Source: CBDFMG01 sp965221205 [NCBI: bacterium] (GTDB lineage: Bacteria > SM23-31). Taken from it: DNA of 64,000 nt. Under the pieces are notes generated by a model, which was not told where the DNA came from, ran no database searches, and was given only the letters and a program-made list of their open reading frames with translations. The stretch lies in assembly GCA_965221205.1 (NCBI GenBank), contig OZ244870.1, positions 496,001 through 560,000 of the forward strand. Direction: 5' to 3'. Shown here piece after piece: positions 1 to 64,000 of this stretch. The position numbers and the translations under genes are program-made. The stretch's first letter is position 1. Each line of letters opens with the position of its first letter.

Positions 1-25
1 CGTTTATTACTTCCTGGTACTCAAA

Positions 26-2389
26 ATGCTTCACAACAACCAATGCTCATATGCTGAACTGGAATGGGATAAAATTGTCTCTGCTCTTGGGCATTACACG
101 TTTTCCGATCTTGGAGAGCAGGCGATTCTACAACTCAAACCTCAGGAAGATGTACAGCATATAGAATATCTGCTTCGTATAAATTCGGAATGCAGAGATG
201 CAATAGAGATAGGAGTTCGGTTTCCGATTTCCGGTCTGACGGACTGCTCAAATGACCTGAAATTACTATCAGTTGAAGGGTCATTTTTGCTGATTGACGG
301 AATTAACCGTATTACCGGCAGTTTAGAAATCGCACAACGCGCAGCAAACGCTTTTAAAGATCGTTCAGAAACATTCCCTGAACTGTGCAAACTCATCAAT
401 CAGGTATGTGTACACCAAAAAATCATCAAAGAAATTCGTTCCTGTATCGATGATAATGGCGAAATTCTCGATTCCGCATCTCCCGAGCTTAAAAAGATTA
501 GAAGTGCAATCAGGCGTCTCAAAAATACCTTGAAGAAGCGGGTTGAAGCGATTGTGAAGCAGTCTTCGAGAAAAGGTCTGCTCCAGGAAGCACATTACAC
601 GGTCAGAAATGGACGGTGTGTCCTGCCGGTAAAAGATTCGCACCAGCGGCAGATCGATGGGATCACACACGATGTTTCCTCAACGGGGGCAACAGTGTTT
701 ATCGAACCTAAAGATATTGTTGAGCGGAGCAACGAAATCAGTCGGTATATCGCGCAGGAAGAGGAAGAAATACGGAAGATATTACAGAAATGTTCCGATC
801 TCCTGCGTCCCACGGTAACGGACATCTCTCACAATCAGGAGATTTTGACCAAGCTCGACACGCATTATGCATGTGGCATGCTGTCGAAGAAACTCGGTGC
901 ATCTGCTCCGGCAGTTTCATCTGGTAGAGGACTTGTCCTCCGCACTGCTCGTCATCCAGTTTTAGTGCTCCAATCAGAATCGCCGGAAAAAGTAATTCCG
1001 CTGAATGTTTCACTAGGAGAAACGTTTAATACGCTTATTGTTTCAGGGCCGAATGCAGGTGGCAAAACGGTTACTCTGAAAACGGTCGGTCTGCTCAGCC
1101 TCATGGTTCAGAGCGGTCTTCCGGTCCCGGCATCACCCGACTCCTGCTTTCCGGTCTTTAAACGGGTAGTTGCAGATATTGGCGATCAACAATCTATCGA
1201 TGAAAATCTCAGCACCTTTTCTGCACGGCTCATTCACTTGAGCTCGATTTTTGAAACGCTGTCTGAAGACGACCTGATTTTGCTCGACGAAATTGGTGCT
1301 GGAACTGATCCGCAAGAAGGAGTGCATCTTGCTATGGCACTCCTGAATCATATAACCAAATCCGGAGCACTTGCTATTGCGACGACGCATCACGGTGGTT
1401 TAAAACGGTTTGCACGGGAGACAGACGGTGTCGAAAATGCCTCCCTCTCATTTGACAAGAAATCACTGCAGCCGACATTTGAGTTAACCGTTGGTATTCC
1501 CGGATCTAGTTATGCTCTCGAACTTGCAAAACGGATAGGACTGCCCGAATCAGTTATCGAGGAAACAGAGAGACGGCTTGGTGACAAACAGGTACGTGTC
1601 GAAGATTTTATTCAGGAACTGGAAGAAAGTATTGCTGTTTACAAAAAAAAGAATAGTGAAGTGCAGGGTCGGCAGGAGAAACTTGATGCTTTGATAGAGG
1701 AATACTCCGGAAAGCTGAAACAGTTTGATAAAAAGCACCGGAATTCTCTTGATGAAGCGCTCCGGGAGTCGGAAGAGCAGATGGATGATTTTAACCGCCG
1801 TTTTGAAAATCTTGTCAGAAAACTCAAAGAAGAAGAGGCATCGGCAGATTCGATCGCAAACGTAAAGCATGAAATCCGGGAAGAGAGAGAGAAAATTGCA
1901 AAGCGAAAAAAGAGCCTCAGTCAAAAACCCACGGATAAAACAAGTCAGCCTCTGATTCTTGAAATTGGCTCAACAGTCAAGCTCGCCGGACATGACCAGG
2001 TGGGTGTCATTATTACCGAAAATTTAAAGAAAAAAAAAGCAACTGTTCAAATAAATTCGGTAAAAATGGAAGTGAACAAGGAACAATTAGTGCCTGCTTC
2101 TTCGAAATCGAAACGGAAAGTCACCGATTCGGTACCCCTGATTTCTGTGAAATCGGAAATCGATCTGCGTGGTCTAGAATTAGAGGAAACAATTGCAACG
2201 GTCGATATGTATCTGACGGATGCGGCAACATCGGGTCATAAGACAGTCAGAATAATTCACGGCAAAGGCACTGGGCGTTTACGAAAGCGAATTGGTGAAT
2301 TTCTGAAACACGATAAGAGAATTAATGAATACAGACTTGGTGAATGGGGTGAAGGTGATACCGGGGTAACGATTGCTACAATTAAATAA
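26..2389 (+). CDS. mutS2: MutS2 endonuclease/ATPase with C-terminal Smr domain
   Basis: This is a 787-residue protein, the usual MutS2 length. It shows the MutS2 order: an N-terminal helical core, an ABC-type ATPase with Walker A GPNAGGKT at residues 341-348 and the Walker B segment LILLDEIGAGTDP, then a long charged coiled coil (about 515-640). It ends in a Smr domain (about 711-787) with the LRG and HGKGTGRLR motifs. Known role of the family: binding branched DNA or collided ribosomes and suppressing recombination, in the cytoplasm. The reading frame is open to the window edge, so the start at 26 is chosen by family length, not by a strong ribosome binding site. The gene looks intact and is followed 25 bp later by a methyltransferase. 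Confidence 0.95.
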   Translation: MLHNNQCSYAELEWDKIVSALGHYTFSDLGEQAILQLKPQEDVQHIEYLLRINSECRDAIEIGVRFPISGLTDCSNDLKLLSVEGSFLLIDGINRITGSLEIAQRAANAFKDRSETFPELCKLINQVCVHQKIIKEIRSCIDDNGEILDSASPELKKIRSAIRRLKNTLKKRVEAIVKQSSRKGLLQEAHYTVRNGRCVLPVKDSHQRQIDGITHDVSSTGATVFIEPKDIVERSNEISRYIAQEEEEIRKILQKCSDLLRPTVTDISHNQEILTKLDTHYACGMLSKKLGASAPAVSSGRGLVLRTARHPVLVLQSESPEKVIPLNVSLGETFNTLIVSGPNAGGKTVTLKTVGLLSLMVQSGLPVPASPDSCFPVFKRVVADIGDQQSIDENLSTFSARLIHLSSIFETLSEDDLILLDEIGAGTDPQEGVHLAMALLNHITKSGALAIATTHHGGLKRFARETDGVENASLSFDKKSLQPTFELTVGIPGSSYALELAKRIGLPESVIEETERRLGDKQVRVEDFIQELEESIAVYKKKNSEVQGRQEKLDALIEEYSGKLKQFDKKHRNSLDEALRESEEQMDDFNRRFENLVRKLKEEEASADSIANVKHEIREEREKIAKRKKSLSQKPTDKTSQPLILEIGSTVKLAGHDQVGVIITENLKKKKATVQINSVKMEVNKEQLVPASSKSKRKVTDSVPLISVKSEIDLRGLELEETIATVDMYLTDAATSGHKTVRIIHGKGTGRLRKRIGEFLKHDKRINEYRLGEWGEGDTGVTIATIK

Positions 2390-2414
2390 GAACATAGTTT
2401 AAGACTGCGTTTTT

Positions 2415-3023
2415 ATGGACAAAGATACTAAAATAATCAAAAACTTTTTTAATAAACAGGCAAAACAGTACGGCAATTCGGTCAACTCTCTTGCCTGGCA
2501 AAGTGAGTATACACAGCAGGCACGGTTCTGGGTGTTCACCGAAATTGCTCCTTTGGACGGAATGAGAATTCTCGATGTCGGCTGCGGGAAGGCCGATTTC
2601 TACGAGTATCTCCTCAAAGAAGGATTAAATATAACCTACTATGGGGTCGATTGCGCCCTTGATCTCGTGAAACTTGCTAAAGCATCATTTCCGGGGGTTA
2701 ACATCTTTTACCGGGACTTTCTCCACGATGCTCACTATCCTGAAGTTGATTATGTTTTTGCTTCCGGAGTTGCGAATCTTCTTATGCCCAACAATCTCAA
2801 CTACATGGAATCGATGATAAGAAAGATGTTTTCACTTGCCCGGAAAGGGGTTGGTGTCAACATGCTCAGCAACAAATCATCTCATACTGAAAAAGATGGA
2901 GGGATGTTCTTCTATTATCCTGATCAGTTGTTGAAATTTGCGCTTACCATTACGCCGGACGTTGTCCTGCGACATGATTATCTCACGAATGATTTTACGT
3001 TATATCTCTATAAAGAACGGTAG
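2415..3023 (+). CDS. Class I SAM-dependent methyltransferase
   Basis: This 202-residue protein has a Rossmann-type methyltransferase core. Motif I is ILDVGCGKADF at about residues 50-60, followed by an acidic residue at the end of strand 2 (YGVDCALDLV), as expected for SAM binding. No signal peptide or membrane segment is visible, so it is probably cytoplasmic. It starts 25 bp after mutS2 and may be co-transcribed with it. The substrate cannot be read from the sequence; the protein resembles generic methyltransferase type 11/25 enzymes acting on small molecules. Confidence 0.8.
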   Translation: MDKDTKIIKNFFNKQAKQYGNSVNSLAWQSEYTQQARFWVFTEIAPLDGMRILDVGCGKADFYEYLLKEGLNITYYGVDCALDLVKLAKASFPGVNIFYRDFLHDAHYPEVDYVFASGVANLLMPNNLNYMESMIRKMFSLARKGVGVNMLSNKSSHTEKDGGMFFYYPDQLLKFALTITPDVVLRHDYLTNDFTLYLYKER

Positions 3024-3336
3024 TAGGTCATAGCCACATATAGTTTAGAATCAATGTATAAAATAGTTTTTACAGAAGTGATAATACGGTTGATTTAATC
3101 TCCCGAACCACCTATATTACATGGTTGTTTTATGTGTCTTTAAGGTTCTCCTGAATTGCATTTTCCCTAAAATCATTATTCAATATTTAAAACAATGTCA
3201 TCCTAAATCTGTTTCAGGATATATTGCTACTGAAAATATATATACTGAGATGCTGAAGAGAACTTTTTACTGAGATTTCAGAATTCAGACGGACAGCTAT
3301 TTTCCATTAAGACTGATTAATATGTAGTGATTCAAC
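3024..3336. other. Intergenic region before dnaG
   Basis: This 313-bp AT-rich stretch has no reading frame that resembles a protein and no clear hairpin terminator. It probably holds the dnaG promoter, but I could not pick one with confidence. Confidence 0.5.
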
Positions 3337-5157
3337 ATGCGCATACCTGATGAGAAAATAGAAGAAGTTCGGTACGCAGTCGACATTATCGATGTGATTG
3401 GGGATGTTGTTACTCTCAAAAAAACGGGCAAAAATTTTCTTGGCCACTGTCCGTTCCATCAGGAGAAAACCCCTTCGTTTACTGTCAATCCCGAAATGCA
3501 GATCTATAAATGTTTCGGATGTAATGAAGGCGGCAATGTGTTTTCATTCATCATGAAAGAGCAGAATATCTCTTTCATCGACGCACTCCGGCAGCTTGCT
3601 CAGCGGGTAGGGATCATGCTTCCGCGTCACAAAGAAGATGAGGTAGAAACAAAGCAGGTAGAAAAACTGTACGCAGTCAATGAATTTGCCGCCAAATTTT
3701 ACAACAAAAACCTCTTTGGATCTAAAGGTGGGAAAAAAGCGCTCGATTATTTGCTTGGGCGCGGATTTCAGGAAAAAACTCTCATTGACTTCCATGTCGG
3801 TTATTCGCCTGATGCATGGGAGGAACTTGTCCATGAAGCGGGAAAAGCATCCTTCGATCATGATACACTTGTCGAAAGCGGACTTACAATCAGAAAATCA
3901 CCCGGAAGTTCCCCGTACGACCGGTTCAGAAACAGGATAATGTTTCCGATTAGCAATGAATATGGACGAATTGTCGGTTTTGGTGCACGTTCTTTTGAAA
4001 AGAATGATGATAAGAATTCTCCGAAATACATCAATACACCCGAAACCTCTGTATATCACAAAGGTAAACTCCTTTACGGACTATTCCAGAATAAGGACAG
4101 GATCAGAAAAAAAGATATGTCAATCGTCGTTGAGGGGTACACCGATGTTATGGCACTCTATGAACACGGTATCGGACTGGGGATAGCGACATCTGGCACG
4201 GCATTAACACCGAAACAGGCGATGCTGCTTGGCAGGTACTCAAGAAATGTGGTTGTGCTCTACGATGCCGACACGGCAGGTATTAAAGCCGCACTGCGGG
4301 GTTCGGAGGTGCTCTTCGGCTCGAATCTCGATGTTCAGGTGGTCAATCTTGGGAGCAATGCCGATCCGGATTCATATTTATGTACACATTCGCGGGATGA
4401 TTTTATCAAAGCGGTACAGGACGGAAAATCGGTTATAGATTTTTATGCAACGAGTTTTGCCGATTCGGGCAAAAAACTATCATATCAGGAGAAAGCCGAA
4501 CAGATACGCAGTATGATTAATCTTGTCGACTCTGTTAAAGATTCCCTCAAAAGAGATCTTATGTTGCAGGAAATTGGGGAAAAACTGTCGGCCGATTTCA
4601 AGACAATTTTTAAAGAGTTCTACCGTAAAAAACGGATGAAAAATAGGGTGACGGTGCGAAAAAAAACATCGGTTGAGACACATATGTCTCCGGGAATCAA
4701 TATTGATGAAATCGAACGTGAGCTCGGCTCGATTATGGTCAACAGTTCTGACCTTACCTTTGCTATTATGGATTCTATTGAAGAAAATCTCATCCGCAGT
4801 CCGCTCATCATGGATATTTTTAAAATTATCAAATCCTTCGGATCAGGCAAAAAAAAATACTCTGCAGCGGATATCATCACAAAAATTCAGGGTGAAAAGC
4901 TCCAGCAGTTGATAACAGAATTAGCATTTGCGCCGTTTGGGATTCCAAAGCAGGATGAGACAGAAGTATACGACCGGTTAGCACAGGCCGCGGATGAAAT
5001 TGTTGAAAAATTCAAAAGGCGTAAAATAGATGTCGAACTCGATTCACTGCGGCTGGAAATAAAACAGGCCCAGGAAAAAGGGAGCGATACACTCGAACTT
5101 GTTTCGAAATATCAGGACTTATTGCACCAAAAAGAGAAGTTTACCCATCAGGAATGA
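3337..5157 (+). CDS. dnaG: DNA primase DnaG
   Basis: This 606-residue primase makes RNA primers for replication. The N-terminal CHC2 zinc finger is complete: C38, H41, C59 and C62 (CPFH ... CFGC). The catalytic RNA-polymerase core follows, with the TOPRIM signature VVEGYTDVMAL and the acidic metal motif VVLYDADTAG. The C-terminal part is charged and helical, as expected for the helicase-interacting domain. The start is the ATG at 3337, which gives the canonical N-terminus running straight into the zinc finger. It is a core housekeeping gene, intact, and stands 75 bp from the convergent M14 gene. Confidence 0.97.
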   Translation: MRIPDEKIEEVRYAVDIIDVIGDVVTLKKTGKNFLGHCPFHQEKTPSFTVNPEMQIYKCFGCNEGGNVFSFIMKEQNISFIDALRQLAQRVGIMLPRHKEDEVETKQVEKLYAVNEFAAKFYNKNLFGSKGGKKALDYLLGRGFQEKTLIDFHVGYSPDAWEELVHEAGKASFDHDTLVESGLTIRKSPGSSPYDRFRNRIMFPISNEYGRIVGFGARSFEKNDDKNSPKYINTPETSVYHKGKLLYGLFQNKDRIRKKDMSIVVEGYTDVMALYEHGIGLGIATSGTALTPKQAMLLGRYSRNVVVLYDADTAGIKAALRGSEVLFGSNLDVQVVNLGSNADPDSYLCTHSRDDFIKAVQDGKSVIDFYATSFADSGKKLSYQEKAEQIRSMINLVDSVKDSLKRDLMLQEIGEKLSADFKTIFKEFYRKKRMKNRVTVRKKTSVETHMSPGINIDEIERELGSIMVNSSDLTFAIMDSIEENLIRSPLIMDIFKIIKSFGSGKKKYSAADIITKIQGEKLQQLITELAFAPFGIPKQDETEVYDRLAQAADEIVEKFKRRKIDVELDSLRLEIKQAQEKGSDTLELVSKYQDLLHQKEKFTHQE

Positions 5158-5232
5158 TTGCCGCATACAATACTCCTCACCTTGATAATCTACTTTTATT
5201 TCTTATCAGACTAACTATTTAATGTGCACTAA

Positions 5233-6936
5233 TTATTTTATATACCTGTTTTTTTGATAGTCATTATAGGGCTGGACAAGAACACCGCTCAATTTTGATT
5301 GCTTCATAAGGCGGTAGATCGGAATCTGCTGGTTTCGTTCACTGTTTTGTCTGCCCTGATTCCGATTTGCAGTATCCGGTTGGTCATCCGGACTCGTAAT
5401 CTGAAGAAAATTATCGAGATAACCCCAAGTAATCAGATTATCATTCGTTTCAGGTTCCAAAATGTAGCTGATTAGATTCGATTTCGGTTGCCCGGACGGC
5501 ACAAAAAAGGTGCCCGCAGGAAAGGAAACAGTTTCGCTTTTTACAGATGCTGCTACCTGTTTTAGGTAATGCCCTTGAAAATAGTTTGTCTGAACGATCT
5601 TGTTCGCATAGTAGGCTTCCACATTGAGTGTTACTGCTTCTGAAAGCTGTTTGACAGTGATCTCATGCTCAAGCAAAAGTGGAATAACATGTGCCAGTCC
5701 CGGAGGCATGAGATAACCCCATGGGCGGGTAACTGTTTCAGTGGGAGTAAATTTCGTAAATACCGGTCCACTCACATAATCATATTCAACACCATTTTTC
5801 GACTCCCTTGGACGGTTCATCCAATCAGTCCTGCGCCAGAATTTCTCATCAAATTTTGCCTCCTGTTTGTACCAGACAGGTATCTGGTCGTTATCCGAAT
5901 CGTCATTTCCGAGCTCGATTGCTCTAATCGTCGCCTGCTTGATAACATATTTGATCTCATCAGAATGTTCCGAAGCAAACCTGATAATCTCCCGTTGACC
6001 GATATACTGCCCTCTGATCTGATGTTCATACCGTTCCTCAGCTGAAATTGATACTACTTGAGAGCCTTCATTGATTACTCTGTATGTGTTGGATGGTGTT
6101 TCAAACAGAAATCCGATCATATTTGCCAATGTCGAATACACATGCTGTTTTCGAGGTTCAACCGATGTCGGCACCCAGCCCTCAACACCGTCAACCGTAC
6201 CAGGACCAGTATACCAGAATCCATCGTAATCCTCAGCACGGAGTGCACTTTTAATGCGAGGTATAATATCCTCATTGCCGTATCGCATAAGGCCGGCATC
6301 ACCTGCGGGATTCATGCAGGTCTGATACGTTAGCGTATACGGAGCTGATCCGCCATGATGGGTATCGATATGAATGTCAGGGTGCCATTTGTTGATTACT
6401 TTGGTAACAAGTGCGTGAATCTCCTGTGATTCCAGTTTTAAATAATCCCGGTTCATATCGAACCGCCGTTCGTTTGTCCTGCGCCGCAGTTCCGCACCGT
6501 CGGGATTGATAGTCGGCACATTCAATACCACAACATCCTTCAGCAGCGGCTGCAAATCACCGAGAGCAAGATCACGTATGATCTCCATACTCGCATCTTT
6601 TCCCGCAACTTCACCGCCGTGAACATTATTCACAATCAGCACAACCGGTTTTCCGGTCTTGGTAACATCCTCAGGTTTGAATATCGGCGGATCGGAAAGA
6701 ATACACAGCACCACATCCCGCCCCATAAGCGTTTCAGTGATTTTTTGGACATTCATAAGCGGGGACTGAGATTCGAGCTCATATAAAAAATCCATCAGCG
6801 GTTCATAGAGTGTTCCGCCATTTCTATACTCACTCCGTTCGGCAGGTGTATCCAGCCACTGTGCATGAGCGGATGATGATAAAAGTGAAAATGTCAGCAA
6901 AATCAGGAAATAACGAAACAATACTTTGTTATACAT
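5233..6936 (-). CDS. Secreted M14-family zinc carboxypeptidase
   Basis: This 567-residue protein begins with a Sec signal peptide ending near SSAHAQ (residue 26), so it is exported. The M14 zinc-binding signature is present: HGGE in NNVHGGEVAGKD, then the substrate-binding NPDGAELRRR and NRD segments, and the third ligand in IDTHHGG. A later FLFETPS segment fits the catalytic glutamate region. Family knowledge: M14 enzymes remove C-terminal residues from peptides. The C-terminal part (from about residue 400) is not recognised and ends in a Gln/Asn/Arg-rich linker. It is convergent with dnaG and is the last core-like gene before the tRNA-bounded island. Confidence 0.85.
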   Translation of the reverse strand: MYNKVLFRYFLILLTFSLLSSSAHAQWLDTPAERSEYRNGGTLYEPLMDFLYELESQSPLMNVQKITETLMGRDVVLCILSDPPIFKPEDVTKTGKPVVLIVNNVHGGEVAGKDASMEIIRDLALGDLQPLLKDVVVLNVPTINPDGAELRRRTNERRFDMNRDYLKLESQEIHALVTKVINKWHPDIHIDTHHGGSAPYTLTYQTCMNPAGDAGLMRYGNEDIIPRIKSALRAEDYDGFWYTGPGTVDGVEGWVPTSVEPRKQHVYSTLANMIGFLFETPSNTYRVINEGSQVVSISAEERYEHQIRGQYIGQREIIRFASEHSDEIKYVIKQATIRAIELGNDDSDNDQIPVWYKQEAKFDEKFWRRTDWMNRPRESKNGVEYDYVSGPVFTKFTPTETVTRPWGYLMPPGLAHVIPLLLEHEITVKQLSEAVTLNVEAYYANKIVQTNYFQGHYLKQVAASVKSETVSFPAGTFFVPSGQPKSNLISYILEPETNDNLITWGYLDNFLQITSPDDQPDTANRNQGRQNSERNQQIPIYRLMKQSKLSGVLVQPYNDYQKNRYIK

Positions 6937-7320
6937 AGTGTGGATCCGATTAGAGATGAGTGGTGGTACGTCGAATACAAGTTAAATATATCACATATCC
7001 AATCCCCAAGTCAAGTGATTTCGCAGGTTACTCAATCATCAGGTTTTAAGATATGCGTATGAGATATTTATCAGTAGTTTCTGAAAAACGCTCATATATT
7101 TGTAGTTACATGAATATATTTATAAGATGATATTTAGTGTTTACCCCGGTTATTGAGAGGAGGGTAGTAGCAGCCTTTGTAATGTACAACCATCTCAGAA
7201 ATTATATACAGCAGCAAGAACCATTTATGATGAGAAAAAATGCAATTGCGGCAGTGATTACACCTTGACATTTTAGCCAGGATTGAGTAAATTTCATGAC
7301 TACACATACTTATACAAACG
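6937..7320. other. Intergenic region between the M14 gene and the tRNA
   Basis: This 384-bp region holds the upstream region of the minus-strand M14 gene and the promoter of the tRNA. I see no coding sequence and no repeat element here. Confidence 0.5.
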
Positions 7321-7394
7321 GGCCCTTAGCTCAGTTGGTTAGAGCAACTGACTCATAATCAGTGGGTCGCAGGTTCGAGTCCTGCAGGGCCCAC
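7321..7394 (+). tRNA. tRNA with CAT anticodon (tRNA-Ile2 or elongator tRNA-Met)
   Basis: The cloverleaf can be drawn by hand. The acceptor strands GGGCCCT (7321-7327) and AGGGCCC (7387-7393) pair fully, followed by discriminator A at 7394. The D arm is GCTC...GAGC, the anticodon loop is CTCATAA with anticodon CAT, and the T arm is GCAGG-TTCGAGT-CCTGC. No CCA is encoded. The acceptor and D-arm start (CCCTTAGCTCAG) look more like the lysidine-modified tRNA-Ile(CAU) than elongator Met. Its 3' half (7351-7395) is repeated at 39148-39192, which makes it the attachment site of the island. Confidence 0.93.
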
Positions 7395-7471
7395 GCCTGT
7401 TTTTACTGAAGTTACGAGGATTTAACAAGAAATATTGACACATAAAACAGTGGGTCAAATGTCGATTTGTG

Positions 7472-8154
7472 TCAATATGTGTCAGCATTCAAGCTCAGGG
7501 TCCTTGGTGTGTCAGATGCCAAGGATTTTTTATTGCTGATATTCCGTATTGTAGGCATTAAAGATAGAGCTTTGCCGACATTAACCATATCGATTGTTGT
7601 GTATCGGTCCGTGGTTGCACGGTCTTTATGATCCACAAAGAGGACGAATGGTATCAAGGCTTACACCTGCTCTATGTAACCATGTTGCGAATACATGCCT
7701 GAGATCGTGAAAACGGAGCTTTGAATCCATTGCAGTTAAATCGAACTTTCTCACAGCGCGGTCAAATGTCTTATGAATACTATAATACCTGGTTTCTGTT
7801 TTAAAATTGATGAAAACATAACCTTTGTCTCTTCCATTAATAACCCTTTTCAAGACTCTTACCGTTTGCAGACCAATTGGTTTTAATACTTTTCTCGCTC
7901 CTTTCTCAACTAATTTTATATCATCGGATAGTGTAAGATCATGGAACCTGATCGCCTCAATTCGAAAGTTTAAATGTTTCTTTTCGAAAGCCTGTGTATA
8001 TGGCAAATTCTACTATATCCGCAATGGGCTCAGGAAGTTCATCTAACAATGTTGCTGCTTGTTGAACTGTTAGATAAACATCACGTTTTTTCTGTTTAAG
8101 GACTTGAACAATTAAGATAATGATTAATGTTGTTGCAATATTGCACAGGAACAA
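7472..8154 (-). pseudogene. Tyrosine recombinase (integrase) remnant
   Basis: Read on the minus strand in three successive frames, this segment gives the catalytic half of a phage-type integrase. The catalytic residues are recognisable in order: the first arginine in YTGFRKE, the HDLRHVFATWL box (HxxR), then DHKDRATTDRY holding the late histidine and the tyrosine nucleophile. The N-terminal DNA-binding domain is missing and at least two frame changes interrupt the rest, so it cannot make an active enzyme. It lies 77 bp from the tRNA, the classic position for an integrase of a tRNA-integrated island. Confidence 0.85.
7501..7531 (+). terminator. Possible hairpin terminator
   Basis: The stem TCCTTGG / CCAAGGA (7501-7507 and 7519-7525) encloses 11 nt and is followed by a run of T. 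It lies just downstream of the tRNA and overlaps the tail of the integrase remnant. Confidence 0.5.
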
Positions 8155-8223
8155 AACAGAAATTCAATTGTTTATTAATATTAGTCAGGTTCAATTTCCG
8201 ACTCATGAACAAGGGGTATAAGT

Positions 8224-8709
8224 ATGCGAACATTGATGTGCACTCTTTTCATATTTGGATTCTTCATTTCGCAGACTGCCATAGCCGATAATGCGCCGAA
8301 TTTTAAAATTAAAGATTTGGATGGAAAGGAGTTCGAGCTCAAAAAGGCTCTGGAATCCGGTCCGGTTTTGATTGATTTCTGGGCAACCTGGTGCCAGCCG
8401 TGCATAAAAGCACTACCGAAACTGGAGGAAATAGAATCGAATTATGCTCTGAAAGGCCTTACTGTTGTTACTGTAAATGTAGATGGTCCGAGAAATTTAT
8501 CAAAAGTCCGTCCGTTTTTAAGATCCCATAAATTGAATTTTCGCGTATTGCTCGATTTAAATTCCCAGGTAATGAATGCTTACCGTGTGAATGTTATACC
8601 AACAACGATTCTTATCGATACAACAGGAGAAATCACTTATTTCCATAGGGGTTACAAACCGGGAGATGAGCAAGAACTTATAAAGGCAATTGATAAACTA
8701 TTCCAGTAA
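8224..8709 (+). CDS. TlpA-like periplasmic thioredoxin
   Basis: This 161-residue protein has a signal peptide (about residues 1-21, cleaved near TAIA) and a thioredoxin fold. The redox motif WCQPC at residues 56-60 lies in the expected context DFWATWCQPC, and the cis-proline region VIPTTILID is present. Family members reduce or exchange disulfides of exported proteins in the periplasm. The next gene starts 15 bp after its stop and encodes an outer-membrane protein, so the two probably form an operon and the thioredoxin may serve that partner. Confidence 0.88.
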   Translation: MRTLMCTLFIFGFFISQTAIADNAPNFKIKDLDGKEFELKKALESGPVLIDFWATWCQPCIKALPKLEEIESNYALKGLTVVTVNVDGPRNLSKVRPFLRSHKLNFRVLLDLNSQVMNAYRVNVIPTTILIDTTGEITYFHRGYKPGDEQELIKAIDKLFQ

Positions 8710-8724
8710 AATGATGGGAAGTTT

Positions 8725-10272
8725 ATGAATAATTTTACTGCGAATATTCTTGTTTCTATCGGGATATTATTGCATTCCACAGTTATTTTTGGGCAGGTTG
8801 ATATCAGCACCCATACCAGGACCGAACTGCAGGTGGGCAATTTACCGCACACAAAACCCGCAGATCTCACGGCAACCTACAGTCAGTTTAACACCGGATT
8901 GATTTATGGGGACTTTACAGGAGGCGTACGAGGAGAATTCTTCAATTCATCCTATGAACAGCCAGATTTTCACAGAATTAACGTAACACAGCGGTATGTA
9001 AAATGGCAAAAGGGACCCGTAGCGGCGACAGCAGGCAATTTTTACGGGATTTTAGGGCGAGGTTTGACCTACCGCGCCTTTGAACTTGCCGGAGTAATCA
9101 ATGAAGATTTTTCATTTCGCAGGCGGTACGCTCTCAGCCGTGATACAGACGGTTTTCTCGTCAAGGCATCGACAAACAGATTTGAGGCAACAGCACTGTA
9201 TGGTAAACCGTTAATGGTCGATTTTCCCCCTGGAAACAGTGACCTTGATCAACGTAATGAAGAAATACATGGTGGCGAAGCAAAGTTTCATCCATTCTCT
9301 TCGTTGACTGTTGGGACAACATACGTAAATTTGCGCAATGCTGATACGGATCTTTCTTCTGGGTATATCGGATATGTCTTCACTCCTGATACCGGATTAT
9401 TAGGTGTTGAGTTATTATATTTCGATGTATACGGAGAATATGCGCAGGCAAATGGAAGCTTTTCACAATTTTTAAGTTTTAATACTGACCGGCCATATGC
9501 TGCATACGTAATGTCGAATATCCTGATAGAGGACGTAGGGTTCAGTATAGAATATAAGGATTATAATGACTTTTTGTACAGGCTCAATGACCCTCCATCG
9601 CTTATCCGTGAGCATTCGTGGGTTCTGCTTAACCGTGCGACTCATGTCCTGCGGTCAAGTGGAGAGCATGGACTGCAGATAGAAGCGTATTATGCGTTAC
9701 CTGGGGAAAACCTTTTTGTCGCTAATTACTCTCAGGCGGATATAGAAAGTTTTTTCGGTGACCAGCGTTTTTATGAGTATTTTGCCGAGGTGGACCTGAC
9801 CTATTCCCGCAAATTGACCGGGAAATACTCATTCGATTATGCAAAAGATATATCACAGCAAGAGAAAGACCGTATAACCTTTGGAACACTATTTGAATAT
9901 CTCTGGACCGATACATGGAGCATGCGTTTATCGTATGAATGGCAGCGATTAGAACGGTTATTTTCTCCGGAAAAACCGCGGTTTACGAATATGTATGGAA
10001 GTGCCGGGTTCTCAGTCGCACCAGACCTGAGTGTCGGAGTTTCCATAGAACGAAGCACCGATTTTCTTGAGACAGATGACCCGGATACAGAGGTCAATGA
10101 GTTTGATCCGAAATACTGGCTCGGATTCTTTGCAGGGTATAATATTCTCGACCGGTATGATGTGAATTTTTTTGCTGGAACGCGCCGTGGAGGGCCGGCG
10201 TGTACAGCAGGAACATGTTATGAAGTACTCTCGTTTCGTGGTGCGGAATTGAGAGTTACCACACAGCTGTAA
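8725..10272 (+). CDS. Outer-membrane beta-barrel protein (DUF6029-like)
   Basis: This 515-residue protein has a Sec signal peptide (cleavage near VIFGQ, residue 24). The rest is rich in alternating aromatic/polar strands and ends in a typical outer-membrane barrel terminus. The N-terminal segment with RYVKWQKGPVAATAGNFY and GRGLTYRAFE resembles the DUF6029 family, which accompanies periplasmic thioredoxins in Bacteroidota-like genomes. That name is from memory and not searched. It shares an operon with the TlpA-like gene. Its function is unknown; an outer-membrane channel or assembly partner is an inference. Confidence 0.7.
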   Translation: MNNFTANILVSIGILLHSTVIFGQVDISTHTRTELQVGNLPHTKPADLTATYSQFNTGLIYGDFTGGVRGEFFNSSYEQPDFHRINVTQRYVKWQKGPVAATAGNFYGILGRGLTYRAFELAGVINEDFSFRRRYALSRDTDGFLVKASTNRFEATALYGKPLMVDFPPGNSDLDQRNEEIHGGEAKFHPFSSLTVGTTYVNLRNADTDLSSGYIGYVFTPDTGLLGVELLYFDVYGEYAQANGSFSQFLSFNTDRPYAAYVMSNILIEDVGFSIEYKDYNDFLYRLNDPPSLIREHSWVLLNRATHVLRSSGEHGLQIEAYYALPGENLFVANYSQADIESFFGDQRFYEYFAEVDLTYSRKLTGKYSFDYAKDISQQEKDRITFGTLFEYLWTDTWSMRLSYEWQRLERLFSPEKPRFTNMYGSAGFSVAPDLSVGVSIERSTDFLETDDPDTEVNEFDPKYWLGFFAGYNILDRYDVNFFAGTRRGGPACTAGTCYEVLSFRGAELRVTTQL

Positions 10273-10357
10273 ATCTAAGATAATGAACTGCACGATGGAC
10301 TGCATATCATTTTTAGTGGCGCTGACATTCTTGTCATGTCTTATTAATATACTATAA

Positions 10358-10880
10358 GGAACTGAGGTTATTTTCGGATCACGTGTTACAGTATACTTGG
10401 AATGGGAAGAAAAAGTCACTATATTTATTGCTGGTACATCATGTCCCTTTTGTTCTGGGGACCGAATGTGATGCACGCTGCTTTGGTGGGAAACATACGG
10501 GAACCAGTGGTTGCGGCAATGCCGGTACAATAAATGTTTTCGGCATGGAGGAACGTCACGGGAAGTTATTTACTACGATGTGACTGCCGCTTGATGAACG
10601 GGATCAGGGGCACCGCTGAGCAAGGAAGCGTCTTCTCCACTGCTCCGTTCCGTTCGTATACATCGCTGAAGTTTTTGGTAGACAGCGTACGGTCGATCAT
10701 AATACAGTAGTGCATTACAGGACGTCGTCATAGTAACGGCCTTGAGGGGTTCTGGTCATGTGCACAAGAAAGACAGTACCATGGTGTCAGCAAAAATCAT
10801 TGCCTGGTATACCGCAAGGAAATGGAATGGAGATACAGTTACAGAAACCAAAATCCATACCTGCATTTTATTATAGAGAA
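10358..10880 (+). mobile_element. IS1595-family (ISXO2-like) insertion sequence remnant, copy 1
   Basis: The translated pieces match an IS1595-type transposase: a zinc-ribbon start (CPFCSG), the DDE-domain segments CFGGKHTG, TINVFGMEERHGK and YTDTF-like pieces, and the end MEWRYSYRNQN. The same sequence is found inverted at 59550-60338. Compared with that copy, this one lacks roughly 230 bp between the zinc ribbon and the DDE domain and has several frameshifts. It is inactive. Its tail runs directly into the region upstream of the redoxin gene. Confidence 0.8.
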
Positions 10881-10932
10881 CATTCCTTATTTGAAATGGC
10901 TGAAAATGCGCAATAAAAAAAGGTACTATTCG

Positions 10933-11769
10933 ATGAAAATCATAGTAATCACATCAATTATTATTCTATCCTTTTTCGCTTTGCAAACCGTATCGTATGC
11001 ACAGAGGGGGCTTTCCATTGGAGACCAGGCTCCCGAATTTACCTTAAATACTATTGACAATGTTCCCGTTTCATTAAACGATTTTACAGGCAAGGCAGTA
11101 CTTATTATATTCTTCGGGCATAATTGCCCCTACTGCAAGGCTTCGGCGCCGTTTGTCGAATCCTTAATCTGGCAGAGACACGGCGGTCAAAATTTTACCG
11201 TACTCGGTGTTAACCAGTGGAGAGGCAGCAGCAATCAGATTAGAACCCTGTTTAAAGACCCAACGGGTGTAACATATCCATTACTTGAGAATGGGTCTGC
11301 TGTTGCAGCTCAATATAAGGTCACTTATGACTGGTTCGTTCTCCTTGACCAGGAACACAAGGTATATTATATTGCCTCTGGTACGCTGCGTGGTGGGGAT
11401 CCACAGAAAATCGTCAGCGACCTTGAGTCAGAAGTTGTTGCACTGATTACCACTACGAGTGTGGAAGGCGCGCATTCGAACTCTTTACCAACTGATTTTG
11501 AGCTGAAACAAAACTTTCCCAATCCATTTAATCCCAATACAACGATACAATTTCAATTACCCGCAACTTCTCATATGAGCTTGAAAATTTATAATTTGGA
11601 GGGTCAACTTATAAAAACACTTATCTCTGAACAAATGACCGCAGGAAATCACAATGTTAATTGGGATGGTACGAATGACCTCGGTATCAAGGTGGGCTCG
11701 GGGTTATATTTTTACCGGATACAGGCAGGTAGATTCACAACTGCGAGAAGAATGATTTTAATAAAATAA
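10933..11769 (+). CDS. Secreted redoxin with type IX secretion sorting domain
   Basis: I place the start at the ATG at 10933, not at the earlier in-frame ATG at 10822, because 10822 lies within the IS remnant and 10933 begins a proper signal peptide ending near SYAQ. The mature protein has an AhpC/TSA-thioredoxin domain (about residues 25-175) with a CPYC redox motif at 65-68. The last 90 residues (about 189-278) are a type IX secretion C-terminal domain: the NFPNPFNPNTTI box, a beta-sandwich and a final RRMILIK. It is therefore likely exported across the outer membrane. The IS remnant immediately upstream may have removed its original promoter. Confidence 0.88.
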   Translation: MKIIVITSIIILSFFALQTVSYAQRGLSIGDQAPEFTLNTIDNVPVSLNDFTGKAVLIIFFGHNCPYCKASAPFVESLIWQRHGGQNFTVLGVNQWRGSSNQIRTLFKDPTGVTYPLLENGSAVAAQYKVTYDWFVLLDQEHKVYYIASGTLRGGDPQKIVSDLESEVVALITTTSVEGAHSNSLPTDFELKQNFPNPFNPNTTIQFQLPATSHMSLKIYNLEGQLIKTLISEQMTAGNHNVNWDGTNDLGIKVGSGLYFYRIQAGRFTTARRMILIK

Positions 11770-12030
11770 CTCGTTTATATTCTTCCTGTATTCCACCAGA
11801 GCGTGTTTTATGAAAGGTTATTTGACGGATATTGGATTGGGCCTGTGAAAAGCAAAAGTGCTTGTGGATTGTTTGCTCAATGTAATGGTCGCATAGTGCC
11901 CTCGAATGTCCTGCACCTGCTCCGGAGGCCACTTTACCACAGAATGCAGTAACAATGCCAATGGAATATTAAAATATCGATAAATTTACTCAATTAATAA
12001 ATGGCACGAACATAATGAGCACGTCATCAG
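11770..12030. other. Intergenic region between convergent genes
   Basis: No coding sequence or clear terminator was recognised in these 261 bp between the redoxin gene and the response regulator, which are transcribed towards each other. Confidence 0.4.
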
Positions 12031-12666
12031 TTAAAAATATACTAATTTATTACTAACAGCATAAAATGTTAGTTCAGCATTTGATTTCATATTCATTTTT
12101 TCCAAAATTCGTGCCCGATATGTACTGATAGTTTTGACACTTAAACTTAATTCCTCTGCAATTTTCCCGACGGTTTTTCCTGAAGCAATCATTTCAAATA
12201 CTTGGAATTCGCGATCCGAAAGTCTTTTAATCAGGGGCTTCTCACTATCCGTGCCAATTTCACGTACTAATTCCTCTGTAAGTGAGTCACTAATATACTT
12301 GCCTCCAGATACAACCTTTCGAATAGCATCGATTACCTCCTGGGGCGCACGTTGCTTTGTTAAGTATCCCGAACCTCCTGCTTTCAATACTCGGAGTGCA
12401 TATTGTTCTTCAGGATGCATACTTAAGATCAATATCGGGATATCTGGTTTGACATTATGTATATCCTTCAAAGTATCGATGCCCCCCCTTCCCGGCATAG
12501 TAATATCTAAAAGAATGACGTCATAATCATTTTTTAAAACTTTATCAAGACCTTGTTCACCGTTAGCCGCCTCATCAACAGCAGCAATATCGTGGGTTTC
12601 TGATAACATTAATTTCAAACCTTCACGTATGATCGCATGATCATCGATTATCAAAACCCTTATCAT
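12031..12666 (-). CDS. NarL/FixJ-type response regulator
   Basis: This 211-residue protein has an N-terminal receiver domain with the acidic pair D8/D9 and the phosphorylation site D54 (VILLDITMPG). A LuxR-type helix-turn-helix follows at about 149-200 (LSDREFQVFEMIASGKTV ... SVKTISTYRARILEKM). It lies 6 bp downstream of the histidine kinase gene and in the same direction, so the pair is an operon and a cognate two-component system. Targets are unknown; the nearby SusC/SusD genes are possible targets by position only. Confidence 0.93.
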   Translation of the reverse strand: MIRVLIIDDHAIIREGLKLMLSETHDIAAVDEAANGEQGLDKVLKNDYDVILLDITMPGRGGIDTLKDIHNVKPDIPILILSMHPEEQYALRVLKAGGSGYLTKQRAPQEVIDAIRKVVSGGKYISDSLTEELVREIGTDSEKPLIKRLSDREFQVFEMIASGKTVGKIAEELSLSVKTISTYRARILEKMNMKSNAELTFYAVSNKLVYF

Positions 12667-12672
12667 GTTAAA

Positions 12673-14427
12673 TCACCGATTTTTATGATTTAATGGAATT
12701 TCAACTTTTATGGTTGTGCCCTTTTTCTCAATTCCATTTATATCAAAACTTCCTTTTAACATATGTATACGTTCCGCCATACCTATTAAGCCAAATGATC
12801 GAGGGTTATTTATTTGATATTCATTAATACCTTTACCGTTATCTTGAATTTGCAATTTTACGTTATTATTCATATTACTGATTGAAACAATAACTTGTGT
12901 CGCTTCCGCATGCCTTTTAACATTTGTTAGACATTCTTGAAAAATATTGAAAAGAGCGGATGTAATTTGCCTATTTGTTATTTCTTTTTTAAAATTGGCC
13001 TGCAATCTGCAGGAAATACCAGATCTTTTCTGAAAATCTGATAAGCCCCACTCGATTGCTGCGCGAAGACCAAAATCATCAAGTAATTTTGGACGTAGTC
13101 TACCTGATAATTGCTGTACACTTTTTATCATATCGTTCACGAGAACAGCCATTGATCTTACTCTTTCACGTTGTTCTTTTTTTCCGTTTTGTATTTTATT
13201 ATTCAGCCAGGCAATATCCATATTGAGAGCGGTAAGCGACTGCCCAAATTCATCATGAATCTCCCGTGCTATATTAAGACGTTCTTCATCTTGAACTTTT
13301 TGTTTATGAAGAACAAGATTTCTCAATTTATCACGAGAATCTTTCAACTCTTTTGCAGTTTCTTTCTGATCATGTATATCTCTTAATGAACCTACCATAC
13401 GCAGCGGTTGACCATTATCTCCCCATATCACCTGTCCCCGGGAGTTGAACCAACGGTATTCTCCGGACTTTCTTTGTAACCGACATTCAAAGTTGTACGG
13501 AATCTTTTTTTCGATATGTAATTTGTGAGCATTTACCCATTTGTCAATATCATCAGGATGGAGTAACTTTTTGAAGCTTGAACGGCTGCTTTCTATTTCA
13601 CCTGCTTCATAACCAAGTAATTCATATCCCCTCGATGACCACCACATATAATCTTCGTTAATGTCTATCCAGTCCCACATTCCGTCTTGTGAACCATGTA
13701 CTGCCAGCTCGAACTGCTCCTGACTGGCAATGAGATTATCAGTTAATTGAGCAGATCTATTGTTGAGCTTTCGAGTTGTTTTATAAGAGACGAATAAGAT
13801 GGGCAGCAAAATAAGTAGCATAGCAATAGCATAATTTGTCTGGTCATGTTGTTTTTGTAATAGAGCATTCAGTTCATTTAATGTTATGTTGATAATTTGT
13901 TCGACGCTATTGTAGTATTCTTCTTTCCAATATGCATAATCATCTCCTGAAAAGATTGCTTGTGCTTCACCCAAATTTTTCTCTATGTACAATTTATCAA
14001 TATCATTTTCAAGCTTGCTTAAATTCTTATCTGCAGTTTTAATTTGTTCAATAAATAGATTTTGTTCATCAACCTGAACGTATGTAGTTAATTCCGAAAA
14101 GAGCCGTGAAAATGTGCCGGTTCCCGAGAATATAGGTACGCCGTACCATCCATCTGACAATAAAATTCTTGTAAAATCTTGAATAGCATCTTTGTCCGCT
14201 TTCAAAAGACCATTGTTTATTGCCTGTAATCTCAGAAGTTTGTATTGCGTATCTTCAAATATCTGATTAGATTTGAAAATATATCCTCCAAATGCAATTG
14301 CTACTACGCAAACTGCAAGCAAAATAAATGCATATTTTTTAAGTGTTGACTTGTCGTGATTTTTATAATCCATTGAAATTAATTTATCTTTACACAAAAA
14401 ACACAAAGAGTGATTATCTTTTTTCAT
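12673..14427 (-). CDS. Membrane sensor histidine kinase with PAS domain
   Basis: This 584-residue protein has two membrane segments (about 31-50 and 200-216) flanking an extracytoplasmic helical sensor of about 150 residues. A cytoplasmic PAS domain follows (about 240-355), then a HisKA_3 dimerisation domain with the phosphoacceptor H391 (AREIHDEFGQ). The protein ends with a HATPase domain (N box near NIFQECLTNVKRHAEA, G boxes DNGKGI and GLIGMAERI). This is the NarX/DegS type that partners LuxR-type regulators. The true start could also be the second Met at residue 19. A damaged duplicate of its 5' part is found at 23395-23785. Confidence 0.93.
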   Translation of the reverse strand: MKKDNHSLCFLCKDKLISMDYKNHDKSTLKKYAFILLAVCVVAIAFGGYIFKSNQIFEDTQYKLLRLQAINNGLLKADKDAIQDFTRILLSDGWYGVPIFSGTGTFSRLFSELTTYVQVDEQNLFIEQIKTADKNLSKLENDIDKLYIEKNLGEAQAIFSGDDYAYWKEEYYNSVEQIINITLNELNALLQKQHDQTNYAIAMLLILLPILFVSYKTTRKLNNRSAQLTDNLIASQEQFELAVHGSQDGMWDWIDINEDYMWWSSRGYELLGYEAGEIESSRSSFKKLLHPDDIDKWVNAHKLHIEKKIPYNFECRLQRKSGEYRWFNSRGQVIWGDNGQPLRMVGSLRDIHDQKETAKELKDSRDKLRNLVLHKQKVQDEERLNIAREIHDEFGQSLTALNMDIAWLNNKIQNGKKEQRERVRSMAVLVNDMIKSVQQLSGRLRPKLLDDFGLRAAIEWGLSDFQKRSGISCRLQANFKKEITNRQITSALFNIFQECLTNVKRHAEATQVIVSISNMNNNVKLQIQDNGKGINEYQINNPRSFGLIGMAERIHMLKGSFDINGIEKKGTTIKVEIPLNHKNR

Positions 14428-15459
14428 TATTGAGCCTTTTTTATAAACATTTCATTATTTTGGACTGTTTTACCAAAACATTAACGATTTTCAACATATC
14501 AAGATTTATAGTATTGGATGTCTCGAGCAGGTACTATGGAGTGTCAAATGGAGAATGAATCTAATCCCAGTATGATCGAAGCCCAAGAATTATTAAGGAA
14601 TCTTGATACAATCATATTAATCAAAAAGAATTTATAAATAGTAAATATAAATTTAATCCTAATCTCTCCGTAAAGGCGGACGGTTCAATAGTATCAATAT
14701 GTATTGTAAATTCCGTTTTCTATACTGGTGCTAGCCATATCAGATGCAGAGTGTAAACTCTCACGTAGAATACAAAACCCCCTGCGGAACTCTTCATTGA
14801 GAAATGCATCTTAATATGTACATAATAAATACATTCAATAAAAAGATATATTCAAAGTTTTTTTGTATCATTATTTCTTATTTAATACGGTTAATTCTTT
14901 TATGTAAGATAAATACCTACAAAAATACGTCATTAAATCTTATATAAAAATTAGACTTTGTCTTATTTTATCTAAAGTCGAATTTTTGTATCATTACTTA
15001 TCTACGGTCCATCTTACCAAAATTCTTGCATTGAGAATAGAAAGAGAGATTCATACCGAAAAAAAGAAGAGTGTTTCGATATATTGCAAGTAATGTGCGA
15101 TATATTGAGAAAATGTACTATAGGTGCGACTATGTGTACAAAGAAGGTATGATTAAGGATTTTAGTTTTTGGTGTAAATGTTAAGCACAATATTTATGTG
15201 AGGCACTTGACTAGTTTAACGGGTTAGGCTTGATATTTTGTGGTAATAGTTTATAGATATTTTTATTTCTATTATTAAACCCAACCGCACATTCTTTTAG
15301 GTGTTTTAGGTGCAAGAGAAACGTTGATTGTGGGAGAGCGTGAAATTTTTCTAAACGTTTTTTTGCAAAGCACCAGAGCGATTCTATGCCGTTAATGTGA
15401 TTTTTCCCGTTTACGAATTCATTCTTACCATGAAGGAATAAAAAAAGCAGGAGGTGAAT
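14428..15459. other. Long non-coding region shared with 23790-24488
   Basis: This 1-kb AT-rich stretch separates the divergent histidine kinase and SusC genes. From 14428 to about 15115 it has a recognisable second copy at 23790-24488 (roughly four of five bases match by eye). The matched block ends in the common sequence ATATTGAGAAAATGTACTA. No reading frame is conserved between the two copies. The SusC promoter must lie in its last 340 bp, which are not shared. Confidence 0.7.
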
Positions 15460-18400
15460 ATGCAGTTAAAAATTCGAATTATTTTCTTATCTATTTTTAG
15501 CTTGGTCCTTGTTTTTAATGGTTCTCTTTTTGCCCAGATCAATTCCCTTGTACATGAAAACGGGGGAACAGAGATAGCTGAGATAACTATTTCAACCGAG
15601 GAACAGGTTGCTGTACAACAGGAGCACAGCGGGGTTGTCACGGAAGCCGAGACCGGAGAGCCGCTGATCGGTGCGAACATTCTTGTCAAGGGTACAATGA
15701 CCGGTGCCGCTACGGATAATGAGGGGAGGTTCTCATTTATGTATCATCCCAACGATGATTACACCCTGTCAGTTACCTTCGTCGGTTACAAGACCGCCGA
15801 GCTGGATCTCTCTCCCGGAGACAACGTCTCAAACCTGAGCTTTGATCTCGCTTTGGACCCGTTCGGGCTTGATGAGATTGTCGTGACCGGAATTGCTTCC
15901 CGGACATCAAAAGCGATTGCTGAAGTTGCTGTGGCTCGCATTAACATGGAAGAACTTGCTGATAAAGTGGCTTTAACGAGTTTATCGTCGATGGTCTTGG
16001 GGAAGTCTCCCGGGTTAACTATGCATGCAGCAGGCGGAGGTATTGGTGCGCCGTTCCGGTTTCAGATAAGGTCCGGGGGTGGGTTGCACGGAGATTCCCA
16101 GCCGCTCATTATTGTAGATGGTGTTCGTATGCAACAGAGGATTATCGGAGGGCGGAGAGGTAGAAGCCGGCGCATTGGAGTGACCTCGCTCAACTTCCTT
16201 CAGCCGGAGGAAATAGCATCGATCGAAATCCTCAAGGGCCCGGCCGGGGCGTCAGCGTACGGGACCGATGGTTCCAATGGTGTTGTTCTGGTAACGACAA
16301 AAAGAGGTAAAATAGGTGCTGAGACCGGCAAAAACTGGTCGCTTAACTACAAAGGATCATATGGCTGGAATCAACAGGCTTACAAGTTTACCGAGTGGCA
16401 TAGAAGGACTGCCCCTGAGATAAATAGTTTTTTCAGGAATGGTCCAATCGAGAGAAATAATTTGAATGTCTCTGGCGGAACGTCGGCTTTCCGGTACTTT
16501 GTGTCGATGGACAAAGCCCTTGAGAATTATCATATCCCTTCCAGCCAGGAGGACAGGTCAAATTATCGGATAAACTTTGATATAAATCCGCATGAGAAGG
16601 TTAACTTTGGTGTCAGCGCGGGGTATTTCAGGAACGAAATAGAGTATAATCCTGGCAGATTGTTTCGCACAGCTTCGTTTCGTTTAACTCCTGGTAATGT
16701 AGGTAATGTAACAGCTGAGGAAAGAGCGCGTGCTGATTTGGAACAAATTGATTTCAGGGCCAATCAATTCACCGGCTCGATCTCCACTGAGTATCGACCG
16801 TTCTTGGGTGGTAACAAATGGTTGACGGGGCTGTCGGGAAGGCTGTCTTTTGGTGTTATGGACCGTCATGATTGGGACGAATGGACTAATGCGCCTGATG
16901 CTAGTCTTAACGAGCCTGGAGATAGAGAGCTAAGACGAACCTATAACTCGGATCTCACCTATACCGGGGATGTGCGGTATGAGTATAGTTTTCTCGGAAT
17001 AAACGCATCGGCTAATGCTGGAACACAGGTCTATGAAACCAGGTCCAATTTTCTCCAGGCATATAAGTCGAATTTCGTGACACCACTGATCACAACAATC
17101 AATGCAGGAGATACTTACGAACGGACAGATGAATCAAGCGGCCATGGAAGGAAAGCTGGCATTTTCACCGAACATTCCTTTTCTTATAATAATACCTATT
17201 TTTGGTCCGCGATGCTTCGGAGGGATTATACGAGTGTATTGAGAAAGGGACATCAATCTATTTATTATCCGCGGTTCAGCGGTGCAGTTCGTCTTGACCG
17301 GTTTGATCTTATTCCGGAAACTTTTCAGATGTTGAAACTTCGTCTCGCGTACGGCGAAACGGGCATCCTGCCAGGAAGAACATCCGCAATACCTGAATTG
17401 TTTGGAACAACGCTCAGTGGGTATGGAGTTGGCGCCAGAATAAGTGGAGTCGGCAATACCGAAATTAGGCCCGAAAAGGTTAGTGAATGGGAAATCGGCA
17501 TAGAGGCCGAATACAGGTCTTTGCTTTCAGTTGATGTTTCATACTACCGGCAGAATGCAGAGGATTCAATTTATGGTAAGGCGAAAGTGCCATCAGCGGG
17601 CTATGAAAATAAGAGGTTCGATGACAATATTGGCAGGATTAAAGGACAGGGAATTGAATCGCAGGTTCAGGTTTTCTTTAGCGGCAGGCACTTTGGCGGT
17701 TGGTCGTTCAACCTGACCAATGTCACCAGCTGGATGGATAATGAAGTAGTGGACCTTGGAGGTGGTTCTCCATATTACAACCATGGCGCTTTTGCAATTG
17801 AAGAAGGCTACCCAAGGGGTTATATTCATACCTTCAAAGGTATTGGTGCGGAATTTGATGAAGATGGAAAGTTTTTCAGGGCTAAAGTAAGCGAAGAGCG
17901 AGTGGATGTTGGATACGAGTTTCCACCATGGTATGGTAGTCAGAGCGCCACCTTGAGCGCATTTGGATTCACAGCGTACGCAATGTTAGAATGGAAGCAC
18001 AATTTCTGGTTTATGAATGACACGCTCAATCCGTCATATACTCCGAATGGGTCGCTCAACCTTAATGCTGACATTATAAGAGAAAAGCTGGGACTTCAGG
18101 ATGTCGGTTTAGGACATTTTGAGGAGCTGACACCGGGCACTCAGGATTATATAGACCTTGCAAACTGGTGGGGATCATGGGGAGAAAATTGGACTGAAAG
18201 TAATAAACTTACACGGGGAGACTATTTAAAACTCCGTGAGCTGAGCGTCAGTTATAACCTGAATAAACTGATTCCGAAGCTCGGATTGGAGGGATATGTC
18301 CAAGGCTTGACGATCGGTTATGTCGGAAACAATCTCTGGACTATGAACCACACCATGTTTAATACAAGGGGACTTCTTGATGCTGAAGGCTCAATGAGAA

Positions 18401-18492
18401 ATATTTCAGGTAATGTTCCTGAAGCGGCTGGTGGCAGCACATTCATTCCTTTGCCTCAAACGCAAATGCTTTTTGTTCGGGTTTCACTATAA
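15460..18492 (+). CDS. SusC/RagA-family TonB-linked outer-membrane receptor
   Basis: This roughly 1010-residue protein starts at the ATG at 15460, because the AGGAGG ribosome site at 15449-15454 would overlap the upstream GTG. It has a signal peptide (ending near SLFAQ) and a carboxypeptidase-regulatory-like domain (ETGEPLIGANILVKG ... TDNEGRFSF). The TonB plug follows (DEIVVTGIASRTSK ... LIIVDGVRM, GPAGASAYGTDGSNGVV), then the 22-strand barrel. SusC proteins import peptides or glycans with a SusD lid, powered by TonB. The SusD partner begins 30 bp downstream. It is closely related to the second SusC at 25337, so the pairs are paralogous. Confidence 0.95.
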   Translation: MQLKIRIIFLSIFSLVLVFNGSLFAQINSLVHENGGTEIAEITISTEEQVAVQQEHSGVVTEAETGEPLIGANILVKGTMTGAATDNEGRFSFMYHPNDDYTLSVTFVGYKTAELDLSPGDNVSNLSFDLALDPFGLDEIVVTGIASRTSKAIAEVAVARINMEELADKVALTSLSSMVLGKSPGLTMHAAGGGIGAPFRFQIRSGGGLHGDSQPLIIVDGVRMQQRIIGGRRGRSRRIGVTSLNFLQPEEIASIEILKGPAGASAYGTDGSNGVVLVTTKRGKIGAETGKNWSLNYKGSYGWNQQAYKFTEWHRRTAPEINSFFRNGPIERNNLNVSGGTSAFRYFVSMDKALENYHIPSSQEDRSNYRINFDINPHEKVNFGVSAGYFRNEIEYNPGRLFRTASFRLTPGNVGNVTAEERARADLEQIDFRANQFTGSISTEYRPFLGGNKWLTGLSGRLSFGVMDRHDWDEWTNAPDASLNEPGDRELRRTYNSDLTYTGDVRYEYSFLGINASANAGTQVYETRSNFLQAYKSNFVTPLITTINAGDTYERTDESSGHGRKAGIFTEHSFSYNNTYFWSAMLRRDYTSVLRKGHQSIYYPRFSGAVRLDRFDLIPETFQMLKLRLAYGETGILPGRTSAIPELFGTTLSGYGVGARISGVGNTEIRPEKVSEWEIGIEAEYRSLLSVDVSYYRQNAEDSIYGKAKVPSAGYENKRFDDNIGRIKGQGIESQVQVFFSGRHFGGWSFNLTNVTSWMDNEVVDLGGGSPYYNHGAFAIEEGYPRGYIHTFKGIGAEFDEDGKFFRAKVSEERVDVGYEFPPWYGSQSATLSAFGFTAYAMLEWKHNFWFMNDTLNPSYTPNGSLNLNADIIREKLGLQDVGLGHFEELTPGTQDYIDLANWWGSWGENWTESNKLTRGDYLKLRELSVSYNLNKLIPKLGLEGYVQGLTIGYVGNNLWTMNHTMFNTRGLLDAEGSMRNISGNVPEAAGGSTFIPLPQTQMLFVRVSL

Positions 18493-18522
18493 TAATTGAA
18501 CGCAATATGAGGGACTATAGTT

Positions 18523-20112
18523 ATGAAAAACAGATATCATATACCATTAATCATCGTATTTTTGGTAGTAAGCTTCCAATCATGTGGTGATTTTGTCGCG
18601 AATGTGGACCCGCTCTCAGACATAGTGGAAGGTGACAGGCTCAACTCTTCAGACCAGACGGTATTCTTTCTCAATGGAGTAAAGGGTGCGCTCTATAGGG
18701 TCTGGGAGTATCAGCATCCCGTAACGGAGACACACGGAGATGCAACCTATGGTGATGAGCGGGTCCCAGGAGACATCAAGGAAACCAGGTTCATGGACCA
18801 GACCATAGGTTCTGCAGACATAGGTTTGTATAATAGAATAAATGGCAGGGTCCAGGAATTGCGAAACATGGCAGACCAGATGATAGAACGGTTGCCATTG
18901 ATGAATGCCGACGGCCTAGTTGATGACGATCTGTATAATGAATGTCTCTGGTGGGGTTATTTAATGGGAGGAATATCGCGACAGTATCTTGCCGAGTGGT
19001 TTGGCTTGAAAAAAGACGGGTCCCAGCCCGGTTCGGTCATCTCTCCGGACCCCCGTACCGGCGAGGAATATGGCAGCTTTTTGACGCCGAACGAGTTGTT
19101 CACGCTTGCCGAGGATAAATACAAGCTTGCATTGTCCGTGAACTACCCGTATGCAGGCAAAGATGGAATCATGGATGGAGATCATGCGGAAAGAATTGTC
19201 TGGTCATTTCTCGCGCGTCTGCGTCTTCATGATTTTGCCGGTGGAGTAATGGGTGATGCGGAGAATATCCGTAATTCTGATGGTGCCCGCGAAGCTGCTG
19301 GAAAAGGCTTGATAGATGGCGATCCGCCGTTCGTCTTAAAAATTGGCGCAGATGCTTTTAACATATTCTACTATGAAACGGGGAGGGGTCGCCAGCGTAT
19401 GCAAAGCAAAACTCACGTCGCTCCCCGGTTTGCCAGATACGTTGTGGCTGACAGGAAAGAGGGAGAAATCATCAGCGCTATAGACTCGGATGATTTAGGT
19501 GATTACCCGAATCTTCTAGCATTTAGTCTTTCAGAGTTTGGCGCAGAAGGTGAGATTGGAGAGCGTGGGCATTCGATGACTGCAAACCCGCGGGCAACCG
19601 TAGCAAACCCTAAAGAGCGGATTCAGCTGAGGGAGGTTGTTATAGATCTCGAGTTGTGGGACCCGGAAGAACCCTATGTTTTTGGTACGCAGCATGTTTT
19701 TGGTCCGGAGACGCTCCTGCCATTAGCCTACTCTCAGGACAAGTATGTGGAGCGGTCAGATGATATGAAATTGATAGAATGGCAGGAAATGGAACTCATT
19801 CTTGCTGAGCTTGACATTTATGATAGCAATCTTCAATCTGCACTGGACCACATTAACACGGTCCGCGCTTCCCATGATCTGGACCCGAAGACGATGGATG
19901 AAATGATCAACTTTAGTAATCCTGACGGCGGTGCATATGATGTTACAGGACCAATCGGTCTGCTCATCGAAGAGCGGGACAAAGAGTTGTTTTTGAAATC
20001 CGTTCGGACCTATGATCAATTCAGATTTGGTATCTGGCATCTACGGGATGCGTGGCCTTATTTTCCTATGGCGGAAGCAGAAGTAAATGCCAATCCAAAT
20101 ATAGACTATTAG
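18523..20112 (+). CDS. SusD/RagB-family substrate-binding lipoprotein
   Basis: This 529-residue lipoprotein has a lipobox at VSFQSC (about residue 21), followed by a TPR-like helical fold. The SusD C-terminal signature is present (GLLIEERDKELFLKSVRTYDQFRFGIWHL, ending EVNANPNIDY). It is the surface lid of the SusC transporter encoded just upstream. Its last 110 bp and the following 35 bp are repeated 570 bp downstream (20574-20720), so the locus once had at least one further copy. Confidence 0.93.
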   Translation: MKNRYHIPLIIVFLVVSFQSCGDFVANVDPLSDIVEGDRLNSSDQTVFFLNGVKGALYRVWEYQHPVTETHGDATYGDERVPGDIKETRFMDQTIGSADIGLYNRINGRVQELRNMADQMIERLPLMNADGLVDDDLYNECLWWGYLMGGISRQYLAEWFGLKKDGSQPGSVISPDPRTGEEYGSFLTPNELFTLAEDKYKLALSVNYPYAGKDGIMDGDHAERIVWSFLARLRLHDFAGGVMGDAENIRNSDGAREAAGKGLIDGDPPFVLKIGADAFNIFYYETGRGRQRMQSKTHVAPRFARYVVADRKEGEIISAIDSDDLGDYPNLLAFSLSEFGAEGEIGERGHSMTANPRATVANPKERIQLREVVIDLELWDPEEPYVFGTQHVFGPETLLPLAYSQDKYVERSDDMKLIEWQEMELILAELDIYDSNLQSALDHINTVRASHDLDPKTMDEMINFSNPDGGAYDVTGPIGLLIEERDKELFLKSVRTYDQFRFGIWHLRDAWPYFPMAEAEVNANPNIDY

Positions 20113-20241
20113 GGAAGTGCATAGATTTCGAAATACCGCAATTCTCGGCAGCGGATTGATGTGGTTGTTTATAAGTTTTTTTGATAGTAAAAACTGACGC
20201 AACTCATATCGTTCTCCTAAAAATCTGATAGTTGTCAGAGT

Positions 20242-20279
20242 GATGCTCCGTCTCGGAAAGACAGGCGGAGCATCTTTTT
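20242..20279 (+). terminator. Rho-independent terminator after the SusC/SusD operon
   Basis: A perfect 9-bp stem GATGCTCCG / CGGAGCATC (20242-20250 and 20266-20274) encloses a 15-nt loop and is followed by TTTTT. It is well placed to end the SusC/SusD transcript. Confidence 0.88.
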
Positions 20280-20389
20280 ATCCAGTGAAACGCATATCAC
20301 GTGTGTGTTATAAGTGTTATGTCATACTGAGAGATACTTCAAAGTTAGCCAAGTTTGCATCTTGAACCAAATAAGCTATCAAGAGATGT

Positions 20390-20502
20390 CGCAAAACAAT
20401 AATGAGTTTTTAGATAAGTTCTTAGCGGCGAGCGTGGTCCCGATATTGCTCACAAGATGGAAAATGACAGGATATGATGACAAGATCAAGAAATTGTGGT
20501 AA
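20390..20502 (+). pseudogene. 3' remnant of a DUF885-like peptidase gene
   Basis: The last 34 codons before the stop at 20502 read NNEFLDKFLAAS then VVPILLTRWKMTGYDDKIK. This closely parallels the C-terminus of the DUF885-like gene that ends at 35724 (RQFFDDFINGG, IIPISLTRWELIGLNDQM). No upstream part of the gene is present. It indicates that a second DUF885-like gene once sat here. Confidence 0.65.
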
Positions 20503-20573
20503 TGATAGTTAACTACAGATTTCAGAGTGCAGTGTATAGTGTCTCTAAATATTTAACCGAAATAATCAAATCG

Positions 20574-20720
20574 GGCCTATGATCAATTCAGATTTGGTCT
20601 CTGGCATCTACCGGATGCGTGGTCTTATTTTCCTATGGCGGAAGCAGAGGTAAATGCCAATCCGAATATAGACTATTAGGGAAGTGCGTAGATTTCAAAA
20701 TACCGCAATTCTCGGCAGGG
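20574..20720 (+). pseudogene. 3' remnant of a SusD gene
   Basis: This segment repeats 20004-20150 with only scattered differences. It covers the last 35 codons of SusD up to the stop (EVNANPNIDY then TAG at 20677) and the downstream bases to CTCGGCAG. The rest of the gene is missing. Between it and the intact copy lie the terminator and the DUF885 remnant, so this is the end of a lost tandem SusD gene. Confidence 0.9.
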
Positions 20721-20811
20721 GACAAAATAGATTGGGTAGTGGATCAACATTTTTAGATAAAGACGCAATTCGGGATTATCGTGAAGAGGTGATTTTTATC
20801 GCCTCAAACTA

Positions 20812-21426
20812 ATGGAAGGCCTCAAACTAGTGGAAGCATTTTCCTTAGTAATTACTCCGTTCCTAACTCTGATCCTAGCTGTCACCACTGTTTGGCTTGC
20901 ATTCGCGACTTGGCGAATGGCATCTATCAGCAAGAAAGCGTTTGAGCTAGAGACTCAACCGTATTTCACTTTCAGGAACTTCCTTTTCAAGGTGTTCGTG
21001 CAACCGCCTGGCGAGGAAGGTGAGATAGAAAAAACAGATCTCAGGACCGGAATCATTTTTCGCAACCCTGGAAAAATTCCAGTTCGGTACGAAGTAAAAT
21101 CGTTACGGTTGACCTTCGAAGGGAGAACGATCGACAACCCAAAATTCATTAATAGTGGTGGCTCAATCTATCCTGAAGACGAAGAGATCTTTTGGTATGG
21201 AACGATCCTAAATGTCGATATGTCCGCTCTCCCCGGCACCGGTTTCTTAGAATACGAGATCGAGTACTCTGCCGTGCGGAAACAAGGAACCGTCACGACC
21301 ACGAGGAAAGTCCAGTACGTGATCAACTCCCTTAATCCGCCCAACTTCGACTGGATCTATCTATCAAACGATCTATATCTCAAACATGAAGAGGGCCGCT
21401 GGAAGCATGAGAGAATAAAGCCATGA
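20812..21426 (+). CDS. Hypothetical membrane-anchored protein
   Basis: This 204-residue protein has one N-terminal membrane segment (about residues 8-30, SLVITPFLTLILAVTTVWLA) and a soluble beta-rich domain (about 50-200). I do not recognise a catalytic motif. Similar small proteins with an N-terminal anchor followed by a domain starting near LETQPYF occur as lone hypothetical genes in many bacteria. It sits between a SusD remnant and the M28 gene and looks intact, with base use that appears somewhat different from its neighbours. The function is unknown. Confidence 0.6.
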   Translation: MEGLKLVEAFSLVITPFLTLILAVTTVWLAFATWRMASISKKAFELETQPYFTFRNFLFKVFVQPPGEEGEIEKTDLRTGIIFRNPGKIPVRYEVKSLRLTFEGRTIDNPKFINSGGSIYPEDEEIFWYGTILNVDMSALPGTGFLEYEIEYSAVRKQGTVTTTRKVQYVINSLNPPNFDWIYLSNDLYLKHEEGRWKHERIKP

Positions 21427-21497
21427 ACCGTAAACGAAACAGTCTGGTTTCCATTGCCGAAGCCTTGTCGGATTAAACTTTTATCTGGAGGTGTATT

Positions 21498-23087
21498 ATG
21501 AAAGCAAAGCGCGTTTTTATGTTCAGTTTATTTCTACTACTTTTAGTAGCATCTTCTTCATCAGCACAGGAGCCTGTCTACTGGGATGTTGTGCAGAAGA
21601 TCATGGAAGAAGAATTTGAAAATTCTGATGTGATGGAGAACGTCAGCTGGATCACCGATGTTTTTGGGTCGCGGAATGTGAATACGCCTTCATATATTGC
21701 AGCCGGAGAATGGGCTAAAGGAAAATTAGAGGAGTATGGCCTCTTGAATGCCGCCTTGGAACCATACGAGGTAGGGTTCGGCTACATGAATGAATATACA
21801 TCTGTCCACATGATGTCTCCTCAGTATATGCCGATCATTGCGTATCCTGCGACGTGGTCAGCTGGTACCGATGGAAAGGTCCGGGGGCAGGTCATCTACA
21901 TCAATTTTGATGAAATTACTTCGGAAGCGGGTCTGAGACAGTACCGGGGAAAGTTACGGAATGCTATCATATTCACGAGACCTCAACAGGAAATCACACC
22001 CCATTTCGAACCCATGGCGGAGCGATACACGAAGGAGCAGCTTGATGAAATGGCGAAAATCCCCGTTGGTCCCCGGGTCTCTGAGGAGAGCAGTAGTCCT
22101 ATGCCTCGTGAAGACAGAATATCGCGCCAGCAGATCATCGACTTTGTGTTTGGTGAGGGTGCCGCGGCAATTGTACGCACGGACGGGCGGAATGATTTCG
22201 GAACCGTCGCTGTCGAGAATACCTCATATGAAACAGAAATGAGACCATGGGAAAAGAATGTTCCTCCTATTCACACAGAGTTGGTTATAGCTGCGGAACA
22301 GTATAACCGGATCATGCGCATTTTAGAAAAAGGAATTCCTGTTGAGATGGAAGTTGAACTCAAGATGACCTTTTTCAGAGACAACCCGAACGATCATAAT
22401 GTCGTCGCTGAGATTCCCGGTACCGACTTGGCACATGAAATAGTTATGTTAGGCGGTCATCTTCAGGCGAATCCTGCCGGTACTGGTGCGGCAGATGATG
22501 CTTTCGGTGTAGTTGCTTCTATGGAAGCGGTTCGCATCCTCAAGGCGATCGGTGTCAAACCCAGGCGGACCATTCGTATTGCGCTCTGGGGTGGACACGA
22601 AATAGGAAATTTTGGTTCCAGAAATTACGTACATGACCACTTTGGTGACGTGATAACACAAAAATACAAACCGGAACAATCGAATTTTTGTGGATATTTT
22701 AATGTGGATGGGCAAGGAAGGATACGGGGTGTTAACAATATGGACAATGAAGAGATCCGGTCCATATTTACCGAATGGATGAAGCCGCTTCAGAATCTGG
22801 GAATGTCACATATTATCCCCAAAGTATCAGACGGCGAAGCTCGTGCATTCATTGAGCTTGGGCTACCGGGGTTTGATTTTGTGCAGGACAGGCTGGACAG
22901 GCGGACCTACCATTCCAATATGGATGTTTATGATCACCTCGTTCCGGAAGACCTGATGCAGGCATCGGTGATTATGGCAACCTTTGTGTATCATGCTGCA
23001 ATGCGTGATGAAAAGCTTCCTCGTAGTGCGCCTGTGCCATGGGAACGGTACAGGCGTGAAGGATATTTCGTTGGAAAAGGGCGATAA
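21498..23087 (+). CDS. Secreted M28-family peptidase-like protein with altered active site
   Basis: This 529-residue protein has a signal peptide (to about residue 23, SSSSAQ) and a strong GGAGG ribosome site before the ATG. The M28 metal-site frame is visible: H321 (GGHLQ), D333/D334 (GAADDAFG), E368 (WGGHEIG), D404 (FNVDGQG) and H472 (RTYHSNMD). Two catalytic positions differ from the family rule. The HxD motif reads HLQ, and the first Glu of the EE pair, the general base, is H367. Intact M28 proteins are zinc aminopeptidases; this one may be inactive or specialised. A decayed paralogue is at 40862-42099. Confidence 0.82.
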   Translation: MKAKRVFMFSLFLLLLVASSSSAQEPVYWDVVQKIMEEEFENSDVMENVSWITDVFGSRNVNTPSYIAAGEWAKGKLEEYGLLNAALEPYEVGFGYMNEYTSVHMMSPQYMPIIAYPATWSAGTDGKVRGQVIYINFDEITSEAGLRQYRGKLRNAIIFTRPQQEITPHFEPMAERYTKEQLDEMAKIPVGPRVSEESSSPMPREDRISRQQIIDFVFGEGAAAIVRTDGRNDFGTVAVENTSYETEMRPWEKNVPPIHTELVIAAEQYNRIMRILEKGIPVEMEVELKMTFFRDNPNDHNVVAEIPGTDLAHEIVMLGGHLQANPAGTGAADDAFGVVASMEAVRILKAIGVKPRRTIRIALWGGHEIGNFGSRNYVHDHFGDVITQKYKPEQSNFCGYFNVDGQGRIRGVNNMDNEEIRSIFTEWMKPLQNLGMSHIIPKVSDGEARAFIELGLPGFDFVQDRLDRRTYHSNMDVYDHLVPEDLMQASVIMATFVYHAAMRDEKLPRSAPVPWERYRREGYFVGKGR

Positions 23088-23156
23088 ACGTTTTGTACCT
23101 TCGACATGGTGATATGGCGATCAAGCTACTGAAGAGTAGTAGCTCACCATTGAAAA

Positions 23157-23202
23157 GGTTCGCAAATCGTACAGCCCGAGGAGCAAAAAAAACTTGTAAA
23201 AA
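23157..23202 (+). repeat. Dispersed intergenic repeat, copy 1
   Basis: This is one of nine + strand copies. It shows the consensus core GGTTCGCAAATCGTACAGCC followed by CGAGGAGC and, a few bases on, ACTTGTAAAA. It lies 70 bp after the M28 gene. Confidence 0.9.
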
Positions 23203-23289
23203 CAAAATACTTAAAATAATATTTATCATCAAGATTCAAATAAAAAGTAAGTCATACTATTTAGAGTAATAATTATTTTTATTTCTGTG

Positions 23290-23394
23290 ATGTTCGCCGT
23301 ACCTGTTGCCAATGTGCAGCCGGATGTTCATACGCAAAAGACTGGTGAGGAAGTTCTTCGTCAGATAAGAAACGCAAAACTTGACCTTATACTG
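23290..23394 (+). pseudogene. 5' fragment of an M24-fold gene
   Basis: The ATG at 23290 opens a frame reading FAVPVANVQ, then EEVLRQIRNAKLDLILP. This is the signal-peptide end and first helix of the M24-like family (compare LRLIRNAKLDLILPGAMRDN at 37722). The homology stops exactly after LILP, where a piece of histidine kinase gene in the opposite orientation begins. Only this 105-bp stub is left. Confidence 0.8.
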
Positions 23395-23785
23395 CCAGTT
23401 CAAATTGCTCCCTAATTGCAATGAGCTTATTGATTAATTGAATGTGTTCGGAGCTGAATTTTTTGATTAATATATAAGAGAGTAGTGAGATGGGAAGCAG
23501 AATAAATAGCATAGCTATAGCAAAATTTGTTTGGTCATGTTGGTTTTTTAAAAGAGTATTCAAATCATTATATGTTATCCTAATAATTTGTTCGGTGCTA
23601 TTGGAGTATTCTCCTTTCCAATAAGCATATTCATCTCCTGAAAATATATCCTCCAAATACAATTACTACTGCGCAAACTACAATCAAGATAAATGCATAT
23701 CTTTTAGGTGTTGACTTGTAGTGATTTTTATAATCTACTGCAACTAATTTATCTTTATTCAAAGAGTAATTATCTCTTTTCATTA
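23395..23785 (-). pseudogene. Truncated duplicate of the histidine kinase gene
   Basis: Read on the minus strand, this matches the N-terminal 240 codons of the kinase at 12673-14427 (IFSGDEYAYWKGEYSNS, HDQTNFAIAMLFILLP, REQFELAV). A deletion of about 330 bp joins the first membrane segment to the second half of the sensor. The deletion ends share the bases TGAAAA. PAS, HisKA and ATPase domains are absent. It continues on its 5' side into the duplicated upstream region. Confidence 0.9.
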
Positions 23786-23789
23786 TTCC

Positions 23790-24488
23790 GCCTTTTTTAT
23801 AAACTTTTGATTATTTTGGACTGTTTTACCAAAATATTTACAATTTCTAACATATCAAGATTTATAGTGTTACATGTTTCGAGCAGATAGTATGGAGTGT
23901 CAAATGGAGAATGAATTAAATCATAGTATGAAGGAGCCCAGAATCTATTTAAGGAGTCTTAATACGATAATATGATTAAAAATATTTTATGAATAGTAAT
24001 TATCAATATAATCTATCTCTCCGTCTCTCCGTAAAAGTGGGCCGGATCAATAGGATCACTACGTATTGTAAATTCCAGTTTCTACATTGGTACTAACCGT
24101 ATTAGATACAGTGTGTAATCTCTCAGATAGAATACAAAACCACCTCGACGAAATTCCTCATTTAGAAATGTAACTTATTGTATACAGTAATACAATCAAC
24201 AAATAAATGTATTCAAAATTTTTTCATGTCCGTATTCCTTAATTTAATATGGATAATTCCCTTATGTAGGATAAATACCTATCAAGAGTATATCATCTAT
24301 TCTTACGTAAAAATTGGATTTTATCTGATATTATCTTTATTCGAACTTTTGTATCATTAGCTTACCTACGATCTATCCTACCGAAATTCTTGCATTGAAA
24401 ATGGAAAGGGGGGATTCATACCGTATAAAAAGGAAAAGTGTTTCGATATACTGCATGTAATGTGCGGTATATTGAGAAAATGTACTAA
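23790..24488. repeat. Duplicate of the 14428-15115 non-coding region
   Basis: The region upstream of the kinase gene is repeated here with roughly four of five bases matching and small indels (for example the shared stretch CTCTCCGTAAA and the end ATATTGAGAAAATGTACTA). No open reading frame is preserved. The duplicate ends where an MBL-fold gene fragment starts. Confidence 0.85.
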
Positions 24489-24494
24489 ATGTAC

Positions 24495-24832
24495 TAATGG
24501 AATGGGGACAGGACCGGTTGAGACAGGTTCGCTTGATGTGAAATGGATTCACGGATCCAATCCGTGCAGCAGTAATATCGATCCGAAATTCCAGGTGTAC
24601 CGTTATGCGGAGAATACCTACATTCTCAGGCAGAATAAATGCGTCAGCCGTCATTCTCCTTTCAGCTATTTGTTGTTTGGGGAGGAACGAGCGATATTAT
24701 TCGACACTGGAGCGATACCGGACGCAAGTGAGGACGCTGTTGAAAAAGAAGAGAATGGGCTGAAAGAGATCATTGACGATATAATATCCAATTGGAGCTC
24801 TGAGCAGAGTAGAGAGCGCCCCAGGTTGACTG
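24495..24832 (+). pseudogene. 5' fragment of an MBL-fold gene
   Basis: This segment is nearly identical to codons 40-153 of the MBL-fold lipoprotein gene at 32933 (VETGSLDVKWIHGSNPCSSN ... RERPRLTV). It lacks the lipoprotein signal and stops just before the HxHxDH zinc motif. The break falls in GACTGT, where tRNA-Pro sequence takes over. It is a dead copy made by recombination. Confidence 0.92.
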
Positions 24833-24903
24833 TAGCGCAGTCCGGTTAGCGCACCTGCTTTGGGAGAAGGGGGTCGGAGGTTCAAATCCTCTCACCCCGA
24901 CCA
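24831..24903 (+). tRNA. tRNA-Pro(TGG) remnant lacking its 5' acceptor strand
   Basis: The D arm, TGG anticodon loop (CTTTGGGAG), T arm (GGAGG-TTCAAAT-CCTCT), 3' acceptor strand CACCCCG, A and CCA are all present. The matching 5' strand CGGGGTG is replaced by MBL-gene sequence (TTGACTG), and the anticodon stem has one mismatch (GAAGG instead of GCAGG). It is not expected to fold into a working tRNA. Confidence 0.85.
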
Positions 24904-24963
24904 GCGTTCACAGTCCGGATGAAATGAAAACCGCGCTCACGGATGCTATGGGACTCGATTGAT

Positions 24964-25010
24964 GCGCCAGTAGCTCTTCTGGATAGAGCAACGGCCTTCT
25001 AAGCCGTTGG
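24964..25010 (+). tRNA. tRNA-Arg(TCT) 5' fragment
   Basis: The first 47 nt of a tRNA-Arg are recognisable: acceptor strand GCGCCAG, D arm GCTC...GAGC, and a complete anticodon stem-loop ACGGC-CTTCTAA-GCCGT with anticodon TCT. After the variable-loop start TGG the sequence turns into AT-rich DNA with no T arm or 3' acceptor. It lies 60 bp after the tRNA-Pro remnant, as in a former tRNA cluster. Confidence 0.85.
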
Positions 25011-25336
25011 AAAAACTAACTGTACCTATTAATTTTTAATATTTAGTGTTAGAATCGTTTTGTCGCATATACCAACAAAATATAATAATTATCCTTAGCA
25101 TATTTTAATAATGTAAGGTAATTTAACCTATAATTATAAAAATAATTTATTTCATTAATTTATAAAGACATAATATCTCTATTTTAAAATAGTTTTGGGG
25201 GAACATTTTTTATAAGAATTTAACTCGCATTTACGAAACAGCCCATAGAAGGTAAACCGGAATAAGGAAATGATGTGAAGAATAGTCCGTCATTTTCAAT
25301 ATAGATTTATTAACAAATATGTTAAAGGAGGTATAT
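25011..25336. other. AT-rich upstream region of the second SusC gene
   Basis: These 326 bp hold no recognisable coding sequence. They begin at the point where the tRNA-Arg fragment breaks off and end with the AAAGGAGG ribosome site of the SusC gene. Confidence 0.5.
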
Positions 25337-28300
25337 ATGAAAAATTTCAAAAAGGGTTGGTTTGCACTAGCTGGAGCGCTTATAGTTATTGGACTTATGA
25401 GTGTACCATTAGTGGGAACCGGCTTTGCACAACAAGACACTGGCTCAATTTCAGGTACGATTATTGAAGATGCTACGGGTATAAGTTTGTCTGGTGCCAA
25501 TGTTGTTATCGTCGGTAGCAATTTAGGTGCGGCTACTGATGCGAGCGGGAATTTTCAAATTGTTCGCGTGCCAACCGGTCAAAGTCAGCTCCAAGTTTCT
25601 TTTATCGGTTACAAATCCATTACTATGGATGTAACAGTTATCGTGAATCAGGAAACCACTGCTGATTTTGCCTTGGCAATCGATCCGCTCAAGACAGAAG
25701 CTGTAGTTGTAACCGGTATTGCCTCCAGAACATCAAAATCAGTTGCTGAAGTTGCTGTTCAACGTGTTGCAGTGGGTGAAATGGTTGATCAGGCTAGTTA
25801 CACCACGGTTGACAATTTGCTCCTGGGTAAGGTTGCCGGTGTATCTGTTCAAAAGGGAGAGGGAAATTTTGGTGCGTCATTTAGGATGAATGTACGTTCC
25901 GGAGCAGGTTTAGCAGGAAATGGGCAGCCTGTCTTTTATGTGGATGGTGTCAAAATAGAAAATACGAACTGGAGAGGTGGAGGCGAAGGATCGGGAAGGT
26001 ACGGAGGCGGCGGGGTTGGAATTTCGTCACTTCTCCACCTTGACCCTAATGATATCGAAAATATCGAAGTTATCAAGGGGCCAGCGGGCGCATCATCATA
26101 CGGTACAGGCGGTTCCAACGGTGTTGTTCTTATTACCACCAAAAGAGGCAAATTTGCAGGACAAGGTGGTACGGGCAAGAACTGGTCGATAAATTACAAA
26201 AATACAGTTGGTTATCATGACCAGCCGCAGGAATATAAAACCAATGGAAAAACTCTACGATATCCCGATGCACTCAATAAGTTTTTCAAAAAAGGTCAGA
26301 TTGTCAGAAACGCTCTTTCTTTATCAGCTGGATCCGAATCGACCCGATTATATGCGTCATTTGATAAAGCAGATGAAGTGGGTATAACGCCTCGTAATAA
26401 TATCAACCAGACTAATTTGAGGGCAAATATTGATTTCTTTCCCAGTGAGAAGTTCAACCTTTCGATCGGCACCCAGTATAACAACGCTGAGCTCCAGACT
26501 TATGGGAGAGGACGTTACGCGGGTATGTTTGCCATTCTTTCAGAGTTTCGAGACTGGAATGGAGCATGGGGCTTATTAGACGACACTTATTTTGATGGCG
26601 AAGACGATAGAAATTTTATTACTAATTACATCGGCTCGGTCTCGGCTGAGTATACACCTTTTGCAGGTGGCTCAGAGTGGCTTAGACCACTCTCTGCAAG
26701 GTTCTCATTCGGTGTTGATGATAAAAATAATAGAAACACATACAATAACACACCTCGTTCTGCTGAAATTTATGGGTGGGGTCATGAAGGTTCAAGATCG
26801 ATATCACAGCGTCGCAGCAGGACTGCAACCTATTCCGGAGATGTGCGGTACGGTTATGAATTATTCGGGATAAATGCAACATCTACCATTGGCGCTCAGA
26901 TGTTTAATGAAAGAGTCCGGATTATTTCGGCAGAAAAAGAACTATTTGACAATCCAGCGCTTATGGAGATCGAGGCTGGAAATAATTATTCTTCGGCAGC
27001 TGAAATTAGCGATCATTTCCGATCGGCCGGTCTTTTTACAGAACATAGTTTATCATATCAAGATACCTATTTCGGCTCCTTTATGATTCGCAAGGATTAT
27101 GCCAGTGTGTTGGGTGCCGAAGAGTCGAGTGTCTTCTATCCGAGAGGCAGCTTGGCAGTACGTCTTGATAAGTTTGATTTTTTACCATCTTATTTACCTT
27201 TTTTGAAGGTTCGCACTGCTTATGGGGAAACCGGAATCCTGCCGGGTAGACTCGATGGAATACCAGAACTCTGGGGTACTAATATTTCGCCATACGGCAT
27301 TGGTGGCGTGCTTTCTGATGTTGGCAATCGGGCTATCAAACCTGAACGCATAAAAGAGTGGGAGAGCGGTATCGAAGCAGAATTTAGCAATTATGCCCTC
27401 GAGTTTAATTACTATAAGCAATGGGCTAAAGATGGCCTGGTACGAAAGAGTCTGGTGGGATCTTCTGGGAAGACTGTAGGGACGCGTATGTTCAACCTTG
27501 GCGAGGTTGAAGGAAGTGGATATGAATTACAGCTCATGGCAAACTATGCCGGAAGACAACTTGGAGGATGGAGATTCAACCTGAGTACCAGCGTCAGTTA
27601 TCAGGAGAATAAAATTGTTAATTTGGCCGGTGGTGAACCAGTTGCCGGCGGACCTGGCGGAGGAAAACAGTATTATTGGGAAGGTTTTCCGAAGATGTCA
27701 TTTTACAATGTGCAGAATGAAGGGGCTAAATTTTCTGATGGGACCAATGTTCAGGAGAATGGGGATCACCCGTTGTTTGGTGAAGTGATGCCGGAAGGTG
27801 TCATGTATGGTGATCTGGCATCTTCTGAAGTTTTCAATGCTGACGGATCCCCTATATATCCTGACGGCGGTAGAGTATTTCGGGGAACGGGTACACCGGA
27901 GTATATAGGTCATTTTTCTGCCACTATCGATTTATTTGATTTCACTCTGTATGGATTGTTTCAGTTCAAGACAGGATTCTTCTTGTATAACGAATCAAGA
28001 TGGAACCAGCAGGGAGAAGGTATTTGGTCAGGCGCTGGATGGATTAATACGGAATATGGTACTAATAATCCAGGTTATGGAACAATGGACTATGATCACG
28101 ATGTACTGGTTCAATTGATAGGATGGGGAGATACGGGTACGGGAGTAGAACAGCTCACACCGGGTACTCAGGCGTATGTTGACGCTGCGAATAGATATGC
28201 AAGATACAATATTGCCCATGACGCGAATTTTATAGAACCGGGTGACTTTCTCAGACTGCAAGAATTAAGTCTTACCTATAATCTTGATAATCTGATACGC

Positions 28301-28507
28301 AAGACCGGAATGAGCAATTATATCCAGGGCTTAAAGCTCGGCGTTGCGGGATCAAACCTGTGGCTCTTGACTAAAGATGCTTACCATGGATTTGATCCTG
28401 AGATCAATTCTATGGGTTTCGGAGACTACGATCCGCAGAATTCGATGCAGGCAGGTACAATTCCGCCTCCCAAAACATTAACCATGTATGTGAGGGTAAT
28501 ATTATAA
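25337..28507 (+). CDS. SusC/RagA-family TonB-linked outer-membrane receptor, second copy
   Basis: The start is taken at the ATG at 25337, 5 nt after AAAGGAGG, giving about 1056 residues. The in-frame ATG at 25319 lies before the ribosome site. The protein has a signal peptide (ending near GTGFAQ) and a regulatory-like domain (ISLSGANVVIVGSN). The plug motifs are VVVTGIASRTSKSVAEVA and GPAGASSYGTGGSNGVVLI, and a long barrel follows. Plug and barrel closely parallel the SusC at 15460, so these are diverged paralogues, probably with different ligands. Its SusD partner starts 34 bp downstream. Confidence 0.95.
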   Translation: MKNFKKGWFALAGALIVIGLMSVPLVGTGFAQQDTGSISGTIIEDATGISLSGANVVIVGSNLGAATDASGNFQIVRVPTGQSQLQVSFIGYKSITMDVTVIVNQETTADFALAIDPLKTEAVVVTGIASRTSKSVAEVAVQRVAVGEMVDQASYTTVDNLLLGKVAGVSVQKGEGNFGASFRMNVRSGAGLAGNGQPVFYVDGVKIENTNWRGGGEGSGRYGGGGVGISSLLHLDPNDIENIEVIKGPAGASSYGTGGSNGVVLITTKRGKFAGQGGTGKNWSINYKNTVGYHDQPQEYKTNGKTLRYPDALNKFFKKGQIVRNALSLSAGSESTRLYASFDKADEVGITPRNNINQTNLRANIDFFPSEKFNLSIGTQYNNAELQTYGRGRYAGMFAILSEFRDWNGAWGLLDDTYFDGEDDRNFITNYIGSVSAEYTPFAGGSEWLRPLSARFSFGVDDKNNRNTYNNTPRSAEIYGWGHEGSRSISQRRSRTATYSGDVRYGYELFGINATSTIGAQMFNERVRIISAEKELFDNPALMEIEAGNNYSSAAEISDHFRSAGLFTEHSLSYQDTYFGSFMIRKDYASVLGAEESSVFYPRGSLAVRLDKFDFLPSYLPFLKVRTAYGETGILPGRLDGIPELWGTNISPYGIGGVLSDVGNRAIKPERIKEWESGIEAEFSNYALEFNYYKQWAKDGLVRKSLVGSSGKTVGTRMFNLGEVEGSGYELQLMANYAGRQLGGWRFNLSTSVSYQENKIVNLAGGEPVAGGPGGGKQYYWEGFPKMSFYNVQNEGAKFSDGTNVQENGDHPLFGEVMPEGVMYGDLASSEVFNADGSPIYPDGGRVFRGTGTPEYIGHFSATIDLFDFTLYGLFQFKTGFFLYNESRWNQQGEGIWSGAGWINTEYGTNNPGYGTMDYDHDVLVQLIGWGDTGTGVEQLTPGTQAYVDAANRYARYNIAHDANFIEPGDFLRLQELSLTYNLDNLIRKTGMSNYIQGLKLGVAGSNLWLLTKDAYHGFDPEINSMGFGDYDPQNSMQAGTIPPPKTLTMYVRVIL

Positions 28508-28541
28508 ATAAGAGTATTCTCTATTTGAGGAGATAAATTAT

Positions 28542-30095
28542 ATGAAGAAACCAAATAAAATCAAAATCATTATTGCATTGATGGTGATAAGTTGTACCCT
28601 CATATCATGCAATAATTGGGTCAATGAAGTTGACCCCATTACTAGCGCGCTCGAGGGTGAAGTTCTCGACGATGAAGCACAGATCGATTTTATTCTCACC
28701 GGTCTGATGGGCGAAGTTTCTTCAGGTAGTGGAATAGAGTATTCTATGTGGAGAAATGCTCTATTCGCCGATGAATTGACTACTCGAGTACTTGGTCATT
28801 CTCCGGATCATGTTACCTGGGCCCAAATATGGGCGTTTAGCATGCAGTTTGCTGAATACGAGTGGGAACCTATAAATCTTCCGCGATACCTTGCAGATGA
28901 CCTCGTCGCAAGAGTTAACCGTATAGGTACACTTACCGATAGTGAATTAAAGGATAGAGCTCTATGGTGGGGTTATTTATTTGGAGGGGTATACCGGATG
29001 CTGATGGCTGATTTCTTTGGTTTATCTCAGACTGAGTATAAACCCGGGGGTGTAGTAACTACCATAGAGCAAATTGATGCTGGAGAATACGGTGATTTCA
29101 TAAACACATCTACGCTGCATGCTATGGCCCTTGAAAAATTCACCGAGGCATTGAAATATGATCCGGGAGATGATGCACCAGGAGTGGAACCGGGCACTGC
29201 CGATAAAATTGTTCATTCCTTTATGGCAAGAATCTACCTCTTTGAAGGCAATTTAACCCAGGCAAAAACACATGCTGAGCAGGGATTGCAACAGGGAGAT
29301 GAACCGTTTCAAATACTTCGTGACGCGCAGTTCAATACTCGTTATTGGGAACGCTCTGGTAGATCTCCTAGTCATGCTCATACAGCTAGTGCCGACTGGC
29401 GATTTTATCACTATGTAATGGCTGACCGGGATGAAGGTGAGATTATCACTGGACTCACAGCGGATGAGGACCCTGATGGCAAAACCAACTCATTGAGAGG
29501 GTATGAAGGTGGTGCTGGATTGCCCGGGAATTATGACACAGTAGATCCAAGAGGAGGACTTGCCAATCAAAATGAACGTCTGCCCCTGTTGGAAGATTGG
29601 ATTATGAACTTACCGGGTACAGATGTAGGTTACACGCAGGATATTTATACAGCCAGATCTAGTAATTTTAGCCTGATCGATTGGCGGGAAATGGAAATAA
29701 TTCTTGCTGAGGTCGATCTTGATCCATCTACTGGTAGTGGTAACGGTTATTCCGGTAGTGTGGCAGATATGCTTGTTCATATTAACAATGTCCGTCAATG
29801 GCATAGTCTGACAGATTTGACTGTACAGGATGCAATGGATTATGATAATCCTCTTGGCGGAGCTAGCACGGAACGTATCACGGACGTTTCTCTTGCCAAT
29901 CCAGTGAATATTACTGGACCGAAAGGGCTGCTTATCGAGGAGCGTGATAAATCGACTTGGCTGAGAGGTGTAAGGCATATGGATCAGAGAAGATGGGGAC
30001 TCTGGCATCTGCCTCAGACTTCGCTTTTCTGGATATATCAACCCGTCCCGGATTCGGAGATACTTCAGAATCCAAACTTAGAATTAAGCCGCTAA
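28542..30095 (+). CDS. SusD/RagB-family substrate-binding lipoprotein, second copy
   Basis: This 517-residue lipoprotein has the lipobox CTLISC (Cys about residue 23) and the SusD fold markers. These are NVRQWHSLTDLTV-type helices, the conserved GPKGLLIEERDKSTWLRG motif and an end with PDSEILQNPNLE. It is preceded by a GAGGAG ribosome site and forms an operon with the SusC gene upstream. It is directly followed by the tail of a further SusD gene, pointing to a tandem array that has collapsed. Confidence 0.93.
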   Translation: MKKPNKIKIIIALMVISCTLISCNNWVNEVDPITSALEGEVLDDEAQIDFILTGLMGEVSSGSGIEYSMWRNALFADELTTRVLGHSPDHVTWAQIWAFSMQFAEYEWEPINLPRYLADDLVARVNRIGTLTDSELKDRALWWGYLFGGVYRMLMADFFGLSQTEYKPGGVVTTIEQIDAGEYGDFINTSTLHAMALEKFTEALKYDPGDDAPGVEPGTADKIVHSFMARIYLFEGNLTQAKTHAEQGLQQGDEPFQILRDAQFNTRYWERSGRSPSHAHTASADWRFYHYVMADRDEGEIITGLTADEDPDGKTNSLRGYEGGAGLPGNYDTVDPRGGLANQNERLPLLEDWIMNLPGTDVGYTQDIYTARSSNFSLIDWREMEIILAEVDLDPSTGSGNGYSGSVADMLVHINNVRQWHSLTDLTVQDAMDYDNPLGGASTERITDVSLANPVNITGPKGLLIEERDKSTWLRGVRHMDQRRWGLWHLPQTSLFWIYQPVPDSEILQNPNLELSR

Positions 30096-30135
30096 GGTGA
30101 ATTGCGAAATGAAGCAATCTAAGCCTTGAGGTTCA

Positions 30136-30687
30136 TCAGACTCGGCTACCAAACTTCCCCGGGCAAGTATTGCGAATCAGAATGAGCGGCTTCCTCTCTG
30201 GGAACGGCGTAGAACCCCGGAGTTTGCAGGTGACTTTGTACTTGGATATGTTCAGGACAAGTACACCGAGAGGGATAATAATGTAGAAATAATCGACTGG
30301 CGTGAAAATCAATTGATTCTTGCCGAAGTTGCAATCAGGGATCTCGACATTGCAACGGCAGTTGGTCATATCAACAATGTCAGGGATTATCATGGTCTCA
30401 CTCTTACCACGGAAGCCGACCTCAATAACTTCAGTGAAACAAAAGGTGGCGCAAGTACAGCAGATGCGGTGTTGTATCCCCGTGCGGTCGGAAATTTGGT
30501 GACAGGAGCGTTGGGGTATCTCATTGAGGAGCGCGACAAAACATTGTGGATGAAAGGGACGAGGATGGTTGACCAGAAGAGATTCGACCTCTGGTATCTT
30601 GAAGTATTTACATGAAGTTATCAGCCGATCCCGACAAATGAATCGAAAGTGAATCCGAATCTTAAAGACAGGGCAAGAGATTTGTAA
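30136..30687 (+). pseudogene. 3' half of a third SusD gene
   Basis: The frame from about 30136 reads PRASIANQNERLPLWERR, then VEIIDWRENQLILAEVAIRD, YLIEERDKTLWMKG and YQPIPTNESKVNPNLKD to the stop at 30687. These are all landmarks of SusD C-terminal halves. A TGA at 30613 replaces the Trp codon found at the same place in the paralogue (FW-YQP). The first half of the gene is missing. It is a relic of a third SusC/SusD pair. Confidence 0.88.
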
Positions 30688-30727
30688 TGTTTGGAACTGG
30701 TTGGGAGAATATCGTATTCAAAAAACG

Positions 30728-30761
30728 TTACTCCGTTAATATAATGGAGTAACTTTTTTTC
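30728..30761 (+). terminator. Rho-independent terminator
   Basis: A perfect 8-bp stem GTTACTCC / GGAGTAAC (30728-30735 and 30747-30754) encloses an 11-nt loop and is followed by seven T. It ends the SusC/SusD region before the M24-like gene. Confidence 0.9.
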
Positions 30762-31018
30762 AGAATATTCAAGAAATACAAGATGGCTGAAAACTCACCT
30801 GAATCCGCATAATTATATTGTGTTTTTTAGTTGTATTACTAACTTATAATGTTAGTTATATCCAAGAATTTTTCTCCGGTTTCTGTATTCGTGGGTCACA
30901 TACATAATGCTTGGAATTACCAATTGTTATCTTTAAAGAGAATTATATCTTATGATCCTGATTTTTTCAATAAATGAATAGTATTAAAATATAATTTCTG
31001 AATAAAAGAGGATGTTTC

Positions 31019-32425
31019 ATGATTAAAAAACGGGCAATATCCGTCATTTTTACCCTTATTATCCTTGTGATCGGAACTGATGCTTTTGCCCAGACAGCAA
31101 AGCAAAGGTATGAGATTCTGAGACTTATACGACATGAAAAATTTGATCTCATTCTACCCGGTGCGATGCGGGACAATAATGTTGATATGTGGATCCACGT
31201 CGTGAAGGATGGCGATCCCGACCCCCTCGACCTGGATTTGGGAGGAGATATTGACTTTTCTGTGACCGATACACTCGGTTACTATATCTTTACGGACCGC
31301 GGTGGCGACAGGATCGAGAGAGCGCTTTTCGGCGGATCCGCAGAGCGGGGTCTTTACGATATATTCGACACCGAAAAAAACCTGCGGGCGTTCGTAGAGG
31401 AGCGGGATCCTAGGGTGATCGCCGTCAATATGTCCACCTGGCTTCATGCAGCCGACGGTCTTTCTTATACCGCATATTTGAGGCTGACCAAAGTATTGGG
31501 TGAGCAATATGCCGAAAGGCTTATTTCTTCGGAAAATGTCATAACCGATTTCCGTGTGAGAAGGATTCAGCGGGAGATCATCGCATTCGCAAATGCATGT
31601 GAAATTCATAGACAGATCCAGGAAGCAGCTATCCGAAGGATCCAGCCGGGGATAACGACACGCGAAGATATTGGCTGGTGGGCTGAGGACCAGCTTATTT
31701 CCCGGGGAATGACTCCCAGATTTGCTCAAAACGGCAGCGGTCCCAGTGTGCTGTATTCCGCTGTTACAAAACCTTCAGAATCGGTGGGTACCTTCGGCGA
31801 AACTACCGTGGCATATAGTTCAGAAACCGGGAAACCCGACTATATTTACAAGCGAGGCGATTTTCTTTCCTGGGACTGGGGCGTCAGTTATCTGAACTTC
31901 GGTACCGACTATAAAAGAAACGCATATATTCTTCGGGATGGCGAAACCAGGGCGCCTGAAGGTCTCCAACATGCTTTCGACCGCGGTTTACGGGCAAGGA
32001 AGATCATCCGAAAAAATATCAGGGCGGGCCGTACGGCAGGTGAAGTGCTGAATGCGGTTGTCCGCACATTGGAAGCCGAAGGGTATATCTATACTCCTTA
32101 TTCCGATATCGGATCCATCGACAAGCAGATCGTTGATGCACTCGGCGATAATGAGAAGTCAGGAATCTCGCTCGATTTCCATCCACTTGGCAACACCGGC
32201 AACGGTGATACCGAACCTGGTGCGAGATTCGCACCATTCAGTCCCGCCCGTCTACTTTTTGAAATTCAACCGAACCATCTGTTTTCATTTGAATACATGG
32301 TCCATACATGGATTCCCGAAGGGAATGGCAGAGTAAGCATTAATTTTGAAGATAACCACATCGTTACAGAAAATGGTGTCGAATGGCTATATCCTCCTAA
32401 CGAAAAGATTATTATAATACCTTAA
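31019..32425 (+). CDS. Secreted M24-fold (aminopeptidase P/creatinase-like) protein with complete metal site
   Basis: This 468-residue protein has a Sec signal peptide (cleavage near DAFAQ). The N-terminal creatinase-type domain begins KFDLILPGAMRDNNVDMWIH, and a C-terminal pita-bread domain follows. All five expected metal ligands can be aligned: D in LSWDWGV, D in GTDYKRN, H in DFHPLG, E in SFEYMV and E in NFEDNHIVTENG. Family enzymes cleave Xaa-Pro bonds or hydrolyse creatine-like amides, so a periplasmic or surface hydrolase is likely. It is the best preserved + strand member of a nine-locus family in this window. Confidence 0.8.
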   Translation: MIKKRAISVIFTLIILVIGTDAFAQTAKQRYEILRLIRHEKFDLILPGAMRDNNVDMWIHVVKDGDPDPLDLDLGGDIDFSVTDTLGYYIFTDRGGDRIERALFGGSAERGLYDIFDTEKNLRAFVEERDPRVIAVNMSTWLHAADGLSYTAYLRLTKVLGEQYAERLISSENVITDFRVRRIQREIIAFANACEIHRQIQEAAIRRIQPGITTREDIGWWAEDQLISRGMTPRFAQNGSGPSVLYSAVTKPSESVGTFGETTVAYSSETGKPDYIYKRGDFLSWDWGVSYLNFGTDYKRNAYILRDGETRAPEGLQHAFDRGLRARKIIRKNIRAGRTAGEVLNAVVRTLEAEGYIYTPYSDIGSIDKQIVDALGDNEKSGISLDFHPLGNTGNGDTEPGARFAPFSPARLLFEIQPNHLFSFEYMVHTWIPEGNGRVSINFEDNHIVTENGVEWLYPPNEKIIIIP

Positions 32426-32529
32426 TTATCTGTTACACGATCTTTAAGTCAAATTTTGTAACAATAAGCGTTATTGACATTCAGATAAAAGCGCCAATTA
32501 AAACGTAACTATCCCTCTAAAGATATGGT

Positions 32530-32890
32530 ATGCGAAGGACATTTATTTTACCTGCATTGTTATCAATTATTGTCCTCGTCCCAGTATTAAATGCACAGAC
32601 TCAGGATTCAGAAGCAAAAGCACTGTCGGAATAGCGGAATCAGATTCGCCGTGATAAGTTTGACATCATCCTGCCACAAGTCATACGGGAGTACAATATC
32701 GACACGTTGATTCAAGTAATATAGAGAAGGAAAACCTGATCCCATTGCCGGAGACCTGGACAGTACCGCCGGTGTTTTCATCTTTACGGACGTCGAATTT
32801 ACGGACGTCGAAGAATTTGTTGCCGAACGTAACCCAAAACGCAGCTGTGACCGTGATGAATGGGATCCCAGCAAGACTAACGGTAATTAG
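32530..32890 (+). pseudogene. M24-fold gene remnant
   Basis: From the ATG at 32530 a signal peptide (LPALLSIIVLVPVLNAQ) is followed by RNQIRRDKFDIILPQVIREY and GVFIFTDV, then EEFVAERNPKR. These are landmarks of the N-terminal domain of the family. In-frame stops occur after KALSE and VIQVI, and the pita-bread domain is absent. It is closest in pattern to the family members at 47602 and 56279. Confidence 0.85.
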
Positions 32891-32932
32891 GTTGTTTTCG
32901 GAGTAAGTCTAAGAAAAAGAGGAGTCCGAAAT

Positions 32933-33952
32933 ATGTCTGTAATGAAGAAAAATCGGAACAATTTGATGCCCCGAATACGGGATGTTCATATAATGATCAC
33001 CGCGGCAGGCGCTTTTTTACTTTTTGTGGCGTGTGGAGTCGGCCAAAGAGGAAATGGGATGGGGAACGGACCGATTGAGACAGGTTCGCTTGATGTGAAT
33101 TGGATTTACGGTTCCGATCCGTGCAGCAGCAATATCGATCCGAAATTCCAGGTGTACCGCTATACGGAGAATACCTACATTCTCAGGCAGAACAAATGCG
33201 TCAGCCGTCATTCTCCTTTCAGCTATTTATTGTTCGGGAAGGAACGAGCGATATTATTCGATACCGGAGCGATACCTGACGCAAGTGAAGAAGCGGATGA
33301 AAAAGAAGAGAACGGGCTGAAAGAGATTGTTGACGGTATAATCTCCGATTGGAGCGCTGAGCAGAGTAGAGAACGCCCCAGGTTGACTGTGGCACATTTT
33401 CATAACCATGTCGATCATCTCTATGCCGATCCGCAGTTTGAAGCTGATGATAGTGCCGTTGTGGTCGGTACCGGTCCGGAAGCCGTTGCGGAATTTTTCG
33501 GATTAACAGACTGGCCGAATACTACCGCGACATTTGATCTCGGAAACCGAGCATTAACAGTGATACCGATTCCGGGTCATACTGAGGACAGCATAACGAT
33601 CTACGATCCCTGGACACAGTTTCTTCTGACCGGTGATTCGGTCTATCCCGGATATATTTTCGTTCCCGACTGGGCTGAGCTGACAAGAAGTATGAACAGG
33701 CTGGTCGAATTTGCCGATGAATATCCGGTGTCATACATACTGGGAACCCATATCGAAATGACGACTTCTCCGGGTGAAGGATACGGCGGTACGTATGAAC
33801 CGAACGAGCATGTACTACAACTAAATACCGGACATTTACTTGAATTACGCGACTCCCTTGTGGAGTTACTGGATGCTCCTGCAGAAAAGGTCCACGACGA
33901 TTTCATTATTGTCCCAAGGGTATTCGGTCCCGAAGCCTTCGGAAACAATTAA
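32933..33952 (+). CDS. MBL-fold metallohydrolase lipoprotein
   Basis: This 339-residue protein carries a lipoprotein signal (FVACG, Cys34). A metallo-beta-lactamase fold follows with HNHVDH at 157-162 (the HxHxDH zinc motif), a later PGHTEDS histidine, LTGDSV aspartate and GTHIEM histidine. The set of ligands looks complete, so it is probably an active periplasmic hydrolase, substrate unknown. An AGGAG ribosome site precedes the start. A broken duplicate of codons 40-153 is found at 24495-24832. The next gene downstream is the DUF885-like pseudogene. Confidence 0.88.
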   Translation: MSVMKKNRNNLMPRIRDVHIMITAAGAFLLFVACGVGQRGNGMGNGPIETGSLDVNWIYGSDPCSSNIDPKFQVYRYTENTYILRQNKCVSRHSPFSYLLFGKERAILFDTGAIPDASEEADEKEENGLKEIVDGIISDWSAEQSRERPRLTVAHFHNHVDHLYADPQFEADDSAVVVGTGPEAVAEFFGLTDWPNTTATFDLGNRALTVIPIPGHTEDSITIYDPWTQFLLTGDSVYPGYIFVPDWAELTRSMNRLVEFADEYPVSYILGTHIEMTTSPGEGYGGTYEPNEHVLQLNTGHLLELRDSLVELLDAPAEKVHDDFIIVPRVFGPEAFGNN

Positions 33953-34143
33953 CAATGTGAATGAGTTTATGGACATTAATGATGATCCGCAGAATCGAAC
34001 GATCGGAACCGGAATCCTGAGATCCGGTCAATTATCCGCATTTAAACGATTGAGATACTCCAAGCTCAACAGACCCCTCAAATGTAAGCGTGCGTATTCA
34101 AACTTTATATAATTTTTTTAGATCATATTAAAAAAGGAGATCT

Positions 34144-35724
34144 ATGTGGATCATGGGGACCTTGTTAGTTTATTTCAGGAATTTCGCGAGTTTATAAGAC
34201 CAGAGGTTGTCAACGGTGTGCCCGATTTCACAGCCGCCGCAATGAAAAAGCAATACAGCGGATTGCAACAGCTTCAAAAGCGTCTTGCTGCATTCGATAT
34301 TCGTAATTGGAGTGTCGCCCATCAGGTCGACTATCACGTCGTTCGGGCGGAGATGAACGGTGTAGAATTTGACCATCGGGTTTTGAGGCAGTGGGCTCGT
34401 GATCCCGGTTTCTACAATCTTACCGACGGTATATATCCCCGTCTTCTTGTTCACCATTCGAGGAGTTTGTCCAACTGGGGACTGTATAAACCGGAAGTTC
34501 CCCTCCCGGAAAACAAAGTTGCTGATTTCCGGGTAAAACTGGAAACGGTCCCGAAGCTTTTTGCTCAGGCAAAGATAAATCTTACGGAAGCGGCAGGAGA
34601 TCTCGCAACGGTCCGCTATCCGTGTCAAGGAAAAAGACGTCGAGATGCTCACCCGGTTTCGGGTGCAGTTTGCCGAACACTATCCCGGGCTGGTCTCCAC
34701 TGTCGACCGGGCGGTGACCGCTACGGAAGATTTTCGTGACTGGCTTATAGCAAACAAGGATACAATGACTGCGTCTGCCGGAGTAGGGAAGGAGAACTAT
34801 AACTGGTGGATGAAAAATGTCCACCTAATTCCCTACACATGGGATGAGTTTCATACGATGGTCCGGAGCGAATACAACAGAGCGCTATCCTTTTTGAAGT
34901 TGGAAGAACACAAAAACCGGAAACTTCCCGATTTTACATTGACATTGAGCGAAGAAGAAAATATTCGGCGGCAGAGAGAGACTGCGGCAAAAGTCATGAG
35001 TTTTCTCCGTGAAGAAGAGATCATAACCGTCCCTGAGGACCTCCCGCCGCTTCCGCCTGACCACTATCCGCGAATGTGGGGTATGAGCGCGTATCTCAGG
35101 CCTAATTATCGTGGTTATTTCGAACAGACAAATGATCGTGAACCGATGTGTAATGTTCTTCACGTACTATTCAGCCATTATTATGTCGGCGGAAGAAAGA
35201 TATGGTACCAGGCGGGAGACACACGGCCTATTCGCAGCGATATTCGTCTTTATGATATGCATGAAGCCAGATCCGAAGCTTTTGGATTCGGTGTTGAAGA
35301 GTGGCTGATGCAGACAGGTTTATTCGATGATCGGCCAAGATCAAGAGAGATCACGTACATCTGGATGGCATTTCGTACGGCTCGGGCATTGTCAGACTTA
35401 AAAATGCACAGCAACGAGTATACCTTAGAAGAAGGACGTAAGAATTTTGCTGAATTACTTCCCTATCCGTGGGCGGACGAGGACAGTGACGCGGTGTGGT
35501 GGGATACTGAAGAGACTCTGCGCGCACCGGGTCACAGTTCGAATTACACAGTTGGAAAGAATATGATGCAGCAGCTTATGGCAGACAGGTCGAGACAGTT
35601 AGGTGACACATTCACCATTCGACAATTTTTTGATGATTTCATAAACGGAGGCATCATCCCTATTTCTCTGACACGGTGGGAGTTGATCGGTCTCAATGAC
35701 CAGATGCAGTTTTTACTCAGATAA
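34144..35724 (+). pseudogene. DUF885-like peptidase gene, frameshifted
   Basis: Two frames together cover about 525 codons of a DUF885-type protein (YNLTDGIYPRLLVHHSR ... SEAFGFGVEEWLMQTG ... LTRWELIG). The frames join near 34613, where removing one C from GTCCGCT restores LATVAIRVKEKDVEML. The ATG at 34144, placed after AAAAGGAG, opens a different frame that stops quickly, and no signal peptide is present, so the 5' end is also damaged. Family members are secreted or lipoprotein metallopeptidase-like proteins. The family name is from memory. Confidence 0.7.
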
Positions 35725-35751
35725 CCGATCATTTAAAAGGAGAATTATGAA

Positions 35752-35898
35752 ATGACAAAGACAGTAAATTCATGGAACGAATAGGACCCGTTGAAGCACG
35801 TGATACCGTTTGGCGGCGCTTTGCACTGTACCACATTGGACGTGTATCGTGAAGGGAGTTGCGAGAACTACTTGCCGAAGCAGATTGAGGATTATTAA
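35752..35898 (+). pseudogene. Glycine/arginine amidinotransferase-like remnant
   Basis: A single frame of 49 codons starts VNSWNE-stop-DPLKHVI and ends GGALHCTTLDVYREG then LPKQIEDY. The first part matches the start of arginine:glycine-type amidinotransferases (VNSWNEWDPLKHVI) and the second their C-terminus (GGxLHCxTxDVxRxG). About 300 codons between are deleted in frame, and the second Trp codon (TGG) has become TAG. The gene is dead. It sits between the DUF885-like and symporter genes. Confidence 0.72.
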
Positions 35899-35940
35899 TG
35901 TGCTTCGTCTTCAGAAGATTGATACGGGAGAAATCGGATT

Positions 35941-37631
35941 ATGCTCATTGATTGGCTCGTCATTATTGTATATCTAAGCAGTTTAATGGTAATAGGAGTC
36001 TGGAGTGCCAGAAAGATAAAAACAGCGTCAAGCTTTTTTATCACTGAGCGTAACTTCGGAAAGACCATGATGACGTTTTTTAACTTCGGAACGGGGACAA
36101 ATACGGATCAGGCAGTCACCGTAGTGTCAAAGACGTTTGTGTCCGGGGCTTCAGGAATCTGGTATCAGTGGTTATGGTTGTTTGCCACGCCTTTCTACTG
36201 GTTACTGGCTCCGCTGTTCAGGCGTATGAGAGCGGTAACAACAGCAGATTATTTATTCAAGCGTTATGGTCGGAGTGTAGCCGTCCTTTTCGCTCTGGTC
36301 GGCATGGCACAATTATCAGTCAATATTGGTGTAACGCTCAGAGCATCGAGCGCCCTCATTACAGCTGTAACCGGTGGTGCAATCAGCACTGCTCTTGCCA
36401 TATTTGCACTGACAGGTCTGTTCGTATTTTATGGTGTGCTTGGTGGATTGAAAGCAGCGATAATCACCGATTTCATTCAGGGCATTTTAACCTTCGTGCT
36501 CTCATTTATGATTCTGCCATTTGTTTTAAGTGCAGTGGGAGGACTGGGAGGATTAAAAATAATTGTCAATGATCCGTCAATGTTTGAGATTGTAACTCCC
36601 GGTGAGATCACGACACTGTATATCATAGTAATTGCTTTGAATGGACTTATTGGCTGGGTTACAGCTCCCTATTCCATGGCAATGTGCGGTGCTGGCAAAA
36701 GCGAGTATGACTCGAGAGTAGGACTCGTCGGCGGGGATGTTTCTCAAACGGGTATGCACGATCGCATGGGTCCTGACGGGTCTGTGCGGTATAGGCTTGT
36801 ACACAGGTACAGCTGTCAACCCGGACTTTGTTTGGGGCTTCCTGGGACGTGATTTCCTGCCAAATATAGCGCCGGGTCTCATCGGTGTTTTTGTCGCTTC
36901 CATGCTGGCTAGCGGTCATGAGTTCATGTGATTGCTTTATGGTTTCCTCAGCCGCACTGTTCACGGAAAATATTTATAAACCTTTGATCAAGCCTGACCA
37001 GGATGATAAGCATTATATTCTGATAGGGAGAATTGCCTCTGTAGTTGTTGTTATCTTTGGCATTATCGTAGCGTTCGCAATTTCGGGTGTAGTGCAGGGT
37101 TTAGAAGTTATCTGGAAAGTGTATGCAATGATGGGAATCGCTATATGGGCAAGCTTTTTCTGGAGAAAAGCGACTGCTGCCGCTGCTTGGGCTTCAACTT
37201 TGAGCAGTTTTGCAACCTGGTTTTTCACAAGCACTATCGATTTCATTGGCTGGGACTTTAATGCTCATTTTGCCCATTATCTACCCGGCTTCATGTTGTT
37301 TGAAGGTAACCTTTCTCTGCCGTGGCAGATGATTTTCTATTTAACAGTAGGGCTGGTTGTCATGGTAGGTGTGAGTCTGTTTACAAAACCGCCCGCCAAA
37401 GAAAAGCTTGACCGCGTTTATGAATGTCTGCGTACTCCGGTCCTGCCGGGTGAATCCGAAGTCGAACCGCTCACTCTTCCTGAAGGTACAAAACCTGCTC
37501 CGCGATCGGTTTTGATCGAACATCCCGATTTTGAGATTATGAAACCGAGCCAAGTGAGTGTGCTGGGATTCCTTGCATCATGGCTGGCAGTGGGATTGTT
37601 GATCGCCGTATTTATCTGGATCATAAAATGA
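35941..37631 (+). pseudogene. Sodium/solute symporter (SSS family), two frameshifts
   Basis: Three successive frames make one SSS-family transporter of about 560 codons with 12-13 membrane segments (start DWLVIIVYLSSLMVIGVWSA, core NFGTGTNTDQAV, end LIAVFIWIIK). The breaks are single extra G bases. One is in the GGGG run at 36733-36736 (restoring GLVGGMFLKRVC), the other near 36916 (restoring MLASVMSSCDCFM). With two exact one-base insertions, either recent inactivation or sequencing error is possible. Family role: Na+-coupled uptake of sugars, amino acids or small amines. Confidence 0.85.
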
Positions 37632-37721
37632 TACCCGCAACGAAATAAACATAGAAATGTATCATTCAAGCAAAGCAGAATAGTAACAAAAGACACCTTT
37701 TAATCATGAGAGGAGCAAGTC

Positions 37722-38926
37722 ATGATATCTCGAGTATTGGTACTTTTAATAGCTGTGATGTTCACAGTAACTGATGCAATTGCGCAGCGGGGAGGAGATA
37801 CCTTTAATCCACTACCACAGCGTACCGCAGAGACCGATAGAGAAGCGCTCCGTCTGATAAGAAACGCAAAACTTGACCTTATACTGCCTGGAGCCATGCG
37901 TGACAATAATGTGGACATGTGGATTCACGTCACTCGTAATGGAGACCCTGATCCACCGGTTTATGAATTTTGGTCAACCTCCGGTTATTTGATTTTTACC
38001 GACTTGGGGGACAGGATCGAACGTGCGGTTCTCGATCATTGCTGTAAATTCCTTGGATAAGCGTGGACCGCACGTGACTTCACCCTTCAGCGATGGCATT
38101 TCACATACCGACTACCTTCTGTTGACTGAAGAACTCGGTGAACAATATGCAAAGAGACTGGTTTCATCCGAATATCTGATGTATGATTACCTATAGAGGC
38201 TGGTGGAGAGCGGACTTGAAATATATAAGAAAATTCGTACGTGGGTCGACGAAGCTAGAGAGAGGAAATTTGCTGAAATCGTTCCGGGTGTCACCACAAG
38301 AAGTGGCCGTGAGATCCAGAGAGGCGACCTTATATCAATAGGCGGTGGTTTTGAAGGGGAGTACAATCCGCCAGAATGAGGAGGTTTCCCTGCTGACGAC
38401 ATAAAGGGGCCCCGCAGTTGGAAATTCGGGAACTTCCGGGAGCTTACATCAGAAAGAGCCTATGTGCTCCGTGAAGGAGGGGCTGAACCGCCTCCGGACC
38501 TCAAAAAAAACTCTAGTCAGAAGCGATGACAATCCGTAAGGTTTTAGAAGATACCAGCACGGTTGGCCGTACCGGTCGTGCAACGTGGATAATCCTCAAG
38601 CGGATACGTGATGAAGCAGGATTTATCGTTACTGATACAGCAGGATATCACAAAGATCTGTATGCTGAAAAAGCCCAGGTTAGATCGACGTGCATGGCGA
38701 GGGAAAAGGATCGTATGCCCCAGGAATCGGTTCTTATGGTCCGGATTGGCAGCACAATATGACACTCCAACTCTATCACCACTTTGTTATGGAAATGTTT
38801 ATTTATGTGCCATCTCCTACCGAAGAAAACGTTTTAAACGTACATTTTCATGATGGTGCGTATCTCACCGAACGTGGTGTCGAGTATTTTTCACCACCGC
38901 CCAGCGAGATTCGTCTTATTCGCTGA
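37722..38926 (+). pseudogene. M24-fold gene, degraded
   Basis: A signal peptide and N-terminal domain (MISRVLVLLIAVMFTVTDA ... KLDLILPGAMRDNNVDMWIH) run in frame to about 38034. A deletion with frame change then jumps to SDGISHTDYLLLTEELGEQYA. Stops at 38194 and 38378 and a further frameshift precede the recognisable end (GVEYFSPP). The 5' end is very similar to the intact relative at 52140. The domain that would carry the metal ligands is largely destroyed. Confidence 0.9.
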
Positions 38927-38927
38927 T

Positions 38928-38985
38928 GGTTCGTAAATCGTACTGCCCGGGGAGCAGAATTTGCTTGTAAAAGCCAAATGCATAC
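38928..38985 (+). repeat. Dispersed intergenic repeat, copy 2
   Basis: This copy directly follows the M24 pseudogene and keeps TTCG-AAATCGTAC, CCCGGGGAGCAGAAT and CTTGTAAAA, then the weaker tail ATGCATACATTA. Confidence 0.88.
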
Positions 38986-39147
38986 ATTATTATCTCAATT
39001 AGTCCAACTTGTTTTAACGATGTAAATGTGTCATTTGTGTCAATTGGTTTCATCATTTGCACTAAATAAATTGTGGAAGCCATACGCTTAATTATCTGTT
39101 TTTTTAATAGGTTATGTAATGCAATCAATATTATTAATAAACCTTAC

Positions 39148-39192
39148 GACTCATAATCAGTGGGTCGCAAGTTCGAGTCCTGCAGTGCCCAC
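39148..39192 (+). repeat. tRNA 3'-half copy, probable att site of the island
   Basis: These 45 nt repeat 7351-7395 of the CAT tRNA with two mismatches (G to A in the T stem, G to T in the acceptor strand). They cover the anticodon arm, T arm and 3' acceptor strand. No 5' half is present, so it is not a gene. With the integrase remnant beside the tRNA it marks the far end of an integrated element of about 31.8 kb. Confidence 0.9.
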
Positions 39193-39572
39193 ATCTGTAA
39201 CTTCTTAAAAAACAGCATATTGCAGTATGGCTACCGCTTTTATCCCACCTTAGTCTTTTGTGCTATAAGTGCCATGATTACCACCATTTCACACCATTAT
39301 TGGCAAGGTGATAGTATTTCATTCTTAGCATTTCAATATTGTGTACCCCATCATAGCATGGTTAGGAGTCCCATACTGTTGTCATATAGCTACCGACACG
39401 TACATTCTTGGGTCTGAAAAATAATTAGAAGCATATACAAGACTTTAGGTAGGATAGTATTTTGCTATCATAGATAGAGTCACACATAAAAAAAATAACT
39501 CGGATAGTACAAAAATTAGTCTGACCGAACTCCGCTATATACGTAGTATATTGCACGGATATTAGTATATTA

Positions 39573-39600
39573 AGAGGTTCGAGTCCTGCACGCTCCATCA
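39573..39600 (+). other. Second tRNA 3'-end-like scrap
   Basis: The sequence AGAGGTTCGAGTCCTGC then ACGCTCCATCA looks like a T arm plus a 3' acceptor strand and a CCA-like end, with no 5' part. It may be a further old attachment-site relic. Support is weak because the T stem is imperfect. Confidence 0.4.
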
Positions 39601-39809
39601 TATTGAATGCTTTTCGAACCATCATTTCTAATGAAATTTTTATGGTAAATTGAAAATTGAATTATCATAACCCAATCTGACCTGACTTTCTGCACCTAAG
39701 ATTTGGATAAGCTGTTTGACTTTTATAAGGTACAACAGTATTTTACCGATTGGATAGGAATACTTTACTATTTGATTATTAACCATTTTAAAACCGAAAG
39801 GTAATAAAT

Positions 39810-40229
39810 ATGAAGCCAATCATTAGAAATACAATTGCAATATTTGCGGGGATGGCAATTGGATCTTTGGTCAATATGGGTTTGATTATTGTTGGAAGTG
39901 AGCTGATTCTTCCACCTGAAGGAGTTATTGTAACGGATATGGAGAGCCTTAAATCTACAATGCATTTATTTACACCCATGAATTTCATATTTCCCTTTTT
40001 TGCTCATGTTTTGGGTACATTGGCAGGAGCATTTGCTGCATCAATGATTGCCGGAACTCATAAGATGATATTTGCATTAAGCATAGGTTGTATCTTTCTA
40101 GTGGCAGGCATTGCAAATGTAATTCAACTTCCTGCTCCATTGTGGTTCAATGCATTAGATTTGGGATTATCATATATTCCAATGGGATGGTTAGGTTGGA
40201 AATTAACCGAGAAATTTTCTAATAAATAA
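39810..40229 (+). CDS. Small integral membrane protein, function unknown
   Basis: This 139-residue protein is made of four probable membrane segments (about 6-30, 55-80, 84-102 and 110-132). A short polar loop after the first helix contains the segment EGVIVTDMESLKSTMHLF. There is no catalytic motif, and I recognise it only as a hypothetical family common in Bacteroidota-like genomes. An AAAGG ribosome site precedes the ATG. It stands alone, just outside the tRNA-bounded island. Confidence 0.7.
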   Translation: MKPIIRNTIAIFAGMAIGSLVNMGLIIVGSELILPPEGVIVTDMESLKSTMHLFTPMNFIFPFFAHVLGTLAGAFAASMIAGTHKMIFALSIGCIFLVAGIANVIQLPAPLWFNALDLGLSYIPMGWLGWKLTEKFSNK

Positions 40230-40650
40230 TATAAGAAATAGAGTATTTAAAGCATTTTTCACTGAAGTCTTTTGTTGGAAGTTTGTGGATTACGGCCCCG
40301 ATTATACCGCATTGTAGGGGTTCAAAGACAAGTTGGACTTAAATTAAGCTTAAAGTAAAGTGACAGCATTTTTCATGTTTAGGGTGATCTGATCGACGGA
40401 TTAAATTCGTAGACTTAATGGAATATATATTTACAGAAAAGGTTCGAAAAACGTTACACACGCTCCGCTATTAGTCATCACAATAAATAATTAAAGGCAA
40501 TTTCAGCAATTCTCTCCTAAATCCCTATTCACCAAATAAAACCCAAAAAATCATTTACTTTTACAACTCCTCAAATTGTAACCAGCCGGGGGTTTAATTT
40601 TCTTAATCCGCCAATCGAACGGATTTTACTGATCCATTAATCTGAAAAAT

Positions 40651-40735
40651 TTGCAAGTCGTATAGCCCGGATAGCAGAAATCACTTGAAATCGCAAATTA
40701 TATACCTTACTATTTATATCAAACATATCAAAATA
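40651..40735 (+). repeat. Dispersed intergenic repeat, copy 3
   Basis: This copy shows GCAAGTCGTATAGCCCGGA, then CAGAAATCACTTG and the extended tail TATACCTTACTATTTATAT, which is shared with the copies at 42104, 43799 and 51909. Confidence 0.82.
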
Positions 40736-40803
40736 ACCAGTATGCTCCGTAGAAGTACGTCACATTATCATAGTTGTCTTCATCAAACACATACCTAAAA
40801 CTA

Positions 40804-40840
40804 AGCTCTTTTTAAGAATTGATTAGAAAATATCAGTTTT
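40804..40840 (+). promoter_or_regulatory. Conserved upstream element with inverted repeat
   Basis: The element reads CTCTTTTTAAGAATTGATTA then GAAAATATCAG and ends 22 bp before the ATG of the M28 pseudogene. Related elements lie before 44071, 47602 and 56279. Confidence 0.55.
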
Positions 40841-40861
40841 AATCTTTTATCAGGAGATGTT

Positions 40862-42099
40862 ATGAAAGCTGTGCGCGTTTATATGGTCAGTTTATTTTTA
40901 CTTCTTACGACAGTATCTTCCGTATCCGCACAAGAACAGGCATATAAACCAGTCTACTACGATGTTGTGCAGAAGCTCATGGAATATGAATTTGAAAATT
41001 CTGATGTTATGGAAACTGCCAACATGCTGACCAATATTTTTGCCGGGGCTCACCGAGTATGGTCTCACGAATGCCCGCCTTGAGCCGTATGAGTTTGGTA
41101 ACGGCTGGGATTTTGATTACGTCTCAGTGCACATGACGGATCCTGATTATATGCCGATCATTGTCTTTCCCGTACTGTGGTCGTCCGGTACAAATGGGAA
41201 GGTCCGGGCAAATGCTATCCACATCAACTTTGATGAAATTACTTCAGTAGCGGATCTGGAACAATACCGTGGGAAATTAAGAGGTAGTATCATATTCATA
41301 ATGCCGATACAGGAAATCTCACCCTATTTTGGCGTCAAAATGGTGGACCGGCCAGGCAATCTCATGAAAATGGCTATTCCGTGGAGTAGACCGGCGAACG
41401 GCTCGATGAGATGGCGAAAGTCCCAATAGCTCCCTCTGTCATTGGAGAACGTCGCAGATCTGGCCCTAGTGAATTGAAACAGCAAATTGTTGATTTTGTA
41501 TTTGCCGATGGTGCCGTGGCTATTGCAAAAACGGATGCGGTCCATTATTTTTGATCCGTTGCTGGAACGGGTAGATACAATAGGATAGAGAAACCATGGG
41601 ACGTGAATGCACCTTCCCGGCCCACGGAGCTGGTTTTGGCAGTGGAACATTATAACCGGATCATGCATGTTCTTGAAGAGGACATTCCTGTCGAAATGGA
41701 GATCGAAGTCAGAACAACCCTTCACAGAGGCGACCCGACTGATTTTAACGTCATTGCTGAGATTCCTGAACTTCCATTGAAGCGATGCGTATTCTCAAGG
41801 CGACCGGTGTTAAACCGCGAAGGATTATTTGTGTTGGTCTCTGGGGTGGGCATAATGGAGCTGGAGATAGTGGTCACCGGAGTTATGTTCACAGAAACTA
41901 TGCCGATTTGGTAACAAAGGAATACAAAATGGACGTGTATAAACGCCTCTTTCCGCAAGGCATGATGCAGGCAACAGTGGTCGTGGCGATTTTTGCGTAT
42001 CATGCCGCAATGCGTGATGATAAACTCCCCCGCATTGCTCCTTTTTACCCTGGTAGTAATGAGACGATCACGCTCTTGAATGGTAGAGATCATCATTGA
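40862..42099 (+). pseudogene. M28-family gene, degraded paralogue
   Basis: The start, signal peptide and first 60 codons (PVYYDVVQKLMEYEFENSDV) match the M28-like gene at 21498. Several deletions and frame changes follow: near 41040 (about 25 codons lost), near 41400, around 41570 and around 41780, where the segment with the first metal ligands is missing. The end (AFAYHAAMRDDKLPRIAPF) is again recognisable. It shares with its paralogue the downstream sequence leading into the dispersed repeat, so gene and repeat were duplicated together. Confidence 0.92.
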
Positions 42100-42103
42100 A
42101 AAA

Positions 42104-42175
42104 GTTCATATATCATCGTTCAGCCCGAGGAGTAGAATAAACTTGTAAAACAAATTATATATCTTACTATTTAAC
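42104..42175 (+). repeat. Dispersed intergenic repeat, copy 4
   Basis: This copy follows the M28 pseudogene by a few bases. It keeps CAGCCCGAGGAGTAGAATAA, ACTTGTAAAA and the tail TATATCTTACTATTTA. Confidence 0.88.
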
Positions 42176-42256
42176 ACAATGAATCTGAATTATTCTGAAG
42201 GCAAGCAATTTATTATAGAAAAACTTGTAAAAATTAAATATTTTAAGGAGACAATT

Positions 42257-43639
42257 ATGAGTACACTATTATCTAAATTAATACTCCGCAGCGTTTTGTT
42301 TTTCTTTATTGTACTTTTTATAACAGCAACATCTGTGCAGGCACAAAGAATGATCGAGATCCGTCCTGACTGGAACACGTCCATGGATAACAGGATGGAA
42401 TGGTGGCACAATGCCCGCTACGGAATGTTTATCCATTGGGGGCCTGATGCCCTGCCGCATTTAACCAATCTTGATGAAGGCTGGAGAAACTATGAAGACT
42501 TACTGGAAGCGGGAATGGTCCTCAATCCGGTCGATTTTGATGCTGAAGAATGGGTCGATATCGCCCGGAATGCCGGAATGAAATACATCGTGTATATCAC
42601 CAAGCACCATAACGGATTCAGTATGTACGACTCCCAATATACCGATTATGATATCGTGGACTATACTCCTTTCGACCGTGATCCGTTGAAAGAACTGGCG
42701 GATGCCTGTTTTGAGGCAGGAATACGGCTGGGGGTCTATTACTCGGTTACCGATATGCATCATCCCGAATTCCCCGCGAAGTGGTACCGTAACCGACATT
42801 ATTATCCAAAACCGGATGCCGACCTGGAGATTTACGTCGAGTATATGAAGAACCAGATCCGTGAGCTGTTCACCAATTATGGACAGATAGACGTATTCTT
42901 TTCCGATGACGGTGGTGCTTTTTCGGCAGATAGTGATGGTCCTTTAGAAGCTTACATTAATGAGCATCCCCGGCTGATTCATAATATTGAGATCATGGAA
43001 ATGATACGCTCGATCCAGCCCGACGTTATCATAAATGACCGGTTTGGCCACGGAACGATAGATTATATAACTCCCGAGCAGTTTATGCCCGAGCAGGGTG
43101 AAATTCAGACATTCCATAATTTTGAAGTTAATACGGAGATGAACGGAACCTGGATGTATGACAAAAACTTTACAAGCTGGATAACTGCTGAGACGGTCGT
43201 GCGTGATCTTACCCACATAGCAAGCATGGGTGGAAATTACCTGCTGAATGTTGGCCCGACGCCTGAAGGAATAATTCCCAAAGAATCGGTCGATGTTCTC
43301 CTTGAATCCGGTGACTGGCTTAAAAAGTATGGTGAAAGTATCTATGGGACAAAAAGCTCCCAATGGGGGCAGCCCGAGTGGGGGAGGATAACTCATAAGA
43401 TCCTTCCTGACGGCACAACGCGACTGTTCCTGCATGTATTCGATTGGCCTGAGGATGGGAGGCTGGTGATTGATACCTTACGCCGCCGTCCGATACAAGC
43501 GTATGCTCTGCGGAGCATCCCCCGGAAAAACTACAAAGTTGCGATCGAAGGAAACGCATATATAGTTGTTACTCTGGACGGACGGGCGTGGGATTCAGTC
43601 AATTCCGTTGTAGTACTTGATGTTGATAAGGCAAGATAA
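42257..43639 (+). CDS. Alpha-L-fucosidase, GH29 family
   Basis: The start is set at the ATG at 42257, placed 6 nt after AAGGAG and followed by a good signal peptide (cleavage near SVQAQ), giving 460 residues. GH29 marks are the opening YGMFIHWGPDALPH (residues 55-68), ITKHHNGFSMYDS and the nucleophile region DVFFSDDGG. The segment GNYLLNVGPTPEG near residue 330 is also typical. GH29 enzymes remove alpha-linked L-fucose from glycans, here outside the cytoplasm. The gene is intact, unlike most of its neighbours. It is followed by a sugar mutarotase-like scrap and then a GH3 pseudogene, suggesting a former glycan-use cluster. Confidence 0.92.
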   Translation: MSTLLSKLILRSVLFFFIVLFITATSVQAQRMIEIRPDWNTSMDNRMEWWHNARYGMFIHWGPDALPHLTNLDEGWRNYEDLLEAGMVLNPVDFDAEEWVDIARNAGMKYIVYITKHHNGFSMYDSQYTDYDIVDYTPFDRDPLKELADACFEAGIRLGVYYSVTDMHHPEFPAKWYRNRHYYPKPDADLEIYVEYMKNQIRELFTNYGQIDVFFSDDGGAFSADSDGPLEAYINEHPRLIHNIEIMEMIRSIQPDVIINDRFGHGTIDYITPEQFMPEQGEIQTFHNFEVNTEMNGTWMYDKNFTSWITAETVVRDLTHIASMGGNYLLNVGPTPEGIIPKESVDVLLESGDWLKKYGESIYGTKSSQWGQPEWGRITHKILPDGTTRLFLHVFDWPEDGRLVIDTLRRRPIQAYALRSIPRKNYKVAIEGNAYIVVTLDGRAWDSVNSVVVLDVDKAR

Positions 43640-43661
43640 CAGATTGGTATGATCATTGGCA

Positions 43662-43751
43662 TCAAAACCAGATTTGATAGAAGAATACAAAAGGTTGCAT
43701 GCCGATTCTAATCCAAGAGCCAGAGACCTTTTGAAAAAATATAATATGTAA
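43662..43751 (+). pseudogene. Possible sugar mutarotase (RhaM-like) scrap
   Basis: A 29-codon frame reads KPDLIEEYKRLHADSNPRAR then DLLKKYNM and stops. The first half resembles the start of L-rhamnose/L-fucose mutarotases (PELIEEYKKLHAEVWPE). It has no start codon and only about a quarter of the expected length. The position right after a fucosidase fits such an enzyme, but identification from so short a piece is tentative. Confidence 0.35.
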
Positions 43752-43798
43752 AATTTCTTCATTTTTCTTCAACAGATTGATGAAAAGTTGTACGATAA

Positions 43799-43870
43799 GG
43801 TTCGCAAATCGCACATCCCGAGAGAGTAGAATTCACCTGTAAAAGTTAATTGTATACCTTACCATTTATT
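43799..43870 (+). repeat. Dispersed intergenic repeat, copy 5
   Basis: This is a well-preserved copy: GGTTCGCAAATCGCACATCC, GAGTAGAATTCACCTGTAAAA, then TTAATTGTATACCTTACCAT. Confidence 0.9.
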
Positions 43871-43946
43871 TCCAAGTACCAGTACGCTCTGACCAAGCAT
43901 ATCACATCTTAAAAAAGCGTCATATTTCATACACAATTCCTATTAA

Positions 43947-43980
43947 TCTCTTTTAGGGGATTGACATGGGAATATCAGAT
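43947..43980 (+). promoter_or_regulatory. Conserved upstream element with inverted repeat
   Basis: The element reads CTCTTTTAGGGGATTGACAT then GGGAATATCAG, about 90 bp before the GH3 pseudogene. It is the same element as at 40804, 47544 and 56226. Confidence 0.55.
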
Positions 43981-44070
43981 TGATATTTAAAGAAATACAA
44001 ATTATGTATTTGTAAAGATTTGATAAAATTTTGTTTTAGAGCGCGTTCAATAAATTAAAAGGAGAAAAAA

Positions 44071-46298
44071 ATAAGATCGTCAAAATCGATGTTACCTATG
44101 GCATTTTTATGTTTTTTTGTATGGACGGTAATATCTTGTACGAAATCTCCTGAGGGTTTACCTTCCTATAAGAATTCCGACTTGTCAATTGAAGAACGGA
44201 TAAACGATCTCATGCCGAGGATGACCATTGGTGAAAAAGTTGTTCAGCTTGCGACTTTATACCCTGACGCGGTAGTCAGACTGGGAATTCCTCATATCAA
44301 AGCGGGAGAAGCGTTGCACGGTATATGTCTCAAGCATGTGACAAGCTTTCCGTCACCGCTTGCAATGGGAAGCACCTGGGATCCGGAAATAATTGAAAAC
44401 ATGGGTTCGATCGTCGCGAAAGAAGCACGGGCACTTGGTACCCATCACCCATACTTGGTATTCTTATCGATCCGAGATGGGGAAGATCAGAAGAAAGCTA
44501 TGGGGAAGATCCTTACCTTGTTTCCAGAATCGAAGTTGGTTATATCAAGGGATTACAGGGTACAGGGGATGAACTGTTTGATAAAAATCATATAATTGCT
44601 TCCGCAAAGCACTATGCAGCTGACGGACAACCTCTCGGCGGGATCAATTCTACACCGATGGATATATCGATCCAGAGACTTCACGAAGTATTTCTTCCTC
44701 CTTTTCGTGCAGTTATGACCGATCATTCAAGTGTCTATCTGATCGATGAAATGCCGAGAAAAACTTACGGCTTTAACGGTCACGTGATAAGCGATCATGG
44801 AGACATCAGAGCTCTGCACACGCGTCATCTTGTAGCTGAAACATTGACCGATGCAGCATGGCTTGCATTGGAAACCGGAGTAGACCAGGATCTTCAGATA
44901 GAACCACCATGGGAACAGCGGACTTACGGACCTCCGCTTCTTGAAGGTATTCGGGACGGCAGCATTCCAGTAGAACTTGTTGACAGAGCGGTTCAGAATG
45001 TCTTAATGTCCAAATTCCGGTTCGGTCTATTTGATGACGATGAACCTATATATGCGTGGCAGGATCATTGGGCATCCGGTGATGAAGGCACCGGCCCTAT
45101 TGAAGATTATCCTGAATATGTGGAATTAAAACATACTAAAGCGGTTCGAGGTCAGGACGAAAGATTAAACGATTATTTCAACAAATTACACCGTGGGGAT
45201 TTTCCCCGGGAAAACTGGGAAGAGGTCATTTACGACGAAAAAAGCGATGCTATCGCTCTTGATGTCGCCCGGAAGGCCATTACATTAATAAAAAATAAAG
45301 ATAGTCTTCTTCCGTTGGATAAAACTAAAGTTAATCAAATAGCGGTAATCGGTCCGAACGCCGATGTGGAAATTCTCGGTGCATACTCCACACCGGAAGC
45401 CCGTCATTATGTGAAGGTACTCGATGAAATTAAAAACATTGTCGGAAATGATGCCGAAATTCTCTATAGTGAAGGCTGCAGCCTTTTCGACCTGGAGAAA
45501 GAAAATATTGCTGAAGCAATGGGTATTGCTAAACATTCTGATGTGACTATACTTGTCCTTGGAGGAAATGAACTAACCGCACGGGAAGGAGAGGATACAG
45601 ACACCATAGACCTTCTGGGATACCAGAATGAACTTGTCAAGGCTGTATACGAGACAGGAATTCCAGTCGTTGTGATGTTTTTGCAGAGCAGACCCATGTC
45701 CTTTCCATGGATAGCCGAAAATATTTCAGCAGTACTTGCCGGCTGGTTACTCGGGCAGGAAACCGGAACTGCAGTAGCTGAGGCTCTCTTTGGCACAATA
45801 AACCCCGGAGGAAAGCTTACCGTTTCAATCCTAAGAAATGTCGGACAGATTCCTGCATATTGCAACAGATTGCCCGGGAGCGATGATAGTTACCGGGATT
45901 CACCAAGCGGCCCCTTGTACCTATTTGGTCATGGTTTAAGTTATACAACATTCGAATATTCTGATCTGCATATCCAAAAAATCTCATCGACATCAGCATC
46001 AGCCGAAGTAAGTGTTGATATTACAAATTCCGGTGGCAGGACTGGTGATGAAGTCGTACAACTATGCGTCCATGACCAATATTCCTCGGTAATACGCCCC
46101 GTTAAAGAACTTAAAAGTTTCAGCCGGATAACGCTTTTGCCTGATGCAACGAAAACGGTGACGTTCTTTCTTGATAAAAATGCGTTTGCGTTTTATGATT
46201 CGGAAAATGCCGATTGGGTTGTGGAACCGGGAAATTTTACTATTATGGTTGGAAGTTCTTCTAAAGATATCAGGTTGTCGGCAACACTTAAACTTTAA
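44071..46298 (+). pseudogene. GH3-family beta-glycosidase lipoprotein gene, frameshifted
   Basis: The first frame (44071-44470) gives a lipoprotein signal (WTVISCTKS) and the GH3 start (SIEERINDLMPRMTIGEK ... GEALHGI). The second frame (about 44474-46298) continues with DPRWGRSEESYGEDPYL, ASAKHYAADG, VISDHGDI, GGNELTAREGED, LFGHGLSYTTFEY and a fibronectin-like end. A deletion with frame change lies near 44465. The expected start codon after AAAAGGAG reads ATA at 44071, so the ATG seems lost as well. GH3 enzymes release glucose or xylose from oligosaccharides. Confidence 0.9.
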
Positions 46299-46301
46299 AG
46301 C

Positions 46302-46335
46302 TTCGCAAATCGTACAGCCCGTGGAGCAGATAATA
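46302..46335 (+). repeat. Dispersed intergenic repeat, copy 6
   Basis: This copy starts 4 bp after the GH3 stop codon (TTCGCAAATCGTACAGCCCG then TGGAGCAGA); the 3' part is lost. Confidence 0.88.
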
Positions 46336-46462
46336 TACATTCCAGATACACACGGATTCAGAGAAATACAATAATATCTATACTCTACTATACAACTCTT
46401 TACATTCCTCCCAATAGATGTATTTCAATCTTCCATACCCAACTCAAGCAGGAGTATAAGCT

Positions 46463-47470
46463 ATGACAATTAAAAAAATAATCCAACTTTTTTCCATTGT
46501 AGTGTTACCATTTTCCTCTTAGTCGTTTCTGATATTTTTAGACAGTAGCTTTCTCAAGATTTTTTAAAACACTTCAATTACCGCTCGGTTGGCCCGACTC
46601 GTCAAGACAGCAGAATAGCCGATTTTGCCGTGCCCGTACAAGAATCGTATACCTTTTATGTCGCAACAGCAACAGGTGGTTTGTGGAAAACAATAGATAA
46701 TGGTCATTCTTTTGAGCCTGTATTTGATAATGAAAATGTAGTATCTATTGGTGACATTACAGTAGCACCGTCTGATCCAAACAATGTTTGGATTAGGATG
46801 GGTGAGCTTAATAATAGCAGTATTGATCCGGGGATTTCATACTGGGGTGATGGCGTATACAAGTCTACTGATGGAGGAATGATATGGACAAACATGGAAG
46901 AGTGGTTTTTATACTGATATTTCTCAACTACAGGATCTAACTCAGAGAGTCCTTGGACAAGACATTTATCTATTTACAATTGAACCAAAAGTACAGTGGG
47001 TGATCCCCAGCCGAACCGTTGTAAGTTCGCAAAACTTTGCCGGACCTAATGAACCCTATGATATAATGGTTAACTATTATTTAAAAGACAGGGTTAATAG
47101 TGAAGTAAAAATAACGGTTCACCAGGGTACAAGAGCAATCAACGAAATAATGGGGACAAACAATTCGGGTTTAAATAGTGTGGAATGGAATATGACAATA
47201 CGGAGAGAACGAACTGAAAACGAAATCGTCCGGTGGCAACTGGACCAGGATGAAAGTGATTTTTATACGGATGAAGAAGAAAGTTTTCATTCTTATGACA
47301 GCGTTGATTACCATCGTATACCTAACAAAGATCCAAAGTTTATTAATGTTTCGGTTCAACCGGATGAGTATGCTATTGCCCTCACCGTTGAAGAGAGAAG
47401 AACTACCGTTGACGGGCGGGTGTTGGAAAGAAAAGCTATTATTCTTCAAGACCACTGGTATGATAAATAA
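46463..47470 (+). pseudogene. VPS10/BNR-repeat protein gene with large internal deletion
   Basis: The 5' part gives a signal-like start (TIKKIIQLFSIVVLPF), broken by stops. The frame YRSVGPTRQDSRIADFAVPV and VATATGGLWKTIDNGHSFEP follows, typical of BNR/sortilin-type beta-propeller proteins. Near 46895 the frame changes and jumps to the protein's C-terminus (DISQLQDLTQRVLGQDIY ... WVIPSRTVVSSQNF), which ends at 47470. Full-length relatives are around 1000 residues, so some 600 codons are missing. Relatives are usually secreted, with unknown substrate. Confidence 0.75.
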
Positions 47471-47543
47471 ATTCTATTATAATTGTTCTGACGACTTACA
47501 TCAAATGTTAAAATGGAGTTGCATATCAAAGGATTCCTCATAT

Positions 47544-47580
47544 ATTCTCTTTTAAAGAATTGATATGGGGAATATCAGTT
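47544..47580 (+). promoter_or_regulatory. Conserved upstream element with inverted repeat
   Basis: This is the clearest copy: CTCTTTTAAAGAATTGATAT then GGGGAATATCAG. It holds the inverted repeat TGATAT-GGGGA-ATATCA, which suits a dimeric regulator. It ends 22 bp before the ATG at 47602. Confidence 0.6.
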
Positions 47581-47601
47581 TAACCAAGGGAGGAAAAAGT
47601 T

Positions 47602-48893
47602 ATGAAATTTCGAGGTATGATTTTTTATTTGCTGTACTGTTCACAGTACCTGTTGCCAATGCACAGGGTCGGGAAGAGGACGATCTGAAGGAATGGAATA
47701 ATCCGATACGCAGGGAAAAGTTTGACCTCGTTCTACCCCAAGTCATGAAAAAGAACAATATCGATATGTGGATCCATGTGATGAGAATAGCAATTCCTGA
47801 TCCCTTTGGTGCAGGAGCACTGGGCAGTACTTCCGGTGTTTTCATCTTCACGGACCGCGGCGGTGACCGGATCGAACGCGCGGTTCTTGGACGTCGCTGG
47901 GGAGCTTCACAGCGTGAAAGAGAAGAGTTGGAGACTAATTTAATAGAAGAATATGGTGTCTACGATATAATCCACGACCCGGTTCGTGTGCAGGAACCGG
48001 TGGGAAGCCCGATGACAGAATATGATTTCCGATTTAAGGGCATCAGAGAATTTGTTGAAGAACGTGACCACAATCACATTGCTGTAAATTACATTCATGA
48101 TCTGGGGCCGTGGGAAACTTACAGAGGAGCACGAGACGGCATTTCGCTTACAGACTACCTTCTCTTGATTGAAGAGCTCGGCGATAAATATGCCAACAGG
48201 CTGTTCTCGTCTGAATATGTTATAATGGATTACATTACAAGAAAGGTACCGAGCGAAATTCAGCTACTGAAGAGAATAAGTAAGGAAGAAGTTGAACGAG
48301 TAAAAAAAGCTTTTGCTGCAATCGTGCCGGGTGTCACTAAGAATCAAGAGTCAGGAGTAACTGTCTTTCGCCGGATGAGCACAGGACTGTCACAAAGGGG
48401 AAGGAGTGCCGACTGGGAAAACAGTGTGATTCAGGGAGGCGACATCCTTGCCTCACCAGAGCGGGGAATGCACGCCTATGTGCTCCAACCATCAGGACGG
48501 GTCTTACCCCACTACACGCGGAAATTTGAGGATGAAGGGGATATTATTAGGGATAACCAATTGCATATGGCTATCCCAAAGAACAATTTCTACGTTTATT
48601 CCATAGGTTTTGATCCTGAAAGAACGCGCCCTAATATGGACGCTTATGGCATGATGAAAGGAGCGCGTGATGGGAAGGAGTTCGAGAATTATCTTGGCCC
48701 CAGGATTGATTCTCTCTGTCCGGATTGGTCGAAAGATATACCACTTCCACCAAATCACCACTTTGTTTTAGAATATTTTTTCTATATGCCGTCGCCTACA
48801 TTCAACGATGACGAAGACCAATATTTATTATTTTGGAATCATGAGGAGGCGATTGCCACCGAAAGTGGTGTCGAGTATTTATCTCCACCGTAA
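47602..48893 (+). pseudogene. M24-fold secreted protein, frameshift in the signal peptide and metal site lost
   Basis: The ATG at 47602 follows GGGAGG and begins KFRGMIF. Adding one T to the run at 47621-47626 would continue into LFAVLFTVPVANAQ, the family signal peptide, and then into the long open frame. As it stands, the frame is only reachable from an ATG at 47565, which gives a poor signal. The N-terminal domain is normal (KFDLVLPQVMKKNNIDMWIH), but the C-terminal domain is shortened. Both Asp ligands are gone (ILASPERGMHAYVL), the His is replaced by Tyr (DAYGMM) and the last Glu is absent; only E in VLEYFF remains. It is probably non-catalytic. Confidence 0.8.
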
Positions 48894-48920
48894 AAGAAGC
48901 TTTATCTAATTCGTTAAAGG

Positions 48921-48955
48921 CCCGATATTCGTACAGCCTGAGAATTAAAAACAGT
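48921..48955 (+). repeat. Dispersed intergenic repeat, copy 7 (degenerate)
   Basis: Only ATTCGTACAGCCTGAGAATT is clearly retained, 28 bp after the preceding M24-like gene. Confidence 0.65.
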
Positions 48956-48962
48956 TAAACCA

Positions 48963-50285
48963 CTATTTTATTACATACCATTCTGTTTGGTGTCCGTCAA
49001 GGAAGTAAGCACCATCTTCAGTAAAAGCAGCTTCGTCCTCTAATATGATGATGACATCTTGACCATCCCACTCCGGTACGGAATGGGAATTATCCAACTC
49101 AACCGAATAAACTGTGTTATAGTGCATTGGATAATCACCTCTTACAAGAGGGTCAAACGGTGTACCACCCGAACCTAATGAAGGGCCTCCGCTGTGACCA
49201 TGAAATCCGATAGGATGAGTATATATATTCGACTTTAATCCCTCAGCCTGAGCTTTGCGTATAGAATTAAACCAGATCTCGTTTCCAGTCAAATCTTCTT
49301 TGAATTCACCCAAAAATATTTCCTGCAATCGGTTTGCTTTTCGCAGTGCTTCTTTGAGGCCTTCCGGGACATCATTTTCACGCTTTTTTAATACATAGGC
49401 AACAGCTTGCATATCACTCACAAGCCCAAGATATTCTATTCCCCAGTCTGCGCTGATTACATCTCCCCGCCTAATTACGGTATTAATCAATCTACGAGGT
49501 GCAACATCAATTCGAAAATCGTCGTCAGGGTCGTCGTATTTCTCACGTTCTTTAATACTTCTTTGTAGCACTACCGTGGGAAAGAAGGAATTATCAACAC
49601 CGACGTCTCTGATTTTCTGCCGAATCCACCAGGTAACATCGTTTGTGGTAGTTACATTAGGAATAATCACTTTATTAGAAAATGCTTCGGCTATAATATC
49701 GTGGCCGATTCCACCGATATAACGATACGCACTTAATTCTTGAGGGCTTTTTGTCTCCAACCATTCGTTGCAGAGATCTTGCGCGGATACCAACTGTGAT
49801 GCATACTGGCCAAGCGCATTTTCCAGTCTTGTTTTCATCGCAGCAGATAATCCATCACAGCTATTCCAGATTTCAGATGTATTTATACCAATTGTCTGAG
49901 GATCGTTTTGCTCAACGACCCTTATAATATTACGAAAACCTGCATCTATTAATTCAACCCGATTACCTTTATTTACAATTGCCATAAATCCTACGCCGAA
50001 CATGTTCGTTCGTTCACCGAGAATTGAAGCTGATACAGGATCAACATTATTCTCACGGTCAATAATTATCCACATGTCGATACCTGCTTGGGTCATCATC
50101 CCCGGCAGAAGATTTTCAATTCTCCATTGTGCCCATTTTTTTGTTAACTCCCATCGAGTTTTCTCAGGTAATATATTTTTTATATCTTGAACATCACCGA
50201 TTCTGAGATCCTGAGCAAGTGCAATGTTTCCGGCAAATGAGGAGGTTATTAATAGAACAATCAAATACAGTTTTGTTTTTGTCAT
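48963..50285 (-). CDS. Secreted M24-fold peptidase-like protein with complete metal site
   Basis: This 440-residue protein has a signal peptide (cleavage near IALAQ). An N-terminal creatinase-type domain (LLPGMMTQAGIDMWIIID) and a pita-bread domain follow. All five ligands align: D in ISADWGI, D in VSDMQAV, H in IGFHGHSGG, E in YSVELDN and E in ILEDEAAFTEDG. It is more distant from the + strand members than they are from each other, and it is opposite in direction, so it may be the ancestral stand-alone enzyme. An Xaa-Pro-type peptidase role is inferred. Confidence 0.85.
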   Translation of the reverse strand: MTKTKLYLIVLLITSSFAGNIALAQDLRIGDVQDIKNILPEKTRWELTKKWAQWRIENLLPGMMTQAGIDMWIIIDRENNVDPVSASILGERTNMFGVGFMAIVNKGNRVELIDAGFRNIIRVVEQNDPQTIGINTSEIWNSCDGLSAAMKTRLENALGQYASQLVSAQDLCNEWLETKSPQELSAYRYIGGIGHDIIAEAFSNKVIIPNVTTTNDVTWWIRQKIRDVGVDNSFFPTVVLQRSIKEREKYDDPDDDFRIDVAPRRLINTVIRRGDVISADWGIEYLGLVSDMQAVAYVLKKRENDVPEGLKEALRKANRLQEIFLGEFKEDLTGNEIWFNSIRKAQAEGLKSNIYTHPIGFHGHSGGPSLGSGGTPFDPLVRGDYPMHYNTVYSVELDNSHSVPEWDGQDVIIILEDEAAFTEDGAYFLDGHQTEWYVIK

Positions 50286-50616
50286 TTCAAATCCTCGTTA
50301 TTTGTGGGATGTTAAACTGTGTTAAAAGCTTTATTAACCGATGTCTCGCATATCAATCTTTGGAAAAGAGATTAATATGGATTTTTTGAATTATGACAGA
50401 AAGTTAACATATGACACTGTCAATTGCAAACGTTCGATACATAAACATATCCCAACACTCCCTCTTTAAAATTGGAAAACAAGACGGAAATAATCATTCC
50501 GCTATGCATCCGGCTCTTCCTGGATGTATACATTTCCATTATATTAAAATAAAGGATGCCTTTATATATCGTTATATTTTAGTAGAAAGCCGTAAATAGA
50601 TAAAAAGTGATTACAA
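50286..50616. other. Intergenic region upstream of the minus-strand M24 gene
   Basis: These 331 bp separate the start of the minus-strand M24 gene from the malate synthase remnant. An imperfect hairpin (CATCC...GGATG near 50507-50526) is the only structure I noticed. Confidence 0.4.
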
Positions 50617-51767
50617 TTGGAAATAACAACATTTATTATCCGCATGCTATTTCTGTTTTTTCTTGAATCTGCAGTCACAACAATTCAAGATATTGAAGAT
50701 TCTGTTTCTGTGGTTGATGCTGTTGATAAGACACATGCTTATGGAAATTGGTTAAAACTTATCCCGGAAGGATTTCTTGATGGAGCAGTAACTACATTAT
50801 CGGATTTGCACGATATGAAGATGCTTTCGGTTTAGAGGGAGAAACAATCAAGATTGGTATTGTGGATGAAGAGAGAAGAACTACCGTTAATTTGTATGAA
50901 TGTATTCGTGCTGCCAAAGATAGAGTTGTGTTTATCAATACGGGTTTCCTGACGGGTTTCCTGGATAGAACAGGAGATGAAATTCATACAAGCATGTATG
51001 CGAGAGCTATGCTTGCTAAAGAGAAAATAAAACAGGCCGGATGGCTTGAAGCGTAAGAGAAATGAAATGTTCAGATTAGTTTAGAAACTGGCTTACCCGG
51101 TGTCGGTCAAATTGGTAAAGGAATGTGGGTGAGAGCGGATGATTTGGGAGCAATGTATATTCAAAAAATTGCCCATCCTTAGACCGGCGCAAATACTGCC
51201 TGGGAGCCATCTCCCAGTGCAGCTACTATCCATGCTATTGCTATGCATTATCATTCAGTCGATGTCAAAAAAATACAGAGAGATTTTGAAAACAAACCAT
51301 GACCAAGTTTGGATCAAATATTGACTCAACCTTTGCTTGAAGGCGATTTGAAACCAGAAGAAATAAGAAAAGAACTTGAGAATAATGTCCAAGGAATTTT
51401 AGGTTATGTTTCAAGATGGGTTTATCAGGGAATTGGATGCTCTAGGGTTCCGGATATTAATGGAGGATCGAGCAATTTTAAGGATTTCAAGTCAACATAT
51501 TGCAAATTGGTTACATCACGGAATTGTAAATACAGTCCAGGTAAAGGAAACTTTTGGAAGATTGGAAGAATGGCAGCAATAGTTGACGAACAAAATGCTG
51601 CAGATATAGCAAAAGGAGTATACCGGCCTATGGCAGCAACTCTTGATTCTCATGAATTCATGGCAGCTTTGGAGCTTGTATTTAAAGGTCTTGAATTACC
51701 GAATGGTTATACTGAGCCTGTACTAAATGATCGAAAAATACAAGTCAAAAGAGACAAATCAGCTTGA
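50617..51767 (+). pseudogene. glcB: Malate synthase G gene, degraded
   Basis: Several frames together give the central and C-terminal parts of malate synthase [93 protein letters not shown] and the end AALELVFKGLELPNGYTEPV. The N-terminal third is missing, and frame changes or stops occur near 50835, 51055, 51180, 51300 and 51450. The enzyme condenses glyoxylate with acetyl-CoA in the glyoxylate cycle. It is a cytoplasmic metabolic gene, unlike its secreted neighbours, and is clearly dead. Confidence 0.9.
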
Positions 51768-51908
51768 ATCCCCCCAACGAAACCTTTATAGAATAGCTCT
51801 AATGTCATAATTCTAAAATGCTAAGATTGTAAAGGTTTAGAATAAGTTGGACAAACGGACAAAAGAAATCCGTAGTGGAAATCTGTAAAGCAGTCAAAAT
51901 TCCGTTGA

Positions 51909-51985
51909 TTGCAAATCGTACGGCCTAAGAAGCAAAAATTACTTGTATAAGTTAATTGCATACCTTACTATCTATATAAAAGTGC
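51909..51985 (+). repeat. Dispersed intergenic repeat, copy 8
   Basis: This copy keeps TTGCAAATCGTACGGCCTAA, AGCAAAAATTACTTGTATAA and the tail TGCATACCTTACTATCTATAT. It lies between the malate synthase remnant and an M24-like gene. Confidence 0.88.
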
Positions 51986-52139
51986 CTCATATATTCTTAC
52001 AACGCACACCCAAATTGTACAAGAATTATAAACACGCTGCTGCAATAATCCTGATGTGATAACGTCTAACTGCGCTTTAAGCACAAATCACAAATAAAAT
52101 AGTAAAAAATGCCACCGTTAATTTAAAATGGAGTAAGAA

Positions 52140-53588
52140 ATGATATCTCGAGTAATGTTATTTTTAATTACAGTGATGGTCACTGTACCTAATGCAATAG
52201 CACAGCGAGGCGGAGATTCCTTCAACCCACTTCCGCAGCGTACGGTAGAGACCGATAGGGAAGCTCTTCGTCTGATGAGGAATGACAAACTTGACCTTGT
52301 TCTTCCAGGCGCAATGCGCGACAATAATGTGGACATGTGGATTCACGTCACTCGTCCAGGAGATCCAATGGCTCCATATTTTGGATCATCCTCTGGAAGG
52401 ACCAGTTATTTGATTTTTACCGACCAAGGAGACAGAATTGAACGAGCTGTGTTTGGTGGGCCGGGAATATCAGGGTATGGTCGTACCGGTGCCGCTGGAG
52501 CTGTTGAAAATATTGACATACAGGGTTCCTTGAATGTTGCACGAGCTTTTTCCGGTTATAATTATAACAACACTGATCCCAGTCAGGGATTTTCGATTCC
52601 CGAAGTTTACGAAGAAATAATGGAGTTTGTTGCTGAACGCGATCCGCAAACAATAGCGGTAAATTATTCAAAATGGCTGGCTGAAGCTGATGGGATTTCG
52701 CATACCCAGTATCTGCAATTGGAAGAAATTCTAGGACCTAAATATTCTCGGAGAATTGTGTCTGCAGAGAATGTCATTACAGATTTCGTGGTAAGAAGGA
52801 CAAGCCGGGAAGTGGCGGCACAGGTCGAAGTATTGGCACTTGCTCGTCAGCGTTCTAAACAGAGATTGTCTCAGGTAATACCTGGTGTAACCACAATAGC
52901 GGATATAAATGCTCGAGTGTACTATTCAGCAGTAAACACACCTGATAAAACAGTGCCAACCTCTACGCCTGATGTACGGTGGTTTATTCATAATCCTGAT
53001 TATGTAATACAGCGTGGTGATTTATTTGTTGGCGGAGGGGGTGGTCCGGGAGGAGACTACATGGGTTTTGGAGTAGACACGAAGATTCACGCCTATATAT
53101 TAAGGGAAGGGGAAACAAAAGTCCCCGATTTTTTACAGGAGGTCTATGATCTGGCGATAGCAGGTCAATGGATCATGCGGGAAGGTATGAGAGTCGGCAT
53201 GACTTCCGGAGAATCTTTAGAGGCCATGGTCAAACTCATGGAAGAAGCAGGCTACATATATACGCCTTTTATAGATGATGGTATAGAAGATTACAAGATT
53301 ATACAGAAGGCGCTTGCTAGTACTGATAAGCCAGGATTTTCCATAGACAATCACGGTTTTGGTATAGGTGGCGACGTCGGAGCCTCCATTGCGCCATTTC
53401 GGAAAGACCGGGATCATTTAGTGATTCAGGAGAATAATCTCTTTGCTTATGAGTATATGGTCCATAAGAAAATTGATGAAAGGCCCGGTTATCCGCTGGC
53501 CTTTAATATTTCAAATCCTCAAATTATAACCAGCAAGGGAGTTGAATTTATTCAACCACCAAATGAAGAAATATTCATTATAAAATGA
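52140..53588 (+). CDS. Secreted M24-fold protein with partial metal site
   Basis: This 482-residue protein has a signal peptide (MISRVMLFLITVMVTVPNA, cleavage near AIAQ) and the normal N-terminal domain (KLDLVLPGAMRDNNVDMWIH). In the pita-bread domain the first Asp is replaced by a glycine run (LFVGGGGGPGGDYMG). The second Asp (GVDTKIH), His (DNHGFG) and first Glu (AYEYMV) remain, and the last Glu is lost (NISNPQIITSKG). With two of five ligands gone it may bind substrate without hydrolysis or use one metal. The frame itself is fully open. Its 5' end is almost the same as that of the pseudogene at 37722. Confidence 0.8.
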   Translation: MISRVMLFLITVMVTVPNAIAQRGGDSFNPLPQRTVETDREALRLMRNDKLDLVLPGAMRDNNVDMWIHVTRPGDPMAPYFGSSSGRTSYLIFTDQGDRIERAVFGGPGISGYGRTGAAGAVENIDIQGSLNVARAFSGYNYNNTDPSQGFSIPEVYEEIMEFVAERDPQTIAVNYSKWLAEADGISHTQYLQLEEILGPKYSRRIVSAENVITDFVVRRTSREVAAQVEVLALARQRSKQRLSQVIPGVTTIADINARVYYSAVNTPDKTVPTSTPDVRWFIHNPDYVIQRGDLFVGGGGGPGGDYMGFGVDTKIHAYILREGETKVPDFLQEVYDLAIAGQWIMREGMRVGMTSGESLEAMVKLMEEAGYIYTPFIDDGIEDYKIIQKALASTDKPGFSIDNHGFGIGGDVGASIAPFRKDRDHLVIQENNLFAYEYMVHKKIDERPGYPLAFNISNPQIITSKGVEFIQPPNEEIFIIK

Positions 53589-53733
53589 GCCGCAATCTTG
53601 TGGAGGAGAGGAATTATACTTGGTGTTACTTACAGTAGGTGGTCAGAAAGGGCTCCCTATCTGTGATAACAGAAAGTAAGTATAATTGACAATTCATAAT
53701 GAAACACTTTAAAGAGAGCTGTAAATAAAGACA

Positions 53734-54321
53734 TTGAACATAGATAGAAGGCAGTTTTTAAAAATTGGGATTTCTTCCGGCGTGCTGGCAGTTTTACCAT
53801 TTGGTTGTAGCGGGCTGGATGATGATGTTGTCAGCGAATTACTCAAATATGTTAGTGACTCCGACTTACCGGTTAATGAGAAGCGAACAGGCATGCTAAG
53901 TCAATTGGATTTTGATACCCTCTCAACGTTATGCAGCTATGTAAACCAGGTATGGCAGTTAACGACAGATCTGAGTAATTATAGTATTCGATTACAATCA
54001 GATCTTGCGTTCAAAACGAAAGAAGAACCCAGCTATTTGACTGAATACGAGCATGCAATTGAATTGATTAATCTAGTCGTTAATAGACGTGATACTCATG
54101 AAGAAGTCTGGTCAACTCTCCTGTTTTCAAAATTCGAGGTTGATAATTTTGCACATACAAAACTAGGCCGTGCGAGAAACTTTGTCTTTGCCGAAATTAT
54201 CACGCATCAGGTTCCACTATCGGAAGGATTCAAAAAATTCGGACTGTCAAATTACAGGGGCTTTTTTGGCGGACAGTTCACCACACCTGATAGCTATAGG
54301 AGAGGGGAGGTTTTAAGATGA
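53734..54321 (+). CDS. Gluconate 2-dehydrogenase subunit 3-like protein
   Basis: This 195-residue protein starts at a TTG (no better start is visible). It has a twin-arginine motif (DRRQFLKIG) with a lipobox-like FGC, so it is probably exported folded through Tat. The remainder is helical, with HTKLGRARNFVFAEIITHQV resembling the small subunit of membrane-bound gluconate/sorbitol dehydrogenases. Its last 4 bp overlap the start of the GMC oxidoreductase, so the two are translationally coupled and form one enzyme. The small subunit is needed for export of the flavoprotein partner in the family. Confidence 0.78.
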   Translation: MNIDRRQFLKIGISSGVLAVLPFGCSGLDDDVVSELLKYVSDSDLPVNEKRTGMLSQLDFDTLSTLCSYVNQVWQLTTDLSNYSIRLQSDLAFKTKEEPSYLTEYEHAIELINLVVNRRDTHEEVWSTLLFSKFEVDNFAHTKLGRARNFVFAEIITHQVPLSEGFKKFGLSNYRGFFGGQFTTPDSYRRGEVLR

Positions 54322-55859
54322 AGTCGATCATTATAGTTGGTTCTGGCGTAGCCGGTGCGTTATTAGCGAGACAACTTCTTAAAACAAAGGACTGTCACAT
54401 CACCATGTTTGAGGCAGGCCCTGATTTTAAAACAGGCAAGTACCGTGTATGGCTTGATCTCTTGATGGCGAATAAAAACCCCTATAGAGCATTTCTGGAT
54501 GAATCGCAAAAAGAGAATCAATATTTTGGGCTTCGAGGTTCGAGGCTTTTTGTGAAAGGTGGCACTACCAACCATTGGGGAGGGTGGAGTCTGCGCTTTA
54601 AACCGGAAGATTTTGAACTGAAATCCCGTACCGGAATTGGCGCTGACTGGCCCATTACCTATGACGCATTATCTCCATACTATACACAAGCAGAGTTCCT
54701 GCTGGGGATTGAGGGAGATTCGAACAACGATGACCCACCACGGTATGGGCAGAAATTTCCATTTACTGCCGCGCCGTTCACATTAAATGATATGCCCATA
54801 ATAGAGGCGCTTACAGAACTGGGTATGTCTCACTCACATATGCCGATGGCAAGAAATGGAGATAAATGCGTTACGACAGGAACGTGCAGGTATTGTCCTG
54901 TCAATGCCCGGTATTCTGCAGCATTCGATTTGGCTGAGTTAGAAAAAGAATATGGCAATAAACTGGATATACGTACTAAGTCGCCTGTATTAAAAATAGT
55001 AATGGATGATAAAAAACAGGCCAGGGGTGTGAGTTTTTTGAATAGAAAAACCGGCCGTAATGAATCGATGGAAGGCGACACAGTGGTCATTTGCAGCGGT
55101 ACCGTTGAATCCACTAAACTCTTGCTGGCTTCTGCCAATACTGATTGGACTGAAGGTATTGGCAACGATTCAGGACATGTCGGTAATCACCTTGTAGGCC
55201 ATCCTCTTATCTCTGCCGAAGGTATTCGCCCGGGGAATCCTAAAAAAATAGAACAGGAATTAGATTTTGTCACATTAGCATGCCGGCATTTTGACACACC
55301 ACAATACCAGAAAGATGGTAAAATGCTAATTGCCAGAATTGGGGATAGCGGCAAAACCTTTTTGGAAAGAGAAATTCTCGCCAATGCCTCACGGGCTAAA
55401 ATTAATACCAAAATGGCATCAAGTATGAAGTTCGAATTTTATGCCTCTGTTGAACAGTTTGAAAGTCCTGAAAACAGAGTGAGACTTGGAGGAACTAATA
55501 CGGGTAAATTTGGACTACCTGGAACAGTCATAGATTTCAGTGTTAATGAAATAACCAGAAAGGTTCTTCAAACACATGCCCAGAACCTGAAGAGAATCTT
55601 GAAAGCAGCAGGTTGTAAAGAAGACAGTATTAAAGCCTCATTAGGTAAACCTACCGGTGCGCATTTAACATCGACCTGCCGGATGAGCAGTTCTGACACG
55701 GATGGTGTGGTTGATAAAAACTTACAGGTTCACGGTACTGATAATCTGTACCTATGCTCAAATGCAGTTTTTCCCAATGTCACGGCAATTAACCCGACAT
55801 TAACACTGGGTGCACTCGCTGTTCGATTAGCGCACCATATTGCTACACTGCATAACTAG
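54318..55859 (+). CDS. GMC-family FAD-dependent oxidoreductase
   Basis: This 513-residue flavoprotein starts with the dinucleotide-binding motif GSGVAGALLARQL (residues 8-20) and the GMC signature GGTTNHWGGWSLR. It ends with the GMC C-terminal domain, which holds the catalytic His (AHLTSTCRMS) and Asn (NPTLTLGAL). A Cys cluster (CVTTGTCRYCP) lies mid-protein. It has no signal peptide of its own and would be exported with the subunit encoded just upstream. Family members oxidise sugar or polyol alcohol groups and pass electrons to the membrane. Both genes look intact. Confidence 0.9.
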   Translation: MKSIIIVGSGVAGALLARQLLKTKDCHITMFEAGPDFKTGKYRVWLDLLMANKNPYRAFLDESQKENQYFGLRGSRLFVKGGTTNHWGGWSLRFKPEDFELKSRTGIGADWPITYDALSPYYTQAEFLLGIEGDSNNDDPPRYGQKFPFTAAPFTLNDMPIIEALTELGMSHSHMPMARNGDKCVTTGTCRYCPVNARYSAAFDLAELEKEYGNKLDIRTKSPVLKIVMDDKKQARGVSFLNRKTGRNESMEGDTVVICSGTVESTKLLLASANTDWTEGIGNDSGHVGNHLVGHPLISAEGIRPGNPKKIEQELDFVTLACRHFDTPQYQKDGKMLIARIGDSGKTFLEREILANASRAKINTKMASSMKFEFYASVEQFESPENRVRLGGTNTGKFGLPGTVIDFSVNEITRKVLQTHAQNLKRILKAAGCKEDSIKASLGKPTGAHLTSTCRMSSSDTDGVVDKNLQVHGTDNLYLCSNAVFPNVTAINPTLTLGALAVRLAHHIATLHN

Positions 55860-56278
55860 TTGTTTCTAAATCTTGATCTCTCTACGAAGACACCGTTGAT
55901 TTCGCATTTGATAAAGATCAGGATACAAACCATTATGTCATACTCTCCACTTTCGAAGAGTGACTCAAGAGAATGGAAGATGAAGAATATTTGGATAGTA
56001 GAGAAAAACTGGACATACAATATCGGAATTATAAATATGATCATGCGGCAAAAAGAGGCGAGTTGAGCTGTTTTACAAATAAGTTTATATATTGATGGCG
56101 AGGTTGTTTTCATGGATATGGAAGAATTCGATTTCTCTCCATTTTAATTTTTAAGAAAACGACATGTTCTGACGACATACGCACAATGTTACAATAGTAT
56201 CGAAATTCAACACAATTACAATTAATCTCTTAAGAGAATTGATATACGGAATATATACTCATTGAAGGAGATTCAACT
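55860..56278. other. Intergenic region with a possible small-gene scrap
   Basis: A broken frame around 55910-56130 reads NHYVILSTFEE, then a stop, then LKRMEDEEYLDSREKLD. This is vaguely like the end of Phd-type antitoxins, but it is too short and damaged to name. The upstream element of the next gene lies at 56226-56258. Confidence 0.3.
56226..56258 (+). promoter_or_regulatory. Conserved upstream element with inverted repeat
   Basis: The element reads CTCTTAAGAGAATTGATATA then CGGAATATATAC and ends about 20 bp before the ATG at 56279. It matches those at 40804, 43947 and 47544. Confidence 0.55.
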
Positions 56279-58261
56279 ATGTTTACCCGACAAATATTTT
56301 GCGTGATCCTTTCGTTGTCTTTTTTTCTGAATTTTTGTAGCTCTGAAACAACCGAAATGGAATTAGCCGATGCACAGGCTCAGGAAGACACTGATCGAAA
56401 GGAATTGATGAACCAAATTCGCCGGGAAAAGTTTGACCTCGTACTGCCACACGTCATGCGGGAGAACAATATCAACATGTGGATTCATGTGGTGAGGGAA
56501 GCTATCCCAGATCCCTTTGGTGCAGAACACCTGGGCAGTGCTTCGGGTGTTTTCATCTTCACGGACCGCGGCGGTGACAGGATCGAACGGGCGATTCTCG
56601 GTATTCGTTGGAGACAGGGTCCGACTATTAGTGGCAGAGCGAGCAGTTTGGCTCATAAGCTGGTTGAAGAATGTGGTGCCTATGACATAATCGGAGAGAC
56701 AACGTTCCAGAGAGAAATGCCGGGAGGCCCGGAATCGCAATATGATCTCAGATTTAAAGGCTTCGGAGAATTTGTTGCCGAACGGGACCCCAAACACATT
56801 GCCGTAAATTACTGGGATGAGTTGGGACCACTCGCGGGAACACCCTCAAGAGATGGCATTTCACATACAGACTACAACCTCTTAGTTAAAGCTATCAGTA
56901 ATAAATATGCAAGAAGGATTGTCTCGTCTGAACACCTGATAAAAGAGTATGTGTCAAGACCGGTGCCGAGCGATTCGAATTGGATTGAACCGACAACAAC
57001 TGACAAGACAATGTCCAGACCGTGGGAACGAAATTACAGCAATCAAAAAGAATTGCTGAATAAAATTCGTCGGGAAGAGTTTGACAATCTTCTGCCACAA
57101 GCCATGAGAAAGAACAATATCGACATGTGGATTCATGTACTGAGAGAATCGAATCTTGATCCCCTTTCAGATGTTTTTGGCAGTACTTCCGGTGTTTTCA
57201 TCTTCACGGACCGTGGTGGTGACAGGATCGAACGGGCGGTTCTCGGTCTACGATGGAACGGTGATGATTCGGATGCGGTTGATAAAAGTGGAGACTACGA
57301 CTTTGTCGGGGAAGCACTATCTCGGAGTGCAATGCCGGGAGGCCCGGAATCCGAATATGATCACCGATATAAAGGTGTCGGAGAATTCGTTGCCGAACGA
57401 GATCCCAGACGCATTGCAGTTAATTACTGGAACGAGCTGGGACCTCCCGTGGATGACTCAGGATGGAATGATGGCATTTCGCATACAGACTACAATCTGT
57501 TGGTCAAAGCTGTCGGTGATAAATATGCGAAAAGGATGGTCTCGGCTGAATATCTGAGAGTGGATTACTTAGCGGAAGCAGTGCCGAGCAGAATTGAACT
57601 AATGAAGCGAATTTACACGGAGAGATACGAAAGTATAGATAGAGATTTTGCTAAAATTGTTCCGAGTAAAACCAAAAACAACGATCTTGAGAACAGTGCA
57701 ACTGCTATGAAACCGGAAAGAATTTTTACCCCTGCCGATTATGTGTTTCAGAGAGGCGACCTGATTCAAATAGACGCACGATATGCCTATGTGCTCCGTG
57801 AAGGAGAGACGGAGATTCCTCCGGAACTCGCAAAAATCTGGGCAGATTCATGGAAAATCCGCACGGTTATGGAAGATAACATCAAGGTGGGGCGTACCGC
57901 CCGTGAAACCTTTGAAATCCTCAAGCGGAAATGTGCGGAAGTCGGAATTATTGTTAATAATAGGCAGCAGTACTATAAAGATCTTGATCCTGAAAAAACC
58001 CAGGTTGGTATCGATGCTCATGGCCTCCAAGAGGATCCTTACCCTGCTAGAATTGGTCCTTTTGGTCCGGATTGGATGCGGGATTGGACAATCTCACCTG
58101 TTCACCATTTTACTACTGAATACTTTGTCTATATGGCATTACCAAGTTCAAAGCACCAAGTGAAATATTTAAATTTATGGTTTCATGACCCTGCATATGT
58201 TACTGAAGATGGAGTCGGGTATATATATCCACCGCAAAAGGAGCCTTATTATATTCAATAA
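56279..58261 (+). CDS. Secreted M24-fold protein with duplicated N-terminal domain
   Basis: This 660-residue protein is about 200 residues longer than its relatives. It has a lipoprotein-like signal (LNFCSSE) and two copies of the N-terminal domain in tandem. Both copies carry RREKFDLVLPHVM / RREEFDNLLPQAM, NMWIHV / DMWIHV, GVFIFTDRGGDRIERA and GISHTDYNLLVKA (about residues 42-235 and 257-440). A single C-terminal pita-bread domain follows. There the loop with the first Asp is deleted (LIQIDARYAYVL keeps one Asp), His (DAHGLQ) and first Glu (TTEYFV) remain, and the last Glu is His. It is probably not a normal peptidase. The frame is fully open and preceded by GAAGGAG. Confidence 0.82.
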   Translation: MFTRQIFCVILSLSFFLNFCSSETTEMELADAQAQEDTDRKELMNQIRREKFDLVLPHVMRENNINMWIHVVREAIPDPFGAEHLGSASGVFIFTDRGGDRIERAILGIRWRQGPTISGRASSLAHKLVEECGAYDIIGETTFQREMPGGPESQYDLRFKGFGEFVAERDPKHIAVNYWDELGPLAGTPSRDGISHTDYNLLVKAISNKYARRIVSSEHLIKEYVSRPVPSDSNWIEPTTTDKTMSRPWERNYSNQKELLNKIRREEFDNLLPQAMRKNNIDMWIHVLRESNLDPLSDVFGSTSGVFIFTDRGGDRIERAVLGLRWNGDDSDAVDKSGDYDFVGEALSRSAMPGGPESEYDHRYKGVGEFVAERDPRRIAVNYWNELGPPVDDSGWNDGISHTDYNLLVKAVGDKYAKRMVSAEYLRVDYLAEAVPSRIELMKRIYTERYESIDRDFAKIVPSKTKNNDLENSATAMKPERIFTPADYVFQRGDLIQIDARYAYVLREGETEIPPELAKIWADSWKIRTVMEDNIKVGRTARETFEILKRKCAEVGIIVNNRQQYYKDLDPEKTQVGIDAHGLQEDPYPARIGPFGPDWMRDWTISPVHHFTTEYFVYMALPSSKHQVKYLNLWFHDPAYVTEDGVGYIYPPQKEPYYIQ

Positions 58262-58620
58262 TATTAAACTCTATAGAAAGAATGAAACAGTAACTTGGAG
58301 AAGTCCAACATATACTATAAGAATTTATGATAAACAAAAAGAATATAAACAGCATGATTATAAAGAATTTCAAAATAAAAAGGAAAACAAACTTGTTTTA
58401 AGATACTTTGATTATTGTCAAAACGTAATAAGACATGAAGTTCAAATTAACAGAAAAGAAACAATTGAAAGATTTGTTCCGGAGAGAAAAATTGATTATA
58501 TTTTTGATAATCTAATTCAAAGATAAGTTATTTTGAATCCATTAAAAAAATGGGAGTTTCAAGAAAAAGTGCTGTTGAAAATAAAAAGCTTATTTCAGAT
58601 TTTTTACAAAAATTTTCGAA
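58262..58620 (+). pseudogene. Phage/plasmid replication initiator (gene II/X-like) remnant
   Basis: Right after the M24-like stop, a frame reads NIKLYRKNETVTWRSPTYTI, RIYDKQKEYKQHD and LVLRYFDYCQNVIRHEV to a stop at 58526. A further frame then reads FESIKKMGVSRKSAVENKKL. This resembles the C-terminal half of filamentous-phage/plasmid Rep proteins (KIYDKxxE ... LRxExR). There is no start region. Identification is from remembered motif pattern only. Confidence 0.5.
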
Positions 58621-58919
58621 CTGACAGAGCAAAAAATATAGAAGAATTTATTGCAATTATGAAAAGTGGAGGAAAAATATAATTTAAAAAATGCTATTCG
58701 GAAATTTTGTTCAAAATAAATTGGAAATTGTGTGTAAGTTTGCGATTAGTATACTAATATTCTTAAATCTCTAAATAGCTCTTCTTTTAATTACAAAGCA
58801 GTAATTACAAAAAAACATTAAACTTAATTTTTAAAATTTAGCTTGTGATTTATGGAAATTAAAAAGTGTATCTGTATTGTATTTTTAATTTACAAAGTAA
58901 TTCTATTTAGGCCATTTCA

Positions 58920-59543
58920 ATGATTATGAAAGAACATATAACTAATTTGACTAATTCTAATATTGATGAAATCTATAAATTATTGTCAAACACATAAAGA
59001 CAATACAATTTTATATAACGTATTAAAGAATTTAGGAAGACTTCCTGACAATTTTAATGGTGACTATTTAATACCTCTATTAAGTCATGAAAATGATAAA
59101 ATCAGATTATTGACTATAAAAAACTTAGGTAAACTAGCGAACAATAAGTATTTAAGTGTAATTATTAATTTTGCAAAAAATGAAGCCAATACTATGATCC
59201 GAAGAAAGTCCATGTCAGCAATTTGAAGGATGCGGTCCGAAACTTCGATACCAATTTTTACTGATATGCTTAGTGACCAAGATCCAAAAGTCGTTATTCA
59301 AGCAATAAGAGGATTATTGGTTTTCAAAAATAATAGTGAGGTCAGAGAAATAGTACATAGTTTAAGAAATCATCCAATAAAAATAAAGAGCAAGCTTATG
59401 ACTTAGATGTTAAGTGGGCAGCACTAAGGGACGAAAAAGGATATAAGAGATTTCATCAAGTTCTAAACAGTTTAAATGTTCCTCATGAGAATTTTAATGG
59501 AGACCTAGATGAGCGGTTGCAAGAAATTTTTAATGAGTTATTT
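58920..59543 (+). pseudogene. HEAT-repeat protein / restriction-modification remnant
   Basis: From the ATG at 58920 or 58926 the frame gives HITNLTNSNIDEIYKLLSNT, then one extra base at about 58995 shifts it. It continues KDNTILYNVLKNLGRLPDNF and HEAT-type helices (LLSHENDKIRLLTIKNLGKL). At 59224 a Gly codon has become TGA; HEAT repeats go on (IPIFTDMLSDQDPKVVIQAI) to about 59390. The last part (WAALRDEKGYKRFHQVLNSL ... LQEIFNELF) is a different domain after a deletion. I recall such HEAT segments in front of DNA adenine methyltransferases with a restriction enzyme beside them. Confidence 0.55.
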
Positions 59544-59549
59544 TAAATA

Positions 59550-60338
59550 AAGGTAATTAGGTCAAAGACGGACTAGAGTGAATTTTGATTAAAGGATGGA
59601 ATAGATTTTGGTTTCTGTAATTGTATCTCCATTCCATTTCCTTGCGGAATATCAGGCAATGACTTTTGCTGACACCATGGTACTGTAAGCGTCTTTCTTT
59701 TAAATGACAAGAACCCCTCAAGGCTGTTACTATGACGACGTTCGGTGATGCACTATGTGTTATGATCGACCGTACGCTGTTAACCAAAAAACTTCAGCGA
59801 TGTATACGAACGGAACGTATCAGTGTAGAAGACGCTCCCTTGCTCAGCGGTGTCCCTGATCTCGTTCATCAAGGCATCATCGACGACCGTAGTAAATATC
59901 TTCCCTTGACGTTCCACCATGCAGAAAACATTTATTGTACCGGCACTATCGCGACCTCTGGTTCCCGTACGTTTCCCACCAAAGCAGCTTACGTCACATT
60001 CTATCTTGCCGGTAAGTCTTCTCAATTCCTGAAATCATAAATCTCCTGTCGATAAAGCATCTATCTGCCTCGCGCCGTCGTGGAGCAAAAACCAAGACCC
60101 CTGACAGCTTTATTGGCAGGTATCTCCAAAGAAACATAATGCAGTAGAGCAAGATCGTCCTTGAACCGCTTCGGGCTCTCTTTACAAGAACATCCGAGTA
60201 CCTGTAAAACGATTATCACGCAAACGGTACAGACGATCCCCAGAACAAAAGGGACACGATGTACCAACAATCAATCCAGTGACTTCTTCCATTCCAAGTA
60301 TACTGTAACACTAGGCCCGAAAATAACCTAAGTACCTT
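59550..60338 (-). mobile_element. IS1595-family (ISXO2-like) insertion sequence remnant, copy 2
   Basis: The minus strand encodes, in several frames, the zinc ribbon (VPFVLG..YRL), CFGGKRTG, the DDE region GTINVFCMVERQGKIFTTV, EQGSVFYTDTFRSYTSLKFF, and the end MEWRYNYRNQNLFHPL. The ends are imperfect inverted repeats (AAGGTAATTAGGTCA at the left, the reverse complement of TAACCTAAGTACCTT at the right), giving about 789 bp. I saw no target-site duplication. It begins 6 bp after the stop of the HEAT/restriction remnant. It is longer than copy 1 but also dead. Confidence 0.85.
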
Positions 60339-60547
60339 AATTATTATTGAGAATAAATTATCAAGTATATCTGTAACCCTAATATGTGTTATTTTATAAC
60401 CATAAATTTATGTATGGCTCTATATATGAAAGTTAATTATTGAAAACTTAATGAAAACATCTTGCGGTTGGCATCGTTAATGGCTACACTTTTGGAGACT
60501 ATTGGAAATTTAAGTCAATACCTAAATATCAATACATGGAGCATTTT

Positions 60548-60709
60548 ATGAAAAGTGTCATAGAGTCGTTCGTTGAAGTTTCGAATACTAAAAAAAGAGA
60601 GTCAATTGCAGGAAAGACTACAAAAAATAATTTTTGTATGACAAGGACTATTACCAAATATGAGAAAGAATCTCCGGATCGTACATTGTTTTCTGCAAGA
60701 AGTATATGA
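60548..60709 (+). CDS. Candidate RiPP (graspetide-like) precursor peptide
   Basis: This 53-residue frame has a GGAG ribosome site 6 nt before its ATG. Its stop overlaps the start of the ATP-grasp gene by 4 bp (ATGA), the pattern expected for a precursor coupled to its maturase. The peptide has no signal sequence. Its C-terminal part (residues 31-53) holds Thr/Ser and acidic side chains, with TRTITKYEKESPD at 32-44. This is loosely reminiscent of the TxKxPSD cores of microviridins, in which Thr/Ser/Lys are joined to Glu/Asp. No database support; position is the main argument. Confidence 0.6.
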   Translation: MKSVIESFVEVSNTKKRESIAGKTTKNNFCMTRTITKYEKESPDRTLFSARSI

Positions 60710-61607
60710 TTTTGGCCGTTTACACAAATTCTGATGATGTTACTGCTGATTATATATGCGATAAAAAGCCAGATTGGGTTAAAATTATTAGATTTAACAC
60801 GGATGTCCTTTTTCCAATAATATTATCAAATGATGCCAAACAATTGCTTAGAACCATTGACGTATTATGGTACAGGAGACCTTTTGAAAACGAGATTCTT
60901 TTAGATGAGATAGAGGATAAAGTACGTTTTTCTGAAAATGAAGAGGCTGTTTGGAACTATTTACTGCAAATTCCCCAAAAAAAGTGGGTAAATTATCCTG
61001 TAAACAACTGGCTTGCTGAAAAAAAATTAACCAATTAATACAAGCAAAAAAATACGGCCTTCACACACCAGATTGGATTTTGACAAACGATGATAAAACT
61101 GCAGTGGAATTCTTAAATCGGTATAGTTGGGATTGCATTATAAAGCCGATAAACAGCGGCTATTTTACCAACAATGATAAAGTTTACCATATTTATACAA
61201 ATGCCACGGTAAAGGAAAAGATTAATCTATCTATTCTTCATAAATGCCCTGCATTTTTTCAACAAAGAATTGAAAAATCATTTGATGTAAGGACTGTATA
61301 TGTCAACGGAAATACAATATACGTACGTATTCTCGGTGGCGGTTTAGACGTAAGAAGAAATGAGATGGAAGGGCTAAAATATGATCTGGTAGAGCCACCT
61401 GATGACGTTGCTTTTGCATACAATAAACTAATTGATTCTTATTCGCTTCGTTTTTGCACTTCTGATTTTGTGGTTACAGGAGAAAATAAATGGGTTTTTT
61501 TGGAAAATAATCCAAACGGCCAGTGGGTTTGGATGGACGAACAACTTCATGGTGAACTACGGACATTTTTTTATAATAATTTAAGGAACATCCGTGAGTA
61601 TGAATAA
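60706..61607 (+). pseudogene. ATP-grasp peptide ligase (graspetide maturase-like), one frameshift
   Basis: Two frames join into a protein of about 300 residues. It shows the marks of MvdD-type ATP-grasp ligases: LWYRRPF, KPINSGY, FFQQRIEKSFDVRTVYVNGN and the metal-binding end FLENNPNGQWVW. These enzymes form ester or amide bonds between side chains of a short peptide, using ATP. The frame break lies in the run of eight A at 61019-61026; nine A would restore AEKKINQLIQAKKYG. This single homopolymer slip could be real decay or a base-call error, so the gene may be functional. It overlaps the precursor upstream and the membrane protein downstream. Confidence 0.8.
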
Positions 61608-62193
61608 GCTTCTTTTGTGTGTATTAGACCGCATTCTTTTCCTCGTTGTCAGGGTTTTCATATTGGATACAATAAGTTTATCTGAAGTACAAGAAAGACG
61701 ATATAATAACGATAAGGAACACACTGTTAAAATTCGGTCGTGGGAGGCCGGAGTATTCTTATATAATCAAGCTAGAGATAGGGAAGGATTACTCCAAAGC
61801 AAACTTGCAGGAATTTTGACTATTTTGTCAATATTAGTTGGATTATTCAGCCTCAGTGTCGTAATGCCTACATATTCCCCATGTCTAATACAATACTTCT
61901 TACAATGCTTCTGTCTAGTTCTTGTATTTTCTGGAATTATTTCGGCGATTGGAGCATTATCTATTTCTACGGTAGTGGTGCCAGATTTAGATGATTTTTC
62001 TACTCCACCTTCTTTCGATACTAAAACCAGAAAAGAATTTGAAGATGCGATAATTGATATGGGGTGTAGATCAGACTTTCAAGCAGATTGTGTCAAAATC
62101 TCACTAGTTGTCATTTTTATTTCGATTACTCTGTACATACTTGGTTTTCTTTTTAAACCCTTCTTTTTACATAACCTTCTATTAAGTATTTAA
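61600..62193 (+). CDS. Small membrane protein of the graspetide-like operon
   Basis: About 197 residues, starting at the ATG at 61600 or the GTG at 61594; either start overlaps the end of the ATP-grasp gene. There are three to four hydrophobic segments: the N-terminus, GILTILSILVGLFSLSV, FCLVLVFSGIISAIGALSI and LVVIFISITLYILGFLF. A soluble helical stretch before the second (WEAGVFLYNQARDREGLLQS) resembles the linker of two- or three-helix effector or sensor proteins. I do not recognise a family. Export, immunity or an unrelated role are all possible; the tight overlap suggests it works with the peptide. Confidence 0.65.
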   Translation: MNKLLLCVLDRILFLVVRVFILDTISLSEVQERRYNNDKEHTVKIRSWEAGVFLYNQARDREGLLQSKLAGILTILSILVGLFSLSVVMPTYSPCLIQYFLQCFCLVLVFSGIISAIGALSISTVVVPDLDDFSTPPSFDTKTRKEFEDAIIDMGCRSDFQADCVKISLVVIFISITLYILGFLFKPFFLHNLLLSI

Positions 62194-62276
62194 ATATACA
62201 TTTAAAAGTTCTGTTATTTAACTAGTTCTCTCCACACAATTTCCTTAAGATTCTGCAAATTAACTCTATCTCATAG

Positions 62277-62310
62277 GATTGCGAATCGTGCAGCCCGAGG
62301 AGTAGAATAC
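62277..62310 (+). repeat. Dispersed intergenic repeat, copy 9
   Basis: This copy retains GGATTGCGAATCGTGCAGCC then CGAGGAGTAGAAT, 84 bp after the membrane-protein gene and next to a bidirectional terminator. Confidence 0.85.
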
Positions 62311-62319
62311 GATTGGTTT

Positions 62320-62353
62320 AATAAGCCCTGAAGAAAATCATTCAGGGCTTATT
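62320..62353. terminator. Bidirectional terminator between convergent genes
   Basis: A perfect 13-bp stem AATAAGCCCTGAA / TTCAGGGCTTATT encloses an 8-nt loop, with T-rich sequence on one side and A-rich on the other. It lies between the graspetide-like operon and the minus-strand M24-like gene. Confidence 0.85.
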
Positions 62354-62426
62354 TGTTGTATATCTCACACAATACCATTTGCGATTAATATTAAAACTGT
62401 TCTTTCATTCTCAAACCTGTTGCAGA

Positions 62427-63908
62427 TCAATGAATCAGTAATATTTTCTCATTTGGTGGATGAAGAAATTCAACTCCCCGGTTTGTTAGAACATGATTGC
62501 CCGATATACTGATGGATATCGGAAAACCGGGCCTCTCGGGAAGGTTTGTGTGTACCTGAAATTCATGTGAAAATAGATGATTCTCCTGGAACGTCAAATG
62601 GTCCCGGTCTGAGCGGAACGGCGAAACTGAGGGACCGACAGACACACTTGTGCCCCCTGAAGTAGCGGTTCCGTTATTAATACCCTGGCTGTTAAGGTCA
62701 AGGGAAAATCCTGATCTGTCCGTGTTAGCCAACGATTTCTGAATGAGTTTATAATCTTCCGTGCCAACATCGGTAAAGGGCGTATGGATGTAACCTGCTT
62801 CTTCCATTGCTGATACGACAATCTCAAAAGTCTCACCACCTGTTCTGCCAACTTTTATGTTTTTACGAATTATCTCACGAGCTTCTAACCCTTTGTCAAA
62901 GGCATATTGTATACTCCTGGGAACACTTGTTTCCCCTTCCCTCATAATATATGCATTGCGTTTGAAAACTGTCGCAAAGTAGTCCAGGTATTTAAGCCCA
63001 AGATCGTACGTAAAAAAATCACCTCGCTGTAAAACATAGTCATTGTGATGAATCCACCACCTGGCATCGGGCGGATCAATGGGTTCGGATTTTGCTGAAT
63101 AAAGAACCCGGGGGAGAAGTATACCATCACCACGATCTTTTCTTATTAAATTTTTTTCATAGAGACGCTGCTGAACCCACCATCCTACATCCCCCAGCGT
63201 TGTTACACCGGGCGTGATAACTTCACGAGAAAGAGCTCGTTCAAGGATCTGGCGGTGTATCTCTGCACCATTTGCAAAAGCAATTATTTCCCGTTGCACT
63301 CTTCTCACCCTGAAGTCGGTGATCACGGCCTCGGCAGACACTATCCGTGCCGAATACTTCTGCCCCAGGATCTTTTCCAGCTTTAGATATTGAGTATATG
63401 AGATTCCGTCTGCCACAGCGAGCCAATCGGATGAATTAATTGCGATCGTTTTCGGATCACGTTCAGCAATAAATTCTGTTATCTCGTTGTAGACTCCAGG
63501 ATCTTGTTTGCCGAAATCATAACCAGCAATTGCTCGTTCGACATCAAGAGAGCCGAAAATATCAAAAAAATCGGGATGCCCTCCACTTCCAAAAAGAGCC
63601 CTTTCGATCCTGTCCCCTCCTCTGTCTGTAAATATCAAATAACCTGATACCGATCCAAAATGCAAAGCCATCGGGTCGGAGAAACCAGCACGAATGACAT
63701 GGATCCACATATCCACATTATTGTCGCGCATGGCTCCCGGCAAAATAAGGTCAAGTTTTTCCTTTCTAATCAGATGAATGATTTCTTGTTGAGCTTTTGC
63801 ATTCAGACCTTTTTCCTGTGCACTAGATATAGATACTGCAAACACCATATATAATATTAAATGTAAACTCAAAAACACTCTTTTGGTAACGAAGTTTTCT
63901 TTAGACAT
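62427..63908 (-). CDS. Secreted M24-fold protein with partial metal site
   Basis: This 493-residue protein has a signal peptide (cleavage near ISSAQ) and a GGAGG ribosome site upstream on the minus strand. The N-terminal domain is typical (KLDLILPGAMRDNNVDMWIH). In the pita-bread domain the first Asp is kept (FTYDLGL) and so is the first Glu (FSHEFQV). The second Asp is Val (ATVFKRN), the His is Asn (DLNSQG) and the last Glu is lost (SISGNHVLTNRG). It is closest in layout to the complete member at 31019. The frame is intact; catalysis by the normal M24 mechanism is unlikely. Confidence 0.82.
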   Translation of the reverse strand: MSKENFVTKRVFLSLHLILYMVFAVSISSAQEKGLNAKAQQEIIHLIRKEKLDLILPGAMRDNNVDMWIHVIRAGFSDPMALHFGSVSGYLIFTDRGGDRIERALFGSGGHPDFFDIFGSLDVERAIAGYDFGKQDPGVYNEITEFIAERDPKTIAINSSDWLAVADGISYTQYLKLEKILGQKYSARIVSAEAVITDFRVRRVQREIIAFANGAEIHRQILERALSREVITPGVTTLGDVGWWVQQRLYEKNLIRKDRGDGILLPRVLYSAKSEPIDPPDARWWIHHNDYVLQRGDFFTYDLGLKYLDYFATVFKRNAYIMREGETSVPRSIQYAFDKGLEAREIIRKNIKVGRTGGETFEIVVSAMEEAGYIHTPFTDVGTEDYKLIQKSLANTDRSGFSLDLNSQGINNGTATSGGTSVSVGPSVSPFRSDRDHLTFQENHLFSHEFQVHTNLPERPGFPISISISGNHVLTNRGVEFLHPPNEKILLIH

Positions 63909-64000
63909 AGTATACCTCCACTTGTTCTATGTAAAGAATTCGTGGTATTAAAAACGAGTTGGAATTTTTGTTTATATGAGGAAAAAATTAGCATAAATAT

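What the first reader, a model, noticed from the sequence alone, without database searches (positions are those of the whole stretch)
60548..62193. Compact peptide / ATP-grasp ligase / membrane protein operon: possible new graspetide system
Three overlapping genes: a 53-residue peptide whose stop overlaps the ligase start by 4 bp, an ATP-grasp enzyme with the MvdD-type end (NNPNGQW), and a 3-4 helix membrane protein overlapping the ligase end. The peptide carries TRTITKYEKESPD, a Thr/Lys-Glu/Asp pattern related to but distinct from microviridin cores. There is no exporter or peptidase of the usual type. The order and overlaps are seen directly; the RiPP assignment rests on family knowledge of ATP-grasp maturases; the product is inferred.
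Basis: partly seen in the sequence, partly recalled or inferred. Interest (0 to 1): 0.78.

Follow-up and report, generated by a model that had tools for sequence, protein, structure and literature searches.

The report
Cross-linked peptide operon with membrane partner
Three tightly packed bacterial genes very probably make a small peptide stapled by an ATP-using enzyme, together with a membrane protein that usually travels with this branch of enzymes and looks like a distant relative of a pore-forming anti-phage protein; the peptide class is known, the membrane link is not explained.

Summary
Window 60548-62193 encodes a 53-residue peptide, an ATP-grasp ligase whose start overlaps the peptide stop by 4 bp, and a 3-4-helix membrane protein overlapping the ligase end by 14 bp. 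The ligase is frameshifted in an A8 run (61019-61026), otherwise collinear with an intact relative (47% identity, Synechococcus J7-Johnson).

The graspetide reading is supported. Relatives in many phyla have the same gene order, a leader motif hhxxFxE and one to six T-x-T...E..D cores before the ligase. Of 471 window ORFs of 35-150 aa only this peptide carries both motifs in order. Nested Thr-Glu/Asp ester links are the likely product; none is shown.

The new part is the third gene. In the ligase clade that holds the window it follows the ligase in 17 of 19 other members (two of these were found through it). Its three-helix domain looks distantly related to PycTM (pore effector of Pycsar): profile scores exceed all reversed and permuted decoys. 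Two free-standing relatives sit in Type II restriction-modification loci. Whether it exports, protects against, or is controlled by the peptide is open. Unnamed membrane proteins in graspetide loci are already in print (Makarova 2022), so this is a new variant of a known kind.

The parts
60548..60709 (+). Predicted graspetide precursor, 53 aa (57 aa from the ATG at 60536). Leader motif VIESFVE (residues 4-10), core TRTITKYEKESPD (residues 32-44).
   Evidence: Sequence; motif comparison with 15 precursors of 14 related loci and test over window ORFs; core profile rank 1 of 2,470 frames, E 0.6.
60557..60577 (+). Leader motif hh-x-x-[FY]-x-E (VIESFVE)
   Evidence: Same pattern in 15 of 15 precursors compared, one of them (L014) with T for E; by eye also in L020, L095 and L096 printed there.
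60641..60679 (+). Core TRTITKYEKESPD: three Thr spaced by two as predicted donors; Glu41 and Asp44 as the acceptors shared with the nearest relative; Glu39 a further possible acceptor
   Evidence: Repeats of relatives.
60706..61607 (+). ATP-grasp ligase, about 300 aa when read through, interrupted by a frameshift in the A8 run 61019-61026
   Evidence: (47% to L009); residues invariant in the 7-row alignment A1, including K107, K147, R217, D254, E267, N269, are present.
61019..61026 (+). A8 run with a -1 frameshift between the two ligase pieces
   Evidence: the aligned stretch of L009 is not an A run and its frame is open.
61594..62193 (+). Membrane protein, 199 aa, 3 TM helices plus N-terminal hydrophobic helix; probable distant PycTM relative
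62320..62353 (+). Terminator-like hairpin (13 pairs) with a T-rich tail, possible end of the operon
   Evidence: 2 found in the region against a shuffle mean of 1.1, so weak.

Best explanation
A minimal graspetide operon. The leader (VIESFVE) docks the 53-residue precursor on the ATP-grasp ligase, which phosphorylates Glu and Asp side chains in TRTITKYEKESPD and lets Thr hydroxyls attack, giving probably two nested omega-ester links (Thr to Glu41 inside Thr to Asp44; a third at Glu39 is not excluded), a hairpin of the kind described for OEP6-1. The third gene overlaps the end of the ligase and gives a membrane partner of this peptide; its three-helix core looks distantly related to the PycTM domain. 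I take its most likely role to be that of the membrane-side partner that binds or passes the peptide (export or self-protection), since the operon itself holds no exporter or peptidase and the peptide no GG site. Shown by computation: gene order and its conservation, family of the ligase, leader and core motifs, linkage of the membrane gene, profile similarity to PycTM. Inferred: the cross-links, their register, all of the membrane protein's function. In the sequenced copy the ligase frame is broken, by a sequencing error or by recent decay.
For: Ligase family. Same trio in relatives: in the 20-row clade holding the window (support 100/99) the membrane gene follows the ligase in 17 of 19 other rows; L095 and L096 among them were found through the membrane search, without them 15 of 17. 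The misses are L021, where a transposase gene follows the ligase, and L024, with no such gene. In 89 sources the membrane profile reaches E<1e-3 in 24 (7 are the seeds); in 23 of 24 it lies just downstream of the ligase, in L085 just upstream of the precursors. In 72,556 plasmids a membrane relative (query L005) occurs in 5 records, the query's own included, each beside the ligase. Precursor motifs. The nearest relative L009 has two cores, TKTVTRTSGESPDKY and LKTRTDVSKEAPDRSL, close to the window's. PycTM relation: hhalign A4-A5 38.8 against 21.3 for reversed A5 and a maximum of 28.7 in 60 permuted decoys; A7-A5 48.1, A4-A6 78.6, A6-A5 44.3, against 20.6, 22.0 and 21.4 for the reversed partners; three Bacteroidota proteins are hit by both profiles (G602, G658, G685).
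Against: No product is known and the window ligase is frameshifted. The window core lacks the second Asp of REExDxD and the profile match of the core is weak (E 0.6). The leader lacks the Phhx(1,2)h motif that Makarova et al. find in about half of precursors. The PycTM match of the window protein alone is not significant (PADLOC E 0.15; none at 0.1); A4-A5 has probability 70 only; the decoys were reversed or permuted, no real unrelated TM-hairpin family was compared. Foldseek gives no PDB match with E under 0.1. In three phylum scans (882 genomes) 16 of 24 genomes with a membrane-family match have no ligase in the 3.5 kb held around it, so the domain is not specific to graspetides. An M24-family gene lies close by on the other strand (62427-63908), so a nearby peptidase cannot be ruled out.
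Confidence: 0.62

Rival explanations
1. The membrane protein is a PycTM-like killing effector and the cross-linked peptide is its ligand or brake: a peptide-gated membrane pore used against phages or rivals inside the producer, not an export system.
For: PycTM relation by profile comparison with decoys; PycTM is described as forming a membrane-spanning pore in abortive infection (PMC11224242, passage); two free-standing relatives of the membrane domain sit in Type II restriction-modification loci, in L107 with a 4-bp overlap after a BsuBI/PstI-type endonuclease and an Eco57I-type methylase, in L108 beside another methylase and a predicted endonuclease; no exporter or peptidase gene among the three.
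Against: No cyclase or other known sensor among the three genes; flanks of 16 clade loci (83 proteins) show scattered defence hits, no common one, and no control was run; two other free-standing relatives (L109, L110) lie beside lpxD-like genes and L146 beside an unknown gene (by eye).
Confidence: 0.22
2. The membrane protein is a scaffold or activator of the ligase at the membrane, needed for modification itself.
For: Partner-protein-dependent graspetide synthetases exist (rosaritide, PMC13097080, abstract); a membrane scaffold in microviridin synthesis is named in a reference title listed in PMC8939145; strong linkage and close or overlapping genes.
Against: L021 and L024, in the same clade, lack it next to the ligase; nothing tested directly.
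Confidence: 0.15
3. The locus is a decayed remnant without function in this organism.
For: Ligase frameshift; three other frameshifted genes in the window (about 34.7, 36.8 and 44.6 kb); IS1595-type remnant just upstream and a second copy at 10.4-10.9 kb; the Acaryochloris plasmid copy L001 is decayed as well.
Against: One lesion seen in about 1,650 bp of the operon; peptide and membrane frames open; the lesion sits in a homopolymer run where assemblies err; several frameshifts in one window also fit sequencing error.
Confidence: 0.25
4. The ligase modifies another target (a protein, like RimK) and the short ORF is chance.
For: The RimK family also matches, weakly (18 bits, E 0.001).
Against: Conserved leader and core in the ORF just before the ligase across many phyla; the best graspetide model gives 123 bits.
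Confidence: 0.04

Closest known systems
Graspetides with T/E/D cores, often in tandem (thuringinin, plesiocin, OEP6-1; groups of Lee et al. 2020, known here only through PMC8939145 and PMC12291112)
   Same: Single ATP-grasp ligase, cores of Thr donors and Glu/Asp acceptors, tandem repeats in relatives; nested links in OEP6-1 (passage).
   Different: Window core is a single copy with E-x-x-D and no second Asp; leader hhxxFxE; no group assignment was possible because the group motifs were not available to me.
Uncharacterised membrane proteins of graspetide loci: clusters 18 and 40 of Makarova et al. 2022 (PMC8939145, section 7)
   Same: Membrane protein of unknown role in ATP-grasp directons; cluster 18 mostly in loci without known peptide transport. 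Possibly the same family.
   Different: Their sequences were not readable for me, so identity is untested; the words Pycsar and transmembrane do not occur in that main text.
PycTM, membrane effector of Pycsar
   Same: Charged helix, conserved Lys before TM1, TM hairpin, polar stretch, third TM; profile similarity over 74-158 columns.
   Different: No pyrimidine cyclase in the trio; linked to a graspetide ligase; Pfam Collagen repeats in 8 of 25 family members.
TgmB / TIGR04187 ATP-grasp maturases
   Same: Best-matching curated family.
   Different: Below its cut-off (123 of 350 bits); apart from the 51-row actinobacterial branch in the tree; no methyltransferase among the three genes.

Membership tests
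Graspetide biosynthetic locus | ATP-grasp ligase of the MvdC/MvdD/TgmB superfamily | tested here: met
   the copy is frameshifted, domain and key residues are present when read through.
Graspetide biosynthetic locus | Adjacent precursor with conserved leader and Thr/Ser/Lys donors plus Asp/Glu acceptors | tested here: met
Graspetide biosynthetic locus | Side-chain macrolactone/lactam product | not testable with these tools
   Needs mass spectrometry.
Graspetide biosynthetic locus | Leader motif Phhx(1,2)h (about half of precursors in PMC8939145, so not strictly defining) | tested here: not met
   No Pro before the core of the window peptide; motif.
Microviridin (group 1) | PFFARFL leader | tested here: not met
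   Absent; motif quoted in PMC8939145.
TgmB equivalog (TIGR04187) | Score above the curated cut-off of 350 bits | tested here: not met
   123 bits for the C-terminal piece, 21 for the N-terminal piece.
Groups of Lee et al. (thuringinin, OEP6-1 and others) | Published group core motif | not tested
   Motif definitions not found in the papers read; the 2020 paper itself was not seen.
PycTM domain superfamily | Sequence-profile relation of the three-TM domain | tested here: inconclusive
   Window protein alone E 0.15; family profiles above all decoys tried. Distant relation likely, membership not shown.
Pycsar system | Pyrimidine cyclase (PycC) encoded with the effector | tested here: not met
   No cyclase among the three genes or the neighbours examined; the rest of the window was not searched for one.

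The most novel reading that the evidence does not exclude
The trio is a peptide-controlled membrane-pore module: a stapled (multi-ester) peptide acts as the ligand or brake of a PycTM-type pore, in place of the cyclic nucleotide of Pycsar, so that graspetides of this branch are intracellular signals of a conflict or suicide system rather than secreted protease inhibitors.
Probability: 0.18. Interest if true: 0.88.

Novelty: new variant of a known kind. Interest (0 to 1): 0.52.

Why it matters
Characterised graspetides are known mainly as protease inhibitors, and their roles, export and self-protection are largely open. Two branches of synthetases, in record titles of about ten phyla, mostly come with a PycTM-related membrane protein directly beside them. 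The unit is small enough to test directly, and could link peptide natural products with membrane-acting immune effectors.

Tried and rejected
No genome is held for the window, so host and reads could not be checked. Host: full-length matches of the window's MutS2 reach 38% identity in 61 genomes of the phylum of G002 (holds L015, titled Ignavibacteriae) and about 33% in 11 genomes of the phylum of G003 (titled cyanobacterium); phylum left open. Viral contigs: one stretch matched a pattern, no relative of the ligase (single-protein query, close relatives only). Programmed frameshift: A AAA AAA is a possible slippery run (recalled), but L009 is in frame without it and the ligases of the other loci are single ORFs; not favoured. 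Foldseek against PDB and BFVD: nothing with E under 0.1; VIA-align 2 rows up to Z 10.9 are helical bundles below the level its note calls telling, NINJ1 (Z 8.8, rmsd 3.5, 105 aligned) included. Pfam gave no family for the window's membrane protein at 0.1 or better, and for relatives collagen repeats and weak single hits. Defence-island reading from flanks: of 83 flank ORFs of 16 clade loci (mechanical choice, 110 aa or more, plus one added by hand) PADLOC at 1e-8 gives scattered methylases, IetS, DrmMI and mad2 matches (25 of 33 families shown); no control was run; not used as evidence. Group assignment: OEP6-1 occurs in one held paper. Papers: PMC8939145 sections 5 and 7, parts 1-2 of 3 of section 6, and find passages; PMC13097080 abstract, sections 5 and 7, passages; PMC12291112, PMC11224242, PMC11118758 passages; all others search listings only. 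Searches showed no paper linking graspetides and PycTM; this speaks only for those searches in the held library (PMC11118758 names both graspetides and Pycsar, apart from each other).

Regions not looked at: L111, L112 and L113 were fetched but their neighbours not examined; part of the print was cut.

Full report
WHAT IS THERE. The peptide is 53 aa from the ATG at 60548, with GGAG six bases upstream, or 57 aa from 60536. Its stop overlaps the ligase ATG by 4 bp. The ligase runs 60706-61607 but its frame is broken in an A8 run at 61019-61026; a -1 step there joins 107 and 193 residues into a 300-residue protein that aligns over residues 1-293 with an intact relative, L009 (47% identity). The membrane gene starts at GTG 61594, overlaps the ligase by 14 bp and ends at 62193; a terminator-like hairpin follows at 62320 (weak against shuffles). 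G+C of the trio is 34.0% against 41.8% for the window (13 of 250 sliding windows are as low or lower). An IS1595-type transposase remnant lies upstream (59783-60025, E 1.6e-7) and the element is repeated at 10.4-10.9 kb (85-87% identity). With the nearest ligase in a Synechococcus, this suggests lateral gain, which I did not test.

THE LIGASE. The C-terminal piece matches TIGR04187 (E 1.4e-35), MvdC (3e-26), MvdD (1e-21) and grasp-with-spasm (2e-17), all under their curated cut-offs, and AMdnB, CdnC and other graspetide-type ligases of known structure. A genome-wide scan kept 80 loci of 569 confirmed stretches, a capped list. In a tree of 92 ligases (the decayed L001 left out, the window read through) window and L009 pair with 100/100 support inside a 20-row clade (100/99) whose record titles name Planctomycetota, Bacteroidota, Ignavibacteriota, Verrucomicrobiota, Myxococcota, Acidobacteriota, Elusimicrobiota, Krumholzibacteriota and Cyanobacteriota, apart from a 51-row actinobacterial branch. 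The window row has an unusual amino-acid make-up and some rows have long branches, so fine placement is unsure.

THE PRECURSOR. In 14 related loci I took 15 upstream ORFs. All 15 have hh-x-x-[FY]-x-[ET] (T once, L014) and then one to five matches to T-x-T-x(4-7)-E-x(1,2)-D; a looser pattern gives up to six per precursor. The window has VIESFVE and TRTITKYEKESPD. Of 471 window ORFs of 35-150 aa only this one has both in order, and 0.0125% of 200,000 shuffles of the peptide do. The patterns were written with all sequences in view, so this is descriptive. The more independent test is the core profile built from 28 repeats without the window: the peptide frame ranks first of 2,470, with E 0.6. The usual core is T-x-T-x-T-x-x-R-E-E-x-D-x-D, which by its spacing suggests nested links; OEP6-1 is described as having three nested links (PMC12291112, passage). 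In the profile alignment the window's Glu41 falls on the first Glu and Asp44 on the first Asp, with one residue (Glu39) inserted before; L009 shares E-x-P-D. Hence two conserved acceptors, perhaps a third; the register is inference. Gene spacing: 4-bp overlaps of precursor and ligase are seen in window, L009, L014, L015 and L017; other loci have small gaps or overlaps, some of which depend on where the ORF call or match, not the true start, begins.

THE MEMBRANE PROTEIN. A profile of seven downstream proteins (window one of them) reaches E<1e-3 in 24 of 89 sources; in 23 it is just downstream of the ligase, in L085 just upstream of the precursors (L001 in two decayed pieces). Weaker hits downstream of the ligase (E 0.05-0.4: L007, L048, L077, L064) were counted as present in the tree labels. 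In the window clade 17 of 19 other rows have it, two of them (L095, L096) found through the membrane search; L021 has a transposase gene right after the ligase and L024 has none. In the neighbouring 21-row set I count 14 of 21, among them the four weak ones, L059 (decayed, by eye), L085 (upstream), and L099 and L105, which came from the membrane search; 0 of 51 actinobacterial rows at E<0.5. In 72,556 plasmids a relative of the L005 protein occurs in five records, its own included, always beside the ligase. One Lys is invariant and one Arg nearly so in 25 proteins. AlphaFold2 on 16 sequences gives pLDDT 86, pTM 0.81, with helices 3-22, 50-90, 98-122 and 143-198. Eight of 25 match the Pfam collagen repeat.

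RELATION TO PYCTM. PADLOC PycTM models match some members weakly (best 1e-4; 6, 4 and 2 of 25 members for three models at 0.1; window none). I fetched PycTM-matching loci from Bacteroidota (68 of 198 genomes at 1e-8, 30 loci held; 29 proteins extracted, 20 aligned, five long fusions and four near-duplicates left out). hhalign scores: clade proteins against PycTM 38.8; alphaproteobacterial/Bacteroidales-type proteins against PycTM 48.1; free-standing relatives against PycTM 44.3; clade against free-standing 78.6. Reversed partners score 15-22, and 60 block-permuted PycTM decoys, tried against the clade proteins only, at most 28.7. Real unrelated membrane families were not compared. The same Bacteroidota proteins are hit by both profiles in G602, G658 and G685. 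I read this as distant homology of the three-helix domain, stronger for the family than for the window protein.

WHERE ELSE THE DOMAIN OCCURS. In three phylum scans 24 of 882 genomes have a match at 0.001 (10 of 294, 3 of 292, 11 of 296). Eight have the ligase within the 3.5 kb held, three of these being the centres chosen for having the trio; 16 do not, eight of which are the ~400-residue PycTM-type proteins of Bacteroidota. Of the free-standing ones L107 overlaps by 4 bp a BsuBI/PstI-type endonuclease behind an Eco57I-type methylase, and L108 follows a DNA methylase and a predicted endonuclease; L109 and L110 are near lpxD-like genes (by eye); L146 near an unknown gene. So the domain is not bound to graspetides, and two cases sit in defence genes.

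HOW IT MOST LIKELY WORKS. Ligase and leader chemistry follow from the family. For the membrane protein I weigh export or self-protection highest because the trio has no exporter or peptidase gene and the gene goes with the ligase; Makarova et al. suggested transport for their cluster 18 on similar ground (PMC8939145 section 7). A peptide-gated pore is the bolder reading; PycTM is described as a pore former. A scaffold role has precedent in partner-dependent graspetide synthesis (abstract). None is shown.

NOVELTY. Graspetide loci with unnamed membrane proteins are in print. What I did not find in the searches named under Tried and rejected is the PycTM relation. Hence a new variant of a known kind, with the window itself an ordinary, perhaps broken, member of it.

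Noticed in passing
window 34146-35724, 35941-37631, 44089-46298: Three other genes (DUF885-like, sodium:solute symporter-like, glycoside hydrolase family 3-like; names by eye) are each split by frameshifts, the symporter apparently by two; points to indel errors in the assembly or to decay.
   Followed up: partly
window 10365-10861 and 59598-60329: Two diverged copies (85-87% identity) of an IS1595-type element remnant.
   Followed up: partly
window 31019-32425, 47565-48893, 48963-50285, 52140-53588, 56279-58261, 62427-63908: Six similar secreted M24-like proteins by eye (two of them scanned: Pfam Peptidase_M24 E 5e-8 and 1e-3); 56279-58261 holds an internal duplication; SusC/SusD-like pairs lie in the same window.
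   Followed up: no
L107:2956-6258, L108:3328-6056: The same 3-TM protein (80% identical) follows two different Type II restriction-modification cassettes in two genomes, overlapping the endonuclease by 4 bp in one: a candidate coupled membrane effector of restriction-modification systems.
   Followed up: partly
C-termini of the membrane proteins of L010, L011, L012, L013, L017, L020: Collagen-like GXY tails after the last TM helix (by eye; Pfam Collagen in 8 of 25).
   Followed up: no
L001:4001-5675: Acaryochloris plasmid pMB09 carries a decayed copy of the ligase-membrane pair; no precursor was recognised by the motif search.
   Followed up: partly
L145:213-2280: A Bacteroidota trio with a different repeated core (TETFTRTTGEPTDSDND, TSTDTFTSTEPSDSDND).
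   Followed up: no
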